This document shows positions 1 through 64,000 of a stretch of 64,000 bases of DNA, piece by piece. Each line of letters starts with the position of its first letter. The first letter of the stretch is position 1. Source of the stretch: Pseudomonas fulva 12-X (lineage in GTDB: Bacteria; Pseudomonadota; Gammaproteobacteria; Pseudomonadales; Pseudomonadaceae). The notes under the pieces are model-generated. The model searched no databases. It saw only the letters and a list, made by a program, of their open reading frames with translations, and was not told where the DNA came from. The stretch is taken from positions 2,542,001 to 2,606,000 of the forward strand of contig NC_015556.1 in assembly GCF_000213805.1 (NCBI RefSeq). The letters are read 5' to 3'. The position numbers were made by a program, and so were the translations under genes.

Positions 1-616
1 GTTGCATTACCCGCGGGTCCAGTTGGGCCGCCACATAGGCGAGCCTTTTGCGGCCCTGCTGCAACAGATGTTTGGCCGCCGCTTCACCCGCCGCCTGCTG
101 GGAAAAGCCGACACTGGCAATGCCCGGCGCGTCGCTCAACTCCATCATGTGTACACAGGGAATTCGGCTGCTGCTGAGCAGGTGCCGCGTGGCTTCGGTG
201 CGGTCAAAGCCGGTCAGCAACATGCCCATGGGCCGGTGCGGCAGGTAGTTGCGCACCAGCCGTTCTTCTTCGTCGCGGCAGTAGTGGTAATCGCCGATCA
301 GCACCTCGATGCCGCGCGGGCGCATTACCTCGTGGATGGCCTCGAGCGGTTCGACGAACAACTGGTTGGACAGCGACGGTACCAGCACCACCACCGAGGT
401 GCTGCGCGCCGAGGCCAGCATGCGTGCCGCGGGGTTGGCCACGTAGCCCAGCTCGTCGGCCGCCTTGCGCACCCGCTCGACGAGATCCGCGCCGACCGTG
501 GCCACGCCGCGCAGCGCTCGAGAGGCGGTGATGGTCGAGACGCCGGCGCGCTCGGCGACCTGCGCCAGGGTCGGCATGCCAAGGGTGCGGGAGTTGCTGT
601 GCGTCGGAGATTTCAT
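1..616 (-). CDS. gntR: LacI-family transcriptional repressor of gluconate genes (GntR), 3' end off the window
   Basis: About 205 codons are visible, read from an ATG at 616 down to the left edge with no stop, so the protein is partial. The N-terminus carries a LacI-type helix-turn-helix (residues about 14-35, TLAQVAERAGVSTITASRAL) and a hinge (YVANPAARML), then the start of the periplasmic-binding-protein-like effector domain. LacI-type GntR represses gluconate uptake and phosphorylation genes and is released by a gluconate-derived ligand; here it is divergent from gntK and gntP, which fits. Two direct repeats with a TAGCGCT core lie between it and gntK and are probable operators. An upstream ATG at 632 lies in another frame and does not give this protein. 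Confidence 0.88.
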   Translation of the reverse strand, partial: MKSPTHSNSRTLGMPTLAQVAERAGVSTITASRALRGVATVGADLVERVRKAADELGYVANPAARMLASARSTSVVVLVPSLSNQLFVEPLEAIHEVMRPRGIEVLIGDYHYCRDEEERLVRNYLPHRPMGMLLTGFDRTEATRHLLSSSRIPCVHMMELSDAPGIASVGFSQQAAGEAAAKHLLQQGRKRLAYVAAQLDPRVMQ

Positions 617-650
617 CGACAGGGGTTGTCATCGGCCAGAATTGCTGGTT

Positions 651-665
651 AAGGTAGCGCTGTCT
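651..665 (+). promoter_or_regulatory. Putative GntR operator 1
   Basis: AAGGTAGCGCTGTCT just upstream of the gntR start matches AAGATAGCGCTGTCT at 776-790 at 14 of 15 bases. The AAG-N-TAGCGCT core resembles the GntR site I recall for P. aeruginosa. Its position next to gntR suggests autoregulation. Confidence 0.6.
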
Positions 666-775
666 CAGAGGCTTTTCAATCGAGCGCGATGCGCTTGCAG
701 TCTGTGAGCTGAAGGAACCGGCGAATAACAGTTACAACATCTGAAGCCGCTGTCTCACGAGTGTTTTATCCGCCA

Positions 776-790
776 AAGATAGCGCTGTCT
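776..790 (+). promoter_or_regulatory. Putative GntR operator 2
   Basis: AAGATAGCGCTGTCT lies 17 bases before the gntK start codon and repeats the motif at 651-665. A repressor bound here would cover the 5' end of the gntK transcript or its promoter. Confidence 0.6.
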
Positions 791-807
791 TCTGCTGGAG
801 TTGCACG

Positions 808-1332
808 ATGAGCAAACCGATAACCGCAGTAGTCGTCATGGGCGTATCCGGATGCGGCAAGAGCTGCATCGGCGAATCGATCGCCAAACATGTCGGCGGT
901 TACCTGATCGAAGGTGACCAATTCCATCCGCCTGCCAACATCGAAAAGATGAGCGCCGGCATTCCCCTCGATGACGATGATCGCGCCGACTGGTTGACCC
1001 GCCTGGGCCAGGAACTGGTCAGCGCACTCGAAACCCATCCTTATCCTGTACTGACCTGCTCGTCGCTCAAGCGCAAGTACCGCGAGCGGCTGCGTGAAGC
1101 CGTGCCGGGCTTGGGCTTCGTGTTTCTCGAGCTGTCTCGCGAAGAAGCCGCGCAGCGGGTCGGCAACCGGCCGGGCCACTTCATGCCGGCCAGCCTGATC
1201 GACAGCCAGTTCGCCACCCTGGAGCCGCCTCACGGCGAGCCCTCGACCCTGGCGCTGGATGCCACTCAACCCATCGATACCCTTGGCCGCAAGGCCGCTG
1301 ACTGGTGGCGGGCCTCTAACGACGACCGCTGA
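808..1332 (+). CDS. gntK: Gluconokinase
   Basis: Cytosolic kinase that phosphorylates D-gluconate with ATP to 6-phosphogluconate, feeding the Entner-Doudoroff and pentose phosphate routes. The 174-aa length is usual for the GntK/thermosensitive gluconokinase family. The P-loop GVSGCGKS is at residues 12-19, the substrate-side motif EGDQFHPPANIEKM follows, and the family signature GNRPGHFMP appears near residue 125. It is the first gene of a gntK-gntP unit, divergent from the LacI-type repressor gene, and a GntR-like operator lies just ahead of the start codon. Confidence 0.95.
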   Translation: MSKPITAVVVMGVSGCGKSCIGESIAKHVGGYLIEGDQFHPPANIEKMSAGIPLDDDDRADWLTRLGQELVSALETHPYPVLTCSSLKRKYRERLREAVPGLGFVFLELSREEAAQRVGNRPGHFMPASLIDSQFATLEPPHGEPSTLALDATQPIDTLGRKAADWWRASNDDR

Positions 1333-1380
1333 CCGTAACGACCCCATGCATCTCCCATAACAAAGACAAGTGGAGGCGAC

Positions 1381-1458
1381 ATGAATATCAAGCATCAGGC
1401 TGCACCGTACTTTCCATCCCATGCTGCAGGCATAGAGGAGGGCGCTCACCATGAATGA
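1381..1458 (+). CDS. Possible 25-residue leader peptide upstream of gntP
   Basis: An ATG at 1381 follows a good Shine-Dalgarno (GTGGAGGCGAC) and opens 25 codons ending at a TGA at 1456-1458. The stop overlaps the gntP start codon region (ATG at 1451) in another frame, an arrangement that could couple translation. The peptide has no recognisable motif and contains several His and Glu residues. It may be a real small leader or a chance frame; the ribosome-binding site is the only strong sign. Confidence 0.35.
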   Translation: MNIKHQAAPYFPSHAAGIEEGAHHE

Positions 1459-2827
1459 GGTGACCACTACCCTCGGCGCCGGGCCGCTGCTGTCCATCGC
1501 TGCCGGCGCCGTCCTGCTGCTGTTGCTGATGATCATCCGCTTCCGCCTGCATGCCTTTCTGGCACTGGTGCTGGTGAGCATCATCACCGCACTGGCAACG
1601 CAGATTCCCTTCGACAAGATCGTCCCGACCCTGCTCGGCGGCTTCGGCACCACGCTCGCGGCGGTGGCCTTGCTGGTAGGCCTCGGCGCAATGATCGGGC
1701 GCTTGCTGGAAATTACCGGCGGCGCCCAGGTGCTGGCGGACACGCTGATCAACAAGTTTGGCGAACACCGCGCACCGTTTGCCCTGGGCGTTGCTTCATT
1801 GCTGTTCGGCTTCCCGATCTTCTTCGATGCTGGCCTGATCGTGATGCTGCCGATCATCTTCAGCGTGGCCAAACGCTTTGGCGGCTCGACCTTGAAGTAC
1901 GCGCTGCCGGCCGCCGGCGCATTCGCCGCCATGCACGCCCTGGTGCCGCCACATCCGGGACCGGTCGCCGCGGCAGAGCTGCTGGGCGCCAACATCGGCC
2001 TGCTGGTCATCGTCGGTACCGTCATCGCGCTGCCCACCTGGTACATCGGTGGCTATCTGTTCGGCCTGTGGGCCGGCAAGCGCTATGACCTGAAACTGCC
2101 GGCCAGCTTTCTGACCGATGTGCCGCGTGACAACAGCGTGGCGCCACCGGCGTTCTCGCTGGTGCTGACCATTCTGCTGATGCCGCTGGTGCTGATCTTC
2201 CTGGACACCGGGCTCAATACCCTGACCGTCATCGGCGCCGTGGATGGCGGCAGCACCTGGGTGCAGTTCCTGCGCATGCTCGGCAAAACGCCGGTGGCGT
2301 TGCTGATCACCGTGCTGTTCGCATTGATCGCCTTCAGCGGCCGGCACAGCCGTCAGCATTTGGAGAAGGTCTGCGAAGGCGCCCTCGGTCCGATCTGCTC
2401 GATCATTCTGGTGACGGGGGCAGGGGGCATGTTCGGTGGTGTGCTGCGTACCAGCGGTATCGGTGACGCCCTGGCCGCCACACTTTCGGATACCGGTATG
2501 CCGGTCATCCTCGCGGCGTTCGTGATCTCCGCGGCGCTGCGTGTGGCCCAGGGCTCGGCCACCGTGGCACTGACCACCACGGCCGCGCTGGTGGCGCCGA
2601 TGGTCGCCGCCACGCCGGGGCTCAGCGAGTTCGACCTGTGCTTTATCGTGGTGGCCATCGCCGGTGGCGCCACGGTGCTGTCTCACGTCAACGACTCCGG
2701 ATTCTGGCTGGTCAGCCGTTTCCTGGAGATGGACGAGAAGACCACGCTGAAAACCTGGACGGTGATGGAAACGCTTCTCGGCGGCATCGCCTTCATCCTT
2801 GCCATGATCGGCAGCCTGATTCTGTAA
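1451..2827 (+). CDS. gntP: Gluconate permease, GntP family
   Basis: Inner-membrane gluconate:H+ symporter of 458 aa, the usual GntP length, hydrophobic throughout with roughly 12-14 membrane segments. Family hallmarks include the FGFPIFFDAGLIVMLPI stretch near residues 118-134, the MHALVPPHPGPVAAAELLG loop, and a late SHVNDSGFWLVSRF motif. It follows gntK by 118 bases without a terminator, so the two are probably cotranscribed and controlled by GntR. The ATG at 1451 has GAGGAGGG upstream. A strong hairpin terminator follows at 2835. Confidence 0.95.
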   Translation: MNEVTTTLGAGPLLSIAAGAVLLLLLMIIRFRLHAFLALVLVSIITALATQIPFDKIVPTLLGGFGTTLAAVALLVGLGAMIGRLLEITGGAQVLADTLINKFGEHRAPFALGVASLLFGFPIFFDAGLIVMLPIIFSVAKRFGGSTLKYALPAAGAFAAMHALVPPHPGPVAAAELLGANIGLLVIVGTVIALPTWYIGGYLFGLWAGKRYDLKLPASFLTDVPRDNSVAPPAFSLVLTILLMPLVLIFLDTGLNTLTVIGAVDGGSTWVQFLRMLGKTPVALLITVLFALIAFSGRHSRQHLEKVCEGALGPICSIILVTGAGGMFGGVLRTSGIGDALAATLSDTGMPVILAAFVISAALRVAQGSATVALTTTAALVAPMVAATPGLSEFDLCFIVVAIAGGATVLSHVNDSGFWLVSRFLEMDEKTTLKTWTVMETLLGGIAFILAMIGSLIL

Positions 2828-2834
2828 CCTGAAA

Positions 2835-2877
2835 CGCCGAGGCCTTCATCGTGATGAAGGCCTCGGCGCGACTTTTT
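2835..2877 (+). terminator. Rho-independent terminator of gntKP
   Basis: A perfect 15-base stem (GCCGAGGCCTTCATC and its complement) with a very short loop lies 8 bases after the gntP stop and is followed by CGACTTTTT. It separates gntP from the convergent hydrolase gene. Confidence 0.85.
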
Positions 2878-2892
2878 AACGGTCGCCGTGGA

Positions 2893-3666
2893 TCACTGCG
2901 TGGCAACCTTGTGCACCGCATCAAGAATCACCTCGGCCACTTCGGCAGGCTGTGACTGCTGCGGAACGTGGCTGGCATTCACTTCGCTCAGCGTCGCTCC
3001 GATGCGCTTGGCGGCAGCGCGCTGTACGTCCGGGTGAATCATCCGGTCCTGGGTGGCCAGCAAGTACCAGGACGGTTTGGTTTTCCAGGCGGCAGACGTC
3101 ACCTTGTCTTCGAACGCGGACGCCTTGATCGGCCCCTGAGTCGCGGTCATCACGGCGGTCTGCGCAGCCGGCAGATCCTGAGCGAAGTCCTTGGCCATGC
3201 CTTCGGGCGTCAGGTAGAGGAAGCCGTTGCGGTCGCTCTTCAGCTGGGCGATACCGGGTGGCGTCGGCGCCCCCTTGCCTTGCTCGCCGCTGGTTTGCCC
3301 GGCTTGCGGTGCAAAGGCCGCCACGTAGACCAGTGCGCCGACCTTCTTGTCGTTGCCGGCTTCGGTAATCACCGTGCCGCCCCAGGAATGCCCGACCAGT
3401 ACCACCTTGCCGTCCTGATTGTTCAGCACGCGCTGGGTGGCAGCTACGTCGTCAGCCAGGGAGGTGAGGGGATTCTGCACCACCGTGACGGAAACGCCCT
3501 CGGCTTGCAGCAGCGGCACGACCTTGGCCCAGTCGGAACCATCGGCGAACGCACCGTGAACGATCACCACCGACGGCTGGGTGTCGGCAGCGTAGCTGGT
3601 ACCAACGGTCAGTGTGCTGCCGATGGCGAGGGCGATTGCAGCGATTTGAGATTTGACGGTTTTCAT
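2893..3666 (-). CDS. Secreted alpha/beta hydrolase
   Basis: 257-aa protein with a cleavable signal peptide (positive N-terminus MKTVKSQ, hydrophobic core, SYAA cleavage site near 27), so periplasmic or secreted. The hydrolase fold shows an oxyanion motif VIVHGAFADGSDW (35-46), the nucleophile elbow GHSWGG with Ser94, an acid at Asp207 or Asp213, and His233 in the NASHVPQQSQP segment. This pattern is that of the esterase/salicylate-esterase-like family often annotated simply as alpha/beta hydrolase; the substrate is unknown. Start chosen at ATG 3666, preceded by CAGGAG, rather than an upstream in-frame codon that would bury the signal peptide. Convergent with gntP. Confidence 0.85.
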   Translation of the reverse strand: MKTVKSQIAAIALAIGSTLTVGTSYAADTQPSVVIVHGAFADGSDWAKVVPLLQAEGVSVTVVQNPLTSLADDVAATQRVLNNQDGKVVLVGHSWGGTVITEAGNDKKVGALVYVAAFAPQAGQTSGEQGKGAPTPPGIAQLKSDRNGFLYLTPEGMAKDFAQDLPAAQTAVMTATQGPIKASAFEDKVTSAAWKTKPSWYLLATQDRMIHPDVQRAAAKRIGATLSEVNASHVPQQSQPAEVAEVILDAVHKVATQ

Positions 3667-3757
3667 TGCGTAAACTCCTGTGTGGGGGTGGTTCAAATTC
3701 TGCTGCCCGAGCTGCCTGGCCGGCATCGGTCATTTATCCGACCCAAGGACTTTTCCG

Positions 3758-5197
3758 TTGAACGACGCACCGTCACTTCTCGTTTCCCCCTGGGCAGCGC
3801 TGGCGGCCATTTCCCAGGTCGGCGACCTGAGCATGGGTCAGCCGCTGGGCCATTCCATGCGCGTCGCCAGGCTGGCCAGGCAGTTGGCCGAGGCGGGCAC
3901 AGGGCAGGGTGGTCATCTGGCCGTGGCCGAGCATGTCGCCTTGCTGCGCTGGTCTGGCTGTACCGCCAACGCCGAAGGCTTCACCCATCTGCTGGGCAAC
4001 GATGTCGACGGGCGCCGCGCGATGCTCGACCAGACCCTGGGCCTTGATGCGATGCAAGCCGTTCACAAGGCCAGCTCTCTGGCCGTGGTGCATTGCGAAG
4101 TGTCCGAGCAGGTCGCCAGCACCCTCGGGCTTGGCGTGGATGTGGAAGGGGCGCTGTATCGGGTTTTCGAAACCTATGACGGCTCCGGCCGGCCCGCCGG
4201 GCTGACTCACGGGCAAATCCCTGAAGTCGTCTACCAGGTGGTGCTGGCCGGGGATCTGGAAATTCTCAGCCGTACCCACGGCCTGGATTCGGCGCTCGAC
4301 TGGATCAGCGCCCAGTGCAACAGGCGCTACCCGGCAGCGCTTGCCGAATTGCTCATGCAGAACGCTGCGGACTGGTTGGCGCAGCTGGAAAGCACGGCTC
4401 AGCCAGCAGACGAAGAAAGCTCCGAGGCGTCGGTGCCGCTGAGTCTGTTGGGCGATGTGATCGACCTGAAATTGCCCTGGCTGGCCGGTCATTCGCGCCA
4501 GGTCGCCCTTATTGCAACCGAGGCCGCACGCCTGATGGGAATGAGCAAGGCGAAGCTCACTGAAATCGGCAAGGCCGCATTGATCCACGGCCTTGGCCGC
4601 GCGGCGGTCTCCAACCATATCTGGAACAGCCCGGGCCCGTTGCCGTATGGCGCAGCAGAGCGCCTGCACTTGGTGCCGTACTGGACGCAGAAAGCCTGCA
4701 AACCCATCGACGAACTCGCAGGCTGCGGAGAAATCGCCGCCCATGCCTACGAGCGGCTTGATGGCAGCGGTTATTACCGTGGCCTGTCAGGCGATGCGCT
4801 AAGCGCCGAGCACCGAATCCTGGCAACGGCCAACGCCTGGATAGCGCTGCAAAACGACAGACCCTGGCGACCGGCCCATAGCCGAGACGACGCACAGAAG
4901 ACCCTCAGGCAGGAAACCAGCCGAGGCGCTTTCGATAACCAGGTTTGCGAAACGGTGATTGCTGCCGCCAGCGGCCAACAACGAGTCGCGCAACCCAGGA
5001 GTTCGCTGCTGACGAGCCGTGAGTGCGCCGTGCTCAGCGAAATCAGCCGCGGGGCCAGCAACAAGGAAGTGGCACGAACGCTGTCGATCAGCCCAAGCAC
5101 CGTGCGCACGCATATGGAAAGCATCTTCCGCAAACTCGAGTGCTCGACACGAGCTGCTGCCACGTTGAAGGGACTGACGTTGGGATTGATCTCGTGA
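3758..5197 (+). CDS. HD-domain protein with C-terminal LuxR-type DNA-binding domain
   Basis: 479-aa protein, probable TTG start at 3758 preceded by AAGGA. It holds two tandem HD-like halves: residues near 25-160 (LGHSMRVARLAR, then FETYDGSGRPAG) and near 230-375 (LAGHSRQVALIA, then AYERLDGSGYYRG). These resemble HD-GYP phosphodiesterase domains, but the metal-binding HD dyad looks altered in the second half (LIHGLGR). The last 65 residues form a LuxR/GerE helix-turn-helix (LTSRECAVLSEISRG through STVRTHMESIFRKL). Likely a transcriptional regulator whose HD part senses a ligand or cleaves a nucleotide. It is divergent from the hydrolase gene; the target is unknown. Confidence 0.8.
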   Translation: MNDAPSLLVSPWAALAAISQVGDLSMGQPLGHSMRVARLARQLAEAGTGQGGHLAVAEHVALLRWSGCTANAEGFTHLLGNDVDGRRAMLDQTLGLDAMQAVHKASSLAVVHCEVSEQVASTLGLGVDVEGALYRVFETYDGSGRPAGLTHGQIPEVVYQVVLAGDLEILSRTHGLDSALDWISAQCNRRYPAALAELLMQNAADWLAQLESTAQPADEESSEASVPLSLLGDVIDLKLPWLAGHSRQVALIATEAARLMGMSKAKLTEIGKAALIHGLGRAAVSNHIWNSPGPLPYGAAERLHLVPYWTQKACKPIDELAGCGEIAAHAYERLDGSGYYRGLSGDALSAEHRILATANAWIALQNDRPWRPAHSRDDAQKTLRQETSRGAFDNQVCETVIAAASGQQRVAQPRSSLLTSRECAVLSEISRGASNKEVARTLSISPSTVRTHMESIFRKLECSTRAAATLKGLTLGLIS

Positions 5198-5235
5198 GCT
5201 GTGAAATCGGGCTGATGCAAGAATACGCAAGTTCG

Positions 5236-5268
5236 CATAATGTATATTATGTTAAATTACATATAACG
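5236..5268. repeat. AT-rich palindromic motif, copy 1
   Basis: A CATAAT...ATTATG inverted repeat followed by an AT-rich arm ending ATAACG. A very similar arrangement occurs at 12941-12970. It lies about 40 bases after the HD/LuxR gene stop, in the convergent gap before the GNAT-Rnk gene. Confidence 0.45.
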
Positions 5269-5411
5269 AGCTGCCACGACCGACATCAACGCGCTCCAAA
5301 GACTTGCCTCCCAATCCGATAATCAAATGAGCCACTTCCCTGCGGCTCCTCTGCTGGCCGGTCTCTAACGACTCGCACTTCGTCCCAAGCACGAAAAGCG
5401 CGCCACAGCAA

Positions 5412-6320
5412 TTACAGATGGAAATCCCCAGCCGCCTCCGGCTGGTAAAGCACCTTCCTGATCTCGATCTGCCGCGTGCGGCCTGCGATGCGCCAATCGA
5501 TGGCGTCTCCCTCCTGATAACCCAGAATGGCGGCGCCGAGGTCGGAGCACACTGAGTGTTTGCCCGCGCTGCTGTTGGCGTCTTCGGGGTAAACCACGGC
5601 CACTTCGATCTCTTCGTCGTCGACCTGCACCAGGGCTCTGGAGTTCATGGTGATCACAGTGCCCGGCACCTGATTCGGCTCGACGACGATGGCGCGTTCG
5701 AGCTCGTGTTCGAGCTGGACGACCGAGCCTTCCTCCAGCGCGATCAGGTTGTCGAGCTTGGCCTTGTCCATTTCGGTGATGTAGATCCCGGGTGCATCGC
5801 GAAAAGCGTCTTCACGGAGCAGCTGCAGATAACGCGCGGCGCTCATCGCCCATGACGTCATGGTCGACGTTTCGCTCTCCAGCTCGAAGCCACTGCGTTC
5901 AAAGGCCTTCTGCGAGCGCAGGTTTTCAGGATGAATACTGGCGATGAGTTTCTCGGCGCGCATGTCGAGAAAGGCCAATTTCATGCCTTCGCGGATGGTG
6001 CGAGTACCGAGGTTGCGGCCCCATTTTTCGCTGTCACCGATGGCTAGGACGATCTCGCATTCCTTGCCGGTCTTGATCAGGCGGACGAAGCCCACCGGCT
6101 CGTCGTACCGGTCATAGGCCATGAAGAAACGGCCATCGCGGTTGAACAAATGGGTCAGAATCGGCAGTTGAGTCCGCTCGATGGTGTGTTCGATGGTGCG
6201 GGAAACGTCACGCGAATCGCTTAGGTAGCAGGTAACGCGATCATCTTCCAGCCAGTCCATCAGCTTCAGCGCATGTGCCCGAGTAATTTCAGGGCACAGC
6301 GAAATGAAAGGCTTGTTCAT
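5412..6320 (-). CDS. Fusion of a GNAT acetyltransferase and an Rnk/GreA-GreB C-terminal-like domain
   Basis: 302-aa protein with two parts. Residues 1 to about 165 are a GNAT N-acetyltransferase domain (acetyl-CoA loop region KWGRNLGTRTIREGM and the beta-bulge motif HPENLRSQKAFERSGF). Residues from about 172 to 302 resemble Rnk, the regulator of nucleoside diphosphate kinase, with a short coiled coil (YITEMDKAKLDNLIAL) and the FKBP-like GreA/GreB C-terminal fold (TVITMNSRALVQVDDEE, GAAILGYQEGDAIDW). Rnk-type domains bind RNA polymerase, so the fusion could place an acetyltransferase there; that is inference. ATG at 6320 was chosen over a GTG nine bases upstream. Confidence 0.8.
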   Translation of the reverse strand: MNKPFISLCPEITRAHALKLMDWLEDDRVTCYLSDSRDVSRTIEHTIERTQLPILTHLFNRDGRFFMAYDRYDEPVGFVRLIKTGKECEIVLAIGDSEKWGRNLGTRTIREGMKLAFLDMRAEKLIASIHPENLRSQKAFERSGFELESETSTMTSWAMSAARYLQLLREDAFRDAPGIYITEMDKAKLDNLIALEEGSVVQLEHELERAIVVEPNQVPGTVITMNSRALVQVDDEEIEVAVVYPEDANSSAGKHSVCSDLGAAILGYQEGDAIDWRIAGRTRQIEIRKVLYQPEAAGDFHL

Positions 6321-6449
6321 CTTCACCACACAAATTTGAAGGATTTAAAGCCCTTCATGGCTATGGCCATGACGGTTCTTTCGGCAACCCGTTAGTTTAA
6401 AGCATCAGGCGTGTGATTCCGACCCTTCTGCGCGTTTGGCTTGGCTCGC

Positions 6450-7094
6450 TTATTGAGCGCCCTGCTCTGCCTCGACGCCCTCACCCGCCTTGAACAAGTG
6501 CTCGAAGCCGCGCAGCGTGCTATCCACGAAACGACTGTCGCTGGTGGAACTCGGCAGTTGCAGCACGCCGTGGATCACCAGTGAGGCCAGGCCGTGGGTG
6601 TAGGACCAGCCGGCCAGGGCGGCGCGGCGCACTTCCGGGCTATCGATGCGCTGATCGAGGATCTCGGCGATGATGCGTTTGAGTTCGCCGAAAGCCTCAT
6701 CGCGGGCTTCGCGGTATTCGGCCGGCATGTCCTCGCTGCCCAATTCAGGGCCGAACATCAGTTGATACAGCGCGGGATTGGCGCGGGCGAAGCTGAAATA
6801 GGCCAGGCTTGCGTCGCGCAGCTTGAGCAGGCCACTGCTGCCCTGCTCCGCCGTGCGCAGCGCAACCGCCAGCTCGCGAAAACCCTTGCCCGCCAGGTGG
6901 CCGATCAGTTCCGCGCGGTTGGCGTAGTGATGGTAAGCCGCCGTCGAGCTCACCCCAACGCGTTCGGACACCCCACGCAGGGATAACTTGGTTGGCCCGA
7001 CTTCCTCGAGCATCTCGCGCGCCGCGCTCAGCAGCTGAGGCGCCAGGTTGCCCACGTGATAGGTGTCGCGGGAACGCGAAGATCGCTTGCTCAT
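6450..7094 (-). CDS. TetR-family transcriptional repressor with WHG-type C-terminal domain
   Basis: 214-aa regulator with the TetR helix-turn-helix near residues 36-62 (LSLRGVSERVGVSSTAAYHHY) and a C-terminal ligand domain of the TetR_C_13/WHG kind (FARANPALYQLMFGPEL). It is divergent from the crotonase/flavoprotein operon. The 115-base intergenic region contains a perfect 9-base inverted repeat and a 15-base near-palindrome that recurs inside the operon, so it almost certainly represses both itself and those genes. TetR members beside crotonases often sense acyl-CoA thioesters; the ligand here is not known. Confidence 0.9.
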   Translation of the reverse strand: MSKRSSRSRDTYHVGNLAPQLLSAAREMLEEVGPTKLSLRGVSERVGVSSTAAYHHYANRAELIGHLAGKGFRELAVALRTAEQGSSGLLKLRDASLAYFSFARANPALYQLMFGPELGSEDMPAEYREARDEAFGELKRIIAEILDQRIDSPEVRRAALAGWSYTHGLASLVIHGVLQLPSSTSDSRFVDSTLRGFEHLFKAGEGVEAEQGAQ

Positions 7095-7130
7095 GGAAAG
7101 GCTCTGGCTGGGCGGACAGGAAAGGCTCGG

Positions 7131-7167
7131 ATCTTATCATTCATAAATATCTTGACGCTGATAAGAT
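7131..7167. promoter_or_regulatory. TetR operator region and overlapping promoter for the crotonase operon
   Basis: ATCTTATCA (7131-7139) and TGATAAGAT (7159-7167) form a perfect inverted repeat. Within it, CTTGACGCTGATAAG (7151-7165) matches 13 of 15 bases of a palindrome at 8067-8081. A promoter with -35 TTGACG (7152-7157), 18-base spacer and -10 TAGCAT (7176-7181) overlaps the site, so a bound repressor would block polymerase. Confidence 0.65.
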
Positions 7168-7209
7168 TGCAATCTTAGCATCGCTCAAATCGTCATCGAG
7201 AGGTGCACC

Positions 7210-8046
7210 ATGACCGCAACCTACGAATGTTTCGCCCTGAGTGTCGAAGCCGGTATCGCCCACCTGCAATTGAACCGCCCTGACAAGGCCAACAGCCTGA
7301 CTCGCGCCTTCTGGAGCGAGCTGCCGTCCGCGGTCGATGAGCTGAGCCGCTCTGGCCAGGTGCGCGCCATGGTGATTTCTGCCCAGGGCAAGGTGTTCTG
7401 TGGCGGCCTGGACATGCAGATGTTTTCCTCGGCCAAGGAGTTTCACGCCGCTAGCGCCCAGGAACGGGAGATGCTGCAGTTCAATCTGGAGCGCATGCAG
7501 GATGCGCTCAATGCCCTGGAGAAGGCCCGTTTCCCGGTGATCGCGGCGGTGCAAGGCACCTGTGTCGGCGCCGGTTTCGACCTGATCGCCGCCTGCGATT
7601 TCTGCTTCGCCAGTGACGGCGCGAAATTCCGAATTGAGGAAACCAATGTCGGCATGATGGCGGATCTTGGCGTGCTGCAGCGCCTGCCACGGCTGATTCC
7701 GGCCGGCGTAGCCCGCTACCTGGCGCTGACCGGCGACACGCTGAACGCCGCCGATGCCTACAGTATGGGCCTGCTCGCCAAGCTGTTCGCCACGCCCGAA
7801 GAACTTATCGACGGTGCATTCGCCGCCGCCCGGCGGATTGCCGAGCGCCCCCCCATCGCCATCAACGGCATCAAGCGCGCGATGCTGTACAGCCGTGATC
7901 ACGGTGTTTACGAGTCCCTGCAACACACGGTGCTGCTGCAAAGCGCGATCCTCAGTGGTCAGGACATTCTGCGCTCGGTGCAGGCACGGGCAAGCGGCGC
8001 GTCAGCGGAATTTGCCGATCTGCTCGAATTGCCAAAGACCTTCTAA
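7210..8046 (+). CDS. Crotonase-family protein, dienoyl-CoA isomerase-like
   Basis: 278-aa enoyl-CoA hydratase/isomerase-fold enzyme. The oxyanion-hole segments are AQGKVFCGGLDM (near 59-70) and VQGTCVGAGFDLIAACDF (near 114-131). The run IEETNVGMMADLGVLQRLPRL (near 140-160) carries the Glu and Asp positions typical of delta3,5-delta2,4-dienoyl-CoA isomerase (ECH1) rather than the two Glu of ordinary hydratases. It probably moves or hydrates double bonds in an acyl-CoA. A good RBS (GAGAGG) precedes the ATG. It is the first gene of the TetR-controlled operon, 48 bases ahead of the CrtI-like flavoprotein. Confidence 0.88.
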   Translation: MTATYECFALSVEAGIAHLQLNRPDKANSLTRAFWSELPSAVDELSRSGQVRAMVISAQGKVFCGGLDMQMFSSAKEFHAASAQEREMLQFNLERMQDALNALEKARFPVIAAVQGTCVGAGFDLIAACDFCFASDGAKFRIEETNVGMMADLGVLQRLPRLIPAGVARYLALTGDTLNAADAYSMGLLAKLFATPEELIDGAFAAARRIAERPPIAINGIKRAMLYSRDHGVYESLQHTVLLQSAILSGQDILRSVQARASGASAEFADLLELPKTF

Positions 8047-8066
8047 CGCATTCTTTTTAACCAAAT

Positions 8067-8081
8067 CTTATCGCTGATAAG
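8067..8081. promoter_or_regulatory. Second TetR-type operator inside the operon
   Basis: CTTATCGCTGATAAG is a perfect palindrome (CTTATC-GCT-GATAAG) and matches the site at 7151-7165 at 13 of 15 positions. It lies between the crotonase stop and the flavoprotein RBS, so it may control an internal promoter. Confidence 0.6.
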
Positions 8082-8094
8082 TTTGAGGTGAGTG

Positions 8095-9624
8095 ATGAAG
8101 CATTACGACGCCGTGGTCATCGGCGCCGGCAACGCCGGGCTGACCGCTGCCACCGCTTTGCAGCGCGGTGGCAGCCGCACGCTGTTGGTCGAGCGCCACA
8201 ACATTCCGGGCGGCTGCGCGACCTCCTTCGTACGTGGCAACTTCGAGTTCGAGGTTGCGCTGCATCAGCTCAGCGGCCTGGGCACCGAAGACAAACCCTT
8301 CGTGATGCGCAAGTTCTTCGCCAATCTGGGTGTGCTCGACAAGGTGCACTTCATTCAGGAACACGCACTGTATCGGCTGGTGGTGCCGGGCGAGCTGGAC
8401 GTCACCCTGCCCGCCAGTTGGTCAGGGATCCGCCGTCTGCTGCAGGAGCTGTACCCGGCCGAAAGCGACGCCATCGAGCGCTTCATGCTGGTGTGCGAAA
8501 AGGTCAGCCTGGAAAGCTTCATGACCCTGCCCCAGGCGCGCCGCGCCAACAGCGAGGCGGCGCTCACCTCGATGTGCCCCTACTTCGTGAAGTACGGCTT
8601 TCGCCCGGCGCGTGAGGTGCTGGACGAATTCTTCAGCGACGCCAAACTCAAGCACGTGCTCGCCACCTACTGGCTCTATCTAGGCGTGGCGCCAAGCATG
8701 TTGCCGTTTTCCGACCTGGCGGTGATGCTCTACGCCTATGCGGTGTTCAAGCCCTGGCATATCAAGGGCGGCTCACAGGCGATGTCCAGCGCGCTGGTCG
8801 AGTCGTTTATCGAAGCCGGCGGCGAGGTGCGCTTCAACTGCGCCGTGCAGAAGATCCATACCCGCGACGGCCGGGTCAGCGCCGTCAGCCTGGAAGGCGG
8901 CGAAACCGTGAGCTGCTCGGCAGTGGTTTCCAATGCCAGCCCGCTGATCACCTTCAACGAGCTGCTCGACCTGGAGCAGCCGCCGCTGCCGATCCGTGAG
9001 GATTTCAAATCGCGGCGCATGGGCACCTCGGCGTTCGTCATCTACCTCGGTCTGGACTGCACGCCCCAGGAGCTGGGCGTCACCACGGCGTCGAGCTTTA
9101 TCTACGAAACGCCCGACGAGGAGCAGATCCACGCGCGCATGGGCAGCCTTGAACCGCCGCTGGGCGGCATGCTGACCTGCTACAACCTGGAAGACCCGAG
9201 CGCTGCGCCACCGGGCAAGAGCCAGGTGGTACTGGTGTGTCTGCAGTACGGCGACGTGTGGAAGTCGGTGAAACCCGAGGACTACGCGCAGACCAAATAT
9301 GCCTTCGCCGAGAAGCTCATCGCGCTGATCGAGAAGGTCTACCCCAAGGTGCGCCAGTACATCGAGGAAGTCGAAGTGGCCACGCCGCTGACCATGATGC
9401 GCTACCTCAACACCCCGGGCGGCGCCATCTACGGTTTCCAGCAGAGCGCCCAGGATTCCAGCCTGCTGCGCGAGCGCCTGGACGCGGTGCCCGGCCTCTA
9501 TACCGCCGGTTCCTGGACGACCATGGGCGGTTTCCAAACGACCTACATGGCCGGCGAGTCCACGGCCAGGGCCGTGCTCAAGCAATTGAAAGCCCACAAG
9601 GCAGACGAGGTGGCACATGTCTGA
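8095..9624 (+). CDS. CrtI/retinol-saturase-like FAD-dependent oxidoreductase
   Basis: 509-aa flavoprotein with the N-terminal dinucleotide motif GAGNAG (10-15), the following VERHNIPGGCATSF segment, and a C-terminal FAD-binding stretch (LYTAGSWTTMGGFQTTYMAGES). The fold is the phytoene-desaturase/all-trans-retinol-saturase superfamily, whose members add or remove hydrogen at C=C bonds in lipids. Low resemblance to the CrtI at 39205 argues against a role in the carotenoid pathway itself. It overlaps the next gene by 8 bases, implying coupled translation with a dedicated reductase. ATG 8095 follows GAGGTG. Substrate unknown. Confidence 0.85.
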   Translation: MKHYDAVVIGAGNAGLTAATALQRGGSRTLLVERHNIPGGCATSFVRGNFEFEVALHQLSGLGTEDKPFVMRKFFANLGVLDKVHFIQEHALYRLVVPGELDVTLPASWSGIRRLLQELYPAESDAIERFMLVCEKVSLESFMTLPQARRANSEAALTSMCPYFVKYGFRPAREVLDEFFSDAKLKHVLATYWLYLGVAPSMLPFSDLAVMLYAYAVFKPWHIKGGSQAMSSALVESFIEAGGEVRFNCAVQKIHTRDGRVSAVSLEGGETVSCSAVVSNASPLITFNELLDLEQPPLPIREDFKSRRMGTSAFVIYLGLDCTPQELGVTTASSFIYETPDEEQIHARMGSLEPPLGGMLTCYNLEDPSAAPPGKSQVVLVCLQYGDVWKSVKPEDYAQTKYAFAEKLIALIEKVYPKVRQYIEEVEVATPLTMMRYLNTPGGAIYGFQQSAQDSSLLRERLDAVPGLYTAGSWTTMGGFQTTYMAGESTARAVLKQLKAHKADEVAHV

Positions 9625-10780
9625 GCACAACGCTCTGAATCTGATCGCCGGCTACTCGGCCGCAGTGGCCGCCAAGCAGGCGCTGGAACGCAGTGGCAGC
9701 GATTTTCAGGAAGTGCGCGGCGAAGTGGGTAACGCCGTGGTGCAGCTGCATCCCAAGCGCCTGGCGCTGGAAGTGGCCGAAATCATCGAGGAAACGCCAA
9801 GCACCCGCACGCTGCGCCTGGTGGCGGTCGATCGTCAGCCGCTGCCACCGTTCCAGGCCGGCCAGTACGTCAACCTGTTCGTCGACATCGACGGCGTGCG
9901 CACGGCCCGGCCCTACGCCATGTCGTCTTCGCCGCTGCAGCGCCTGCACTACGACCTGACCGTCAAGCGCGCCGAGGGCGGTTTCGTCTCCGGTTACCTG
10001 CTCGATCAGGTGATGGTCGGCCAACGCCTGAGCAGCTCAGGGCCGATGGGCACCTTCCATCACAACCCACTGTTTCATGGCGATGATCTGGTGTTTCTCG
10101 CCGGCGGCTCGGGTTCGGCGCCGGCGCGCAGCATGCTGCTGAACATCCTTGAACGCGGCCTGGCGCAGCGCTTTCACATGGTCTACGTGAACAGCCACAC
10201 CGATGACGTGATCTACGCCGAGCAGCTGCGCGAATTGGCGGCGCAGCACCACAACTTCACCCTGAGTGAACTCATCACCCGACCGCCTGCAGGCTACAGC
10301 GGGCGCCGCGGCCGGCTGAACCGCGAGCTGCTCGCTGAGCTTCTGGGCGTGCCCGACGGCAAGATGTTCTACATCTGCGGGCCGACGCCCTTCAACGACA
10401 GCTGCGTGGCGCTGCTCGATGAGCTGGGCGTGCCGCGTCGGCGCATGCGTGTGGAAGCCAACGGCGCGCCCAAGTGGCCGAACGCCCAGGCCGGCTGGCC
10501 TGAATGGGTGGCCATGGACGACGAAGTGCAGATCACCGTGCAGGGCCGCGGCAGCTTTCGCAGCCGGGTCGGCGAGCCGCTGCTCAACGCACTGGAACGC
10601 AACGGCTACTTCGTCGAGAACGCCTGCCGCTCCGGCGAATGCAGCCTGTGCCGGGTCAAGCTGGTGTCCGGCACGGTGTTCAACCCGCAGGAAGCGCACC
10701 TACGCGCCTCCGACCGCGACTTCGGCTGGATCTATTCCTGCGTGGCCTTCGCCACCAGCGATATAGAAGTGCTGCTTTAA
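9617..10780 (+). CDS. NAD(P)H-dependent flavin reductase with C-terminal 2Fe-2S ferredoxin domain
   Basis: 387-aa electron-transfer protein. After a roughly 45-residue N-terminal extension comes a ferredoxin-NADP reductase-type FAD/FMN domain (ARPYAMSSSP flavin-binding motif near 95-104, GPMGTFH) and an NAD(P) domain (FLAGGSGSAPARSM; MFYICGPTPF). The C-terminal plant-type ferredoxin domain carries cluster ligands Cys337, Cys342, Cys345 and Cys375 (CRSGECSLC ... C). This layout matches PaaE-like phthalate/phenylacetyl-type reductases. Overlapping the flavoprotein gene by 8 bases, it is the likely electron donor to it. Confidence 0.9.
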   Translation: MSEHNALNLIAGYSAAVAAKQALERSGSDFQEVRGEVGNAVVQLHPKRLALEVAEIIEETPSTRTLRLVAVDRQPLPPFQAGQYVNLFVDIDGVRTARPYAMSSSPLQRLHYDLTVKRAEGGFVSGYLLDQVMVGQRLSSSGPMGTFHHNPLFHGDDLVFLAGGSGSAPARSMLLNILERGLAQRFHMVYVNSHTDDVIYAEQLRELAAQHHNFTLSELITRPPAGYSGRRGRLNRELLAELLGVPDGKMFYICGPTPFNDSCVALLDELGVPRRRMRVEANGAPKWPNAQAGWPEWVAMDDEVQITVQGRGSFRSRVGEPLLNALERNGYFVENACRSGECSLCRVKLVSGTVFNPQEAHLRASDRDFGWIYSCVAFATSDIEVLL

Positions 10781-10829
10781 TGCCGCGCTCGTTAAGATGC
10801 GCGGCTGATAACCTTTACGAGCCTACTGA

Positions 10830-11936
10830 ATGACCATCGCGATGGCCGCGCTGTGCCTGTTTCTGGCCGGTTTTACCGCCTACTACCTGGCCGGCGCCGC
10901 ACGCCGGCCGCAGCTGATCTACCAGGCCAACGCCCATAACGCCGAGCTGCTTGCCAAGGTGCCGCGCCTGACCCAGCGTTTCTGGGTAACGCCCTGGCTG
11001 ATCAACGGACACCTGCAAATTTTCGTGGCCGGTATCCAGGAAGCGCTCTCCCCTCGTCTGGTCTACGACCAGGCCGAGACGCTGCGCATGAGCGATGGCG
11101 GCACCACGGCGCTGCACTGGTTGGGTGCCGACTTGCCGGCCCATACGCCGACCCTGGTAGTGCTGCACACCATCACCGGCTCGCCGCAAAGCATGCGGGT
11201 GTTCATGCGCGACATGCAGCGCCTCACCGGCTGGCGGATCGTGCTGTGCGAGCGCCGCGGCCATGGTCAATTGCCGCTGACCAGCCCACGTTTCAATACC
11301 ATGGGCGACACCGAAGATCTGCGCGAGCAGCTGGAACTGATCCGCGAGCGTTACCCGCACTCGCCGCTTTACGCAGCCGGCGTGTCGGCCGGCACCGGCC
11401 TTTTGGTGCGCTACCTTGGCGAGCAAGGCGAAGACACGCCGCTGCAAGGCGCCTTCGCCTATTGCCCCGGCTACGACATCCAGGTGGCCTTCGCCCGCTC
11501 GCGAGCACCCTACAGCCGGGTGATGGCGAGAAGACTGGTGCGCCAGTTCGTAACGCCGAACCGCGAAGCGCTTTCGACCTGGCCCAGCCTGGCGCAACTG
11601 GAGGGCGCACAAAGCCTGGACGAGTTTCACCAGCACCTCTACGAATGTGCCGGCTACGACAGCTGGCAGGCCTACCTGAACGCCTGCAACCCGGTCGCGC
11701 TGATGGACAGGATCAGCGTGCCGCTGCTGGTACTCAACGCCGAGGACGACCCGGTCTGCGTGGCTGACAACGTACGTGAACACCAGGACGCCATGGCGCG
11801 AATGCCGAAAACCCTGCTGGCCGTCACTTCCCGCGGCAGCCATTGCGCCTACCTGTCGGGGCTCACCGCCAGGCCCTGGGCCCATCATCTGGCGGCGGAA
11901 TTTCTACAGGCGGTGCAAACCCGCGCAGCTGAATGA
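10830..11936 (+). CDS. Alpha/beta hydrolase of the YheT/ABHD1-3 family
   Basis: 368-aa protein with an N-terminal hydrophobic segment (residues about 4-22) that could anchor it to the membrane. Family marks are PWLINGHLQ near 55-63, VLHTITGSPQS near 111-121, and the nucleophile elbow GVSAG with Ser186. The acid is in NAEDDPVC and the base in RGSHCAYL, so the triad is complete. ABHD1/3-type enzymes cleave lipid esters. It lies 49 bases after the reductase gene in the same direction and may be the last gene of the TetR-controlled operon, which would make a lipid-derived substrate plausible. Confidence 0.85.
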   Translation: MTIAMAALCLFLAGFTAYYLAGAARRPQLIYQANAHNAELLAKVPRLTQRFWVTPWLINGHLQIFVAGIQEALSPRLVYDQAETLRMSDGGTTALHWLGADLPAHTPTLVVLHTITGSPQSMRVFMRDMQRLTGWRIVLCERRGHGQLPLTSPRFNTMGDTEDLREQLELIRERYPHSPLYAAGVSAGTGLLVRYLGEQGEDTPLQGAFAYCPGYDIQVAFARSRAPYSRVMARRLVRQFVTPNREALSTWPSLAQLEGAQSLDEFHQHLYECAGYDSWQAYLNACNPVALMDRISVPLLVLNAEDDPVCVADNVREHQDAMARMPKTLLAVTSRGSHCAYLSGLTARPWAHHLAAEFLQAVQTRAAE

Positions 11937-11944
11937 ACCGTTGT

Positions 11945-12744
11945 TCACCTGCGTTTTAGCTTGCGGCTGCTCAGCTGTATCCACGCGGGCGCGTGGTCGC
12001 TGGGGTGATCCTCGCCGCGCACCCAGGTATCGACGCCTGCGCTCTGCAGATATGGAGCCAACGCGTGGTTGAGCAGCAGGTGATCGATGCGCAGGCCTGA
12101 ATTGCTCTGCCAATGGCGCCTGAAGTAGTCCCAGAAGGTGAACAGCTGCTCGTTCGGGTGCAGGGTGCGCAGTGCATCCACCCAGCCCTGCTCCAGCAAG
12201 CGTTGAAAACAGGCGCGGCTTTCAGGTTGCAGCAAGGCGTCCTTGAGCCACGAGCGGGTGTTGTAGATGTCGAAATCGGTCGGCACCACGTTGAAATCGC
12301 CAGCCAGCACCACCGGGTGCTCACTGGCCTGCAGCGTCTGCGCATGGGCGATCAGGTGCTCGAACCATTTGAGCTTGTAATCGAACTTCGGGCAGGGCTG
12401 CGGGTTGCCGTTGGGCAGGTACAGGCACGCCACCACCACGCCCTGTACCGCCGCCTCGATATAACGCGCCTGGCTGTCCCACTCGGCGCCAGGCAGGCCG
12501 CGACGAATCTCCAGTGGCTGGGTATCACGGCCGAGAATCGCCACGCCGTTCCACGAGTCTGCCCCTGATAGACCACGCCATAACCAGCCGCTTCGATATC
12601 CCGGGCCGGGAACGACTTGTCCGGCGTTTTCAGCTCCTGCAGGCACACCACATCCGGCTGCTCACGCTGCAGCCAGCTCAGCAGGTTGGGCAACCGGGCG
12701 TTGATGCCATTGATATTGAAGGTGGCGATACGCAGGCGCTTCAT
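11945..12744 (-). pseudogene. xthA: Exonuclease III (XthA), frameshifted
   Basis: The 5' part (ATG at 12744) reads MKRLRIATFNINGIN ... LQELKTPD ... GYGVVYQGQ and then leaves the exonuclease III frame near 12557-12560. The rest continues in another frame as SWNGVAILGRD through the catalytic GDFNVVPTDFDIYN and the C-terminal SDHAPAW. The total of 800 bases is one short of a whole number of codons, consistent with loss of one base just before the SWNGV segment. With that base restored the protein would have about 266 aa, the usual XthA length, with all catalytic motifs present. Either a true mutation or a sequencing error. Convergent with the hydrolase gene, 8 bases apart. Confidence 0.85.
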
Positions 12745-12940
12745 CGGTGATTTCCGTAACAGTCATATCGGAGTTATGACCGGCATGGAGCGTTATCGAT
12801 GCGGCAAGAGGATGGATGGTAGCGACAGCCAGGAAGCAGGTATGCCTGTGCGATGGGCGGCGTGGCGAGGCGTGTACGCTGTTTGACATCGATGACCGAG
12901 CAACTTTCGCAAACTGCTTCAATTATCAAGAGCCAGCTTA

Positions 12941-12970
12941 CATAATGTCATATTATGAAATAATATAACG
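12941..12970. repeat. AT-rich palindromic motif, copy 2
   Basis: CATAATGTCATATTATG followed by AATAATATAACG, closely resembling the element at 5236-5268 (same CATAATGT, ATATTATG and ATAACG blocks). It lies 33 bases before the amidase start, in its promoter region. Confidence 0.45.
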
Positions 12971-13003
12971 TCTAGTATTTAACCGCTTCGGTAGCGTAGC
13001 ACC

Positions 13004-14212
13004 ATGCACAGACGTCACCTCCTGCACCTGGCCCTGGCAGGTTTTACCCTGCCCTGGGCCGTCGCCGCTTGCGCCACCCAGAAAATCGTGCATGCCCGTG
13101 CCTGGGACGATGGCGACAAGCTGAGGCTGGTATTCGAGCTGAGCGGTCCGGCGAAGTACCAGATCTTTTCTCTGCAAGCGCCTGATCGACTGGTCGTCGA
13201 CCTGGCGGACACCCGCGCCTTTGCCGGCCTGAATGAACTGCCGGCTGGCAACCGCCTGCTCGGCGCCGTACGCAGCGGCCCTCAGGCTGGCGGCACGCGT
13301 ATCGTGCTCGACCTGAAGCAGCCGGCTCGGGTGGAAAGCTTCCTGCTTGGCCCCTCCGGCAGTGAGGGCCATCGCCTGGTGGTCGATCTGCACAGCGCTG
13401 CAGTGGCGACGCCGCCGATTGCCAAGGCGCCGCCGACAGCGGCCGTTGCTGCTGCCACCAAGACTGCCGGGCAGCGCGATGTGGTCGTGGTGATCGATGC
13501 CGGGCACGGCGGCAAGGACCCGGGCGCGGTAGGTGGCAATGGCGAGCAGGAAAAGATCGTGGCCCTGTCGATCGCCCGACTGCTGGCTGACAAACTCAAT
13601 CGCCAGCGTGGCTTCAAGGCGCAGCTGGTGCGCAATCAGGATGTGTTCATACCGCTGCGCAAACGCGTGGAAGTCGCCCGCCGTTACAACGCCGACCTGT
13701 TCATTTCCGTGCATGCCGACGCTGCGCCGCGGCGCAACGCATCAGGTGCGTCGGTTTTCGCTCTCTCGGAAAGCGGCGCCACTTCGACCACCGCCCGCTG
13801 GATGGCAGAGCGGGAAAACAGCGCCGACATCCTCGGCGCTCGCGAATTGCTGTCGCTCAAGAACAAGGATCCGATGCTCGCCGGCGTACTGCTCGACATG
13901 TCGCTGAACTCCACCATCACCACCAGCCTTGGGCTGGGCAAGACCGTGCTGGACAATGTCGGCAAGGTAGCTGGCGTGCATCAGAAGCGCGTCGAACAGG
14001 CGGGGTTCGCCGTACTGAAATCGCCGGACATCCCATCGATCCTGGTGGAGACCGGTTTTATCTCCAACTCCGGCGACTGCCGCAAACTCTGCGACCCGCT
14101 GCACCAGAAGCGCGTGGCCCAGGCGATTTTCGATGGGCTGCAGACGCACTTCGTGGCGAACCCTCCGCCGGGTAGTTATCTGGCGAATCGCAAGGTTGAA
14201 GCGATCAGCTGA
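13004..14212 (+). CDS. amiC: N-acetylmuramoyl-L-alanine amidase, AmiC type
   Basis: 402-aa periplasmic amidase that cuts the amide bond between muramic acid and the stem peptide during cell separation. The N-terminus HRRHLL followed by a hydrophobic stretch to AACA looks like a Tat-type signal, as in E. coli AmiA and AmiC. An AMIN domain (about 28-132) for septal targeting is followed by an Ala/Pro linker and the Amidase_3 catalytic domain. Zinc ligands are His168 (DAGHGG), Glu183 and His237 (SVHADA), with the late catalytic Glu in LVETGFISN. No LysM domain. Single gene, with the AT-rich motif just upstream. Confidence 0.9.
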   Translation: MHRRHLLHLALAGFTLPWAVAACATQKIVHARAWDDGDKLRLVFELSGPAKYQIFSLQAPDRLVVDLADTRAFAGLNELPAGNRLLGAVRSGPQAGGTRIVLDLKQPARVESFLLGPSGSEGHRLVVDLHSAAVATPPIAKAPPTAAVAAATKTAGQRDVVVVIDAGHGGKDPGAVGGNGEQEKIVALSIARLLADKLNRQRGFKAQLVRNQDVFIPLRKRVEVARRYNADLFISVHADAAPRRNASGASVFALSESGATSTTARWMAERENSADILGARELLSLKNKDPMLAGVLLDMSLNSTITTSLGLGKTVLDNVGKVAGVHQKRVEQAGFAVLKSPDIPSILVETGFISNSGDCRKLCDPLHQKRVAQAIFDGLQTHFVANPPPGSYLANRKVEAIS

Positions 14213-14231
14213 GGACTCAGCAGTTCAACAG

Positions 14232-14284
14232 TGTGGGAGCGGGCCATGCCCGCGATTTTTCCGCGCGCATGGCGCGCTCCCACA
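14232..14284. repeat. REP-like palindrome, copy 1
   Basis: TGTGGGAGCG...CGCTCCCACA ends enclosing nested GGGCATGCCC-type and GCGCGC arms. A near-identical copy lies at 55222-55275, differing mainly by one extra base in the central T tract. Typical Pseudomonas REP palindrome placed in the convergent gap after amiC. Confidence 0.8.
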
Positions 14285-14340
14285 TTCGTAATCTTTCATC
14301 AAGACCGCCGCGCGGTCTCATTGATCGGTTCGAGTGGGCG

Positions 14341-14952
14341 CTAGCTGCCAACCAACTGGTCCAACCGCGCCTGCAACTCCGCGCGTCGAGTCGCATCGGC
14401 GGCCTCTTTGCTTTGCAGGCGCGCCAACAACTCGCCGGCCTGCTGAGGCGACAGCACGTAAATGCCATCGTCATCGGCGACCAGCAGATCACCGGGCTGC
14501 ACCCGCACGCCGCGTATCGTCACCGGAACGTTCACCGTGCCCTGCTCGCCAAGCGGGCGCGTGGTATAGGCGCTGACGCCGCTGCAGAAGATCGGCAAGC
14601 CGAGCGTTCGCAGCGCGCGCACGTCGGTCACCGGCCCGTCGATCACCACGCCGGTCAGGCCCTTGATGCGTGCAGCGATAGTTCGCAGCTCGCCCCAGCA
14701 GGCGCAATTAGCCTCGCCGCTGTTGGCGACAACCAGCACGTCGCCGGGCTGGCTGGCGATCAGCGCATCGCGCAGCACGCCGCCGTCCGGTGCGTGGATC
14801 TGCGCGGTGGTAACGCGGCCGACGATGTGCACATCGGCCACCAACGGCGGTAAGCCGTGGATGTGTCCTTCCTGCAGCACATGGCCGATGGTCGACGCGG
14901 CGATGCCGCGATAGGCGTCGATCAATGCAACGGGAACGGATTCGGTAGTCAT
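14341..14952 (-). CDS. RraA/HMG-aldolase-like protein, last gene of the achromobactin operon
   Basis: 203-aa member of the RraA/4-hydroxy-4-methyl-2-oxoglutarate aldolase fold (PGDVLVVANSGEANCACWGEL near 79-98; GVVIDGPVTDVRAL near 111-124; VQPGDLLVADDDGIYVLS). Aldolases of this family use a DGxxRD motif, but here the residue before the Asp is Thr (PVTD), so the usual catalytic Arg is missing. Its ATG overlaps the stop of the FhuF-like gene (ATGA), so it is translated as part of the siderophore operon. Its role is unknown; handling of an alpha-ketoglutarate-type intermediate or a non-enzymatic regulatory role are both possible. Confidence 0.75.
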   Translation of the reverse strand: MTTESVPVALIDAYRGIAASTIGHVLQEGHIHGLPPLVADVHIVGRVTTAQIHAPDGGVLRDALIASQPGDVLVVANSGEANCACWGELRTIAARIKGLTGVVIDGPVTDVRALRTLGLPIFCSGVSAYTTRPLGEQGTVNVPVTIRGVRVQPGDLLVADDDGIYVLSPQQAGELLARLQSKEAADATRRAELQARLDQLVGS

Positions 14953-15719
14953 CGCGGGGCCTTGGGTCGGATCAGTGGGCAGGTGGAGCAATATTCCACC
15001 GGGTCGCTGGCCTGGTAGTAGAAGCAGCAGGTGCGGCGGAACCGTACGGCGCGCGAGCCGTCATCGAGCAGGATCAGCGGTCGGTTGAAATGCTGCAGCG
15101 GGTTGTAATCGAGGCCGAACAGGCTGCCGGGAGCCTGCTCGGTCAGCCAGCGACAGTCTTCGGCGCAGCGCTGTCGCGTCGCGGCGCATTCGAGCTTGGC
15201 CAGGCGTCGCTCGTACAGCGAGTAGACGCGCACCGCGGTGTTCTCCCAGAGGATGCGCCGCGACACGCCGGTGAGCCGGTAGAAGCTCTCCCACAACGGC
15301 TGCAACAAGCCGGCGAACAGCTGGCCGGTCACCGCCTCGCGCCAGGCTTCGCGCGCGCCGGGTTCGGGCCGCGAGACGGCCAGGCTGCGCAGCGGCAGTG
15401 ACGAGGTCCACAGGCCGTCGTCGTGGCCGTACTCGATGAAGGTGTTGTCCAGCGACAGCTCCAGCCCCTTGTCGTAGGCGGACATGGCGTACAGGCAGGC
15501 GCCGGTGAGCAGGAACGACTGGCGCTTGCCCAGCAGCGAGGCGGTGATGCGCCGCGACGGCGAGAGAATCACCGGGCCGAGCCTGTCCAGCAGCGCCGTG
15601 CAGGTGGCTTCGTCGAGCAATTCCCTGGCCGGCAGGCTGCGTGCAAGGTCGCGCTCGCTTTCACGGCGCAGGCGCAGCGCGCCGCACAGGCTGGCCCATT
15701 CGGCGTCGCTGAAGCTCAT
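14949..15719 (-). CDS. FhuF-like siderophore-iron reductase
   Basis: 256-aa protein ending with a cysteine set CC-x11-C-x2-C ([17 protein letters not shown]), the hallmark of FhuF-type 2Fe-2S ferric-siderophore reductases. Such proteins act in the cytoplasm, reducing the imported ferric complex to release Fe(II). The ATG at 15719 overlaps the cbrD stop (ATGA), and the stop overlaps the RraA-like start, so it is part of the same transcript as the ferric-achromobactin importer. Longer reading upstream in this frame lies over cbrD and is not coding. Confidence 0.8.
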
Positions 15720-16507
15720 CGGGGAATGTCCCGACCGAAGGGAATGCACAGCGGCGTGTGGAAGAACGGGTCGGGGATGATCCGGCAATCCAGGTCGAAC
15801 ACCGTCTTGACCAGTTCTTCGCTGAGGATGTCCGCCGGCTTGCCCTGGGCGTAGGCGGTGCGCTGGTGCACGGCGACCATGTGGTCGGCGTAGCGACAGG
15901 CCAGGTTGAGGTCGTGCAGCACCATGACGATGGTCTTGCCCTCCTGGCGATTGAGTTCGCGCAGCAGATCCAGTACCTCGATCTGGTGGGCCAGGTCGAG
16001 AAAGGTGGTCGGCTCGTCGAGCAGCACCAACTCGGTCTCCTGGGCCAGGGTCATGGCGATCCAGGCGCGCTGCCGCTGACCGCCGGACAGCGCATCGACC
16101 GGCCGTTCGGCCAGCTCGTCGAGGCCGGTGCGGGTCAGTGCGCGGGCCACCACGGCTTCGTCCTCGGCCGACCACTGCTGCATCCAGCTCTGGTACGGGT
16201 AGCGCCCCAGGGCGACCAGCTGACGCACGCTGATGCCCTCGGGCGCTACCGGCATCTGCGGCAAGATCGCCAGCTCCCGCGCCACGGCGGCGGTCGGTTT
16301 GCGCTGGATGTCGGCGCCGTTGAGGATCACGGTGCCGGCCTGCGGCTTGAGCAGCCGGGCGAAGGATTTCAGCAGCGTGCTCTTGCCACAGCCGTTGCTG
16401 CCGATCAGCACCGTCACCTGGCCGCGCGGCAACGCCAGGTCGAGGTTGTCGATGATCGGCTGGCGCTGGTAGGCCAGGGTCAGGTTGCGGCTGGCGATGG
16501 CGGTCAT
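15716..16507 (-). CDS. cbrD: Ferric-achromobactin ABC transporter, ATP-binding protein
   Basis: 263-aa FecE/FhuC-type ATPase. Walker A is GSNGCGKST (36-44), the signature LSGGQRQR near 141-148, Walker [13 protein letters not shown], and the H-loop in MVLHDLNLA. It powers the CbrBC permease for siderophore import from the periplasm. It starts 11 bases after the cbrC stop. Naming follows the Dickeya achromobactin locus, where cbrABCD lies directly after acsA as here. Confidence 0.9.
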
Positions 16508-16518
16508 TTCAGGAGTCC

Positions 16519-17550
16519 TCACTGCCGCTGCTTGATCAGCAGGTACAGAAAATACGGGGTGCCGAACACGGCGACGAAAATGCCGGCGGGCAGGTCCAGC
16601 GGCAGGAACAGGGTGCGCCCGGCCAGGTCGGCAAGCATTACCAGATTGGCACCGACCAGCGCCGCCATGCAGGCCTGGGCGGCGAAACCGATGGGGATCA
16701 GCTGGCGAGCGATATGCGGCGCGATCAAGCCGACGAAGGCCATGGCGCCGCCCCAGGCGATGGCCGAGCCGGCCAGGGCCACGCTGACGGCAAGAAGCGC
16801 GGCGCGCAGCCACTGCACGCGCACGCCGATGCCGCGGGCCAGGCCCTCGTCCAGTTGCTGAACCACCACGTGGCGCGACAGCAGGGCCAGAACCGGCAGC
16901 AGGCACAGCAGCACGCCCGCCAGCGCCTTGACCTCTGGCCAGCCCGCGCCGTACACGCTGCCGGTCAGCCATACATAGGCCGACAAGGTGGTGCTCAGCG
17001 GGCTGAACACCAGCATGAAGGTGGTGGCCGCCGCCAGCATGGCCGACACACCGACGCCGATCAGCACCAGCCGCAGCGGTGACGTGCCCTGCTTCCAGGC
17101 CAGGCCGTAGACCGCCAGCGCGGCACTGCCGGCACCGAGCATCGCCGCCAGCGGCAAGCCGCCCATGCCCCAGGTCGCCGCGAAGGCCGACAGGTACAGC
17201 ACCGCCGCCGCACTGGCGCCGCTGGACAGGCCGAGCAGATCCGGCGAGGCCAGCGGATTGCGTACGATGGCCTGCAGGATCAGCCCGGACACCGCCAGGG
17301 CCCCGCCGATCAGCCCGCCGAGCAGCAGGCGCGGCAGGCGCAATTGCTCGACGATGAAGCTCAGCCCGGCCCCGCCCTCGCCCATCAGCACGGCAGCGAC
17401 TCGCTGCGGCGAGAGCATGACTTTGCCCAAGCACAGGCCGAGAACCAGCACGAAAAGGCTGAACAGCACGGCCAGCAGCAGGCGCAGCGCGCCGGTGCCT
17501 TCGATACGCCGAGAGAAACCGTGCCAGCGCAGGATGCGAGGTCTAGGCAT
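16519..17550 (-). CDS. cbrC: Ferric-achromobactin ABC transporter, permease
   Basis: 343-aa FecCD-family inner-membrane permease with about nine or ten transmembrane segments. Conserved segments include [35 protein letters not shown] and, late in the protein, [11 protein letters not shown]. It forms the channel with CbrB. ATG 17550 was chosen; it overlaps the cbrB stop by 8 bases. An upstream in-frame start at 17577 would lie further inside cbrB. Confidence 0.9.
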
Positions 17551-18532
17551 TGCGACCTCCACGGCGTGCCAGTGCAATGAAAAACGGCGCGCCGAACAGC
17601 GCGGTCATCACCCCGACCGGCACTTCCTGGGGCAGGATCACCACCCGGGCGAGCATGTCGGCGACCAGCAACAGCGTGGCGCCGAGCAGCGCGCAGCCAG
17701 GCAACATCACCCGATGGTCGATGCCGACCAGACGACGCACCATGTGCGGCACGATCAGACCGATGAAACCGATGCTGCCCGCCAGGGCCACTGCGCTGCC
17801 AGCCAGCATTACCACCAGCACGCCGAGTTGCAGGCGGATCAGGCCGGTGCGCTGCCCCAGGCCGATGGCGATCTGCACGCCGGCATTGAGCACGTTGACC
17901 TGGGCGCCGAGCAGGCAGGCCACCAGCAGCGCCACCAGCGCGCAGATCAGCAGCGGCACGGCGGTGGCCAGGCTGCGCTCGCTGAGCGAACCGGCCAGCC
18001 AGAACAGCACGGTATCCAACCCTTGTTGGTCGATCACCAGCAGCGCCTGGCTGAACGCCGTGAACAGTGCCGTGATCGCCGCCCCGGCAAGCACCATGCG
18101 CAACGGGTTGAGCGCGCCCTGCCCGCTGTTACCCACCGTCCAGACCAGCGCACCGGCCACGGCGGCACCGCAGAAGGCGCTCCACAACCATTGCTCAGGC
18201 GCATTCAGGGAGAACAGCGACAGGCTGACGATCAGCGCGAAGGTCGCCCCGGCGTTGATGCCGAACAACCCTGGCGAGGCCAGCGGGTTGCGGGTCATGG
18301 CCTGCATCAGCGCGCCGGCCACCGCCAGGCTGGCACCGACCACCACCGCCATCAGGGTGCGCGACAGCCGGGTGGTGTTGACCAGCAGGTGATCGACGTT
18401 CGAGGGATCCCCATGCAGCAAGGCGTTGAACACGGTGTGCGGGGCGATCCAGCTGGGGCCGGTGGACAGGCTCAGCACGCAACAAGCCAGCAGCACGAGC
18501 GAAGCGATGATCAGTTTGCTCCACGCTGTCAT
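17543..18532 (-). CDS. cbrB: Ferric-achromobactin ABC transporter, permease
   Basis: 329-aa FecCD-type permease paralogous to CbrC, with the matching motifs [35 protein letters not shown] and [13 protein letters not shown]. It partners CbrC in the membrane. The start codon overlaps the cbrA stop by 4 bases (ATGA). Confidence 0.9.
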
Positions 18533-19440
18533 GCCGCGGCGTCCTGCAGCAGGGTGCGTTCGATATCGTCGAGAACGCTATTGGCGCCGAGAATGCCGCC
18601 GGAAAATATCCAGGCCACGCCATCCACCCACCACACCTGCCCGGCTTTGGGCGCGCTCATGCGCTGCCACAGCGGGTGATGGGTAATCGCCTGGTAATGG
18701 CGCTGCACCGCCGGGCTGTCGGCACGGCCGAACACGAAGAACACGTCGGCGTCGGCCACCGGCAGGCTTTCGCGGCTACGCAGCTTGATGGACACCCCGG
18801 TGGCATCGCGGCTCTGGCGGTTCCACACGAAACCCAGCTCGGCCAGCACGCTGCCGGCGAAGCTGTCGGGCAGGTAGCTGCGCACGTGGTCTTCGCGTAC
18901 GTCCAGCACCGATACGCTGAGTGGCCAGCGCGCGCCGAACTTCGCGGCCAGGCGTGTGCGCAAGGCGCTGATGCGTGCATCCCAGCGTGCTTGCAAAGCC
19001 TGCGCTTCGACGTCGCGCGCCGTGGCGGCGCCCATCACGCGCAGGGTGTGGCGGAATTCGAATACCTCGTCGAGCATCACCACCGGGCACAGTTGTTCGA
19101 GCAGCCCCTTGACCCGCTCGTGGCGAAAGCGCGAGGCGACGATCAGGTCCGGGGTGAGCAAGGCGATGTCCTCCAGGCTCGGCTGGGTTTCCAGGCCGAC
19201 ATGGGGCACGCCTGCCAGCGCCGGGCGCAGGTAGCGATACATGGGCTTCTCGCTCCACGAATCGACCACGCCGGCCGGCCGAATGCCAAGCGCCACCGCA
19301 GTGTCGGTGGCGCCTTGAAACAAGGTGATGACGCGCTGCGGTGCAGGCCCGGCCTTGGCCAGGGGCATTGCACCGGCAGCGATAACGCCCAGGGAAAGGC
19401 GCATCAACGTGCGCCTGGACAACGATCCACTAGGTTGCAA
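18529..19440 (-). CDS. cbrA: Ferric-achromobactin periplasmic binding protein
   Basis: 303-aa class III solute-binding protein of the FecB/FhuD type. The N-terminus has a twin-arginine signal ([11 protein letters not shown], cleavage near AKA-GP), suggesting export after folding. The start of the mature protein ([17 protein letters not shown]) and the [10 protein letters not shown] segment are typical for siderophore-binding proteins. It delivers the ferric siderophore to CbrBC. It overlaps the acsA 3' end by 11 bases. Confidence 0.88.
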
Positions 19441-21301
19441 ACTCGATCCTTTGTAATGGATTGACGACTAGCCCCTTGCCGAACGGCATGCTGCCCGGCC
19501 CACCGGCCCGTTCGATCATCGGGCGTAGCAGGAGTTTCTGCGGCCAGGTATCGGACTCGAACAACTGGCCACGCAGCACGGCGCGAGCGTCGTCGTCGAA
19601 CGGCACAGCGGTGATCCGCTCGCTCAGGGCATCACGCAGCACCCGCCAGGCCTGCACGGCTGGTACGTCGTAAACGCGCTCCAGGGTATCGATGATACCG
19701 CGCAGGTTGACCTGAATGCCCAGAGTCTGCAGCCAGAACAGCAAGTCTTCGGGGCGCTCATGGTACAGCGTCTGGGCATGACCTTTCTTGATCCGGTACT
19801 GCGGGTCGAGCATTCCGTTGCGCTCCAGCCAGGGCACGTACAGGCGCAGTGAGTCGTGATCACGCAGCAACAGCCCGCTGACTTTGCCTGCGTCGTACAC
19901 CAGCACGGCGTTCTGACCGTGCACTTCGCCGAGCATGCCGAGGCGGAACATGCGCAGGTTGACCTCGAAGAACAGCGTGCACAGCTCGGCGAACAGCTGT
20001 AGCACCGAGGCCGGGCCGGCCCGCAGACCGCGCTGGCGTATGCAGTCGTCGAAGAAATGCCGGTCGCTGTCGGGCAATGGCGTGCCCAGCGCGGCCATGG
20101 GCAGCAGGCGCTTGGCGGGGTCTGCGAGCAGCGCCGGGGGGTAGCCACGAACCATGGCCGAGAGGTGGCGCGGCGCCTCGTCGAACAAGGTACCGCCGTC
20201 GGGCATATAGCCCCACCATTTGCTTTCATCGCAGATATGCAGGGCTTCGCGCAGCACCTCGTCACGCTCGCGCCCCTGACGCAGCAACGCCTCGCTCAGC
20301 CCGCCGTTGATCATCTTCACCGCCGGCAGGTAGCGGGAGGCGCCGAGGGAATACACCGCCATCGGCAGCTTGATGTGATCAGCCGGCGCCGCGGCGCAGG
20401 CCAGCGAACGCAGCGACGAGGTGGGATGGAAACGGCCTTCCTGGAAGCTCAAACGCCGGCACTCGCCACGCTCGAAGGCCGCGCCGAGCTGCGCCGGAAG
20501 CACCCGCTCCAGTTGCCAGGGGTGAACGGGCAAGGCGACGTGGCTATCGGCAATCCCCAGGGCGCGCATCTCGGCGTCGAGCTTCGCGTGCTGCTCAGGC
20601 TCGAGAATGAACTGGGCCGGCTGGCAGCGCGCCAGCGCCTCGATACCGGCACCGAAGGTCAGGCAGCTTTTGGCCACCGCGACCCAGTTGAGGGCCAGGG
20701 GCTGGTCGAACTCGGCCTGGTACTGGCGGTACTGCTCGTCATCCAGGCCCTGCTTGGCCTTGGCCAGGGGATGGAACGGCCGGTCGCGCAGCGAGCCCCA
20801 CTGTTCCATGGCCAGGAAGAACGCGGCGCCGTCCTTTTCCAGCAGGCCTTCGGTCGGCACCTGGTGGTCGAGGGACAGCGCGGTCTGCCCGACGCTGGTG
20901 CGCAGCACGTCCATGAACAGCTCGATGCCCTTGTCGTTGTCGACCGCATCGACTTTCACGCCTTTCAGGGCCAGGGCCATAAAGGCATCCGGGGTGAGTG
21001 GCCGGGTGCTCTGCCCCTGCACGTCCAGCACCGGGGTGCCGGGCACCTTTTCCCAGGCCTGGGTGATGCCCGCGCGCAGGGCGACCGCCAGGCCGCGTTG
21101 TTCGGCGGCGTCGTAGTGCCAGTGCCAGATCCTGTGCGGCACCTGCAGTTCAGCCAATGGCGAATCCGGGTGCGCAGCACACCAGGTCGCGGGCTCGACC
21201 AGATGGGCATCGAGGGGGCCGAAGAAATCTTCGGCCAGCAGGCAGTCGACCAGGTCCTGCATAACCAGGTCAGCGGCAATCGAGTGGTTGGTGTGAGTCA
21301 T
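19430..21301 (-). CDS. acsA: Achromobactin synthetase AcsA (NIS, IucA/IucC family)
   Basis: 623-aa NRPS-independent siderophore synthetase of the IucA/IucC family, which activates a carboxylate with ATP and condenses it with an amine or alcohol. Visible family motifs are VHPWQLERV in the N-terminal half, HPTSSLRSLA in the nucleotide-binding loop, and GEVHGQNAVLVYDAGKV with LLRDHDSLRLY in the C-terminal FhuF-like domain. In the published pathway AcsA acts last, completing achromobactin. ATG 21301 was preferred over an upstream in-frame codon at 21376 that lies within acsB. Only 4 bases separate it from acsB. Confidence 0.9.
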   Translation of the reverse strand: MTHTNHSIAADLVMQDLVDCLLAEDFFGPLDAHLVEPATWCAAHPDSPLAELQVPHRIWHWHYDAAEQRGLAVALRAGITQAWEKVPGTPVLDVQGQSTRPLTPDAFMALALKGVKVDAVDNDKGIELFMDVLRTSVGQTALSLDHQVPTEGLLEKDGAAFFLAMEQWGSLRDRPFHPLAKAKQGLDDEQYRQYQAEFDQPLALNWVAVAKSCLTFGAGIEALARCQPAQFILEPEQHAKLDAEMRALGIADSHVALPVHPWQLERVLPAQLGAAFERGECRRLSFQEGRFHPTSSLRSLACAAAPADHIKLPMAVYSLGASRYLPAVKMINGGLSEALLRQGRERDEVLREALHICDESKWWGYMPDGGTLFDEAPRHLSAMVRGYPPALLADPAKRLLPMAALGTPLPDSDRHFFDDCIRQRGLRAGPASVLQLFAELCTLFFEVNLRMFRLGMLGEVHGQNAVLVYDAGKVSGLLLRDHDSLRLYVPWLERNGMLDPQYRIKKGHAQTLYHERPEDLLFWLQTLGIQVNLRGIIDTLERVYDVPAVQAWRVLRDALSERITAVPFDDDARAVLRGQLFESDTWPQKLLLRPMIERAGGPGSMPFGKGLVVNPLQRIEFAT

Positions 21302-21305
21302 GGAA

Positions 21306-22079
21306 TCAGTTTCCTCGCGTCGAGGTGGTGGCCAGCTTGGCCTGGAGAGCGCGAAACGCGATGCCGCGTTCGTCACCCAGCACGAAAGTGTTGACGCCGC
21401 GTTCGAGCCACCGCAGGTGGTCGTCGGGCTGGCGTGGAATGGCGCAGTACGGGATGCCGGCTGCCTGGGCGGCGCGCCAGGTGTCGAGCAGCGCTTGCTG
21501 CACCGTCGGCTGGTCGATCCGCCACGGCGTGCCGAACGACTGGGACAGGTCGGCAGCGCCTTCGAGGATCATGTCCAGCCCCGGCACGGCTGCCAGCTCC
21601 GCGGCGCGGCGCACACCCTCGACGCTTTCGACCATGGCCACGACCATGATCTGCGCGTTGGCCTCGGTAACGTACTCGGCCAGGCTGGCCTTGCCGAAGG
21701 CGCCGGGGCGACCGGCATTCAGGCTGCGCTCACCCAGCGGGTGATACTTGCAGGCGCGGATCGCCGCACTCAGCTTCTCGGGGCGCTCGACCTGCGGCAG
21801 GACGATGCCCTGGGCGCCGCCATCGAGCAGGCGCAGCATGCGCTTGGGCGCGAAGTCCGGCACTCGCACCAGGGGTGTGAGCGCATAGCTCTCGGCAGTG
21901 CGGATCATGTGCTCGACGGTTTCCGGGTTGATCAGCACGTGCTCCATGTCGATGATCACGAAGTCGTAGCCGGCTTCGGCAATCAGCTCGATGGACGCCG
22001 CCGACGGAATCGAGGCGATCAACCCGCGCACCGCCTCGCCGGCAGCCAATTGCTGCTTGAGTCGGTTGGTTCTCAGCAT
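21306..22079 (-). CDS. acsB: Achromobactin biosynthesis aldolase-like protein AcsB
   Basis: 257-aa HpcH/HpaI-type class II aldolase homologue. The active-site segments are present: the IIDMEH segment (catalytic His region), RVPDFAPKRMLRLLDGGAQG, the metal-ligand Glu in MVESVEGV and the Asp in GAADLSQSFG. In Dickeya the same gene sits between acsC and acsA; its exact step is not settled to my knowledge. A role in supplying or modifying the alpha-ketoglutarate-derived moiety is inference. Overlaps acsC by 7 bases. Confidence 0.85.
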   Translation of the reverse strand: MLRTNRLKQQLAAGEAVRGLIASIPSAASIELIAEAGYDFVIIDMEHVLINPETVEHMIRTAESYALTPLVRVPDFAPKRMLRLLDGGAQGIVLPQVERPEKLSAAIRACKYHPLGERSLNAGRPGAFGKASLAEYVTEANAQIMVVAMVESVEGVRRAAELAAVPGLDMILEGAADLSQSFGTPWRIDQPTVQQALLDTWRAAQAAGIPYCAIPRQPDDHLRWLERGVNTFVLGDERGIAFRALQAKLATTSTRGN

Positions 22080-23938
22080 GGGCGCGGTCCGTGGCGGTGC
22101 ATGGGATTGGCTACGTGCTTGAAGCGCCGCTCGCCGTCACCCAGCAGCCGGCGCTTGGCCAGTTCCTCCACCTCGTATTCGGCGGCGAACACGTCGAAGG
22201 CTTCAAAGCGCGCTGCGTGCTGCGGGTGCTCGCGCTGATAGTCGAGCACCACGTCTGCGGTCATGTGCCAGAACTCGCCCTCGTCCAGGCCATAGTGCTG
22301 ACGCAGGAAGATCGCCATCTCGGCCAGGCAGATGAAGAAGAACGCGTCACAGGAGAAGTCACGCACCGCGTTCAGGTCATCGGTGAGGATGAACGAGTTG
22401 CGGTTCAACTTGGCGTGGCTCGCCGGCAGCGGCACCAACTCGGGCGCCAATTCCGGACGAGCCAGGTGCGCCGGCGAGTACCGCACGCCGTCGTGGAAGT
22501 CCTTGAGGGCGATACGCTCGGGCCAGCCGTCGCGGTGGATCAGCACGATGTTCTGCCCGTGGGATTCCATGCCGATGCCCTCGGCATACAGCATGTGCAC
22601 GATGGGCGCCACGCTGACGCGCAGCAGTTGCTGCACCCAGGCATGCAGGCCGTACTGCGCGATCCAGGCATCGATGAACGGGCGCTGCTCGCCCTCGCCA
22701 TAGCGGTTCTCGACATGGCTCAGGCCGTTGAACGGCACGCCCTGCTCGCCCGGCTTCAGGTAGCGGTTGAGGTTTTCCCGCCAGATCGCGCCCAGGGTGC
22801 CGTAAGTCTGGCTCTGGCGGATGGCGGGCAACTGGGCGTAGTCGAAGCTGACCCCGGCCACTTCGCCAAGAACCACGAAACCGAGCTTCTGGGCGGTGGC
22901 GTCACTGGCGATCAGCCGTTGCAACCAGTCATTGATGATCGGCCCATTGAGCACCGTGTGCCGTGCCAGGATGCGCGTGCTCGATGTGTTGGTCATGCTC
23001 AGGGCGAGCTTCACGTAGGGCCGGTTGGGCTGCTCGACGTTGGCCAGGGTGCGAATCGACTGCTGGGGGCGGTAATCCGGGCCGGACGTGCCCAGGTACA
23101 GCAGCTCGCCGCGGGCCAGCTCGGCTTGGAAGTTCGGCACGATGACCTGCTCCCACTGCCAGGGGTGCACGGGAATCGGCCAGTAGTCGGCTAGCGTGCG
23201 GCCCTGCTCGGCCAGTGCCCGGTCGATCTCGGCCCAGCGCCCGGCGCCGAACTCATCCTCGAGAAAGCGCTGCAGGTCGATGCCTTGCGACTGGTTCACC
23301 GAGCCCAGCCTGCGGGCGATGCCCAGCCAGACCACCGCCAGCGGCTGGCCGAATTCCGGGCCATAACGACGGTTGTCGTCCAAGGAAAAGCCGATGCGCG
23401 ACTTGTAGCACGGGTGGTAGCTGTGGGCATCCATGAAGTGCCGCTCCAGGCTGTCGGCATCCAGGGTGTGTGGCGCCGCAGCGGGGCTGTAGTCCTGGCT
23501 GCGCGACTGCAGGTCCTTGAGCAGCGTCTGCTCCAGTTCCTGGATGAAGCGCGGCATGTGCGGGCCATCGGCCAGCTCGCCGAGCAGCTCGGCGATGGCC
23601 TGGTGCAGATCCGGCTGAGTGGCCTGGCCCTGGGCGTCGATACGCTGCAGGGTGGCCGAGTCGAGGCGGATGATGGCGAAGCTGTCGCTGAGCAGGCCCT
23701 GGCAGCGGTACTCGACCGCTGCGCCCTGCTCGTCAGTGCCGGCGACGATAAAGCGTTGGCGACCGTCGCCCAGGGGTTCCTGGCGATAGCTCAGCACATC
23801 CTCGTAAAGCAGGGTTTGCAGCAGTTGCCCGACCACCCGTTGCGACACCTGGCGGTAGCGCTGCGGGTTGGCCGGGGTCAGCCACGCATGGGCATGGGCG
23901 ATCAGTTCGGGCGCACGAAGGGGAGAAAACGAAGACAT
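22073..23938 (-). CDS. acsC: Achromobactin synthetase AcsC (NIS, IucA/IucC family)
   Basis: 621-aa IucA/IucC-family synthetase. Motifs are IPVHPWQWEQV, PQQSIRTLANV and MESHGQNIVLIHRDG with LKDFHDGVRY. In the published scheme AcsC condenses the citryl-ethanolamine intermediate with diaminobutyrate. ATG 23938 is preferred because GAGGTG lies at proper spacing; an ATG at 23953 overlaps the yhcA stop and would add five residues. It follows yhcA in the operon. Confidence 0.9.
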   Translation of the reverse strand: MSSFSPLRAPELIAHAHAWLTPANPQRYRQVSQRVVGQLLQTLLYEDVLSYRQEPLGDGRQRFIVAGTDEQGAAVEYRCQGLLSDSFAIIRLDSATLQRIDAQGQATQPDLHQAIAELLGELADGPHMPRFIQELEQTLLKDLQSRSQDYSPAAAPHTLDADSLERHFMDAHSYHPCYKSRIGFSLDDNRRYGPEFGQPLAVVWLGIARRLGSVNQSQGIDLQRFLEDEFGAGRWAEIDRALAEQGRTLADYWPIPVHPWQWEQVIVPNFQAELARGELLYLGTSGPDYRPQQSIRTLANVEQPNRPYVKLALSMTNTSSTRILARHTVLNGPIINDWLQRLIASDATAQKLGFVVLGEVAGVSFDYAQLPAIRQSQTYGTLGAIWRENLNRYLKPGEQGVPFNGLSHVENRYGEGEQRPFIDAWIAQYGLHAWVQQLLRVSVAPIVHMLYAEGIGMESHGQNIVLIHRDGWPERIALKDFHDGVRYSPAHLARPELAPELVPLPASHAKLNRNSFILTDDLNAVRDFSCDAFFFICLAEMAIFLRQHYGLDEGEFWHMTADVVLDYQREHPQHAARFEAFDVFAAEYEVEELAKRRLLGDGERRFKHVANPMHRHGPRPC

Positions 23939-23949
23939 TGATAGACACC

Positions 23950-25362
23950 TCATGAACGGTGTTCGGACAGGGCTGAGCCAGGCTCGGCGCCGTCATTGGA
24001 AAGAGGAAAACGCCAGGCGAACGGCAGGGCGAGGAGGATCAGCACGGCGGTGGCGATAAACACTTCTCCGACGGCACCTGCAGTACCGGCGTGGGCCGTG
24101 CCCCAGTCATTCCCAAGGCGAACCTGCAGCCACAGCGACGCCAGCACGATGGCCAGGGACGACAGCAGGCGCCGGGAGATGTTGTTCATCGCCGCGCCCT
24201 GGGTGATCAGCGCCTCGGGCAGCACGTCCAGCCCGGCGGTGGTCACCGGCATGTAGGACAGACCCAGGCCGGCGCCGCGCACCACCATCAGCAGGCAGAT
24301 GGCGAGCATGCCGACATCGTGGTCGATGGTGCCCAGGGCGAAGGTCGCCAGGCCGGTCAACAGCAAACCGGTAGAGACGATGCCGCGCGGCCCGTGACGA
24401 TCCAGCAACAGCCCGCCAAAGTGGCCGAACAGGCTGGCCGACAAGGCGGTACAGAGCAGCGCGATACCGGTCCAGATGGCGCTGTGACCCATCACCATCT
24501 GCACCAGCAGCGGCACCAGCACCAGGCACTCGAACATGCCGATGGACTGCACCACGGCGATCACCACGCTGGAGCGGTAGCCTTTCAAGGCGAAGATGCG
24601 CAGCTCCAGCAAGGGCGTCGGGTGGCGCAACTGGTGCCGCACGAACGCCACCAGGCAGAACGCCGCCAGCAGCAGGCCGAGCAGGTTGAAAGGATCCTGC
24701 AGCGCTTGCAGGTCGTGCAACCGCCCTACGGTGATCATCAGCACGCCGATACCAATCGCGACCAGCAGGTAGCCGCTCAGGTCGAATGCCTTGGCGGCGC
24801 CCGCCTCGCTTTTCGGCAGCACGTTGACGCCCAGGCCCAGGGCCAACAAGCCGATAGGCACGTTGACCAGGAACAGTGCGCGCCAGTCGTACCACTGCAG
24901 CACCAGGCTGCCGCACAACGGCCCGACCGCCGGGGCGAGCATCACGGCAGCGCCCCACAAGCCGGTCACCGCACCACGCTCACCTTTCGGGTAAACCGAA
25001 AAGATGATCGCCAGCGACAGGGGAATCATCAGCCCGCTGGCGACGCCCTGCACCACCCGAGCGGTGATCACCCAAGCGATGGAGCCGGCCATGGCGCCCA
25101 GCAACGAGCCACCGATGAACAGCCCCAGGCCAGCGAGATACAGTGGCTTGCGGCCTGCACGCTGGGCCAGGTAACTGGTCAGCGGCATGGTCATGCCCAT
25201 GCTCACCATGAACGCCGCGACGATCCACGTGGCCATCACCGGGCCCAGCGCGAACGCCTCGATGAAGGCCGGCAATGCCGGGTTCAGCGAGGTGTTGTTG
25301 AGGCTCACGGTGGTGGTGCCGAGAATCACCGCCACGACCACCAGGCGACGTGACGCCAGCAT
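23950..25362 (-). CDS. yhcA: MFS exporter of the achromobactin locus (YhcA, DHA2/EmrB type)
   Basis: 470-aa major facilitator with about 14 predicted membrane segments. It shows the DHA2-type motif C region (GLWGAAVMLAPAVGPLCGS) and motif A-like loops (TSYLAQRAGRKPLYLAGLG). Its fixed place between acsE and acsC matches the Dickeya locus, where it is the presumed achromobactin exporter. Start overlaps the acsE stop by one base (TGATG). Confidence 0.88.
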   Translation of the reverse strand: MLASRRLVVVAVILGTTTVSLNNTSLNPALPAFIEAFALGPVMATWIVAAFMVSMGMTMPLTSYLAQRAGRKPLYLAGLGLFIGGSLLGAMAGSIAWVITARVVQGVASGLMIPLSLAIIFSVYPKGERGAVTGLWGAAVMLAPAVGPLCGSLVLQWYDWRALFLVNVPIGLLALGLGVNVLPKSEAGAAKAFDLSGYLLVAIGIGVLMITVGRLHDLQALQDPFNLLGLLLAAFCLVAFVRHQLRHPTPLLELRIFALKGYRSSVVIAVVQSIGMFECLVLVPLLVQMVMGHSAIWTGIALLCTALSASLFGHFGGLLLDRHGPRGIVSTGLLLTGLATFALGTIDHDVGMLAICLLMVVRGAGLGLSYMPVTTAGLDVLPEALITQGAAMNNISRRLLSSLAIVLASLWLQVRLGNDWGTAHAGTAGAVGEVFIATAVLILLALPFAWRFPLSNDGAEPGSALSEHRS

Positions 25363-26561
25363 CAGCCATCACCTCGGCCGACGAACACCTGCTCCGGGCG
25401 CGGATGACAGAGGAAGTCGGCGTGGGAGATGTTGTAGCCGTATGCGCCGGCCATGGGCAGCACCAGCAGGTCGCCAACGGCCGGATCGACCAGTTGGCGA
25501 CCACGGCTGAGCACGTCCTTGGGCGTGCACAGCTGGCCGACCACGCTGAAGGGCCGCGACACGCCGCTCGGTTCGCGCCCTGCCGCCGGCAGATGGATCA
25601 CCGGATGATCGTGGCCCTGGGCGACCGGCAGGCGGAACTGGTGGGTACCGCCGCGACAGATCAGAAAGTGCTGGCCGTGGCTGGATTTGCTGTCCAGCAC
25701 CTCGATGGCGTAATAGCCGCAGTACGCACTGATGAAGCGCCCTGGCTCGAAGCGCACCACCGGTGCATCCGCCAACGCCCCGAGCCGGCGCTCCAGATGG
25801 CGACACAGGCGTGGCCAGTCGAAGCGCTCGCCGCTCAGGTAATCGACGCCAATGCCGCCGCCGACGTTCAAGTGGGTCACGGTCTCGGGCCGATTGGCCA
25901 GGGCCTTCCACTGCGCCCAGCGTTCCAGGTAAAGGTCGAGCAGCTGTTCATGGCGCTCGACTTGCTGCTGGTGGGACATCGCATGCACATGGAAACCCTG
26001 CAGGCGCAGGTGGCTGCTGGCCTCCACCCGCTTGACCGCCTCTGGCACCTCGGCTTCGTCCAGACCGAACGGCGTCGCTGTGCCGCCCATGGCCAGGCGG
26101 CTGGACAGCGTGGTAGGCAACTCCGGGTTGATGCGGATGAACACCGGCTGCACCCGACCCAGCTCGACGGCGATGCGTTGCAGACGCTCGATTTCGCCCA
26201 GGCTCTCTACGTGAATAGCCGCCACGCCCTGGCTCAGCGCGGCGCGGAAGTCGGAGTCCAGCTTGCCCGGCCCGGAAAACACGAAGGGACGGTCGCTGGA
26301 CGCCGCCTGCAGCCGTTCGATCTCGCCACCGGAGGAAATCTCGAAGCCGTCTACCAACGGCGCCAAAGTGCGCAGGATAGGCGCTTCGCTGTTGGCCTTG
26401 ATCGCGTAAAACAGCTCGACACCGGCCGGCAGCGCCGCCATCACCTCGCGCACGTGCTGCGCCAGGGCGTCGAGGTCGTAGGCGAACACCGCCAGGGGAT
26501 CGGCCGCGCGACTGTGGGCCTGTTCGATGGCATCCAGTACGCTGGCGGGCAGCTTATCCAT
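25362..26561 (-). CDS. acsE: PLP-dependent decarboxylase AcsE
   Basis: 399-aa fold-type III PLP decarboxylase related to diaminopimelate decarboxylase. The Schiff-base lysine is Lys55 in YAIKAN; GFEISSGGE, HVHAMSHQQQ, NVGGGIGVDYLSGE (phosphate loop), FEPGRF and the late CTPKDVL active-site Cys are all present. In the achromobactin route it decarboxylates the O-citryl-serine made by AcsD to O-citryl-ethanolamine. It overlaps acsD by 8 bases. Confidence 0.9.
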   Translation of the reverse strand: MDKLPASVLDAIEQAHSRAADPLAVFAYDLDALAQHVREVMAALPAGVELFYAIKANSEAPILRTLAPLVDGFEISSGGEIERLQAASSDRPFVFSGPGKLDSDFRAALSQGVAAIHVESLGEIERLQRIAVELGRVQPVFIRINPELPTTLSSRLAMGGTATPFGLDEAEVPEAVKRVEASSHLRLQGFHVHAMSHQQQVERHEQLLDLYLERWAQWKALANRPETVTHLNVGGGIGVDYLSGERFDWPRLCRHLERRLGALADAPVVRFEPGRFISAYCGYYAIEVLDSKSSHGQHFLICRGGTHQFRLPVAQGHDHPVIHLPAAGREPSGVSRPFSVVGQLCTPKDVLSRGRQLVDPAVGDLLVLPMAGAYGYNISHADFLCHPRPEQVFVGRGDG

Positions 26562-28404
26562 GACTCACCTCCTCGGCCCACGGGCACGCCAGCCTGACGT
26601 AACCGGCATGCCGGTCGGCCTGGGCCGACAGGCGTACCTTGAGATTGGTCTTGCAGGCGATCGGCTCGCCGGCCAGCAAGGCATCCAGCTCGGGCGCCGG
26701 GCGCACCAATTCGCTGCGGATCGCTTGCAACTGCCGTTCGACCCGCTGCCACATGGCGGCGGCCAGGTGCGGCCGCTCCCAACTCAGCGCCAGGATGGCC
26801 TCGGACAGGTTGTTGACGAACAGGCAGTAGCTGATGCGCTTCCAGCCCTGCTCGCGGGTGTAGGTCAGCGACTGGCGAACGCGCTCGGCGATGCCTGCTT
26901 CCAGGTGATTCACACCCAGGTCGTCGGTGAGCTTCACGCCTTCGAAGTCGCGCAGCAGCAGTTGCGCTGGCCAGCCGTTGTCGTGCACCAGCACGGCGTT
27001 CTGCAGGTGCGGCTCGAGCACCACGCCGTGGTTGAAGAACAGCGCCAGCACCGGGCGCAGCAACAGCGCCTGGTAGGCTTCGAACCAGTCCAAGAGGTGA
27101 TCGTCGCTCGGTTTGCGAGCACCCGGTTGTTGCACAAAGCCCTGGATCAGCGGGCGCAGCTGCAGGTTGCGGGCGAACAGCGTGCCGGCCATCAGGCAGG
27201 ACTGCGGCGCGGCGTGGTGGCAGAAGTTCTCGCGCAGGATGGCGCCGGTCTGCTCGCGGAACCAGTGCGCATCCTCGGCATTGCTGCCTGCCGGCGCCCA
27301 GCTCAACGCTCCCGGTTCGCTGACCAGGGTGGCGCCACCGATGGTCGCCTGATGCTCACGTTGCAGGCGGCTGAACAGGCGGTCGATGAACAGCGCGCTG
27401 TCCAGCTCGTACCAGGCGTTCTTGCGCACGCAATTGGTGATGCGCACATTCAGCGAGCCCTTGAGGAAGTAGTCGCGGCCTTCGCCGTACCAGGTGCGCA
27501 TCGACGCGGTCGGGCTGGCCAGCGGGCCTTTCTGGCCGAGGTCGACGATCTCGCCGCTGGCGACCAGCGCCTTGACCCGTGCATCGGCCAGGAACAGCTC
27601 GGCCTGTACCGGATGCAGGGCGATCACCGCCCGCCCGCTACGGGCCAGGCGTTGGTCGGCGAAACCGGCCAGCACTTGCTCGTCGCTCAAGCCATTGCTG
27701 CGTAGATACAGCCCGTTGCGTGGCACTTCAATCAGATGCAGCGCCACCCGTGCGCGGAACTCGGGTCCATAGGTCTGCTGCAGATGCTCGGGCCATAGCC
27801 GGGCCTTGGGCGCCGGGTGGTTGGGGTGGCCGAACCACAGGCCCTGCTCGCTCGCCAGGTAGTCGCGCAGCGGGTCGTTGCCCTCGCTCTGCAGGGCGTG
27901 CTCGACGATGGCGGCAGTCACACCCTGACTCTGCATCACCTGTTCGAGCAACTCGTCATTGCGCGAGCCGGTCAGCTGCTGGCAGGCCTCGAGCAGGTGC
28001 GCGGCGAACTCGGCGAACGGCGGGCAATGCCAGTCGCCATCTCCCTCGCGCTTATACAGGTCGCTGAGGTAACGCTGGCTGCCGAGCGGGTCGCGACGAT
28101 CCACCAGCACCAGAAACTGGCAGTTACCCGGCAGGTCGATCAGCAGCGGCAGGCCCTTGCCCTGCATCGCGCGCAGGTAATTGGCCGGCGCGATGCCGCG
28201 CACATGGGTCGGCCAGGCATAACGGGCGCGGTTTTCCGGCAGCGCGAATTCCTTGATCAGGCAGTTGAGCAAGGCATGGGTAGCGGCCATTTCGCTGATC
28301 ACCCGGGCCATGCTGCCGCTCACCGAATCGATGCGGGTGACGCTGGCCGCTTCCTCGAAAGCGCTCGGGTAGGCACGCGTGGCGCGTGCGGTTTGCTCAG
28401 CCAC
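26554..28404 (-). CDS. acsD: Achromobactin synthetase AcsD (NIS, IucA/IucC family)
   Basis: About 616-aa IucA/IucC-family enzyme, the homologue of Dickeya AcsD that esterifies citrate with L-serine as the first assembly step. Motifs: [19 protein letters not shown] and [16 protein letters not shown] for nucleotide and citrate binding, and [17 protein letters not shown] with [10 protein letters not shown]. The start is probably GTG 28404, 5 bases after a GGGAGG; a GTG at 28410 is the alternative. Both overlap the end of acsF. Confidence 0.9.
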
Positions 28405-29782
28405 GGGCACCTCCCAGCGCTGCGACCAGCGCGCGCTCGAAACGAGCGACCACCTCGGCGCACTGCGCCTCGTCGATGATCAACGGTGGCAGCAGGCGAA
28501 TCACGCTGCCATGTCGGCCGCCGCGCTCGAGCAGCAGGCCCTGCTTGAAGCACTCGCTCTGGATGGCCGCCGACAGCGCGGCGTCCATGGGATGGGCGCC
28601 CTGAGCATCCGCCGGCTGGCGTTCGTCGACGATTTCCAGCCCCAGCATCAGGCCGCGGCCACGCACCTGGCCGATGGCCGGATAACGCTCGCGCAGAGCA
28701 TGCAGACGCGCCTTCAGCCAGTCGCCGCGCACACGGGCCTGCTCGGCCAATTGGTCGCGCTGGATGATCTGCAGGGTGGTCATGCCGCTGGCCATGGCCA
28801 TCTGGTTGCCACGGAAGGTGCCGGTGTGGGCACCGGGTTGCCAGGCGTCGAACTCGCGCTTGATGGCCAGCACCGCCAGCGGCAGGCCGCCGCCGACCGC
28901 CTTGGACATGACGATGATGTCCGGCTCGATACCGGCGTGTTCGAAGGCGAACATCCGCCCGGTGCGGCCGAAGCCGGCCTGCACTTCATCGACGATCAAC
29001 AGGATGCCGTGGCGTTGGGTCACCTCGCGCAAGGTGCGCAGCCAGGCGTCGGGCGCGGGGTTTGCACCGCCCTCGCCCTGCACCGCCTCGACGATCACCG
29101 CCGCCGGCAGGCTGACGCCGCTTTCGACATCCTCAATGAACTGGGTGAAGTAATGGGACAACGCCTGCACGCCCGCCTCACCACCGATGCCCAGCGGGCA
29201 ACGGTATTCATGGGGGTACGGCATGAACTGCACGCCGGGCATCAGCGAGGCCACGGCGTCCTTCGGGCCGGTATTGCCGGTCACCGCCAGGGCACCATGG
29301 GTCATGCCGTGGTAGCCGCCGGAAAAGGCGATCACGTTGCTGCGCCGGGTCACCGTCTTGGCCAGCTTGAGCGCGGCCTCCACCGCATCGGCGCCCGACG
29401 GCCCGCAGAACTGCAGGCAATAGCCCTTGGCCGGCAGCACGCCCAGCAGGGTTTCGCTGAAGGCGTCCTTCAGCGGCGTGGTCAGGTCCAGGGTATGCAT
29501 CGGTACCCCGGAGGCCAGGAAGCTCGACAAGCTGTCGACGATTGCCGGATGGTTGTGGCCCAGCGCCAGGGTTCCGGCTCCGGCCAGGCAATCGAGGTAG
29601 CGGCGCCCCTCGACATCGGTCACCCACACGCCCTGCGCCTTGGCGATGGCCAGGGGCAGCTTGCGCGGGTAGCTGCGCACATTGGATTCGAAGCGGCTCT
29701 GGCGTTCCAGGTAATCCGCGTTGTTGCTGTGTACCGCCTGGCGATCGGATCGCTCCAGCGGCAGGGTACGTTCACTCAACAT
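28397..29782 (-). CDS. acsF: Diaminobutyrate-2-oxoglutarate aminotransferase AcsF
   Basis: 461-aa class III PLP aminotransferase of the DABA aminotransferase type, making L-2,4-diaminobutyrate from aspartate semialdehyde for achromobactin. The substrate and PLP segments are present ([46 protein letters not shown]) with the PLP lysine in [16 protein letters not shown] 29782 is preferred for its GAGGCG ribosome-binding site; an ATG at 29848 would add 22 residues without a clear RBS. It is the first gene of the 13-gene operon. Confidence 0.9.
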
Positions 29783-29944
29783 GGTGCTCGCCTCTATCTG
29801 TTCGAGGCTCCGGATGGAGCCGTTGAAAGTCGTCAGCACTGCACTCATCAGTAAGGCGGTCAGTAACGGCAGGTCATGCCGAATGCGGGGCTGCCTTCTA
29901 CGAGGCGTCCCGCTTCATCCCTGAATGCTTGGTTTTATTGTGTT

Positions 29945-29974
29945 CAGCGAACGCCCGTTACCAGGCGTTCGCTG
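29945..29974 (-). terminator. Hairpin after the TonB receptor gene
   Basis: CAGCGAACGCC pairs with GGCGTTCGCTG around an 8-base loop, 18 bases past the receptor stop in its reading direction. No clean T tract follows, so it may attenuate rather than end transcription into acsF. Confidence 0.5.
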
Positions 29975-29991
29975 TGGGGTGCAACGGAAAA

Positions 29992-32418
29992 TCAGAAGCC
30001 GAGGGTGGCCGACAGCACGAAGGTGCGTGGGGTTGAAAGAGTCAGACCAGCAGCGCTGTCGTCCGAAGCGCCAGCGGAAATCCAGTCACGGGAATTGGCG
30101 ACGTTTTCGACGGTGCCGCGAAGAGTCACGTCAGTCTCGTTGACTTTGAAGGCATAGCGCGCGCCGAGGTCATAGCGCGTCCAGGAACCAATTTCTTGGT
30201 TGTTGGCCTGATCCAGATATTGCGAACTGCTGTATATGCCTCGACCTGTCAACGTCAGGCCCTGAATACCTGGCAGATCCCATTCGGCACCGAAATTGGC
30301 ATTGAGCTTGGGCGTGGCCGGGGCGCGGTTACCATCGTTGGCACCTCCGTTGTTGGTGTCTTTCAACTCGCTGTCGATGTACATCACGCCACCGAGCAGC
30401 CTGACACCATCGATTGGCTCGCCGAATACGTTGAGTTCGACGCCATCATTGACGCGTTTACCGTTGGGACCGAAGTTGCCATCGTCTGCAGTGTCATAGG
30501 CAGGTTGCTTTATGCGAAATACCGCTGCGGTCAACGCGAATTTGCCCATGTCATATTTGGCGCCGGCCTCGGCCTGACGGCTGACAAAAGGCGGAAATAT
30601 GTCGTTTTGATTGGCAGTGCCACTGGGAGCGATCTTGCCCTGGCTCAAACCTTCCATGTAGTTGGCGTACAAAGACAACTGATCGGTCGCTTTAAAAAGC
30701 ACACCTGCAGAAGGCGAAAATTTCTCTTCATCATAAGCAGTTAGTTGCTTCACCCCGTCTGACCAGTCATCCACGATAATTCGTTGCCAGCGCCCCCCCA
30801 CAGTTACCAAAAGCCGGTCTTCCATAAAGCCAAGCGTGTCTGAAAGAGCTATCCCGCTGAAACGATTTTCGGTGTTGTCCTTCGTCGACGGGCGCGTAGG
30901 CAAACCGGGTTCAGGCGTGGGTCGGGGGTTGTACAAGTTACTGGTGCCGCCAGCGTAGCGTGTGTCGCCGTTTTCGAAGTCCATGGAGAAATAGTCGGCA
31001 GCCATATTTACTTCATGACTAACTGCTCCGGTGTTGAACCATTTCCGCACGCCTGCGTTTACGGTTCGCACATCCTCGTCCCTGGTGAAGCCTCGAGGTG
31101 CCACGGCGAAATCGCCGGCCGCATTAGTCACGGATACGTTGTGACGCAGAAAATCGTGACGGCTCTTGCGTGCACCTACTGCACCGTAAACCATCAGCGA
31201 ATCATCGATATCATATTCGCCGCGCAGGGCGCCAAAGGTGTCGCTGGTTTCAGCCTTACTCCAGGCTTGGGCGTAGTTGTGCCGCACATCGTCCGCTTTC
31301 GGGATAGGCACGTTTCTACCAACCAACACCCGCTCCTGCGGCGCATCGGTATCGCGCTCGGTATGGCCGACATCCATCGACAGACGCAGACGCTCGTCGC
31401 GGAAGTCGAGGCCGACCACGGCCATCTCGCGGTTGACCTTCTGGTGATCCCATTCGGTATCGCCGGACTGCTTGACGCCGTTGAAGCGGATACCGAAGCG
31501 GTTGTCCTCGCCGAAACGGCGACCTACGTCCACCGCGCCGCCAACCTGGCTGTCCGATGCGTAGCTGCCGGTAAATTCGGTGATTGGTTTGTCGGTGGCG
31601 CGCTTGGGCACGATGTTGATGCCGCCGCCGACGCTGCCGCGCGGCGAGATGCCGTTGACCAGCTGGGTCGGGCCGCGAAGGATGTCGACGCGGTCGGCCA
31701 TTTCCATGTCGATGGAGTACGTCGGCAGGATGCCGTACAGCCCGCCGTAGGAGACATCGCTGTTGAACAGACTGAAGCCACGGATGGTGAACTGCTCGAA
31801 GCGCCCGCCCGCCGGGTTGGTGGAGCGTACCGCCGGGTCGCTGGCGGTCAGGTCGGCCAGAGTGCGCGACTGGGTGTTCTTTACCGCCTCGCTGGTGTAG
31901 GTGGTCATGCTCAGCGGCGACTCCATGAAATCCCGCGAGCCGAGCAGCCCCTGGGAGCTGCGACGGGCGACCTGGCCGCCGGCGTAGCGCTCGCCTTCCA
32001 GGCTTTGCGATGGGATGGTCACACCGGTGATGGCCGTGGGCGCGATTTCCAGGGTATCGGCGCTATCGGCCTCAGGCGCGATGGTATAGGCCGAATCGCC
32101 TACTGGCTGCAGGCGCAGGCCGCTGCCCTGCAGCAGACGGGTGAAACCCTCATCGACGCTGTAAGTGCCGCTCAGACCCGGGCTGCTGCGCCCACTGACC
32201 AGCGCCGGATCCACCGACAGGCTCACGCCGGCCTGGCTGGCGAAGCGGCTCAGGGCTTCACCCAGGCTGCTGCTCGGCACACTGTAGCTGTGCTCGGCGC
32301 TTTGTGCCTCGGCACTCAGCGGCGCGATGCTGCCCAGGCCGAGCATCAGGCTCAGGCAGACGGTGGAGTAGGAAATCGAAGACACCAGACGGGGCCGATG
32401 ACGTGTCAGGGATGGCAT
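29992..32418 (-). CDS. TonB-dependent ferric-siderophore receptor with STN signalling domain
   Basis: 808-aa outer-membrane receptor, very likely for ferric achromobactin. A signal peptide (cleavage near SAEAQS) is followed by an STN domain (about 43-115; LGEALSRFASQAGVSLS), which contacts FecR to trigger the ECF sigma factor. The plug starts near 160 (SPLSMTTYTSEAVKNT) with RILRG-like VDILRGPTQLVNGISPRGSVGG, and the beta barrel ends in a C-terminal Phe (FVLSATLGF). Sampled blocks in the barrel part near 30.5-31.0 kb are only 50-60% G+C by hand count, against 78% at 31.62-31.68 kb. Same direction as fecIR and acsF. Confidence 0.92.
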   Translation of the reverse strand: MPSLTRHRPRLVSSISYSTVCLSLMLGLGSIAPLSAEAQSAEHSYSVPSSSLGEALSRFASQAGVSLSVDPALVSGRSSPGLSGTYSVDEGFTRLLQGSGLRLQPVGDSAYTIAPEADSADTLEIAPTAITGVTIPSQSLEGERYAGGQVARRSSQGLLGSRDFMESPLSMTTYTSEAVKNTQSRTLADLTASDPAVRSTNPAGGRFEQFTIRGFSLFNSDVSYGGLYGILPTYSIDMEMADRVDILRGPTQLVNGISPRGSVGGGINIVPKRATDKPITEFTGSYASDSQVGGAVDVGRRFGEDNRFGIRFNGVKQSGDTEWDHQKVNREMAVVGLDFRDERLRLSMDVGHTERDTDAPQERVLVGRNVPIPKADDVRHNYAQAWSKAETSDTFGALRGEYDIDDSLMVYGAVGARKSRHDFLRHNVSVTNAAGDFAVAPRGFTRDEDVRTVNAGVRKWFNTGAVSHEVNMAADYFSMDFENGDTRYAGGTSNLYNPRPTPEPGLPTRPSTKDNTENRFSGIALSDTLGFMEDRLLVTVGGRWQRIIVDDWSDGVKQLTAYDEEKFSPSAGVLFKATDQLSLYANYMEGLSQGKIAPSGTANQNDIFPPFVSRQAEAGAKYDMGKFALTAAVFRIKQPAYDTADDGNFGPNGKRVNDGVELNVFGEPIDGVRLLGGVMYIDSELKDTNNGGANDGNRAPATPKLNANFGAEWDLPGIQGLTLTGRGIYSSSQYLDQANNQEIGSWTRYDLGARYAFKVNETDVTLRGTVENVANSRDWISAGASDDSAAGLTLSTPRTFVLSATLGF

Positions 32419-32483
32419 GGCAGACGCTCTCTTTTTAATTCACTACTTCCCATGACAGGTGAGTGAGAAAAAAGGGACAGCCT

Positions 32484-33428
32484 TCAGGCAATTTTTTCGC
32501 GGGGCAGCAAAGTGACCCAGTAACGCGTGCGCTTCTGCACTTGCAGCGGCAGGCTGGCGGCCAGCAGATCGAGGATCTGATCGGTGTCGGCCAGGCGGAA
32601 ACTGCCGGTCACCCGCAACCGCTCCAGGGCCGGCGACCAGCGCAGCACGCCGGGGCGATAGCGTTCGAGTTCGCGCAGGAAATCACCCAGCGGCTGGTCG
32701 TTGGCCATCAGCACACCGTCACGCCAGCCGAGCTGCCGCACATCGAAGGCCCCGGTGGACTCGACGCGCCCGCCGCGCAGCGTCAGCCGCTGCCCCGGCT
32801 GCAGCGCCAGGGTGTCGTAGACACTTGGCTGCAGCTGCCCGGCGCCACTGAACACCGAAAACTGGCAACTGTCGCCCTGCTGCCGTACGCAGATCTCACC
32901 CGCGCTCAGCGTCGCCCTGCCCTGCTCGGTTTCGATGACGAAGGGCGAACCCGCCGCGACCCGCAACGCCACTTCACCACGCAGCAAGGTCAGCCGGCGC
33001 TGAGCGGCGTCGAGGTTCAGGGCGCTATCGGTATTGAGGTCCAGCACGCTGCCATCGGCCAGGGTCAGCCGGCGCTGCTCGCCGACACGGGTAGCGAGGT
33101 CGGCGCGCCAGATGGGCAGCTCATGACTGACCAGCCAGGCGGCCGGCGCAACGGTGGCAGCACCCAATAGCCCCTTGAGCAAGCGTCGACGCCCTTGATC
33201 CGGTCGATCCAGGCTGGCCATCGCCAGCTCGGGCGGTACACCGCCAAAGCGTGAACGCAGGGTCTGAATCTTCTGCCAGGCATGTTCGTGGCTGGCATGG
33301 GCGCTACGCCAGCGCTGCAACGCTTGGTGATCGTTTTCGCTGGCTTCGCCGGATTCGATCAGCGTCAGCCAGCGTGCCGCCGAGCGGGCAACGCGGCGGG
33401 TGTCCTCGCTAACCTCGCGCTTCAGCAC
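32484..33428 (-). CDS. fecR: FecR-type anti-sigma/sigma-regulator
   Basis: 314-aa inner-membrane regulator. An N-terminal cytoplasmic domain (WLTLIESGEASENDHQALQRW) binds the ECF sigma factor, one membrane segment lies near residues 84-101 (LLKGLLGAATVAPAAWLV), and the periplasmic FecR domain (ADGSVLDLNTDSALNL; TLLRGEVALRVA) receives the signal from the receptor's STN domain. It overlaps the sigma gene by 7 bases and is followed by the receptor gene after 65 bases, the classic FecI-FecR-FecA order. Confidence 0.92.
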   Translation of the reverse strand: MLKREVSEDTRRVARSAARWLTLIESGEASENDHQALQRWRSAHASHEHAWQKIQTLRSRFGGVPPELAMASLDRPDQGRRRLLKGLLGAATVAPAAWLVSHELPIWRADLATRVGEQRRLTLADGSVLDLNTDSALNLDAAQRRLTLLRGEVALRVAAGSPFVIETEQGRATLSAGEICVRQQGDSCQFSVFSGAGQLQPSVYDTLALQPGQRLTLRGGRVESTGAFDVRQLGWRDGVLMANDQPLGDFLRELERYRPGVLRWSPALERLRVTGSFRLADTDQILDLLAASLPLQVQKRTRYWVTLLPREKIA

Positions 33429-33934
33429 AGCTCGACCAGCAGGCAGTGTTCGTAGGCCTGCACCATATAGCGTTTGACGCTGCGCTCGGAGACATCGAGG
33501 CGCTCGGCGATATCCCGGTAGCCCAGGCCTTCGAGCTGGCTGAGCAGAAACGCACGGCGAACCACATGGGGCAGCCCGTCGAGCAGTTCGTCCAGTGCCT
33601 GCAGGGTTTCCAGCACCAGCCAGCGCTCTTCCGGCGACGGCGCGCAGTTTTCCGGCAGTTGCGCGAGCGCATCGATATACGCCTGCTCCAGGCTGCGGCG
33701 CTTATAAAGGTTGATCAGCAGGCGCTTGCCGATGGTTTTCAGGTAGGCGCGCGGCTCCTGCAGCTCGCTGATCGCTTGCGAGCCAGCCAGCACGCGCATG
33801 AAGGCATCCTGGCTGAGATCGGCGGCGTCCCAACCATTGCCCATGCGGCGGCTGAGCCACTGCTCGAGCCAGCTGCGATGTTCCCGGTACAGATCGTTGA
33901 ACGCCCGTTCACTGGCTACGGCCACACCACCCAT
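33422..33934 (-). CDS. fecI: FecI-family ECF sigma factor
   Basis: About 170-aa extracytoplasmic-function sigma factor with region 2 (FNDLYREHRSWLEQWLSRR, DLSQDAFMRVL) and region 4 (FLLSQLEGLGYRDIAERLDVSERSVKRY). It should direct transcription of the adjacent receptor and possibly the acs operon when the ferric siderophore is sensed. The start is uncertain: ATG 33934, or a TTG at 33958. A Fur-box-like sequence lies 29 bases upstream of the ATG. Confidence 0.9.
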   Translation of the reverse strand: MGGVAVASERAFNDLYREHRSWLEQWLSRRMGNGWDAADLSQDAFMRVLAGSQAISELQEPRAYLKTIGKRLLINLYKRRSLEQAYIDALAQLPENCAPSPEERWLVLETLQALDELLDGLPHVVRRAFLLSQLEGLGYRDIAERLDVSERSVKRYMVQAYEHCLLVELC

Positions 33935-33962
33935 GCAAGTACCCGTTACGAAGATCAATAAC

Positions 33963-33981
33963 GATATCGATTCTAATTAAC
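33963..33981 (-). promoter_or_regulatory. Fur-box-like site upstream of the ECF sigma gene
   Basis: GATATCGATTCTAATTAAC on the plus strand; its complement matches the 19-base consensus GATAATGATAATCATTATC at 14 positions by eye. It lies in the expected promoter region of the sigma gene, so iron-replete Fur would shut off the signalling cascade. Confidence 0.6.
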
Positions 33982-34139
33982 AATTAAATAGAAAGGTAGC
34001 CTTGCCTGGGGATTTACCCGGCAAATCTACAGACTGCGGCATTGCCAGGCGTCCTGCCCCTCGACGCTACGCAAAATAATTGGCAAGCATCGCCACAGCG
34101 CTCTATTGTGCTGCCACTTTTTCGACCGAGCGGCTTGCC

Positions 34140-34601
34140 ATGAAACGACTCTGCGTCCTGTTGTTCAGTGTTGTCTGTTCCTCTGCCTGGGCGACGGATG
34201 CCCCGGCCCCGAGCCACTGGACGCTGCTGGATCAGTTCGAGAAGGCCTACACCCTGGACGAAGCCGCCCGCGTAGTGCTGGTGGCGCGCAGCATGTCCAC
34301 GGCCCGCCTGGTCAATGGTGCGCTGGAAGAGAAGCCGGAGGGTTTCCTGGACGCTCGCCACGTGGTGTACGTGGCGGATATCGAGAAGATGCCGTCGCTG
34401 GCCAAGATGGTCGCAGTGCCGGCCATGCGCTCGGCCAAGTACCGCATCATGCTCGACCAGACCGGCCGCGTGGCCAGCCGCTACGACGGCGACCGGGAAA
34501 CGGTGCAGTGGCTCGAAGTCGAGAATGGCAAGGTGGTGCGTGAGCAGCGCTTCAGCGACGCCGCGGCCCTGCAGGCCGCGCTGGAAGCCCTGCCTCAGTA
34601 A
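34140..34601 (+). CDS. Small secreted protein of unknown function
   Basis: 153-aa protein with a signal peptide (MKRLCVLLFSVVCSSAWA, cleavage near AWA-TD), so periplasmic. The body is mixed alpha/beta with segments such as ARVVLVARSMSTARLVNGAL, VVYVADIEKMPSLAKM and AMRSAKYRIMLDQTGRVASR. The pattern resembles proteins with a thioredoxin-like fold but no CxxC is present. Not recognised. Start at ATG 34140 because it opens the signal peptide. Its stop abuts the convergent crtE stop with no gap. Confidence 0.7.
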   Translation: MKRLCVLLFSVVCSSAWATDAPAPSHWTLLDQFEKAYTLDEAARVVLVARSMSTARLVNGALEEKPEGFLDARHVVYVADIEKMPSLAKMVAVPAMRSAKYRIMLDQTGRVASRYDGDRETVQWLEVENGKVVREQRFSDAAALQAALEALPQ

Positions 34602-35489
34602 TCAGCCGAACAGCATGCGTAGAAAGCGGCCGATGTACACATCGCCGCGATAGGCCTCGTCGAGGCAGATTTGCGCTCGGGCCAGGTGCCCGTCGAGGCG
34701 CTCGCGAACCTTCTGTTCGCCACACAGGGCCAGGAGCGTCGACTTGCCATCGTCCTTGCCCTGATCCTTGTCGCTGTTGGGGTTGATGTCCTGCAGGTCG
34801 TCGAACAGTTGCACGGCATGCCCCAGCTCCACGGCGAAACGCTGCAGCACGCCGCGCACCGGTTGGGGCGCATCGCTGAGCAGATAGGCCATATCCATGA
34901 TCGCGCCGAACAGCACCCCGGTCTTGAGGTTATTGGTCGCGGCGATTTCCTCTTCGGTGCGCGCATGCTTGCCGTCGCGCAAGTCCTGCAACTGCCCCTT
35001 CACCAGCCCTTGGGAGCCGATGGTATTAGCGAGCACTTCCACCAGTTGCGTGCGCACCAGCGGGCGCAGCCCGTCGATGGATGCCACCACGCCAAAGGCC
35101 CGCGACAGCAGCGCCACGGCAGCAAGAATGGCGATGTCTTCGCCGAAGGTCAGGTGCACGGTGGGTTTGCCACGGCGCAGCTGGGCGTTATCCATGCAGG
35201 GCATGTCATCGAGAATCAGCGAGGCGGCATGCACCATCTCGATGGCGCAGGCCAGATCCAGCGCCGGGCGCTGATCGGCGCCCAGACCATCGGCCGCCAA
35301 CAGCAGCAGCAGCGGGCGCATGCGCTTGCCCGGCGCCAAGGCGCCGTCGCGAATCGCCGCGGCGACCAGGTCGCGCTCGTTGCTGGCCGCTGGCAGCAGC
35401 TCGTCGAGCCGGCCATCGACGGCGGCGCGCAACTGCATCAGGTGTTCGGTAAATCCGCTGTCGATCGCTGCGGTCGCATAGGCTGTCAT
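34602..35489 (-). CDS. crtE: Geranylgeranyl diphosphate synthase
   Basis: 295-aa trans-prenyltransferase that extends FPP with IPP to GGPP, the C20 precursor of carotenoids. The first Asp-rich motif is DDMPCMD (94-100) followed by RRGKPT, and the second is FDDLQD (229-234). The small residues five and four positions before the first motif fit a C20-product CrtE. Divergent from idi-crtXYIB across 250 bases that contain an inverted repeat. Confidence 0.93.
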   Translation of the reverse strand: MTAYATAAIDSGFTEHLMQLRAAVDGRLDELLPAASNERDLVAAAIRDGALAPGKRMRPLLLLLAADGLGADQRPALDLACAIEMVHAASLILDDMPCMDNAQLRRGKPTVHLTFGEDIAILAAVALLSRAFGVVASIDGLRPLVRTQLVEVLANTIGSQGLVKGQLQDLRDGKHARTEEEIAATNNLKTGVLFGAIMDMAYLLSDAPQPVRGVLQRFAVELGHAVQLFDDLQDINPNSDKDQGKDDGKSTLLALCGEQKVRERLDGHLARAQICLDEAYRGDVYIGRFLRMLFG

Positions 35490-35516
35490 CGTTCACTCTC
35501 TTCTTCTATATGCCTG

Positions 35517-35543
35517 CAGTACGTGAGCACGAGATACGTACTG
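35517..35543. promoter_or_regulatory. Inverted repeat in the crtE/idi divergent region, putative operator
   Basis: CAGTACGT and ACGTACTG form a perfect 8-base inverted repeat spaced by 11 bases, 28 bases upstream of the crtE start. A related GTACG lies just to the right. The shape resembles sites of MerR-type light-responsive regulators of carotenoid genes (CarH/LitR), but no regulator gene is in view. Confidence 0.45.
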
Positions 35544-35739
35544 AGGGTCACGACGCGGTACGATACTGACACCGAAATGAGCGTAACCAAAGCCGATTCG
35601 TAATGTTGGAACGTCTAATGCTTGCGGTTGCCTGATAAGCTGCCCGAAAGAGCCAGGCGGATATATACAGGCTATTCGAATATTCCGTTCTGCAAAGACC
35701 GCGTGCCCCCCAAAATGATTCCGGTGCAATGGAGCCTGC

Positions 35740-36777
35740 ATGAAGAATAGCGACCTTAGTCGGCGTAAGGACGATCATCTGGATATCGTCCTGGATCGGC
35801 ACAAGGCCACGTCGCGCATCAGTGCCGGTTGGGCGAACCTGCAATTCGAGCATTGCGCCCTGCCCGAGCTGGATCTTGGAGCCATCGACCTGCGCGCCAC
35901 ACTGCTCGGCGTCACACTGCAGGCGCCCTTGCTGATCAGCTCCATGACCGGCGGCGCCAATCGCTCCGAAGCCATCAACCGACATCTGGCCGAAGCCGCT
36001 CAGGAGCTGGGCATTGCCATGGGCGTCGGCTCCCAGCGCGTCAGCCTGCAGACCGGCAACGACCAGGGCCTGACCCGCGAGCTGCGCCGCCTGGCGCCGG
36101 ATATCGTGTTGCTATCGAATATCGGCGCCGCCCAGTTACTGGAAAAAGATGGCATCGACCTGGCCCGTCGCGCCGTCGACGCCCTGCAGGCAAACGGCCT
36201 GATCATTCACCTCAACCCCCTGCAGGAAGCGGTACAGGCCGAAGGCGACCGCAACTGGCGCGGTGTGCTGACACAGATCGCCCGGGTGGTTAAAAGCCTG
36301 GAGGTGCCGGTGATCGTCAAGGAAGTCGGCGCCGGCTTGTCCGCTAGCGTGGCGCGTTCGCTGGTCGAAGCTGGCGTGCAGGTCATCGACGTCGCCGGTG
36401 CTGGCGGCACCAGCTGGGCGGCGGTGGAAGGCGAGCGCGCAGCCAACACGGCGGACCGCGCCGTGGCCATGGCGTTTGCCGACTGGGGTATTCCCACCGC
36501 CAGCGCCGTGCAGGCGATCCGTAATGCGTTACCGGATGTTGCACTGATCGCCTCCGGCGGTGTACGCGATGGTGTGGATGCCGCCAAGGCCATTCGTCTG
36601 GGCGCCGATATCGTCGGCCAGGCGGCCAGCGCACTGCCCGGTGCCACGCTGTCGACCGAGGCGGTGATCGAGCATTTCCAGATCGTCATACGCCAGCTGC
36701 GCACCGCCTGCTTCTGCACCGGCTCGGTCAACCTGGCTGCGCTGCGTCACGCGCCCTTGCTGGCGAGCCAGGCATGA
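35740..36777 (+). CDS. idi: Type 2 isopentenyl-diphosphate delta-isomerase
   Basis: 345-aa FMN-dependent enzyme interconverting IPP and DMAPP. The type 2 (Fni) family is shown by [11 protein letters not shown] at the start, [16 protein letters not shown] (about 65-80), MGVGSQRV, the substrate-binding [28 protein letters not shown] and [16 protein letters not shown]. It boosts prenyl precursor supply for the carotenoids. First gene of the plus-strand operon; overlaps crtX by 4 bases (ATGA). RBS TGGAG. Confidence 0.93.
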
Positions 36778-38045
36778 CCCATTTCGCGGTTATCGCACCG
36801 CCCTACTACAGCCACTTCCAGGCCCTGCAGGCTCTCGCCGGCGAACTGATCGAGCGCGGCCATCGGGTGACCTTCTTTCATCAGTCCGATGCCGCCCGCT
36901 GGCTCAGCGACCCGCGGGTAACCTTTCGCTCGGTGGGCGTTGGCAGTCACCCGCCTGGCAGTCTGGAGCGTACCCTGCACGAGGCCGCGCACCCGGATAC
37001 GCCTTGGGGGCTGCGGCGGATCATCAAACAGATGGGCGCCACCACCGCGATGCTCTGCAACGAACTGTCGCAAGCGCTCGCTGACAACGAGATCGACGCC
37101 CTGCTCTGCGACCAGATGGAGCCGGCTGGCGGCCTGGTCGCCGAAAGCCTGAATCTGCCGTTCGTATCGGTGGCCTGCGCACTGCCGGTCAACCGCGAGC
37201 CGGGCCTGCCGCTGCCAGTGATGCCCTTCGCCTACGGCACGGACGAGCGCAGCCAGCACATGTACCGTGGCAGCACCCAGGTGTACGACTGGCTGATGAA
37301 GCCCCTGGGAAAGGTGATCCAAGTTGCCGCCCTGCGCCTCGGTGTGCCACCGCGAACCGCCCTACATGAATGCCTGTCGCCGCTGGCACAGATCAGCCAG
37401 ACCCTGGCTGGCTTCGATTTCCCGCGCGGACAGCTGCCGGCGCATTTCCATGCGGTCGGCCCATTGCGCAGCCCGTCCACACCGCAGCAGGGGCAGTGGC
37501 CAATCGACGAGTCGCGGCCGTTCTTCTTCGCCAGCCTGGGCACCTTGCAGGGCGACCGTATCAAGCTTTTCGAGCGCATCGCCAAAGCCTGCAAGCGCCT
37601 CGATGGTCAGTTGTTGATCGCCCATTGCGGCAAGCTCGATTCGGCTCAGGAACGCCGTTTGATCGACTGCGGCGCCACCTGGGTGACCGACTTCGCGCCA
37701 CAGCAATGGGCGCTGGAAAGGGCCGATGCGGTGATCACCCACGGCGGCCTGAACACGGTGATGGATGCCATCGTCGCGCGCACGCCGATGCTGGTGATGC
37801 CGATTGCCTTCGACCAGCCGGGCGTCGCCGCCCGGGTCGCCTATCGCAACGTCGGCAGCCAGCTCAGCCGGCGAGCCAGCGTGGCGCGTATCGAGGCGGC
37901 GCTGCGCGAGCTACTCACCAAACCTTTGCCCGGTTTCGATCCGCTGATCGACGAGCTGCAGCAGGCCGGTGGCGTAAAACGCGCAGCCGATATCGTCGAG
38001 GCCGCCGTGGTCAGCCACGCCACCGCACAGGCGCATACCTTATGA
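36774..38045 (+). CDS. crtX: Zeaxanthin glucosyltransferase
   Basis: 423-aa GT1-family glycosyltransferase that transfers glucose from UDP-glucose to the hydroxyls of zeaxanthin. The N-terminal acceptor domain begins [20 protein letters not shown]; the C-terminal UDP-sugar signature runs [19 protein letters not shown] through [18 protein letters not shown]. The order idi, crtX, crtY, crtI, crtB with 4-base overlaps resembles Pantoea clusters. A galU copy lies 4.3 kb away and could supply UDP-glucose. Confidence 0.92.
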
Positions 38046-39208
38046 GCTACGACCTGATTCTTGCCGGCGGTGGCCTCGCCAATGGCCTGATCGCCTGGCG
38101 CCTGCAGCAACAGCGGCCGGATTTGAAGGTGCTGTGCATCGAAGAGCAGCCGGGCCTGGGCGGCAACCATACCTGGTCGTTTCACGATGGCGACCTGAGC
38201 GAGGCGCAGCACCGCTGGCTGGAGCCGCTGGTGGTCAAACGCTGGGCGAGCTATCAGGTGCAGTTCCCCTATTTGTCGCGCTCATTGAACAGCGGTTACG
38301 CGAGTATCACCGGCGAGCACTTCGCCGAGGTGCTGATGCCGGCGCTGGGCTCGATGCTGCGTTTGAACAGCACAATCAGCGAAATCAGCCCGACTCACGT
38401 GCTGCTGGCAAGTGGCGAGCGTCTCGAGGCTCGCGCGGTGATCGATGGCCGCGGTGCTCGGCAAAGCGATCATCTGGTACTCGGCCAACAGGCCTTCGTC
38501 GGCCAGCTGCTGCGATTGGACGCTCCCCATGGACTGACGGCGCCGATCATCATGGATGCCCGAGTGCCCCAGGGCGACGGCTACCGCTTCGTCTACGTGC
38601 TGCCCTTTTCCGCCGACACGCTGCTGATCGAAGACACCCACTATGTCGACCAGCACCGCGCCACCACCGAGCAGCTTCGCGAGCACATCGCGGCCTATGC
38701 GCAGCAGCATGGCTGGCAGGTGGCCGAGTGCCTGCGTGAGGAACAGGGCGTGCTGCCGATCACCCTGGCCGGTGATTTCGACGCTTTCTGGGACGAGGCT
38801 GCCGGCCAGCCGTTGTCCGGCCTGCGCGCCGGGCTGTTTCACTGCACCACCGGCTATTCCCTGCCCCACGCCGTGCGCCTGGCCGACTGGCTGGTGAACT
38901 ATCAGCTACGTGATGCCGCGACCCTGGCCCGCGATCTGCGCGAACATGCCCGTGGCGAATGGCGCAACCAGGGCTTCTATCGCCTGCTCAACCGTATGCT
39001 GTTCCTGGCCGGCCGCCCGCAGGATCGCTGGCAGGTGATGCAGCGTTTCTACGGCCTGTCAGCCGGGTTGATCGAGCGTTTCTACGCCGGTAACAACCCC
39101 TGGTACGACCGCGCACGAATTCTTGTCGGCAAACCGCCGGTCCCCGTTGATCAAGCCATGCGGGCGGCGCTGCGCCATCACCCCAGGCATTTCGAGATGC
39201 GTTCATGA
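38042..39208 (+). CDS. crtY: Lycopene beta-cyclase
   Basis: 388-aa CrtY-type cyclase converting lycopene to beta-carotene. The dinucleotide motif is LAGGGLANGLIAWRL near residues 6-20, followed by EEQPGLGGNHTWSFHD. The conserved mid-protein stretch YRFVYVLPFSADTLLIEDT and the late TGYSLPHAVRLADWL are present. The ATG overlaps the crtX stop (ATGA); longer in-frame reading further upstream lies over crtX and is not used. Confidence 0.93.
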   Translation: MSYDLILAGGGLANGLIAWRLQQQRPDLKVLCIEEQPGLGGNHTWSFHDGDLSEAQHRWLEPLVVKRWASYQVQFPYLSRSLNSGYASITGEHFAEVLMPALGSMLRLNSTISEISPTHVLLASGERLEARAVIDGRGARQSDHLVLGQQAFVGQLLRLDAPHGLTAPIIMDARVPQGDGYRFVYVLPFSADTLLIEDTHYVDQHRATTEQLREHIAAYAQQHGWQVAECLREEQGVLPITLAGDFDAFWDEAAGQPLSGLRAGLFHCTTGYSLPHAVRLADWLVNYQLRDAATLARDLREHARGEWRNQGFYRLLNRMLFLAGRPQDRWQVMQRFYGLSAGLIERFYAGNNPWYDRARILVGKPPVPVDQAMRAALRHHPRHFEMRS

Positions 39209-40695
39209 GCCAAGCAAAAACAGCCATCGTCATCGGCGCGGGTTTCGGCGGGCTGGCCCTGGCCATTCGCCTGCAGAGTGCGGGCATCCAGACCACCCTC
39301 CTGGAAAAACGCGACCAGCCCGGCGGCCGCGCCTATGTGTACCGCGACCAGGGCTTCACCTTCGATGCCGGCCCCACGGTGATCACCGATCCCAGCGCCA
39401 TCGAAGAACTGTACGCCCTCAGCGGCCGCAAGCTCGCCGATTACGTCGAGATGCTGCCGGTCACGCCGTTCTACCGCCTGTGCTGGGAAGACGGCACGCA
39501 ATTCGACTATGCCAACGACCAGGCCGAACTGGACCGCCAGATCGCCGCCCTGAACCCGGCGGACGTGGCCGGCTACCAGCGCTTCCTCGCCTACTCCAAG
39601 GCCGTGTTCAAGGAAGGCTACCTGAAGCTCGGCGCCGTGCCTTTCCTGTCGGTTGGCGACATGCTCAAGGTCGGCCCGCAACTGGCCCGCCTGCAGGCGT
39701 GGCGCAGCGTGTACTCGATGGTGTCGAGCTTCGTCGAGCACGACAAACTGCGCCAGGCGTTCTCCTTCCACTCGCTGCTGGTGGGAGGCAACCCGTTCGC
39801 CACTTCGTCGATCTATACGCTGATTCACGCCCTGGAACGCGAATGGGGTGTGTGGTTTCCCAAGGGCGGCACCGGCGCGCTGGTACGCGGCATGGTCAAG
39901 CTGTTCGAGGATCTGGGCGGCAAGCTGGAGCTCAATGCCGACGTGGTGGCCATTGACACCGAAGGCAATCGCGCCACTGGCGTTCGCCTGCAGGATGGCC
40001 GGCACTTCAACGCCGACAGCGTGGCTTCCAATGGCGACGTGGTGCACACCTACGACAAGCTGCTGGCCGGCCACTCGCGCGGTCGCCAGGAAGGCAAACG
40101 CCTGAAGGGCAAGCGCTTCAGCAACTCGCTGTTCGTGATCCATTTCGGCCTCAAGCGCCCGCAACCCCAATTGCAGCACCACACGGTGTGCTTTGGGCCG
40201 CGCTACCGCGAGCTGATCGAGGAGATCTTCAAGGGCCAGACCCTGGCCGAGGATTTCTCCCTCTATCTGCATGCGCCCTGCGTGACCGACCCAAGCCTGG
40301 CGCCCGAAGGTTGCTCCAGCCATTACGTGCTGTCGCCGGTACCGCACCTGGGCAACGCGCCCATCGACTGGAGCGTCGAGGGCCCGCGCTACCGCGACCG
40401 CATCCTCGCCTATCTGGAAGAACACTATATGCCGGGGCTGCGCGAGGACCTGGTGACCTGCCGGATCTTCACCCCGGATGATTTCCGTGACGAGCTGTAC
40501 GCGTACCAGGGTTCGGCGTTCTCGCTGGAGCCGGTACTGCAACAGAGCGCCTGGTTCCGTCCGCACAACCGTGATGCTCAGCTGAGCAACGTTTATCTCG
40601 TTGGCGCCGGCACCCATCCAGGCGCGGGCGTGCCCGGTGTGATCGGCTCGGCCAAGGCCACCGCCAGCCTGATGCTCGAGGACCTCACAGCATGA
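39205..40695 (+). CDS. crtI: Phytoene desaturase (four-step, lycopene-forming)
   Basis: 496-aa bacterial-type CrtI that converts phytoene to lycopene in four desaturations using FAD. The N-terminal dinucleotide motif GAGFGG is at 11-16, then LEKRDQPGGRAYVYRDQGF and FDAGPTVITDP. The C-terminal carotenoid/FAD signature is NVYLVGAGTHPGAGVPGV. Overlaps crtY and crtB by 4 bases each. Confidence 0.95.
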   Translation: MSQAKTAIVIGAGFGGLALAIRLQSAGIQTTLLEKRDQPGGRAYVYRDQGFTFDAGPTVITDPSAIEELYALSGRKLADYVEMLPVTPFYRLCWEDGTQFDYANDQAELDRQIAALNPADVAGYQRFLAYSKAVFKEGYLKLGAVPFLSVGDMLKVGPQLARLQAWRSVYSMVSSFVEHDKLRQAFSFHSLLVGGNPFATSSIYTLIHALEREWGVWFPKGGTGALVRGMVKLFEDLGGKLELNADVVAIDTEGNRATGVRLQDGRHFNADSVASNGDVVHTYDKLLAGHSRGRQEGKRLKGKRFSNSLFVIHFGLKRPQPQLQHHTVCFGPRYRELIEEIFKGQTLAEDFSLYLHAPCVTDPSLAPEGCSSHYVLSPVPHLGNAPIDWSVEGPRYRDRILAYLEEHYMPGLREDLVTCRIFTPDDFRDELYAYQGSAFSLEPVLQQSAWFRPHNRDAQLSNVYLVGAGTHPGAGVPGVIGSAKATASLMLEDLTA

Positions 40696-41690
40696 CCGGC
40701 GCGCCGCAGGACGACGCGCTGATCGAACACGCCAACCAGAGCATCGCCGTGGGCTCAAAGAGCTTCGCGGCGGCATCGAAACTGTTCGACGAGCGAACCC
40801 GTCGCGGCGCGGTGATGCTCTATGCCTGGTGCCGCCACTGTGACGATGTGATCGACGGTCAGGAAGCTGGCCACGACGCCGTGTCGATCAGCCGCGAGGA
40901 AGCCGAACGTCGCCTGGCGCACCTCAAGGCGCAGACCCATGCGGTCTACAGCGGTGAGGCGCTGGACGACCCGGCCTTCGCCGCCTTTCGCCAGGTGGTG
41001 CTGGCCCACGATATCCCCCAGCAGCATGCCCTCGAGCATCTGGCTGGCTTCGAGATGGATGTGGTGGAGCGCCGCTACCTGAGCATCGATGACACCCTCG
41101 AATATTGCTACCACGTTGCCGGCGTGGTGGGCCTGATGATGGCCCGGGTGATGGGCGCCCGCGACGAGGCGACCCTGGATCGCGCCTGCGACCTGGGCCT
41201 GGCGTTCCAGCTGACCAACATCGCCCGTGACATCATCGATGATGCCACTGTGGGGCGCTGCTACCTGCCCGAGCAGTGGCTGGAGGAGCACGGCATCCCG
41301 CGAGACCGGGTCGCCGATATTCTGCATCGCCCTGCGGTGGCGGTACTCGGCCAGCGTCTGGTCGAGCTGGCCGAGCCCTATTACGCCAGCGCCCAGGCAG
41401 GATTGAGCGCCCTGCCCTGGCGTTCGGCCTGGGCGGTGGCGACGGCGGCGGTGGTGTATCGGCAGATCGGCATGAAGGTGCTGGACGCTGGCGATCACGC
41501 CTGGGACGAGCGTATTTCCACATCCAAGGCGGAGAAGATCGGTGCGGTGGCGATCGGCCTGTGGCAGGCGATCACGAGTCGTTTCGCGCGCTGGCCGGCT
41601 CGCTCCGCTGGGCTGTGGCAACGTCCCCGTCCGTCCTGCGCAGCGGACCATCATGCATCGCCCGTAGCTGGGCCTTCAGACGCGCCGTAG
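40692..41690 (+). CDS. crtB: Phytoene synthase
   Basis: 332-aa squalene/phytoene synthase joining two GGPP into phytoene. Asp-rich motif one is DDVID (51-55) and motif two NIARDIIDD (176-184), with YCYHVAGVVGLMM between. The last 119 bases overlap the 3' end of the convergent crtZ, so the final about 39 residues are encoded opposite crtZ; the protein is a little longer than many CrtB. Confidence 0.93.
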   Translation: MTGAPQDDALIEHANQSIAVGSKSFAAASKLFDERTRRGAVMLYAWCRHCDDVIDGQEAGHDAVSISREEAERRLAHLKAQTHAVYSGEALDDPAFAAFRQVVLAHDIPQQHALEHLAGFEMDVVERRYLSIDDTLEYCYHVAGVVGLMMARVMGARDEATLDRACDLGLAFQLTNIARDIIDDATVGRCYLPEQWLEEHGIPRDRVADILHRPAVAVLGQRLVELAEPYYASAQAGLSALPWRSAWAVATAAVVYRQIGMKVLDAGDHAWDERISTSKAEKIGAVAIGLWQAITSRFARWPARSAGLWQRPRPSCAADHHASPVAGPSDAP

Positions 41691-42108
41691 TTGGCGCGTA
41701 GAGAAAGCCGAACGACACGCAGCGCTCCTTGCCTTCCACCGCGTGGTGCATCAGGTGGGCCTGATACAGGCGCTTGAGATAACCGCTGCGCGGCACGAAG
41801 CGAAACGGCCAGCGGTGATGCACCAGGCCGTCATGCACGACGAAATACAGGAAGCCGTACGCCGTCATGCCGGCGCCGATCCACTCCAGCGGATGCCAGC
41901 CCTGGGTGCCCAGGGCGATCAACACGATGGCCAGCCCGGCGAACACAGCGGCGTACAGGTCGTTCTTCTCGAACCAGCCCTCGCGCGGTTCATGGTGCGA
42001 GCGATGCCAGCCCCAGCCCCAACCGTGCATCACATACTTGTGCGCGAGGTAGGCCACACCTTCCATGGCGGTCAGGGTGGCGAGAAAAACCAGTGCGTTG
42101 ATGATCAT
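41572..42108 (-). CDS. crtZ: Beta-carotene 3-hydroxylase
   Basis: 178-aa integral-membrane di-iron hydroxylase that makes zeaxanthin from beta-carotene. The histidine clusters are all visible: His23 and His28 (HKYVMH), His35, His38 and His39 (HRSHH), His92, His97 and His98 (HDGLVHH) and His118, His121 and His122 (HLMHH). Its 3' end overlaps crtB by 119 bases tail to tail. galU lies upstream in the same direction but behind a terminator. Confidence 0.93.
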   Translation of the reverse strand: MIINALVFLATLTAMEGVAYLAHKYVMHGWGWGWHRSHHEPREGWFEKNDLYAAVFAGLAIVLIALGTQGWHPLEWIGAGMTAYGFLYFVVHDGLVHHRWPFRFVPRSGYLKRLYQAHLMHHAVEGKERCVSFGFLYAPTTARLKAQLRAMHDGPLRRTDGDVATAQRSEPASARNDS

Positions 42109-42298
42109 CGGGTAACCGGCGCGCGAGCGCTGAAAAGGTGAACAGGCGGTTTTGCCCAGGTACAGGACGCGGCATGCGGGGCACTGCTATCGACCCTGCC
42201 AGTCGCCATCCGATCCATCTGTTTCAGATGCCGGGGCGCCTGCGATTGTATCCGCAGATGGTGATCGTCGTGTGGCCCAGGTCAACAAACGGCAGGCA

Positions 42299-42323
42299 AT
42301 AAAAAACCGGGCGCGTGGCCCGG
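42299..42323 (-). terminator. Rho-independent terminator of galU copy 1
   Basis: CCGGGC and GCCCGG form a 6-base stem around a 5-base loop, followed on the minus strand by TTTTTTATT. It lies 23 bases beyond the galU stop and isolates galU from crtZ. Confidence 0.85.
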
Positions 42324-42345
42324 CTTTCTCGTTCAGGGTTGCGGG

Positions 42346-43182
42346 TCAGCCGCGGCCTTCACGGTACAGGTTTTCGAAGCAGTAGTTGGTCGCCTCGATG
42401 TAGCCCTCGGCACCACCGCAGTCGAAGCGACGGCCCTTGAACTTGTACGCCAGCACGCAGCCTTCCTGGGCCTGCTGCATCAGCGCGTCAGTGATCTGGA
42501 TCTCGCCGCCCTTGCCCGGCTCGGTGTTCTTGATCAGGTCGAAGATGTCCGGGGTCAGGATGTAGCGACCGATGATCGCCAGGTTCGATGGCGCCTCTTC
42601 GGCCTTCGGCTTCTCGACCATGTGGCTAACGCGGAAGATGTCGTCGCGGATGGTTTCACCAGCGATCACACCGTACTTGTGGATCTCGTCCATCGGCACT
42701 TCCTGCACCGCCACGATGGAGCAGCGGAACTGGTTGTACAGCTTGACCATCTGGGTCAGTACACCGTCACCGCCGACGTTCAGGCACAGGTCATCGGCCA
42801 GTACCACGGCGAACGGCTCGTCACCGATCAGCGGGCGGCCGCTGAGAATGGCGTGGCCCAGGCCCTTCATTTCCACCTGGCGGGTGTAGGAGAAGGTGCA
42901 GTTGTCGATCAGACGACGGATGCCGACCAGGTACTTTTCCTTGTCGGTATTGCGGATCTGGTGCTCGAGCTCGTAGCTGATGTCGAAGTGGTCTTCCAGC
43001 GAGCGCTTGCCGCGGCCGGTGACCATGGCGATTTCGTTCAGGCCTGCATCGAGCGCTTCTTCAACGCCGTACTGGATCAGCGGCGTGTTGACCACCGGCA
43101 GCATTTCCTTGGGCATGGCCTTGGTCGCCGGGAGGAAGCGAGTGCCGTAACCGGCGGCGGGGAACAGGCATTTCTTGATCAT
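42346..43182 (-). CDS. galU: UTP-glucose-1-phosphate uridylyltransferase, copy 1 (next to crt cluster)
   Basis: 278-aa enzyme making UDP-glucose from UTP and glucose-1-phosphate. The nucleotide-binding FPAAGYGTRFLPATKAMPKEMLP opening is split here only for description (AAGYGTRFLPATKAMPKEM, 9-27), followed by SLEDHFDISYELE and ADDLCLN. It differs from the galU at 62317 at about 23 of 278 residues. Placed between crtZ and a CinA-like gene, it may be the extra copy that feeds CrtX with UDP-glucose. ATG 43182 was chosen to match the other copy. Confidence 0.95.
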   Translation of the reverse strand: MIKKCLFPAAGYGTRFLPATKAMPKEMLPVVNTPLIQYGVEEALDAGLNEIAMVTGRGKRSLEDHFDISYELEHQIRNTDKEKYLVGIRRLIDNCTFSYTRQVEMKGLGHAILSGRPLIGDEPFAVVLADDLCLNVGGDGVLTQMVKLYNQFRCSIVAVQEVPMDEIHKYGVIAGETIRDDIFRVSHMVEKPKAEEAPSNLAIIGRYILTPDIFDLIKNTEPGKGGEIQITDALMQQAQEGCVLAYKFKGRRFDCGGAEGYIEATNYCFENLYREGRG

Positions 43183-43231
43183 GTTGTTTCCTTGAATGGT
43201 CAATGTTGCTCAAGTCGCTGAAACGCCTGCG

Positions 43232-43732
43232 TCAGGAAGTCTGACGCAGGCGCTCGTAGTAATAAGGCAGGCGCAGCAAGGCATGGCGTGCGGCGGCCGC
43301 ACGTCGTTCGTTGTTGTCTCCGGGGAAGGTCACCGTCTCGCTGGTCACGCCCTGGTGCTCGGCCAGACGCGTGGCACAGGCGAAACACATGGCGCCGTCG
43401 TAGACTTCCTGACCGCGCTTGTCGTCGGCGGTCGGAGCGCCAGTGATGGCCAGAATGATGTCGGCGCTGCTGGTCATCAGCACGCCCAGGGCCATTTCGC
43501 GGGCGACCTCTTCACTGTTCATGCCATAGGTTTCGATGGTCTCCGGCTTCACGCCCAGGGAGGCCTGCATGGCGCGTTTGGAATAGACCACGAAACCACC
43601 TTCGAGCACGCCATCGCAACCCGGCACGGCAGCCACCGTAGCGGCCAGCAGACCGGCCGTGGCCGACTCCGCGGTGCTCAGCACCAGGTTGTACTTTTCC
43701 AGGAAATGAACCGCCTGCTCGATGTTTTGCAT
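43232..43732 (-). CDS. CinA C-terminal-domain protein (PncC/nicotinamide-nucleotide amidase family), divergent
   Basis: 166-aa single-domain CinA_C protein. PncC enzymes deamidate NMN to NaMN. The N-terminal catalytic region reads LSTAESATAGLLAATVAAVPG where active homologues usually have AESCTGG, and the later loop is AITGAPTADD rather than GIAGPxGG, so activity is uncertain. In Pseudomonas the standard pncC is usually beside recA; recA is absent here, so this is probably a paralogue. Located 49 bases upstream of galU in the same direction. Confidence 0.75.
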   Translation of the reverse strand: MQNIEQAVHFLEKYNLVLSTAESATAGLLAATVAAVPGCDGVLEGGFVVYSKRAMQASLGVKPETIETYGMNSEEVAREMALGVLMTSSADIILAITGAPTADDKRGQEVYDGAMCFACATRLAEHQGVTSETVTFPGDNNERRAAAARHALLRLPYYYERLRQTS

Positions 43733-43896
43733 GCCCGCGAATGTCTCCTACTCGATTGTTACCGTGTGCCTATGGCAGTGGCCGGGGCCTACAAGTTCCG
43801 AAGCATTTGCCGCAGACCGCTGATCCTGCTGGCTGAACTCCACGGGCCAGCCGGTTTTCCCATCTGAGAGAGTTGAGAAATCGAGGGGAACGATAG

Positions 43897-44334
43897 GTGA
43901 ATACACTGCGCAAACTGCAAGATAGCCACGAGCTGGATGACGTCAGCGACGGCTCGCGCCGTCAGGCGTTCGTCCAGGCGCTGAGCGAAAAGGCCCGCCC
44001 CTTGTTCGAGGAAGCGGCCAGCTACGCGCGCAATCATGATCTGGACGTTGTGGTCGACCTGGTGCTGGAACACGACAGTCCGCGCCTGATCCTGGCCGTC
44101 AGCCGCCCAGGCGAAGACGCCGTGAGCAGCTACAGCCTGGTCGCCAACCTGGCTGCGCAGCGCATGCTGCACGAAGAGTTCTACGCTGACAGCGGCGATA
44201 TCCATCGCCAGGAGTCGCCCCTGGCCTCGGTCAATGAAAAGGTCATTGACACGCGCCTGGCCAACTTCTTTCGCAAGGGTTTCGCCCTGCCCCTGGACTA
44301 CATCAACGAACGTCATCCCATCGGTTTCTGGTAA
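43897..44334 (+). CDS. Conserved-looking protein of unknown function
   Basis: 145-aa soluble protein without signal peptide or membrane segment, acidic, mostly helical at the start (LSEKARPLFEEAASYARNH) and with a beta-rich middle (DVVVDLVLEHDSPRLILAVSRP). It ends RKGFALPLDYINERHPIGFW. The start is GTG 43897 after AGGGGA. Not recognised. It is divergent from the CinA-like gene and 85 bases ahead of the flavin hydroxylase. Confidence 0.7.
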   Translation: MNTLRKLQDSHELDDVSDGSRRQAFVQALSEKARPLFEEAASYARNHDLDVVVDLVLEHDSPRLILAVSRPGEDAVSSYSLVANLAAQRMLHEEFYADSGDIHRQESPLASVNEKVIDTRLANFFRKGFALPLDYINERHPIGFW

Positions 44335-44419
44335 TCCAGCGATTTGGCTGATCCTGAGCAAGGCTTGCCGGCAGGTGCCGACCTAGACTGCCGGCCGATC
44401 AATTTGCGAGGACAATGCC

Positions 44420-45595
44420 ATGAAAGCCGATGTCGTCATCGTGGGCGCCGGGCCGGCCGGGCTGTGCCTGGCGCGCTCGTTGTCCGGTCAGGGATTGTCG
44501 ATCTGCCTTGTCGAGCGTCAAACCGAGGCTGAGCTGGCTGCCCCGCCGTTCGACGGCCGCGAGATCGCGTTGACCCATGCCTCCCAGCAGATTCTCGAAA
44601 AGCTGGGTATCTGGCAGCAATTTACCCCTGAGGAAATCTCGCCGCTGCGTGATGCTCAGGTGCTCAACGGCCCTTCCCCTTACGTCTTGCGCATTGCTGC
44701 CTCCGCTGTCGGCCAGGAACGCCTTGGCTGCCTGGTGCCCAACCAGGCGATTCGTCGCGCAGCCTACGGCGCAGCACGTGAGTGTGTGGATATCGAAGTA
44801 CGTTGCGAAAGCACGATCAGCGAGCTGAGTTGCTCCGAACGAGGTGTATCGATGCGGCTGAGCGATGGGCAGACACTCGAAGCCCGATTGATCGTCGCGG
44901 CAGACAGTCGCTTTTCGGAAACCCGCCGGCGCTTGGGAATTGGCGCGCGTATGGAGGACTTCGGCAAGACCATGCTGGTATGCCGCATGGCCCACGAGCG
45001 CAGCCATGAGCAAGTGGCCTGGGAGTGGTTCGGCTACGGGCAGACCCTCGCCCTGCTGCCCTTGAACGGCAACTGCGCCTCGGCGGTGCTGACTCTACCG
45101 CCCACCGAAATGAATCGGGTGATGAGCCTAGATGCAGAGGCATTCGCCCGCGAGATGGAGCGGCGCTTCGACGGGCGCCTGGGGCGCATGGAGCTGGTCG
45201 GCGAACGCATCACCTACCCACTGGTGGGCGTGTATGCGGAGCGCTTCGCCGGTCTGCGTAGCGCACTGATCGGCGACGCCGCGGTGGGCATGCACCCGGT
45301 CACCGCCCATGGCTTCAACTTCGGCCTGCAAAGCCAGAAGCGCCTGGCCGACGCGCTGCTCGATGCGTTACGCCGTGGTAAGGACATTGGCGATACGGCG
45401 GTGCTGCAGCGCTATGCTCGCGCTCAGCAGCACGCCAGTTGGCCGCTCTACCAGGCCACCAGCCTGTTGGTGCGGTTGTACACCGATGATCGCGCCCCTA
45501 CCCGCCTGCTGCGCAATGCCGGCCTGCGCCTTGCGCAGAACCTGCCGCCGTTCAAAGCGGCATTGGCCCGGCACCTGACGCAAATCGCGCGCTGA
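44420..45595 (+). CDS. FAD-dependent hydroxylase of the UbiH/UbiM type
   Basis: 391-aa class A flavoprotein monooxygenase. Motifs are GAGPAG (9-14) with the following ERQTEAE, a DG-like RLIVAADSRFSETRRRLG, and the GD motif GDAAVGMHPVTAHGFNFGLQ near 290-309. This late motif (VTAHGFNFGL) fits the UbiM-type 5-demethoxyubiquinol hydroxylases better than UbiH, I believe, so a role in ubiquinone ring hydroxylation is likely. Stop abuts the convergent cysW stop region with one base between. Confidence 0.78.
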   Translation: MKADVVIVGAGPAGLCLARSLSGQGLSICLVERQTEAELAAPPFDGREIALTHASQQILEKLGIWQQFTPEEISPLRDAQVLNGPSPYVLRIAASAVGQERLGCLVPNQAIRRAAYGAARECVDIEVRCESTISELSCSERGVSMRLSDGQTLEARLIVAADSRFSETRRRLGIGARMEDFGKTMLVCRMAHERSHEQVAWEWFGYGQTLALLPLNGNCASAVLTLPPTEMNRVMSLDAEAFAREMERRFDGRLGRMELVGERITYPLVGVYAERFAGLRSALIGDAAVGMHPVTAHGFNFGLQSQKRLADALLDALRRGKDIGDTAVLQRYARAQQHASWPLYQATSLLVRLYTDDRAPTRLLRNAGLRLAQNLPPFKAALARHLTQIAR

Positions 45596-45596
45596 C

Positions 45597-46427
45597 TCAG
45601 CTCTGCGCTGCGCGCTGCATATTCACCCGCTGCCGCCATTCCATATAGGTCTTGAGCAGCAGGGTAAGCAGTGCCATGCAGGCCAGCAGCGCAGCTGCGG
45701 TGAAGGCGGCAACCGGTTTGTAGTCGTTGTTGAGCTGGTCGACCAATAGCGGCAGGGTCAGAGTCTGGTTGAGGATGGTGCCGGAGACCACCGACACCGC
45801 ACCGAACTCGCCGACGGCCCGCGCATTGGTAACCACCACGCCATACAGCAGCGCCCATTTGATGTTCGGCAGCGTGATATGGCGGAAGATCTGCCAGCCA
45901 TTGGCGCCCAGGCACAGCGCCGAGGTTTCCTCGTCGTTACCCTGGGACTGCATCACCGGAATCAGGATGCGTGCTACATAAGGCGCAGTCACGAATACCG
46001 TGACCATGACGATTCCCGGCCAGGCGAACATCAGCTGCATGTCGCGGGCGTAGAACCACTGCCCCAGGGCGCTTTCCAGGCCGTAGACGACCAGATAGCA
46101 GAGGCCTGCGACCACTGGCGACACCGCATAGGGAATGTCCACCAGGGTGGTGAGCAGCTTGCGGCCGCGGAAATCGTAGTGGGTCACGCACCAGGCCAGC
46201 AGAATGCCGAAACACAGATTCAGCGGTACGGTGAGCGCGGCGACCAGCAGGGTCAGGCCGATGGCGTGCTGCATGTAATCCTGGGACAGGTTGTCGACCA
46301 GCATCGACCAGCCACCGCTGAGCGCCCGAGTGAAAATCAGCGCCAGGGGCACCAGCAGCATCAGTGCGACTGCGCCGAGGCCCAGGCCGATCAGCAACCA
46401 TTGGTGCCAGTGTTGGGGCTTCTTCAT
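45597..46427 (-). CDS. cysW: Sulfate/thiosulfate ABC transporter permease CysW
   Basis: 276-aa binding-protein-dependent permease with about six membrane segments. The EAA loop is in ETSALCLGANGWQIFRHITLPNIKWALLYG (region 165-195), and VTNARAVGEFGAVSVVSG is characteristic of CysW. It pairs with CysT for sulfate and thiosulfate import. ATG 46427 overlaps the cysT stop (ATGA); an upstream ATG at 46445 is possible. No cysA ATPase gene follows: the next gene is the convergent hydroxylase. Confidence 0.9.
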   Translation of the reverse strand: MKKPQHWHQWLLIGLGLGAVALMLLVPLALIFTRALSGGWSMLVDNLSQDYMQHAIGLTLLVAALTVPLNLCFGILLAWCVTHYDFRGRKLLTTLVDIPYAVSPVVAGLCYLVVYGLESALGQWFYARDMQLMFAWPGIVMVTVFVTAPYVARILIPVMQSQGNDEETSALCLGANGWQIFRHITLPNIKWALLYGVVVTNARAVGEFGAVSVVSGTILNQTLTLPLLVDQLNNDYKPVAAFTAAALLACMALLTLLLKTYMEWRQRVNMQRAAQS

Positions 46428-47272
46428 CGGCCTTGCCTCTGCCATTTGAACAGTCGGCCCTGCACCACCTGCAGGCTGAACAGCAGGAACAGCGACGCCA
46501 GCAGAATCACCGAGGCGATTGCCGCCGCTGCCGGATAGTTGAATTCCTGCAGGCGCACGAAAATCATCAGCGACGACACTTCGGTCTTATAGGGAATGTT
46601 GCCGGCGATCATGATCACCGCGCCGAACTCACCCAGGCTGCGCACGAAGGCTTGTGACGCACCGGTGATCAGCGCAGGCAGCAAGCTCGGCAGCACCACG
46701 TAGGCGAAGCTCTGCCATTTCTTGGCGCCCAGGGTGCGCGCGGCTTCCTCGTACTCGCTGCCCAGGCTCTGCAGCACCGGCTGCACGGTGCGCACCACGA
46801 ATGGCAGGCTGGTGAACACCATGGCGATCAGCAGGCCCGGGTAGGCATAGGCGATCTTGATGCCTGCGGCCTCGAAGTACTGGCCGAGCCAACCGCCGGG
46901 CACCAGCAAGGTCGCCAGGGTCAAACCGGCCACCGAGGTCGGTAGCGCGAATGGCAGATCCACCAGGGCATCGACCAGACGGCGGCCCGGAAAGTCGTAA
47001 CGGGTGATGATCCAGGCGATCAGCAAACCGATCAGCAGTACGATCACGGTCGAGTAGAAGGCACCGCTGATGGTCACCTTGTAGCTCTGCACCACGCGCG
47101 GATCGCTGATCGCCTGCCAGTACTGCGCCCAGCTCATGTCGCTGACGTACAGCAATAGCGCGGACAGCGGAAACAGAATGACCAGCGACAGGTAGAAGAC
47201 ACTGAAACCGAAGCTCAGGCCAAAACCCGGCAGCAACGGATTCTGCAGAAAGAAAACGGGGGTCTTGCTCAC
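46424..47272 (-). CDS. cysT: Sulfate/thiosulfate ABC transporter permease CysT
   Basis: 282-aa permease (CysT/CysU) with six membrane segments. LPGFGLSFGFSVFYLSLVIL at the start, DLPFALPTSVAGLTLATLL in the middle and the EAA region EEAARTLGAKKWQSFAYVVLP with ASQAFVRSLGEFGAVIMI are family marks. It partners CysW. The sbp gene lies 293 bases upstream, with a palindromic element in the gap. Confidence 0.92.
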   Translation of the reverse strand: MSKTPVFFLQNPLLPGFGLSFGFSVFYLSLVILFPLSALLLYVSDMSWAQYWQAISDPRVVQSYKVTISGAFYSTVIVLLIGLLIAWIITRYDFPGRRLVDALVDLPFALPTSVAGLTLATLLVPGGWLGQYFEAAGIKIAYAYPGLLIAMVFTSLPFVVRTVQPVLQSLGSEYEEAARTLGAKKWQSFAYVVLPSLLPALITGASQAFVRSLGEFGAVIMIAGNIPYKTEVSSLMIFVRLQEFNYPAAAAIASVILLASLFLLFSLQVVQGRLFKWQRQGR

Positions 47273-47446
47273 TCGGAAATCCTTGAATGCACAAACCGCC
47301 GGAAGTCGGCGGTTTGTGAGATACGGCTGATGCGGCTCAATAATCAGGGTGGTTCGCCGCTCACGGCCCGCAGCAGGCCCCTATTTCCTCTGTCGCGGTA
47401 ACGCCCTCTGCATTGACTGCAGGTGGCGTGGCGAGAGCGGACATCT

Positions 47447-47522
47447 GTAGGGTGGACGACGCTTCATCCGTCCACCGCTCCGCGATCGCAACGGTGGATG
47501 AAAAGAGCGTCATCCACCCTAC
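47447..47522. repeat. Palindromic GTAGGGTGGA element, copy 1
   Basis: A 76-base element bounded by GTAGGGTGGACGACGC and the inverse GCGTCATCCACCCTAC, with an inner CCACCG/CGGTGG pair. A second copy is at 51082-51155. REP-like; lies between sbp and cysT and may act as a processing or attenuation site. Confidence 0.75.
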
Positions 47523-47565
47523 GTAGCGACCGCTTCCTTATCGCCGTCGGTCGACTGCGAGCCGA

Positions 47566-48579
47566 TTACCGGCCTTCGGCCAGAAGCTGGTCAAGAATAC
47601 CATTGCCATCGAAGTGCTTGGCAGTGATCTCGTCCCAGGTGCCCAGCACGTCGGTCGGGTTGAGCAGGCGCAGATCCTTGAACTGGCTGGCGGTCTCGGC
47701 TGCCACTTCCTTGTCCTGCACGCGGTAGTGGTAGGTGGTCAGCAGCTTCTGGATGTCCTTGCTGTACTGGAAGTCCAGGTAGGCCTTGGCCACGTCGCGG
47801 GTGCCCTTCTCGTCCACCACCTTGTCGACGATGGCGACCGGGAATTCGGCCAGCACGCTTACCGGCGGCACGATCACCTCGAACTCGCCGGACTTGAATT
47901 CCTCGCCCTTGGCGATATTCACCACTTCCGATTCGAAGCTCAGCAGCACGTCGCCCTGCCCGTTCTGTGCGAACGCCACGGTGGCGCCACGGCCGCCGGT
48001 GGGGAAGTTCTCGACGTTGCGCAGCACCTTACCGACGAATTCCTTGATCTTCGCTTCATCCCCCTTGAACGCTTCGTTGGCGTACAGCCAGGCGCCCAGG
48101 TAGCTGTAGCGGGCGTTGCCGGAGGTTTTCGGGTTGGGGAATACCAGCTTCACGTCGGAACGGGCCAGGTCGTCCCAGTTCTTGATGCCCTTGGGATTGC
48201 CCTTGCGCACCAGGAATGCAGTGGTGCTGTAGTACGGCGAGCTGTGGTTGGGGAACTGCTCGGCCCAGTCCTTACGCACCAGGCCGCGCTTGGCGAGGAT
48301 GTCCACGTCGGTGACCTGGTTGAAGGTCACGGTATCGACCTTCTTGCCCTGGATGATGTCCTGGGCCTGGCGCGACGTGCCGGCGAACGACTGGTCGATC
48401 TTCAGATCCTTGCCGGTCTCGGCCTTCCAGTGGGCCTGGAACTTGGGGTTGATCTCGGCGAACAGCTCGCGGGCAACGTCATAGGAGGCGTTGAGAATCG
48501 GCTTGTCCGCAGCCAGCGCTGCAGCGCTACCGAGCAGCGAGGTGGTGACGGCAGTCGCCAGCAGGAGTTTCTTCAGCAT
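47566..48579 (-). CDS. sbp: Periplasmic sulfate-binding protein
   Basis: 337-aa Sbp/CysP-type binding protein with a signal peptide (MLKKLLLATAVTTSLLGSAAALA, cleavage before ADKP). Family segments: ASYDVARELFAEINPKF, DQSFAGTSRQAQDI, VTFNQVTDVDILAKRGL, NPKTSGNARYSYLGAWLYA and VENFPTGGRGATVAFAQ. It captures sulfate for CysTW. ATG 48579 opens the signal peptide. Sulfate-starvation (CysB) control is expected from the gene content; a defined CysB site was not identified. Confidence 0.93.
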   Translation of the reverse strand: MLKKLLLATAVTTSLLGSAAALAADKPILNASYDVARELFAEINPKFQAHWKAETGKDLKIDQSFAGTSRQAQDIIQGKKVDTVTFNQVTDVDILAKRGLVRKDWAEQFPNHSSPYYSTTAFLVRKGNPKGIKNWDDLARSDVKLVFPNPKTSGNARYSYLGAWLYANEAFKGDEAKIKEFVGKVLRNVENFPTGGRGATVAFAQNGQGDVLLSFESEVVNIAKGEEFKSGEFEVIVPPVSVLAEFPVAIVDKVVDEKGTRDVAKAYLDFQYSKDIQKLLTTYHYRVQDKEVAAETASQFKDLRLLNPTDVLGTWDEITAKHFDGNGILDQLLAEGR

Positions 48580-48978
48580 GATCCAGGGTTTCCTTACGAG
48601 GGGGCAGATAAGGCCGGTAGCCTGCCTGATGGCCTTATGCCTTAAAAGAACCCTTTTATCATAATCATATTCCACTACGCACTAGGGGCTGTTGACGTTT
48701 CACGCACGGCTGCGCCATAGCCCATTTTGCAGGGAGGCAAGGAACGCCTTCATCACGGCAGAACGACGCCGGGCGCCGCAGGTCTGAATCCTCAGAACCT
48801 TTTCAAAGTCTCGCGAGCTAGAGCAATGCAAGGCGAAAACAGGCGAGGACGCGGAGTTTACGAGCTGTAAATGAGCAGTCCGAGCCTGTTTTTAACGCCG
48901 CAGTGCCGACGCGCAGCAGACTTTGAACAGGTTCTTAGACAGACGGGCCTCCGCTGTTCCCCCATGAAGGTAACCGGT
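48580..48978. other. 399-base gap between sbp and the FNT transporter
   Basis: The left 100 bases are the sbp promoter region, with an AT-rich stretch (TTTTATCATAATCATATTCC near 48653-48672). The rest is repeat-like DNA, including a 142-base segment bounded by inverted repeats at 48794-48935. No gene is convincing here. Confidence 0.6.
48794..48935. repeat. MITE-like element with terminal inverted repeats
   Basis: AGAACCTTTTCAAAGTCT (48794-48811) is inverted at 48918-48935 as AGACTTTGAACAGGTTCT, 17 of 18 pairing. The interior has an AAAACAGGC/GCCTGTTTT pair. No coding capacity. Looks like a non-autonomous mobile element or a large genome-specific repeat. Confidence 0.55.
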
Positions 48979-49875
48979 ATGCAAGAGCAAGCAGACGGCA
49001 AGACACCCGGCCTGTCAGCCGAGGAAGAGCGCGAGATCGACGAGAAGCTGCCGCCGCGGGCGGCGGTGTTGCATGAAACCATCAGGATCCAGGGCGACCA
49101 TGAGCTGGAACGCAGCATCGCAGCATTATGGTGGTCGGCGCTGGCAGCCGGGCTGACGATGGGCCTGTCGCTGATGGCCATGGGTTTGTTCCGCTCTCGG
49201 TTGGGCCCCAGCGATGAAAGTCATGTGATCGCCAGCCTCGGTTATTCGGCAGGCTTTCTGGCGGTGATCCTCGCCCGCCAGCAACTGTTTACGGAAAACA
49301 CCCTGACCGCCGTGCTGCCGGTGATGACCAAGCTGACCCTGAACAATGTCGGGCGACTATTGCGTCTTTGGGGCGTGGTGCTATGCGGAAACCTGGCCGG
49401 TACCCTGCTGGTGGCTTGGGTGATGCTGCGCCTGCCGATTTTCGATACCCAGACCGACCTGGCGTTTCTGGAAATCGGCCGCAAGGTGATGGAAAACGAC
49501 GTGTCCAAGATGCTTGCCAAAGGCATCATCTCGGGCTGGATGATCGCCACCATGGTGTGGATGATCGCCTCGATGGAAAGCGCCAAGATCGCAATTATCG
49601 TGCTGATCACTTACCTGATGGCACTGGGTGACTTCACCCATATCGTGGTCGGCTCGGTAGAGGTGTCTTATCTGGTGTATGCCGGTGAAGTGAGTTGGGG
49701 CGATTTCTGGCTGTTGTTTGCGGGGCCTACCCTGGCCGGAAATATCATCGGCGGCAGCTTTATCTTTGCCCTGCTCAGCCATGCTCAGATCCGCAGCGAG
49801 CGTGACGTGATTGCCAAGCGCGAGCGCGACAAGCACAAGTTGCTGGAGGAGTTGCGCCGCAGTCGCAAGGACTGA
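48979..49875 (+). CDS. Formate/nitrite transporter-family membrane protein (YfdC-like)
   Basis: 298-aa protein with an acidic cytosolic N-terminus (EEEREIDEKLPPRAAVLHETI) and six membrane segments of the FNT fold, the same fold as FocA and NirC. Segments include ALAAGLTMGLSLMAMGLF, GYSAGFLAVILARQQLFTEN, WGVVLCGNLAGTLLVAWVM, GIISGWMIATMVWM and FAGPTLAGNIIGGSFIFALL. The C-terminus is charged (RSERDVIAKRERDK). Substrate unknown; the YfdC branch differs from formate and nitrite channels. ATG 48979 follows AAGG; ATG 48964 is the alternative. Confidence 0.82.
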   Translation: MQEQADGKTPGLSAEEEREIDEKLPPRAAVLHETIRIQGDHELERSIAALWWSALAAGLTMGLSLMAMGLFRSRLGPSDESHVIASLGYSAGFLAVILARQQLFTENTLTAVLPVMTKLTLNNVGRLLRLWGVVLCGNLAGTLLVAWVMLRLPIFDTQTDLAFLEIGRKVMENDVSKMLAKGIISGWMIATMVWMIASMESAKIAIIVLITYLMALGDFTHIVVGSVEVSYLVYAGEVSWGDFWLLFAGPTLAGNIIGGSFIFALLSHAQIRSERDVIAKRERDKHKLLEELRRSRKD

Positions 49876-49878
49876 CGG

Positions 49879-49953
49879 TGCAAGATCGCCAAAGGCCTCA
49901 AGGTCTCGGTGGCCGCCTTTCTCGAAGTCGAGCCTTCGAAGGCGTCGCACTGA
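49879..49953 (+). pseudogene. Remnant of an XRE-type helix-turn-helix gene
   Basis: About 24 codons with no start (CKIAKGLKVSVAAFLEVEP, then SKASH and a stop) resemble the last helix of an HTH_3 regulator, where I would expect something like KIAKALGVSVAEL. It begins directly after the transporter stop. A decayed fragment rather than a gene. Confidence 0.5.
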
Positions 49954-49996
49954 TGCCGGCGCACCAGCAACCGAGTCGCTACGCTGCCAGAAGTGA

Positions 49997-50018
49997 AGCG
50001 CCCTGTATTCAGGGCGCT
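49997..50018 (-). terminator. Hairpin downstream of the sulfonate-binding protein gene
   Basis: AGCGCCCTG and CAGGGCGCT pair around a 4-base loop, 17 bases past the stop at 50036 in the minus direction. No T tract follows, so termination is not certain. Confidence 0.4.
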
Positions 50019-50035
50019 ATCCCGCTCAAAGCTGA

Positions 50036-51052
50036 TCAGCTACCCGGATTGGCGTAGGCTTCTTCGAAGAAGTAATCCTTCCAGGAGCTTGCCTTGTTCT
50101 TCAGCACGCCCAGCTCGTGCAGCTTCTCGGCGTAGATGAAGGTGCGTTGTGGCGACACGGTGAAGTCGTTTTCCGGGTCCTCGATGATTTTCTTCACGAA
50201 CTCCAGCGGCAACTTGGGGTTCTCCACGCGAATGTAGGTCTCGGCCGCAGCGGCCTTGTCGGCCTTGATGATCTGCGAGGCCTCGACCAGCGCATCGTAG
50301 AAGGCCTTGTAGGTCTTCGGGTTGGCGTCGTGGAATTTCTCGGTGGCGTAGAGCACGTTGAAGGTGGCCTGGCCGCCGAGGATGTCGTAGCTGCTGATCA
50401 GCTTGTGCACCTTGGGATTTTCCAGCGCCTGATACTGGAACGGCGGGCTGGAGAAATGCGCAGTGATTTCCGAGCCGCCCTTGGTCAGTGCCGCGGTGGC
50501 GTCCGGGTGCGGCAGACTGACGGAAATCTTGTCGAAGCGCTGGAAGTCGGCATTGCCATACAACTTGGCGGTCTCGATCTGCAGGGTGCGCGACTGGAAG
50601 CCAACACCGGCGGCCGGCACGGCGATGCGGTCTTTCTCGGACAGATCCTGCAGCGTCTTCACCTCTTCGCGGTTGCTCAGCAGGTAGTTGGGCAGCGAGC
50701 CAAGCGAGGCCACGGCCTTGACGTTCTGCCGACCATGGGTGCGGTCCCACACGGTGAGCATCGGCGGCACGCCAGCCGAAACCACGTCGATGGCACCGGC
50801 CAGCAGCGCCTCGTTCATCGCGGTGGCGCCGGAAATGGTGCGCCACTCGACGTCGATCTTGTCCAGGCCCTGGGCCTTGGCGTGCTTCTCGATCAGCTGC
50901 TGGTCCTTGACCACGTGCAGCACCAGGTAACCGATGCCGAACTGCTGGGCGATGCTGATCTTGCCTTCGGCATGAGCGGCCAGCGGAGTCGCCAAGGCGC
51001 CGAGCAAGCCCAGTGCGGTGGCCAGGCGGCCAAGTTTGAACGTGTTGGTCAT
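50036..51052 (-). CDS. Periplasmic substrate-binding protein of a sulfonate-type ABC transporter (paralogue 1)
   Basis: 338-aa SsuA/TauA-like solute-binding protein. The signal peptide ends near LAAHA-EG. The mature part begins KISIAQQFGIGYLVLHVVKDQQLIEKHAK, and has segments SGATAMNEALLAGAIDVVSAG and PHPDATAAL. It is about half identical by eye to the protein at 52908, with which it shares one permease and one ATPase gene. It follows the permease gene after a palindromic element, so it may be expressed at another level. Ligand probably an organic sulfonate or sulfate ester. ATG 51052 chosen over a GTG at 51058. Confidence 0.85.
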   Translation of the reverse strand: MTNTFKLGRLATALGLLGALATPLAAHAEGKISIAQQFGIGYLVLHVVKDQQLIEKHAKAQGLDKIDVEWRTISGATAMNEALLAGAIDVVSAGVPPMLTVWDRTHGRQNVKAVASLGSLPNYLLSNREEVKTLQDLSEKDRIAVPAAGVGFQSRTLQIETAKLYGNADFQRFDKISVSLPHPDATAALTKGGSEITAHFSSPPFQYQALENPKVHKLISSYDILGGQATFNVLYATEKFHDANPKTYKAFYDALVEASQIIKADKAAAAETYIRVENPKLPLEFVKKIIEDPENDFTVSPQRTFIYAEKLHELGVLKNKASSWKDYFFEEAYANPGS

Positions 51053-51081
51053 CGTCACTTCTCGTTATGTGATTCAGTTTC

Positions 51082-51155
51082 GTAGGGTGGATGACGTTTC
51101 TTCATCCACCGTTGCAATCGTGGAAGGTGGATCGGTGAAGCGTGATCCACCCTAC
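51082..51155. repeat. Palindromic GTAGGGTGGA element, copy 2
   Basis: A 74-base element bounded by GTAGGGTGGATGACG and GATCCACCCTAC, with inner TTCATCCACCG. Related to the copy at 47447-47522. It separates the permease gene from the downstream binding-protein gene in the same operon. Confidence 0.75.
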
Positions 51156-51158
51156 GGA

Positions 51159-52025
51159 TCAGCGCTGCATCCCCCAGCGCTTGACAGTCACCCGCTCGAT
51201 GCTGGCGAAGATCAGGTTCTCCACCAGCAGGCCGATCAGGATCACCGCCACCAGCCCGGCGAACACCTTGTCGGTGTACAGCTCGTTACGGTTCTGGAAG
51301 ATGTACCAGCCCAGGCCGCCCTTGCCGCTGGAGGCGCCGAACACCAGCTCGGCGGCGATCAGCGTGCGCCAGGCAAAGGCCCAGCCGATCTTCAGCCCCG
51401 AGAGGATTGATGGCAGCGCCGCCGGGATCAGGATGAACAGCACGAAGCGCAGGCCCTTGAGGCCGTAGTTGCGCCCAGCCATGCGCTGGGTCTCGGAAAC
51501 GCCGAGAAAACCAGCGTAGGTATTCAGCGCCAGTGCCCAGAGCACCGAGTGCACCAGCACGAAGATCAGGCTGTTCTCGCCCAGCCCGAACCACAGCAGC
51601 GATAGCGGCAACAACGCGATGGCCGGCAGCGGGTTGAACATCGAGGTCAGCGTCGACAGCAAGTCGCGGCCGAGCTGGGTCGAGACCGCCAGGCTGGTCA
51701 GAAGAAAGGCCAGAACGATGCCGATCAGGTAACCCTTGACCAGCACCGACAGCGAGATCGCCACCTTTTCCAGCAACTCGCCGCTGCCGATGCCCTCGAC
51801 GAATGCCCTGGCCGTCTGCAGGAAACTGGGCAGCAGCAGGTCGTTGGCCTGGTAGCGGGCCGCCGCCTCCCAGATCAGCGCGAGGGCCAGCAGAATCAGC
51901 GATTTGCGCAGCCAGCCCTGTTGCCACAGGCGCTGACCGAGCGACAGCTCGCGTTCCAGCTTGAGGCCGGGCAGCGGCTGCAGGGGGATTTCGTATTCCT
52001 CACGCCGTGCGGGGGAAAGACTCAT
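51159..52025 (-). CDS. ABC transporter permease, SsuC/TauC type
   Basis: 288-aa inner-membrane permease. An N-terminal cytosolic tail of about 40 residues precedes about six membrane segments (KSLILLALALIWEAAARY; FNPLPAIALLPLSLLWFG). The EAA loop is MAGRNYGLKGLRFVLFILIPAALPSILSGLK near 190-220. It belongs to the nitrate/sulfonate/taurine branch. Adjacent to its ATPase gene (12 bases). Confidence 0.88.
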   Translation of the reverse strand: MSLSPARREEYEIPLQPLPGLKLERELSLGQRLWQQGWLRKSLILLALALIWEAAARYQANDLLLPSFLQTARAFVEGIGSGELLEKVAISLSVLVKGYLIGIVLAFLLTSLAVSTQLGRDLLSTLTSMFNPLPAIALLPLSLLWFGLGENSLIFVLVHSVLWALALNTYAGFLGVSETQRMAGRNYGLKGLRFVLFILIPAALPSILSGLKIGWAFAWRTLIAAELVFGASSGKGGLGWYIFQNRNELYTDKVFAGLVAVILIGLLVENLIFASIERVTVKRWGMQR

Positions 52026-52037
52026 GATCGATGCTCC

Positions 52038-52901
52038 TCAGTAGGCGATGCGGATATCCTGAAAACCCAGCTCGGCAGCGGTGCCGCCGTCGACGTCTTC
52101 ATCGAACAGCAGGCGGTGAATCCGCTGCGCGGTGTGCTGGAAGCCCACACCACCGAGGCTGTGCAGGTCGAACTGGTGGCTGTTGATTTCCGCCCGCACG
52201 CGGCCCGGATGTGGCGACAGCAGCAGGATGCGATTGCCGACGATCAGCGCCTCTTCGATGGAGTGAGTGACGAACAGCAGGGTGAAGCGCACCTCTTCCC
52301 ACAGCTCCAACAACTCCTCCTGCATCTTGCGGCGGGTCAGGGCGTCGAGGGCGGCAAACGGCTCGTCCATCAGCAGGATCTTCGGCTGCATGGCCAGCGC
52401 CCGGGCGATCGCCACCCTCGCCTTCATGCCGCCGGACAAGGTGTGCGGATAGGCATCGGAAAAAGCGGCCAGGCCGACCTTCTCCAGGTAATGCAGGGCG
52501 CGCTCCTCGGCCTCTTTACGGCCCAGCGTGCGCGAGGCCAGCAGCGGGAACATGACGTTCTGCTTGACCGTCTTCCACGGCGGCAACTGGTCGAACTCCT
52601 GGAACACCACGATGCGATCCGGCCCCGGCTCATGCACCTCGGCGCCGTCGAGGCGGATGCTGCCGGCGACCGGCTCGATGAAACCGGCCACCGCCTTGAG
52701 CAAGGTGGATTTACCGCAACCCGAAGGGCCGAGCAGCACGAAGCGATCGGCACGGTCCACGGCAAAGCTGACTTCGTGGGTGGCGCGCACCACGCGCTGC
52801 GGGGTGCGGTATTCGAGGCTGACCTTGTCCACCTGAAGAACGGTGTCGAAGGCGCCTGGATTCAGCGTGCTGGCCGTGTGGCCTTGCAGAGGGGCATTCA
52901 T
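52038..52901 (-). CDS. ABC transporter ATP-binding protein, SsuB/TauB type
   Basis: 287-aa ATPase with Walker A GPSGCGKST (58-66), signature LSGGMKARVAIARALAM, Walker B ILLMDEPFAALD and H-loop FVTHSIEEAL. A C-terminal extension of roughly 50 residues (from about 235, HQFDLHSLGG to the end) is longer than in SsuB. It powers the sulfonate-type importer. Six bases separate it from the upstream binding-protein gene. Confidence 0.88.
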   Translation of the reverse strand: MNAPLQGHTASTLNPGAFDTVLQVDKVSLEYRTPQRVVRATHEVSFAVDRADRFVLLGPSGCGKSTLLKAVAGFIEPVAGSIRLDGAEVHEPGPDRIVVFQEFDQLPPWKTVKQNVMFPLLASRTLGRKEAEERALHYLEKVGLAAFSDAYPHTLSGGMKARVAIARALAMQPKILLMDEPFAALDALTRRKMQEELLELWEEVRFTLLFVTHSIEEALIVGNRILLLSPHPGRVRAEINSHQFDLHSLGGVGFQHTAQRIHRLLFDEDVDGGTAAELGFQDIRIAY

Positions 52902-52907
52902 GGGTTA

Positions 52908-53951
52908 TCAGCTTCCCTGACCGATGGCGGCGTCTTCGAAGAAGTAGTCCTGCCAGCTGGCCGGTTTGTGTTTGATGGCGCCGACGCGGTGCAGGAAGTC
53001 GGCCAGTGGGTAGGTGTTGGTGGGGGTGACGGTGAACTGGAACTGCTCGTTGTCGATGATCTTCAACAGTTCTTCGCGGCTGATCTTGGCGCCGGTGACG
53101 CGAATGTAGGTGTCGGCTGCCGCACCCTTGTCCTTCTGGGCGAAATCCGCCGCTTCGGCCAGGGCGCCGACGAAGGCCTTGTAGGTCTTGGGGTTGTCGT
53201 TACGGAACTTCTCGGTGGCGTACAGCACCGTCGGCGAGTTCGGGCCGAGCAACTCGTAGGTGTCGAGCACCACGTGCACGTCGGGGTTTTCGAGGGCCTG
53301 GTTCTGGAACGGCGGGTTGGAGAAGTGACCAGTCAGCTCGGTGCCGCCGGTTTTCAGGGACGCCGTGGCATCCGGGTGCGGCAGCGCCACCGTGTACTTG
53401 TCGAGGCGGTCGAATGCCTGGTCGCCCCACTGCTTGGCGGCGGCGTACTGCAGGAAGCGCGACTGCACCGATACGCCCACCGCCGGCACGGCGATACGAT
53501 CCTTCTCGGTGAAATCGGCGATGGTCTTGACCTTGGGGTTGTTGCTGAGCAGGTAGTACGGGAAGTTGCCCAGCGAAGCCACACCCTTGACGTTCTGCTT
53601 GCCCTGGGTGCGATCCCACACGGTGAGCAGCGGGCCGATGCCGGCGCCGGCAATGTCGATGGCGCCGGACAGCAGCGCATCGTTGACCGCCGAACCACCC
53701 GACAGCTGCTGCCAGTCGACCTTGATATCCAGGCCCTCGGCCTTGCCGTGCTTCTCGATCAGCTGTTGGTCGCGCACCACATTGAGCAGTAAATAGACGA
53801 TGCCGAACTGCTCGGCGATGCGAATCTGCCCCTCGGCGTGAGCGACTTGCGGCGCCGTCAGGCTGCCAATCAGAATGCTCGCGCTCAGGGCGATGCCAGC
53901 GGCGAGGCGGCCAAAACGGGGAACGAAGGGAAAGCGCGTACCTGCCGACAT
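52908..53951 (-). CDS. Periplasmic substrate-binding protein of a sulfonate-type ABC transporter (paralogue 2)
   Basis: 347-aa SsuA/TauA-like binding protein with a signal peptide ending near VAHA-EG. Segments such as RIAEQFGIVYLLLNVVRDQQLIEKHGK and LPHPDATASLKTGGTELTGHFSNPPFQNQALENP parallel those of the protein at 50036. It sits between the dioxygenase and ATPase genes, so it is the more upstream of the two. Having two binders for one permease suggests a broader substrate range. Confidence 0.85.
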   Translation of the reverse strand: MSAGTRFPFVPRFGRLAAGIALSASILIGSLTAPQVAHAEGQIRIAEQFGIVYLLLNVVRDQQLIEKHGKAEGLDIKVDWQQLSGGSAVNDALLSGAIDIAGAGIGPLLTVWDRTQGKQNVKGVASLGNFPYYLLSNNPKVKTIADFTEKDRIAVPAVGVSVQSRFLQYAAAKQWGDQAFDRLDKYTVALPHPDATASLKTGGTELTGHFSNPPFQNQALENPDVHVVLDTYELLGPNSPTVLYATEKFRNDNPKTYKAFVGALAEAADFAQKDKGAAADTYIRVTGAKISREELLKIIDNEQFQFTVTPTNTYPLADFLHRVGAIKHKPASWQDYFFEDAAIGQGS

Positions 53952-54002
53952 GTCGAGGCTCCAGTCAAAGTTGCAGAAATGGGGTTGCTGCGGGATAGGC
54001 CG

Positions 54003-54896
54003 TTAGAACGGTACGTCGCCCTGGATGGTGGTTCTGTGCATACGCCGCCGCAGATGACTCGGGCAGCCAGTGGCCAGGTGGATCAGTGCGCGGTTGTCCC
54101 AGAACACCATGTCGCCGTCCTGCCACTGGTGCCGGTAGATGAATTCCGGTTTGGCGCTGTGGGCATACAGCTCGGCGAGAATCTGCCGGCTCTCGTCCTC
54201 GGGCACATCGAGAATGTGGGTGGTGAAGTTCTCATTGACGAACAGGCCGCGGCGGCCGGTTTCCGGGTGGGTGCGCACCACCGGATGAACCACGGCCTTG
54301 ACCTCGGCCAGCTGCGCTTCGGTAAGCGTCGGGCGGCGAATGCCGGCGAACACCTCATCGGCGTAACGAGCGGTGTAGGAATGGGCAGCGCGCTTGCCAT
54401 CGATGGCCTGGCGCAGTTCGGCCGGTAGCGTCTCGAAGGCCAGCTGCTGGCTGGCGAACAGGGTATCGCCGCCCTCTTCCGGCAGTTCCTGGGCGTAAAG
54501 CATGGAGCCCAGGCTGGGAAACTCCTTGTAGGAGAGATCCGAGTGCCAGAACTTGCCGGCATCGCCCAGGCCGATCGGCTGCCCGTTCTCCTTGATGTTG
54601 GAGATGATGAAGATTTCCGGGTGGTTGGCCAGCAAAAACTGCTTGAGCACGTGGATCTGCAGTACGCCGAAGCGGCGGCTGAAATCGATCTGCTGCTGTG
54701 GCGTGATGCGTTGATCGCGGAACACCACGACGTTGTAGTCGAGGTGCGCCTGATGAACGCGGGCGAAATCGGCGTCGTTCAGCGGGCGGCTGAGGTCGAG
54801 GCCGACGATCTCGGCACCGACTGCAGCGGAAAAGGGGCGTACTTCAAAATTCTGCGTTGGCTGGTGATTGGCAGAACTCAACGACACGGCGGGCAT
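54003..54896 (-). CDS. TauD/TfdA-family Fe(II)/2-oxoglutarate dioxygenase
   Basis: 297-aa non-heme iron oxygenase. The facial triad is His118 and Asp120 (WHSDLSY) with distal His273 (ALIHLATGC), and Arg288 near the end (MHRTTI) should bind 2-oxoglutarate. Such enzymes hydroxylate taurine, alkyl sulfates or related compounds, releasing sulfite or sulfate. It is the first gene of the sulfonate-type transporter operon, so it probably attacks the imported compound. ATG 54896 after a GGAG; it could also start upstream at 54926. Confidence 0.87.
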   Translation of the reverse strand: MPAVSLSSANHQPTQNFEVRPFSAAVGAEIVGLDLSRPLNDADFARVHQAHLDYNVVVFRDQRITPQQQIDFSRRFGVLQIHVLKQFLLANHPEIFIISNIKENGQPIGLGDAGKFWHSDLSYKEFPSLGSMLYAQELPEEGGDTLFASQQLAFETLPAELRQAIDGKRAAHSYTARYADEVFAGIRRPTLTEAQLAEVKAVVHPVVRTHPETGRRGLFVNENFTTHILDVPEDESRQILAELYAHSAKPEFIYRHQWQDGDMVFWDNRALIHLATGCPSHLRRRMHRTTIQGDVPF

Positions 54897-55091
54897 TTGC
54901 GCAACTCCACACGGTAAGGGCGCCAATGGGGCGCGTCTCAGAAGCAGGTGTTCGGCACCTGTATTCAGTCGTGCGGCGCGCCGGTTAGCCAGCGGGTACG
55001 CATGGGTGAACTATATCGATATAAAAAAATTAGTTTAAATACCGTTTTTGCATTTGCTTATGGCGATAGGCATTCGCCCGCGCAAACGAAA

Positions 55092-55120
55092 ACGCCGACA
55101 GGGTTGAGCCCTGTCGGCGT
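55092..55120 (-). terminator. Hairpin terminator, probably of metQ
   Basis: A perfect 12-base stem, ACGCCGACAGGG with its complement, around a 5-base loop. On the minus strand it is followed by TTTTCGTTT, so it probably ends the metQ transcript about 230 bases past its stop. Confidence 0.7.
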
Positions 55121-55221
55121 CTGGTACATCAGATGTGAGCCTTGGAACTCACTCACGATTTTTCGGCTTGGCTTCAGCGCTTTGACTGCAACGCCGCGAC
55201 GGTGGCCGCGCAATCTTTAAC

Positions 55222-55275
55222 TGTGGGAGCGGGCCATGCCCGCGATTTTTTTCGCGCGCATGGCGCGCTCCCACA
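55222..55275. repeat. REP-like palindrome, copy 2
   Basis: TGTGGGAGCG...CGCTCCCACA, nearly identical to 14232-14284. Lies between the metQ stop and its hairpin terminator. Confidence 0.8.
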
Positions 55276-55349
55276 ATGGATCGGCGACCGGCCGCTTCTA
55301 CCTCGTAGCAGCCTCTTCAATGTCACCTGAAAAGATCGCGAACAGGTCC

Positions 55350-56129
55350 TTAGAACGCCGGCACAACCGCACCCGAGTACTTCTTCTCGATGAAAGTCTT
55401 CACTTCCGGGCTGGTCAGGGCGTCAGCCAGCTTCTTGATGGCGTCGCTGTCCTTGTTGTCCGGGCGCGCGACCAGGTAGTTCACGTAAGGCGAATCCTTG
55501 TCTTCGAGCACCAGCGCATCCTTATTGGGGTTGAGCTTGGCTTCCAGCGCGTAGTTGGTGTTGATCAGCGCCAGGTCGACCTGATTCAGCACGCGCGGCA
55601 GCATGGCCGCTTCCAGTTCCTTGAACTTGAAGTTGTGCGGGTTGGTGGCCAGGTCCTTCGGCGTCGCCTGGGCATTGCTCGGGTCCTTGAGGGTCAGCAG
55701 ACCGGCATGCTGCAGAAGCAGGAGCGCGCGGCCGCTGTTGCTGCCTTCGCTGGGGATGGCGATGGTGGCGCCGTCCGGCAGTTCCTTGAGGCTCTTGTAC
55801 TTGCTGGAATAACCGCCGAACGGCTCGACGTGCACGCCCTTGACGATCACCAGGTCAGTGCCGCGGCTTTCGTTGAAGCTGTCCAGATACGGCTTGGTCT
55901 GGAAGTAGTTGGCATCGAGCTGCTTCTGGGCGACCTGCAGGTTGGGCTGCACGTAGTCGGTGAACACCTTGATCTGCAGGTCGACGCCCTGCTCCGCCAG
56001 CTTCGGCTTGATCAGCTCGAGAATCTCGGCATGGGGAACCGGCGTGGCCGCTACGGTAAGTTTTTCAGCAGCGAATGCCTGGGTGGTCAGCAAGGAGGCC
56101 AAGGCGGCCATCAGAAGCGTTTTTTTCAT
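55350..56129 (-). CDS. MetQ/NlpA-family periplasmic binding protein, orphan
   Basis: 259-aa NlpA-type binding protein for methionine or a related amino acid. A signal peptide (MKKTLLMAALASLLTTQAFA) is cleaved before AEKL with no lipobox Cys, so it is soluble rather than a lipoprotein. Family segments: VAATPVPHAEILE, YVQPNLQVAQKQLDANYFQ and IPSEGSNSGRALLLL. No metN or metI gene is next to it; the neighbours are the sulfonate operon and D-cysteine desulfhydrase. Sulfur-compound uptake is likely. ATG 56129 opens the signal peptide. Confidence 0.85.
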   Translation of the reverse strand: MKKTLLMAALASLLTTQAFAAEKLTVAATPVPHAEILELIKPKLAEQGVDLQIKVFTDYVQPNLQVAQKQLDANYFQTKPYLDSFNESRGTDLVIVKGVHVEPFGGYSSKYKSLKELPDGATIAIPSEGSNSGRALLLLQHAGLLTLKDPSNAQATPKDLATNPHNFKFKELEAAMLPRVLNQVDLALINTNYALEAKLNPNKDALVLEDKDSPYVNYLVARPDNKDSDAIKKLADALTSPEVKTFIEKKYSGAVVPAF

Positions 56130-56347
56130 GGTTGTTCTCGTTGATTGTCGTTGGATCGACAGCGACATGGGGTGGGTGACCGTACCGGATAGGGCGGCGC
56201 GCTGACAATACGGCCCGTAGATATACGATGAAAATACTTTTTATTTGCTTGTATATTTCTTTTCAGAATAAGTAGAGGTCGGCGCACTTGTTGTGTTTCA
56301 GGCGGTCACTTCTACAGTGAAAGCACCTCCATTGCGGATTGATGACC

Positions 56348-57346
56348 ATGATCAGCGAAGCCCTGAACCGTTTCGAGCGTCTGGAACTGGTTCCCCATGC
56401 CACCCCGCTGCAACACCTGCTGCGCCTGTCGCATCATGTGGGCCGCGATATCTATGTCAAACGTGATGACCTGACCCTGTTCGCCCTGGGCGGCAACAAG
56501 GCGCGCAAGCTCGAATACCTGGGCTGCGACGCCCTGGCCCAGCACGCCGATACGCTGATCACCGCCGGCGCCATCCAGTCCAACCACGTACGCCAGACTG
56601 CGGCGCTGGCCGCCAAGATGGGTCTGGCCTGCGTTGCCTTGCTGGAAAACCCCATCGATACCCAGGAGCAGAACTACCTGCACAACGGCAATCGCCTCTT
56701 GCTGGATCTGTTCGGCACCCGCGTCGAGCACGTCGATAACCTCGAGGAGCCCGACCTGCTGCTGATGGCCAAGGCTGATCGCCTGCGCGCCACCGGCAAG
56801 ACCCCGTACGTGATTCCGATTGGCGGCTCCAATGCCCTGGGCACCCTGGGATACGTAAAAGCCGGGCTGGAATTCGCCGAGCAGGTCACCGCCAAAGGCC
56901 TCGACAGCGGCACCTTGGTGCTGGCGTCTGGCAGCGGCGCCACCCACGCGGGCCTGGCGCTGGCACTCGCCCATGTATTGCCCGAATGGCGGGTGCTCGG
57001 CATCACTGTGTCGCGGCCCGCCGACTTGCAGCGCCCAAAGGTCATGGGCCTGGTGCAGCGTACGGCCGAACTGTTGGGCGTGAACGTGCCGGAAAATCTC
57101 GATATAGAACTGTGGGACGACTATTACGGCCCACGCTACGGCGAGCCGAATACCGGAACTCTGGACGCCATCCGCCTGCTGGCCAGCAGCCAGGGTCTGC
57201 TGCTCGATCCGGTGTATACCGGTAAGGCGTTCGCCGGCCTGCTCGATGGCGTGCAAAAAGGCGCGTTCGAGGAAGGCAAGCCGATCGTCTTCCTGCACAC
57301 CGGCGGTGCGCCGGCGCTGTTTGCGTATCAGTCCTTGACTCTCTAA
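56348..57346 (+). CDS. dcyD: D-cysteine desulfhydrase
   Basis: 332-aa fold-type II PLP enzyme that degrades D-cysteine to pyruvate, ammonia and sulfide. Lys51 in [12 protein letters not shown] is the Schiff-base lysine, [18 protein letters not shown] the substrate loop, and [14 protein letters not shown] the phosphate-binding loop. It stands 103 bases before the cystine importer genes, as dcyD-tcyJLN does in E. coli. ATG 56348 chosen; ATG 56342 is two codons upstream. The promoter region before it is AT-rich. Confidence 0.92.
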
Positions 57347-57449
57347 AGGCTATATACAAATAATTTTTTATTATTTTCTCGCCTACTCAGGCAACCGTAG
57401 AGTGCCGCGTCCCTGGCACCGCGTCCCAATCATCTACCGAGGCTCGATC

Positions 57450-58247
57450 ATGATCATCAACACCCTGCGTCGACATTTCCTTATTGGCAGCCTCGGTCTG
57501 GCGCTGTTCGCCGGCTTCGGTGGTCAGGCTTACGCAGCTGATGACCTGCAGAAGATCAAGGACAGCGGCAGCATCAAGGTCGGCCTGGAAGGCACCTACC
57601 CGCCCTTCAACTTCCAGGACGAGAGCGGCAAGCTGGCCGGCTTCGAAGTGGACCTGGCCAATGCCCTGGCCAAGGAACTGGGCGTGACCGCCAGCTTCCA
57701 GCCCACCAAATGGGACGGCATTCTCGCCTCGCTGGAGTCGGGCCGCATCGATGTGGTGATCAACCAGGTCACCATCTCCGATGAGCGCAAGAAGAAATAC
57801 GATTTCTCCACGCCCTACACCGTTTCGGGTATTCAGGCGCTGACCCGCAAGAGCGAAGCCGACAGCGTGAAGAGCGCTGCCGATCTGGCCGGCAGGAAGG
57901 TCGGCGTTGGCCTGGGCACCAACTATGAGCAGTGGCTGAAGGAAAATGCACCCAAGGCCGATATCCGCACCTACGACGATGATCCGACCAAGTTCCAAGA
58001 CCTCAACGTAGGCCGCATCGACGTGGTGCTGGTCGACCGTCTGGCTGCCTTCGAGATGGTCGCCAAGACCGGTAACCGCATGGCCGTTGCCGGCGATGCC
58101 TTTTCTCGCCAGGAATCGGGTATCGCCATGCGCAAGGGCAACCCCGAGCTGCTCGCCGCAGTCAACAAGGCCCTCGAGAAGCTGCGCGCTGACGGCACGT
58201 TGAAACAGCTCTCCGAGAAATGGTTCAAGGCTGACGTCACTCAATGA
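57450..58247 (+). CDS. tcyJ: L-cystine-binding protein
   Basis: 265-aa periplasmic binding protein of the FliY/TcyJ type. Signal peptide to AYA-AD, then IKVGLEGTYPPFNFQDESG, FEVDLANALAKELG and VDVVINQVTISDERK-like stretches typical of polar amino-acid binders. It carries cystine (and related cysteine compounds) to TcyL. Its stop overlaps the tcyL start (ATGATG). Start at ATG 57450 by the signal peptide. Confidence 0.9.
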   Translation: MIINTLRRHFLIGSLGLALFAGFGGQAYAADDLQKIKDSGSIKVGLEGTYPPFNFQDESGKLAGFEVDLANALAKELGVTASFQPTKWDGILASLESGRIDVVINQVTISDERKKKYDFSTPYTVSGIQALTRKSEADSVKSAADLAGRKVGVGLGTNYEQWLKENAPKADIRTYDDDPTKFQDLNVGRIDVVLVDRLAAFEMVAKTGNRMAVAGDAFSRQESGIAMRKGNPELLAAVNKALEKLRADGTLKQLSEKWFKADVTQ

Positions 58248-58912
58248 TGCCGGACACCTTCCAGCTGGTGCTGGACTCCCTGCCCTTTCTCCTCAAGGGC
58301 GCGATTTGGACCATCGTTCTGAGCCTTGGCGGCATGTTTTTCGGCATGCTGCTGGGCTTCGGTCTTGCTCTGGTTCGGCTGTACGCCATCGCCCCGCTGG
58401 GCTGGCTGGCGCGGGTCTACATTTCGTTCTTCCGCGGTACGCCGCTGCTGGTGCAGTTGTTCGTCATCTACTTCGGCCTGCCTGAGCTGGGGCTGCAGCT
58501 CGAGCCCCTGACCGCGGCGCTGATCGGGTTTTCGTTGAACATGGCCGCCTACGTGGCCGAGATCATGCGTGCAGCCATCGCCTCCATCGACCGTGGTCAG
58601 TGGGAAGCGGCCGCCAGCATCGGCATGAGCAAGAGCCAGACCATGCTGCGCGCCATCCTGCCGCAGGCCATGCGCACCGCCCTGCCGCCGCTGGGCAACA
58701 GCTTCATCTCGCTGGTCAAGGACACCGCCCTGGCGGCCACCATTCAGGTGCCCGAGCTGTTCCGCCAGGCTCAGCTGATTACCGCCCGCACCTATGAGGT
58801 GTTCGCCATGTACCTGGCCGCGACGGTGATTTACTGGATCCTCTCCAGCCTGCTGGCGCACCTGCAGAACCGCCTGGAAGAACGCGTCAACCGTCACGAG
58901 GCGGATAACTGA
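58244..58912 (+). CDS. tcyL: L-cystine ABC transporter permease
   Basis: 222-aa His/Glu/Gln/Arg/opine-family permease, five membrane segments. ISFFRGTPLLVQLFVIYFG near 56-74 and the EAA loop WEAAASIGMSKSQTMLRAILPQAMRTALPPL near 119-149 are family marks. It starts inside the tcyJ stop (ATG 58244) and overlaps tcyN by one base. Confidence 0.92.
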   Translation: MMPDTFQLVLDSLPFLLKGAIWTIVLSLGGMFFGMLLGFGLALVRLYAIAPLGWLARVYISFFRGTPLLVQLFVIYFGLPELGLQLEPLTAALIGFSLNMAAYVAEIMRAAIASIDRGQWEAAASIGMSKSQTMLRAILPQAMRTALPPLGNSFISLVKDTALAATIQVPELFRQAQLITARTYEVFAMYLAATVIYWILSSLLAHLQNRLEERVNRHEADN

Positions 58913-59685
58913 TGGCCTCAAGCATGATCACCGTTCGCAAACTGAGCAAATCCTTCAAGGGCCAGAGCGTCCTCAAGGATATCGACCTGGATATCGCTCC
59001 CGGCGAAGTCGTTGCCATCATCGGTCCCAGCGGCTCGGGCAAGACCACCCTGCTGCGCTGCCTGAATCTCTTGGAAACCCCGGATGGCGGCACCATCCGC
59101 GTTGGCGACACCGAAATCGACGCCGGTAAGCCCATCGGCCAGCAGCAGGGGCTGATCCGCAAGCTGCGCCAGCACGTGGGTTTCGTGTTCCAGAACTTCA
59201 ACCTGTTCCCCCACCGCAGCGCCCTCGACAACGTCATCGAAGGCCCGGTAGTGGTCAAGAAACAGCCCCGTGAAGTGGCAGCCGAGCGTGGCCGTCAGTT
59301 ATTGGACAAGGTCGGTCTGGCCGGCAAAGAAGACGCCTACCCGAAGCGTCTTTCCGGCGGCCAGCAGCAGCGGGTAGCCATCGCCCGTGCCCTGGCCATG
59401 GAACCGGACGTGATCCTGTTCGACGAACCCACCTCGGCGCTGGACCCCGAGCTGGTCGGTGAAGTGCTGGCAACCATCCGCGCCCTGGCCGAGGAAAACC
59501 GCACCCTGGTGATCGTCACCCACGAAATGAGCTTCGCCCGTGATGTGGCCAACCGCGCCATCTTCATCGACGGCGGCGTGATCGTCGAACAAGGTGATGC
59601 CCGGGAACTGCTCAGCGCACCCAAGCAGGCGCGTACGCAGCAATTCCTCAGCAAGTTTCTCGGTAACGAGCCCGCACGTCCCTGA
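58912..59685 (+). CDS. tcyN: L-cystine ABC transporter ATP-binding protein
   Basis: 257-aa ATPase of the polar amino-acid family. Walker A is GPSGSGKTT (38-46), signature RLSGGQQQRVAIARALAM, Walker B VILFDEPTSALDPE and H-loop IVTHEMSFAR. Last gene of dcyD-tcyJLN; a hairpin terminator follows. Confidence 0.93.
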   Translation: MASSMITVRKLSKSFKGQSVLKDIDLDIAPGEVVAIIGPSGSGKTTLLRCLNLLETPDGGTIRVGDTEIDAGKPIGQQQGLIRKLRQHVGFVFQNFNLFPHRSALDNVIEGPVVVKKQPREVAAERGRQLLDKVGLAGKEDAYPKRLSGGQQQRVAIARALAMEPDVILFDEPTSALDPELVGEVLATIRALAEENRTLVIVTHEMSFARDVANRAIFIDGGVIVEQGDARELLSAPKQARTQQFLSKFLGNEPARP

Positions 59686-59710
59686 CGCAAACCTCGATGC
59701 AGCCAAATGA

Positions 59711-59738
59711 AACGCGCCATTCCTGGCGCGTTTTTATT
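59711..59738 (+). terminator. Rho-independent terminator after tcyN
   Basis: AACGCGCCA with TGGCGCGTT around a 4-base loop and a TTTTT run, 25 bases past tcyN. The minus-strand side also serves the convergent yicG-like gene, whose stop lies inside it. Confidence 0.85.
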
Positions 59739-60363
59739 CGCGGTCGAGCAAATGAAAACTCGGCAGCGAAAACCGCCAACGGATAGCGGCCAGGCGAATG
59801 CCCAGCACCACCAGCATGGCCACGCCGGTGTCCAGCCAGTGAGGGGTTTCCAGCATGCGCAGCAGCACGAAGGTCACCGCGCCGGCCAGGCAGGCGGTGG
59901 CGTAGATTTCTTTCTTGAAGATCAGCGGGATCTCGTTGCAGATCACATCGCGCATCACCCCGCCGGCAACGCCGGTCATGATGCCCATGATAACCGCGGT
60001 ACTGGAGGGCATGGCGTACTGCAGGGCCACCTCGGTACCGATCACGGTGAACACGGCCAGGCCGAAGGCGTCGGCGATCAGCAGGCCTTTCTCGTGGATC
60101 GGCCGGGTCATGCGCACCCAGACCACCGTGCCCAGTGCCGCCAGGGTGGCGACCAGGATGTAGGTGTCGTTGCGAATCCAGCTGACCGGGTGGTTGTCCA
60201 GGATCACGTCACGCAGCGTGCCGCCGCCCAGGGCGGTGATGATGGCGATCACCAGCACACCGAACAGGTCCATGGACTTGCGCCCGGCCATCAGCGCGCC
60301 AGTGATGGCGAACACCGCCACGCCGAACAGATCCGCCAGATAGAACAGTTGGCTGGTCGACAA
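59734..60363 (-). CDS. TRIC-family (UPF0126/YicG) membrane protein
   Basis: 209-aa protein with seven hydrophobic segments in two repeats of the UPF0126 domain (FAITGALMAGRKSMDLFGVLVIA with GGGTLRDVIL; FTVIGTEVALQ with GVAGGVMRDVICNEIPLI). Bacterial members are trimeric cation channels or, for YicG, a proposed glycine transporter. The only start is a TTG at 60363, one base after the gor stop, so it is probably coexpressed with gor. Confidence 0.85.
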   Translation of the reverse strand: MSTSQLFYLADLFGVAVFAITGALMAGRKSMDLFGVLVIAIITALGGGTLRDVILDNHPVSWIRNDTYILVATLAALGTVVWVRMTRPIHEKGLLIADAFGLAVFTVIGTEVALQYAMPSSTAVIMGIMTGVAGGVMRDVICNEIPLIFKKEIYATACLAGAVTFVLLRMLETPHWLDTGVAMLVVLGIRLAAIRWRFSLPSFHLLDRE

Positions 60364-60364
60364 G

Positions 60365-61720
60365 TCAGTTCACCGGCGTACGCAAGGTCACGAACTCTTC
60401 GGCGGCGCTGGGGTGAACACCGATGGTTTCGTCGAACACCTGCTTGGTGGCGCCAGCCTTGAGCGCGACCGCCAGGCCCTGGACGATCTCACCGGCATCC
60501 GGCCCGACCATGTGGCAGCCCAGCACGCGATCGGTCTTGGCATCGACCACCAGCTTCATCAGCGTGCGCTCATCGCTTTCGGTCAGGGTCAGCTTCATCG
60601 GCCGGAAACGGCTCTCGAAGATCTTCACCTCATGGCCGGCCTCACGCGCCTGCTCTTCGCTGAGGCCCACGGTGCCGATGTTCGGCAGGCTGAACACCGC
60701 CGTAGGAATCATCCGGTAGTCGACCTTGCGGTACTCCTCCGGCTTGAACAGCCGGCGCGCCACGGCCATGCCTTCTGCCAGCGCCACGGGAGTGAGCTGC
60801 ACACGGCCGATCACGTCGCCAATGGCGAGAATCGAAGGCGCGGTGGTCTGGTATTCATCATCGACCTTGATGTAGCCCTTCTCGTCCAGACTGACGGAAG
60901 TGTTCTCCAGGCCCAGGTTGTCGAGCATCGGCCGGCGGCCGGTAGCGTAGAAGATGCAGTCGGCCTCCAGCGTGCGGCCATCCTTGAGCGTGGCCTTGAG
61001 GCCTCCATCGGCCTGCTTGTCGATGCGGGCGATGTCGCTGTTGAACTGCACGTCCAGGCCGCGCTTGCCCAGCTCTTCGTGCAGGTGGGTCCGCAGGGAA
61101 TTGTCGAAGCCACGCAGGAACAGATCGCCGCGGTACAAGAGCGAAGTTTGCGCGCCGAGGCCGTTGAAGATCGAGGCGAACTCCACGGCGATGTAGCCAC
61201 CGCCCACCACCAGAATGCGCTTGGGCAGCTCTTCCAGGAAAAACGCCTGGTTGGAGTTGATCGCATGCTCATGGCCCGGGATCTCTGGCACATGGGGCCA
61301 GCCGCCGGTGGCGATCAGAATGCGCTCGGCACTGTAGGTCTTGCCGTCGACTTCCACCCGATGCTCGTCGAGCAGGCGCGCATGGCCTTCGACCAGGGTA
61401 ACGCCACTGCCCACCAGCAGTTTGCGGTAGATGCCGTTGAGGCGTTCGATCTCGCGGTTCTTGTTGGCGATCAGCGTCGGCCAGCTGAAGCTGGCCTGGC
61501 CTGGCGTCCAGCCGAAACCTTCGGCATGCTCGAACTCCTCAGCGAACTGCGCGCCATAGACCAGCAGCTTTTTCGGTACGCAGCCCACATTCACGCAGGT
61601 GCCACCCAGATAACGGCTTTCCGCCACGGCCACGCGCGCGCCGTAACCCGCCGCAAAGCGCGCCGCGCGTACGCCGCCGGAGCCGGCACCGATTACAAAT
61701 AGATCGAAATCGTAGGTCAT
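60365..61720 (-). CDS. gor: Glutathione reductase
   Basis: 451-aa NADPH-dependent flavoprotein that regenerates reduced glutathione. FAD motif GAGSGG near 11-16, redox-active disulfide Cys42-Cys47 in GGTCVNVGC, the NADPH motif [19 protein letters not shown], and the C-terminal catalytic His in [15 protein letters not shown]. Followed at one base by the TRIC-type gene; divergent from the VOC gene. Such a gor-VOC-galU neighbourhood is common in Pseudomonas as I recall it. Confidence 0.95.
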
Positions 61721-61838
61721 AACAGCCTCCTGAACAGACGCAGAGCATACCGCAAACGCAGCGCCCTGCCCGCCCGGCACAAGGGGCAAACTTGTCATCG
61801 ACGTACCGGGTCTAGAGGCTCAAAGGAGGAGCACTACC

Positions 61839-62261
61839 ATGCGCCCGATTCTTACCCACCTTGCCCTGCATGTGCCGGATCTTGAGGCATGCATCGCGTT
61901 CTATGAAGACTTCTGCAGCATGCGCGTCATTCACCGCCGCCCCGGCAAGGGCTCGCAGATCGTGTGGATGGCCGAACCGGGCCGTGAGAGCGAGTTCATC
62001 TTCGTCATCATGCCCGGTGGCGAGCCTCGCCAACTGGCGCCTGGCGATTACAGCCACTTTGGCTTTGCCGTGCAGAGCCGCGACGAAGTCGATGCCGTGG
62101 TCGCGAAGGCCGAGGCTGCCGGGTGTCTGCTCTGGGCTCAGCGCGACGAGCCTTATCCGGTGGGTTACTACTGCGGCGTGCGCGATCCGGCTGGTCATCA
62201 GGTCGAGTTCAGTTACGGCCAGCCGCTGGGGCCAGGTGCCAAGCCGATCAATGAGATCTGA
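61839..62261 (+). CDS. VOC-superfamily (glyoxalase/bleomycin-resistance-like) protein
   Basis: 140-aa single-copy vicinal oxygen chelate protein with two beta-alpha-beta-beta-beta units. HLALHVPDLEACIAFYEDF opens the first and HFGFAVQSRDEVDAVV the second; the metal-site residues appear to include His8, His68 and the Glu in HQVEFSYG. Substrate not predictable. RBS AGGAGG at good spacing. Between gor and galU. Confidence 0.85.
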   Translation: MRPILTHLALHVPDLEACIAFYEDFCSMRVIHRRPGKGSQIVWMAEPGRESEFIFVIMPGGEPRQLAPGDYSHFGFAVQSRDEVDAVVAKAEAAGCLLWAQRDEPYPVGYYCGVRDPAGHQVEFSYGQPLGPGAKPINEI

Positions 62262-62293
62262 AAAAAGAAAACCGCCCGAAGGCGGTTTTCTTG
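62261..62293. terminator. Bidirectional terminator between the VOC gene and galU copy 2
   Basis: AAGAAAACCGCC pairs with GGCGGTTTTCTT around CGAA. A-rich left and T-rich right arms allow it to serve both the plus-strand VOC gene and the minus-strand galU. Confidence 0.85.
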
Positions 62294-62316
62294 TCATCTG
62301 AGAAAGCCGGAAGTCG

Positions 62317-63153
62317 TTAGCCCTTGCCGGTCTTGTACAGGTTCTCGAAGCAGAAGTTGGTCGCTTCGATATAACCCTCGGCACCACCGCAGTCGAAACG
62401 CTGGCCCTTGAACTTGTACGCCAGCACGCAACCGTCCTGCGCCTGCTTCATCAGCGCGTCGGTGATCTGGATCTCGCCGCCCTTGCCCGGCTCGGTTTTC
62501 TCGATCAGCTCGAAGATGTCCGGGGTCAGGATGTAGCGACCGATGATCGCCAGGTTGGACGGTGCGTCTTCGGCCTTCGGTTTCTCGACCATGCTGTTCA
62601 CGCGGAAGATGTCGTCACGGATCATCTCGCCAGCGATCACGCCGTACTTGTGAATCTCGTCCATCGGTACTTCCTGCACCGCCACGATCGAGCAGCGGAA
62701 CTGGTTGTACAGCTTGACCATCTGGCTCAGCACGCTGTCGCCTTCCAGGTTCAGGCACAGGTCGTCGGCCAGTACCACGGCGAACGGCTCGTCACCGATC
62801 AGCGGGCGACCACTGAGAATGGCGTGGCCCAGACCCTTCATTTCCACCTGGCGGGTGTAGGAGAAAGTGCAGTTGTCGATCAGGCGACGGATACCGACCA
62901 GGTACTTTTCCTTGTCGGTGTTGCGGATCTGCTCTTCCAGCTCGTAACTGATGTCGAAGTGGTCTTCCAGCGAACGCTTGCCGCGACCGGTCACCATGGC
63001 GATTTCGGTAAGGCCGGCAGACAGCGCTTCCTCGACACCGTACTGGATCAACGGCTTGTTCACGATTGGCAGCATTTCCTTGGGCATGGCCTTGGTTGCC
63101 GGGAGAAAACGAGTGCCGTAGCCAGCGGCAGGAAACAAGCATTTCTTGATCAT
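62317..63153 (-). CDS. galU: UTP-glucose-1-phosphate uridylyltransferase, copy 2
   Basis: 278-aa GalU, about 92% identical by eye to the copy at 42346 and likewise on the minus strand. All nucleotide and sugar-binding motifs are intact (AAGYGTRFLPATKAMPKEM; SLEDHFDISYELE; ADDLCLN; GKGGEIQITDAL). Its place beside gor and the VOC gene suggests that this is the ancestral, housekeeping copy. It makes UDP-glucose for cell-envelope sugars. Confidence 0.95.
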   Translation of the reverse strand: MIKKCLFPAAGYGTRFLPATKAMPKEMLPIVNKPLIQYGVEEALSAGLTEIAMVTGRGKRSLEDHFDISYELEEQIRNTDKEKYLVGIRRLIDNCTFSYTRQVEMKGLGHAILSGRPLIGDEPFAVVLADDLCLNLEGDSVLSQMVKLYNQFRCSIVAVQEVPMDEIHKYGVIAGEMIRDDIFRVNSMVEKPKAEDAPSNLAIIGRYILTPDIFELIEKTEPGKGGEIQITDALMKQAQDGCVLAYKFKGQRFDCGGAEGYIEATNFCFENLYKTGKG

Positions 63154-63300
63154 GGAAGTCCCTGAATGAGAGAGGGTTATCGACGCCGCAGCAGTCTAGC
63201 AGGACGTGCAAGGCTTACAACGGGAGCAATGCAAACAGCTCAAACGTTTATGGCGGCAGGCAGTCACAACAGATGAAACCCACCGCAACGCGAGGTGCGC

Positions 63301-63552
63301 ATGTCCATCGACAATGACCTGAAGAAAGAAGTTCTCACGCGTCTTCTACACGCTCATCCTGCCGGCCTGGGCAAGGAGGTGCTGGACAATTTCCGTGGCG
63401 AGCACGCGGTCGTCGAAGTGCTCAGGCATCTTCAGCAAAACGGGCTGATCCACGATGGCAACATTTCCGAGTCCGCAGGTGATCTGTCCCTTCACTATCC
63501 CATCAAGCTCAGCTCATCCGGCGTCGAGACGGCCAAGCAACTGGACACCTGA
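63301..63552 (+). CDS. Small protein of unknown function
   Basis: 83-aa soluble protein. The helical run DLKKEVLTRLLHAHPAGLG, followed by VVEVLRHLQQNGLI, looks like a winged-helix-like module (repeating three-helix pattern with a basic loop), but no family is recognised. ATG 63301 after GAGGTG; an in-frame GTG lies two codons upstream. Divergent from galU; followed by a hairpin. Confidence 0.7.
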   Translation: MSIDNDLKKEVLTRLLHAHPAGLGKEVLDNFRGEHAVVEVLRHLQQNGLIHDGNISESAGDLSLHYPIKLSSSGVETAKQLDT

Positions 63553-63577
63553 CTCGCCTGTAATGCCTTGAGGTATG

Positions 63578-63615
63578 CGCCGTTTTCCTGCCCAAGGAAA
63601 GCGGCGTTTTCGTTT
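63578..63615 (+). terminator. Terminator of the small unknown gene
   Basis: CGCCGTTTTCC pairs with GGAAAGCGGCG, one wobble, around a short loop and is followed by TTTTCGTTT. Confidence 0.7.
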
Positions 63616-63785
63616 CTGCAGCCCATTCACTTACGCCCTATTCACACCAGGCAAATGCTGTAAACTCCCGCGCCGCGCGCAGCCAGGACGGCCATTTTAG
63701 AGCCTTTTCAGGCTCTTTCGACGCGCCTTACACCGCGACAAAAGGCTGCGCAGCGACTCTCCACCATTTGCCGGAACACCTCTTG

Positions 63786-64000
63786 ATGAAACACACCGCA
63801 ACCTCGCTGGTTCTGGCGGGCAGCCTGCTGGCTCCCGTTCAGGCCATGGCCGACCTGCTGCTCTGGCAGGACAACAGCCTGACCTACCTCAACGGCATCG
63901 ACTTCAAGATCGACCCGCCCCGCCAGCAGACGCTGACCTTCGAACACGCCAGCGGCTGGAGCTTCGGTGACCTGTTTCTGTTCGTCGACGGCATCAAGTA
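63786..64000 (+). CDS. Outer-membrane protein, Tsx/DUF5020-like, 3' end off the window
   Basis: 71 codons are visible before the right edge. A signal peptide ([22 protein letters not shown]) precedes [19 protein letters not shown] and [21 protein letters not shown], the opening of the nucleoside-channel/DUF5020 barrel family. Likely an outer-membrane channel. ATG 63786 opens the signal peptide. Confidence 0.75.

Follow-up and report, generated by a model that had tools for sequence, protein, structure and literature searches.

We describe a locus of Pseudomonas fulva 12-X in which a flavoprotein of the carotenoid-desaturase superfamily (CRT) and an iron-sulphur reductase (RED) apparently form an obligate pair. 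In 80 out of 80 loci kept for comparison, from Proteobacteria to actinomycetes, the gene that follows CRT on the same strand is RED. Tentatively, and with a confidence somewhat short of even, we propose that the two constitute a two-component enzyme that acts on unsaturated acyl chains before they enter β-oxidation, with a crotonase step (ECH) and TetR control.

Organization of the locus

The window, i.e. the whole stretch of DNA analysed, is 64,000 nucleotides long. Gene calls and Pfam searches placed five genes at 6450-11936. Their coordinates are those of an earlier sequence-only reading of this DNA, and all five are classed as coding by a codon score whose training set comprised four of them plus one further gene. 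The genes and candidate regulatory sites are the following.

6450-7094, minus strand: TetR-family regulator (TetR_N and TetR_C_33; PF00440 and PF13305 above cut-off), divergent from the operon
7133-7147: operator-like site with 2 mismatches, in the gap between the TetR and crotonase genes
7151-7165: candidate operator O1, CTTGACGCTGATAAG, with 2 mismatches, in the same gap; overlaps a sigma-70-like -35 element (TTGACG at 7152)
7210-8046, plus strand: ECH, crotonase superfamily, Δ3,5-Δ2,4-dienoyl-CoA isomerase homologue
8067-8081: candidate operator O2, perfect palindrome CTTATCGCTGATAAG, with its end 13 bp upstream of the start codon of CRT
8095-9624, plus strand: CRT, CrtI/CrtISO-superfamily FAD flavoprotein with conserved His57; alternative GTG start at 8092
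9617-10780, plus strand: RED, FAD/NAD(P) reductase with a C-terminal plant-type [2Fe-2S] domain (PF00970, PF00175, PF00111)
10830-11936, plus strand: ABH, YheT/ABHD-like alpha/beta hydrolase (PF12146 and PF00561)

CRT and RED overlap by 8 nt (9617-9624). The gap from RED to ABH is 49 bp, and the hydrolase is contiguous with the cluster in P. fulva 12-X.

Conservation of the CRT-RED pair

One scan retrieved 481 relatives of CRT, from which the 80 loci were kept. The constant adjacency of the two genes supports the flavoprotein-reductase pair that had been proposed from the sequence. Both genes are present in the same 8 of 398 genomes of the genus, and their pairwise distances correlate at 0.97 (81 rows), or at 0.94 among the 42 nearest rows, which are mostly gammaproteobacterial. 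RED has the domain set of reductases that pass NAD(P)H electrons to a partner, and four of its cysteines are kept in at least 95% of 81 sequences.

The four-gene operon of the sequence-only reading holds in part. Its CRT-RED core is firm and recurs in every locus, while 4 of the 80 loci have ABH in the vicinity of CRT, one of these on the opposite strand, so that ABH is a weak, lineage-local member. The suggestion that this hydrolase releases the substrate loses most of its basis because of this scarcity. ABH scores 88.9 bits on the YheT-type model NF008218, under the cut-off of 267; its GxSxG, Asp and His motifs are kept in 5 of 5 sequences, and its N-terminus is hydrophobic by eye.

CRT is rare and patchy, since in a class-wide sample a single genome out of 369 was positive at E 1e-120, namely P. 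fulva 12-X itself. Carriage by plasmids was considered and rejected: just five plasmid records had a relative, and at 26-30% identity these are not of the same subfamily. The CRT tree should be read with the caveat that long branches meet in its actinobacterial and deltaproteobacterial part.

CRT and the carotenoid enzymes

CRT belongs to the CrtI/CrtD fold superfamily over its full length, with 18-21% identity to the CrtI/CrtD desaturase structures (PDB 4dgk and 4rep). It scores 163.2 bits on crtI_fam, under the curated cut-off of 238.1, and 139.8 bits on the carotenoid isomerase model, its second-best NCBIfam match, far under the curated cut-off of 586.9. The genome's own CrtI (window 39205-40695) reaches 752.4 bits on crtI_fam and sits in a carotenoid cluster of its own, about 23 kb from the CRT locus. 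We therefore rejected a role for CRT in carotenoid biosynthesis. Apart from CRT itself, none of the genes called in the 80 loci was found to be homologous to crtI, crtB, crtY or crtX of the window. L038 and L039 do have crtE-like genes some 2.2 kb upstream (two in all, at 34-36% identity), but these may encode ordinary prenyl synthases.

CRT differs from the CrtI of the window, which has no His at the position of His57. This conserved residue of the N-terminal region lies five residues after a Phe, in a register common to two homologues from the same genus (L005, L006) and one from the same order (L007), all of which we take to be RetSat-like.

Candidate operators and the TetR-family regulator

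Control of the operon by TetR through shared operators, as the sequence-only reading had it, is supported by comparative analysis. The palindrome CTTATCnnnGATAAG occurs shortly 5' of CRT in 17 of 73 loci, for a mean of 0.1 in shuffled sequences, and the conservation of its position across loci suggests that it is more than a chance match. It was not found in the other 56, among them most of the marine loci whose TetR is about 30% identical. A site of the O1 type is also present in L029, L032, L037 and L059. The crotonase gene lies between the two operators, and some relatives that lack this gene keep both operators close together. In 36 of the 80 loci, a TetR relative lies directly beside the CRT-RED cluster.

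A scan of the whole genome for the operator pattern, with at most one mismatch, returned two places: this locus and the inside of one unrelated gene, which we read as a haem oxygenase. Since the sole other site within one mismatch is intragenic, the regulon looks local and we rejected a wider one. The promoter scan found 2 sites for 0.9 expected, so that this match is weak and establishes no promoter.

Lipid-catabolic context

Judging from its sequence, ECH is a homologue of Δ3,5-Δ2,4-dienoyl-CoA isomerase, a sharper assignment than the crotonase family initially recognized. The catalytic residues of the rat isomerase are Asp176, Glu196 and Asp204. The ECH of the window has an acidic D-E-D triad at these positions, as do 10 of 10 related loci that were aligned and the second isomerase copy of the genome. 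ECH is a diverged copy, and the second one is 36% identical to it. Residues 10-261 align with the isomerase, and its structures are the best PDB matches (2vre, 8sk6 and 1dci, 183-184 bits; next, 154). Within the genus, ECH occurs in 5 of 398 genomes, all CRT-positive, and the CRT tree implies at least four gains or losses.

We then find a gene of β-oxidation type (acyl-CoA ligase, FadH, crotonase or acyl-CoA dehydrogenase) in the contiguous cluster of 18 of the 80 loci, a count to which L035 was added and from which L052 (a 24% match) was dropped. Neighbours were called with a custom ORF caller, which missed the crotonase and TetR genes of L035, and some antisense clusters were shadow frames and were ignored. 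The unsaturated-lipid context previously proposed is thus seen in a minority of loci, where the neighbours point to catabolism of unsaturated fatty acids, and is absent from the clusters of the other 62. Many marine loci consist of just CRT, RED and TetR. In actinomycetes, PadR and a SnoaL-like protein are frequent neighbours, and neither lends weight to the fatty-acid reading. Close relatives carry an acyl-CoA ligase at the locus, and P. fulva 12-X has none there.

The FadH neighbour in L076 matches the solved 2,4-dienoyl-CoA reductase 1ps9 over its full length (943.5 bits, residues 4-669). Its counterpart in L071 is 71% identical, but as L071 may be an actinobacterial contig that was misplaced, we do not take this as evidence of transfer between phyla. 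Although titled as a Curvibacter MAG, this locus encodes PadR, a FadD11-like ligase and a mycothiol-type domain, and its end branch in the tree measures 1.23. In the genus, FadH (65-67% identical) is present in 16 of 16 genomes tested, eight with CRT and eight without. Hence, CRT is not a replacement for FadH.

Proposed mechanism and alternatives

In the reading that we favour, CRT and RED would be one two-component flavoenzyme. Electrons from NAD(P)H would pass through the FAD and [2Fe-2S] centres of RED to the FAD of CRT, which would act on a C=C bond in an unsaturated fatty acyl chain (probably a polyunsaturated or conjugated one). CRT would most likely reduce or move the double bond, and the chain could then enter β-oxidation. 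In this lineage, ECH would convert 3,5-dienoyl-CoA into 2,4-dienoyl-CoA, to be reduced by the ordinary FadH, and TetR would bind O1 and O2 and keep the operon repressed as long as no unsaturated acyl ligand is present. The proposal builds on features read from DNA: the constant pairing of CRT with RED, the identity of ECH as an isomerase, the operators, the minority of lipid-catabolic neighbours and the presence of FadH. The literature searched, which covered few subscription papers, assigned no homologous operon to a known pathway, in line with the sequence-only reading, and held no description of the exact CRT-RED reaction.

A more specific form of this idea, which we consider rather unlikely, is that CRT-RED is a saturase (biohydrogenase), widespread but patchy among bacteria, whose two components use NAD(P)H to reduce polyunsaturated or conjugated long-chain fatty acids. 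Retinol saturase is a reductive member of the superfamily. Against a reductive direction, the closest characterised systems, as described in the available sections of their reports, are oxidative: CtmABEF and the sterol Δ24-desaturase (Δ24-SD) oxidise their substrates and UfaD desaturates (PMC4109377, PMC11061730, PMC7380195).

With a similarly modest probability, CRT could be an allylic dehydrogenase or hydroxylase of the limonene dehydrogenase or Δ24-SD type, in which RED would hand electrons from CRT on to NAD(P)+ or a different acceptor. NAD+ is not an acceptor of positive potential. CtmAB is described as requiring one (PMC12583861, available sections), which argues against this direction. 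Gene content speaks for this option. In Castellaniella defragrans, the phytoene-dehydrogenase-type flavoproteins CtmAB (COG1233) are encoded with a 2Fe-2S ferredoxin (CtmE) and an NADH:ferredoxin oxidoreductase (CtmF), on a genome island that also holds 2,4-dienoyl-CoA reductase genes (PMC4109377, available sections). Both domains are fused in RED, however, and CRT is single where CtmAB, compared here by description, has two flavoprotein subunits and oxidises monoterpenes. The related Δ24-SD of Sterolibacterium denitrificans, a putative NAD(P)/FAD-dependent oxidoreductase acting beside a C=C bond, binds flavin at a His in the N-terminal consensus G-F-L/R-X-N/S-T/L-H-A, which can be aligned with His57 of CRT (PMC11061730, available sections). 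Yet in CRT (E-F-E-V-A-L-H-Q) only F, L and H are in register, and Δ24-SD, for which an α4β4 architecture is proposed, carries covalent FMN and desaturates. Like CtmAB, it is a heteromer of two flavoproteins. We detected no second CRT-type subunit at the locus, and elsewhere in the genome crtI_fam has a full-length match in the carotenoid CrtI alone.

Less probable still is a redox-neutral role for CRT, as a cis-trans or positional isomerase working on reduced flavin supplied by RED. The carotenoid isomerase CrtISO is redox-neutral and needs reduced flavin; such an enzyme would need a dedicated reductase, and a downstream dienoyl-CoA isomerase fits a route generating conjugated dienes. The carotenoid isomerase model is the second-best match of CRT, but the score is far under its cut-off, and no feature that we found sets CRT apart from a true reductase. 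A slim chance, slightly below that of the isomerase, goes to a substrate other than an ordinary fatty acid, namely an acid of polyene or isoprenoid type (apocarotenoid, terpene or sterol side chain) that is broken down as CoA esters. The superfamily acts on polyenes and terpenes, and some deltaproteobacterial loci have CoA-transferase, thiolase-like, MaoC and SDR genes upstream (assigned by reading, one of them checked with Pfam). On the other side, the crotonase matches a fatty-acid dienoyl-CoA isomerase, the ligase of L028 matches long-chain fatty acid ligase models best, under their cut-offs, and the carotenoid cluster of the genome is separate. Modification of phospholipid acyl chains in membrane-lipid biosynthesis is very improbable: UfaD of Rhodobacter sphaeroides, a desaturase in furan fatty acid synthesis compared here by description, is like CRT similar to phytoene dehydrogenases and works on acyl chains, but the available sections of its report describe no reductase partner (PMC7380195), and the partners of CRT are catabolic (ligase, dienoyl-CoA isomerase, FadH and acyl-CoA dehydrogenase).

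Implications

The flavoprotein with its dedicated electron-supply partner has hundreds of relatives in sequenced genomes. The labels 'phytoene desaturase family protein' and 'prolycopene isomerase' given to some of these relatives are probably wrong for the CRT subfamily; if the unsaturated-acyl reading is true, naming could be corrected across many genomes. A tight pair, a small size and a defined operator make CRT-RED directly testable. The saturase reading, if true, would provide a reductive counterpart in a superfamily known from carotenoid desaturases, limonene dehydrogenase and retinol saturase. The unsaturated-acyl reading, if true, would add an enzyme step to the use or detoxification of polyunsaturated fats by bacteria.

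The flavoprotein and its reductase

The genome is a single contig of 4.92 Mb, of which the window takes bases 2,542,001-2,606,000, and all five genes of the cluster lie where the sequence-only reading had placed them (domains from Pfam):

6450-7094 (-), TetR: TetR_N and TetR_C_33
7151-7165, operator-like site O1, between TetR and crotonase
7210-8046 (+), crotonase: ECH_1
8067-8081, operator-like site O2, before CRT
8095-9624 (+), CRT, the CrtI-like flavoprotein: Amino_oxidase and NAD_binding_8
9617-10780 (+), RED, its reductase partner: FAD_binding_6, NAD_binding_1 and Fer2
10830-11936 (+), hydrolase: Hydrolase_4

The CRT and RED genes overlap by 8 nt. In one scan of named genomes we found 481 CRT relatives and kept the best 80 to compare their loci (L-numbers below). 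The closest named relatives are from Stutzerimonas and Pseudomonas, records of the genome itself being possibly excluded from the scan. RED is the next called same-strand gene downstream of CRT in all 80 loci, with a called gap below 250 bp in 78 (the exceptions are L073 and L099); a coarser first pass over the same loci had placed it beside CRT in 79. When the same neighbourhood is sought in other genomes, as the sequence-only reading proposed, the pair is retained throughout these best 80 of 481, but the hydrolase lies near CRT in only four (L027, L028, L029 and L031; on the opposite strand in L027). The hydrolase keeps its GxSxG, Asp and His motifs in 5/5 sequences; at E 0.001 its sequence matches no solved structure. 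It is probably a late addition to the cluster.

Within the genus, CRT occurs in 8 of 398 genomes (E ≤ 1e-120) and RED in the identical eight (E ≤ 1e-80). The pairwise distances of the two proteins have a correlation of 0.97 for all 81 rows and 0.94 when only the 42 nearest, mostly gammaproteobacterial, are taken; shared ancestry of the hosts accounts for part of this agreement. The plant-ferredoxin cysteines of RED (337, 342, 345 and 375) are conserved at 95% or more across 81 sequences. We take CRT and RED to be a single enzyme system.

Operators and regulators

The palindrome CTTATCnnnGATAAG ends 13 bp ahead of the CRT start. We searched for it up to 70 bp upstream of CRT, allowing at most 2 mismatches, in 73 loci (the other 7 of the 80 had too little sequence or an ambiguous start). 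It is present in 17, perfectly in 8, and absent within these limits from 56; in 200 dinucleotide shuffles the number of loci averaged 0.095 and never exceeded 2. In 15 of the 17 it lies 27-29 bp before the CRT start, and in two, both Shimia (alphaproteobacteria), at 37 bp. The site closer to TetR, O1, reads CTTGACGCTGATAAG in the window and overlaps a sigma-70-like -35, the promoter match there being at chance level (2 found versus 0.9 expected). The shared operators of the sequence-only reading are supported by the palindrome recurring before CRT, and the protein binding them would be the cluster's TetR. Over the whole genome, no further convincing site was found at up to 1 mismatch. Of the best 80 of 481 loci, 36 have a TetR relative immediately next to the cluster and 21 have PadR there.

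The two sites are 915-916 bp apart in the window, L029 and L032, with the crotonase in between, versus 71 bp in L059, 107 bp in L037 and 131 bp in L039 (where the first site reads CTTAAC), all crotonase-less. The remaining crotonase-less loci have only one site that passes at up to 2 mismatches, as do L028 and L031. From this spacing, CRT-RED seems to own an operator, the crotonase having apparently been inserted between, or lost from between, both sites.

Crotonase and beta-oxidation-type neighbours

The top solved relatives of the crotonase are three Delta3,5-Delta2,4-dienoyl-CoA isomerases (183-184 bits), followed by EchA21 (154). The Asp, Glu and Asp that we take to be the catalytic positions of this isomerase are present in the window crotonase, and the genome's other copy and 10/10 related loci that were aligned have them too. 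That other copy (read at L116:4664-5485) is 36% identical to the operon gene and looks like the housekeeping enzyme, so we read the operon crotonase as a second, specialised isomerase. It occurs in 5 of 398 genus genomes (E 1e-100), all among the eight with CRT and always adjoining it. Its presence requires at least four changes on the CRT tree (12 labelled rows), which suggests that it was repeatedly gained by, or lost from, the CRT-RED pair. With 10 crotonase-like places in the 4.9 Mb genome, chance adjacency to CRT seems unlikely.

The contiguous same-strand cluster holds a beta-oxidation-type gene in 18 of the best 80 of 481 loci and none in the other 62. This count excludes L052 (a 24% ligase-like match) and includes L035, whose crotonase was missed by later gene calls.

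Beta-oxidation-type genes in the cluster, by locus
Crotonase: L027, L028, L029, L031, L032, L035, L042, L044, L046, L047, L062
Acyl-CoA ligase: L027, L028, L029, L031, L032, L044
More distant acyl-CoA ligase (27-34%): L071, L072, L076
FadH or FadH/OYE-type protein: L056, L076
Acyl-CoA dehydrogenase: L056, L081, L082; fragment in L101

The best matches of the L028 ligase are long-chain fatty acid ligase models, below their cut-offs. Proteins of L081 and L056 match acyl-CoA dehydrogenases. The L076 FadH scores 943 bits against the solved 2,4-dienoyl-CoA reductase 1ps9, and the L056 protein, of OYE type, is less closely related; in L071 a further FadH or FadH/OYE-type gene precedes CRT by 303 bp. 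In L028, L029 and L031 the acyl-CoA ligase sits between RED and the hydrolase; the window has a 49 bp gap at this junction, so the strain is without the ligase at that place. Two other ligases of the genome are 43-44% identical to the locus type.

L071, titled as a Curvibacter MAG, bears actinobacterial-looking genes (PadR, a mycothiol-type domain, a FadD11-like ligase), and its contig is possibly misbinned. A small SnoaL/NTF2-like gene occurs in the CRT cluster of 25 of the best 80 of 481 loci (actinomycetes L072-L106); in L076, L081 and L083 it immediately precedes CRT and overlaps it by a few bases.

Other loci in the window

5412-6329 (-), one protein that combines GNAT acetyltransferase, Rnk_N and GreA/GreB C-terminal domains (Pfam)
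~14949-33958 (-), long run resembling a cluster for siderophore synthesis and uptake with sigma/anti-sigma regulation
34602-41690, with 41572-42108 (-), putative carotenoid cluster: crtE, idi, crtX, crtY, crtI, crtB, perhaps crtZ
42346-43203 and 62317-63153 (-), two genes ~20 kb apart that begin very similarly, interpreted as GalU-like UTP-glucose-1-phosphate uridylyltransferases

The fusion of an acetyltransferase to an RNA-polymerase-binding-type module strikes us as unusual. The putative carotenoid cluster, whose CrtI scores 752 bits (over cut-off), is a locus separate from CRT-RED.

Proposed reaction

What sequence comparison shows is the CRT-RED pair, the dienoyl-CoA isomerase homologue and the operators. 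The substrate would be an unsaturated acyl chain: electrons would pass from NAD(P)H to the FAD of RED, its [2Fe-2S] cluster, the FAD of CRT and then a double bond of the chain. We favour flow into CRT because the reductase is dedicated and of NAD(P)H type. This argument is not decisive, since CtmE and CtmF accompany an oxidative enzyme (PMC4109377). That Castellaniella defragrans system, CtmABEF, sets a precedent in that a phytoene-dehydrogenase-type flavoprotein there comes with a ferredoxin chain. The sequence-only reading knew of no characterised pathway with this gene set, and we likewise found no paper on it, judging by titles and the start of abstracts in an incomplete coverage of the literature.

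The acyl chain would then enter beta-oxidation through the dienoyl-CoA isomerase and the FadH of the genome. FadH is encoded in all 16 genus genomes tested, eight with CRT and eight without. Since it is there regardless of CRT, CRT presumably does what FadH does not and would have a role distinct from it.
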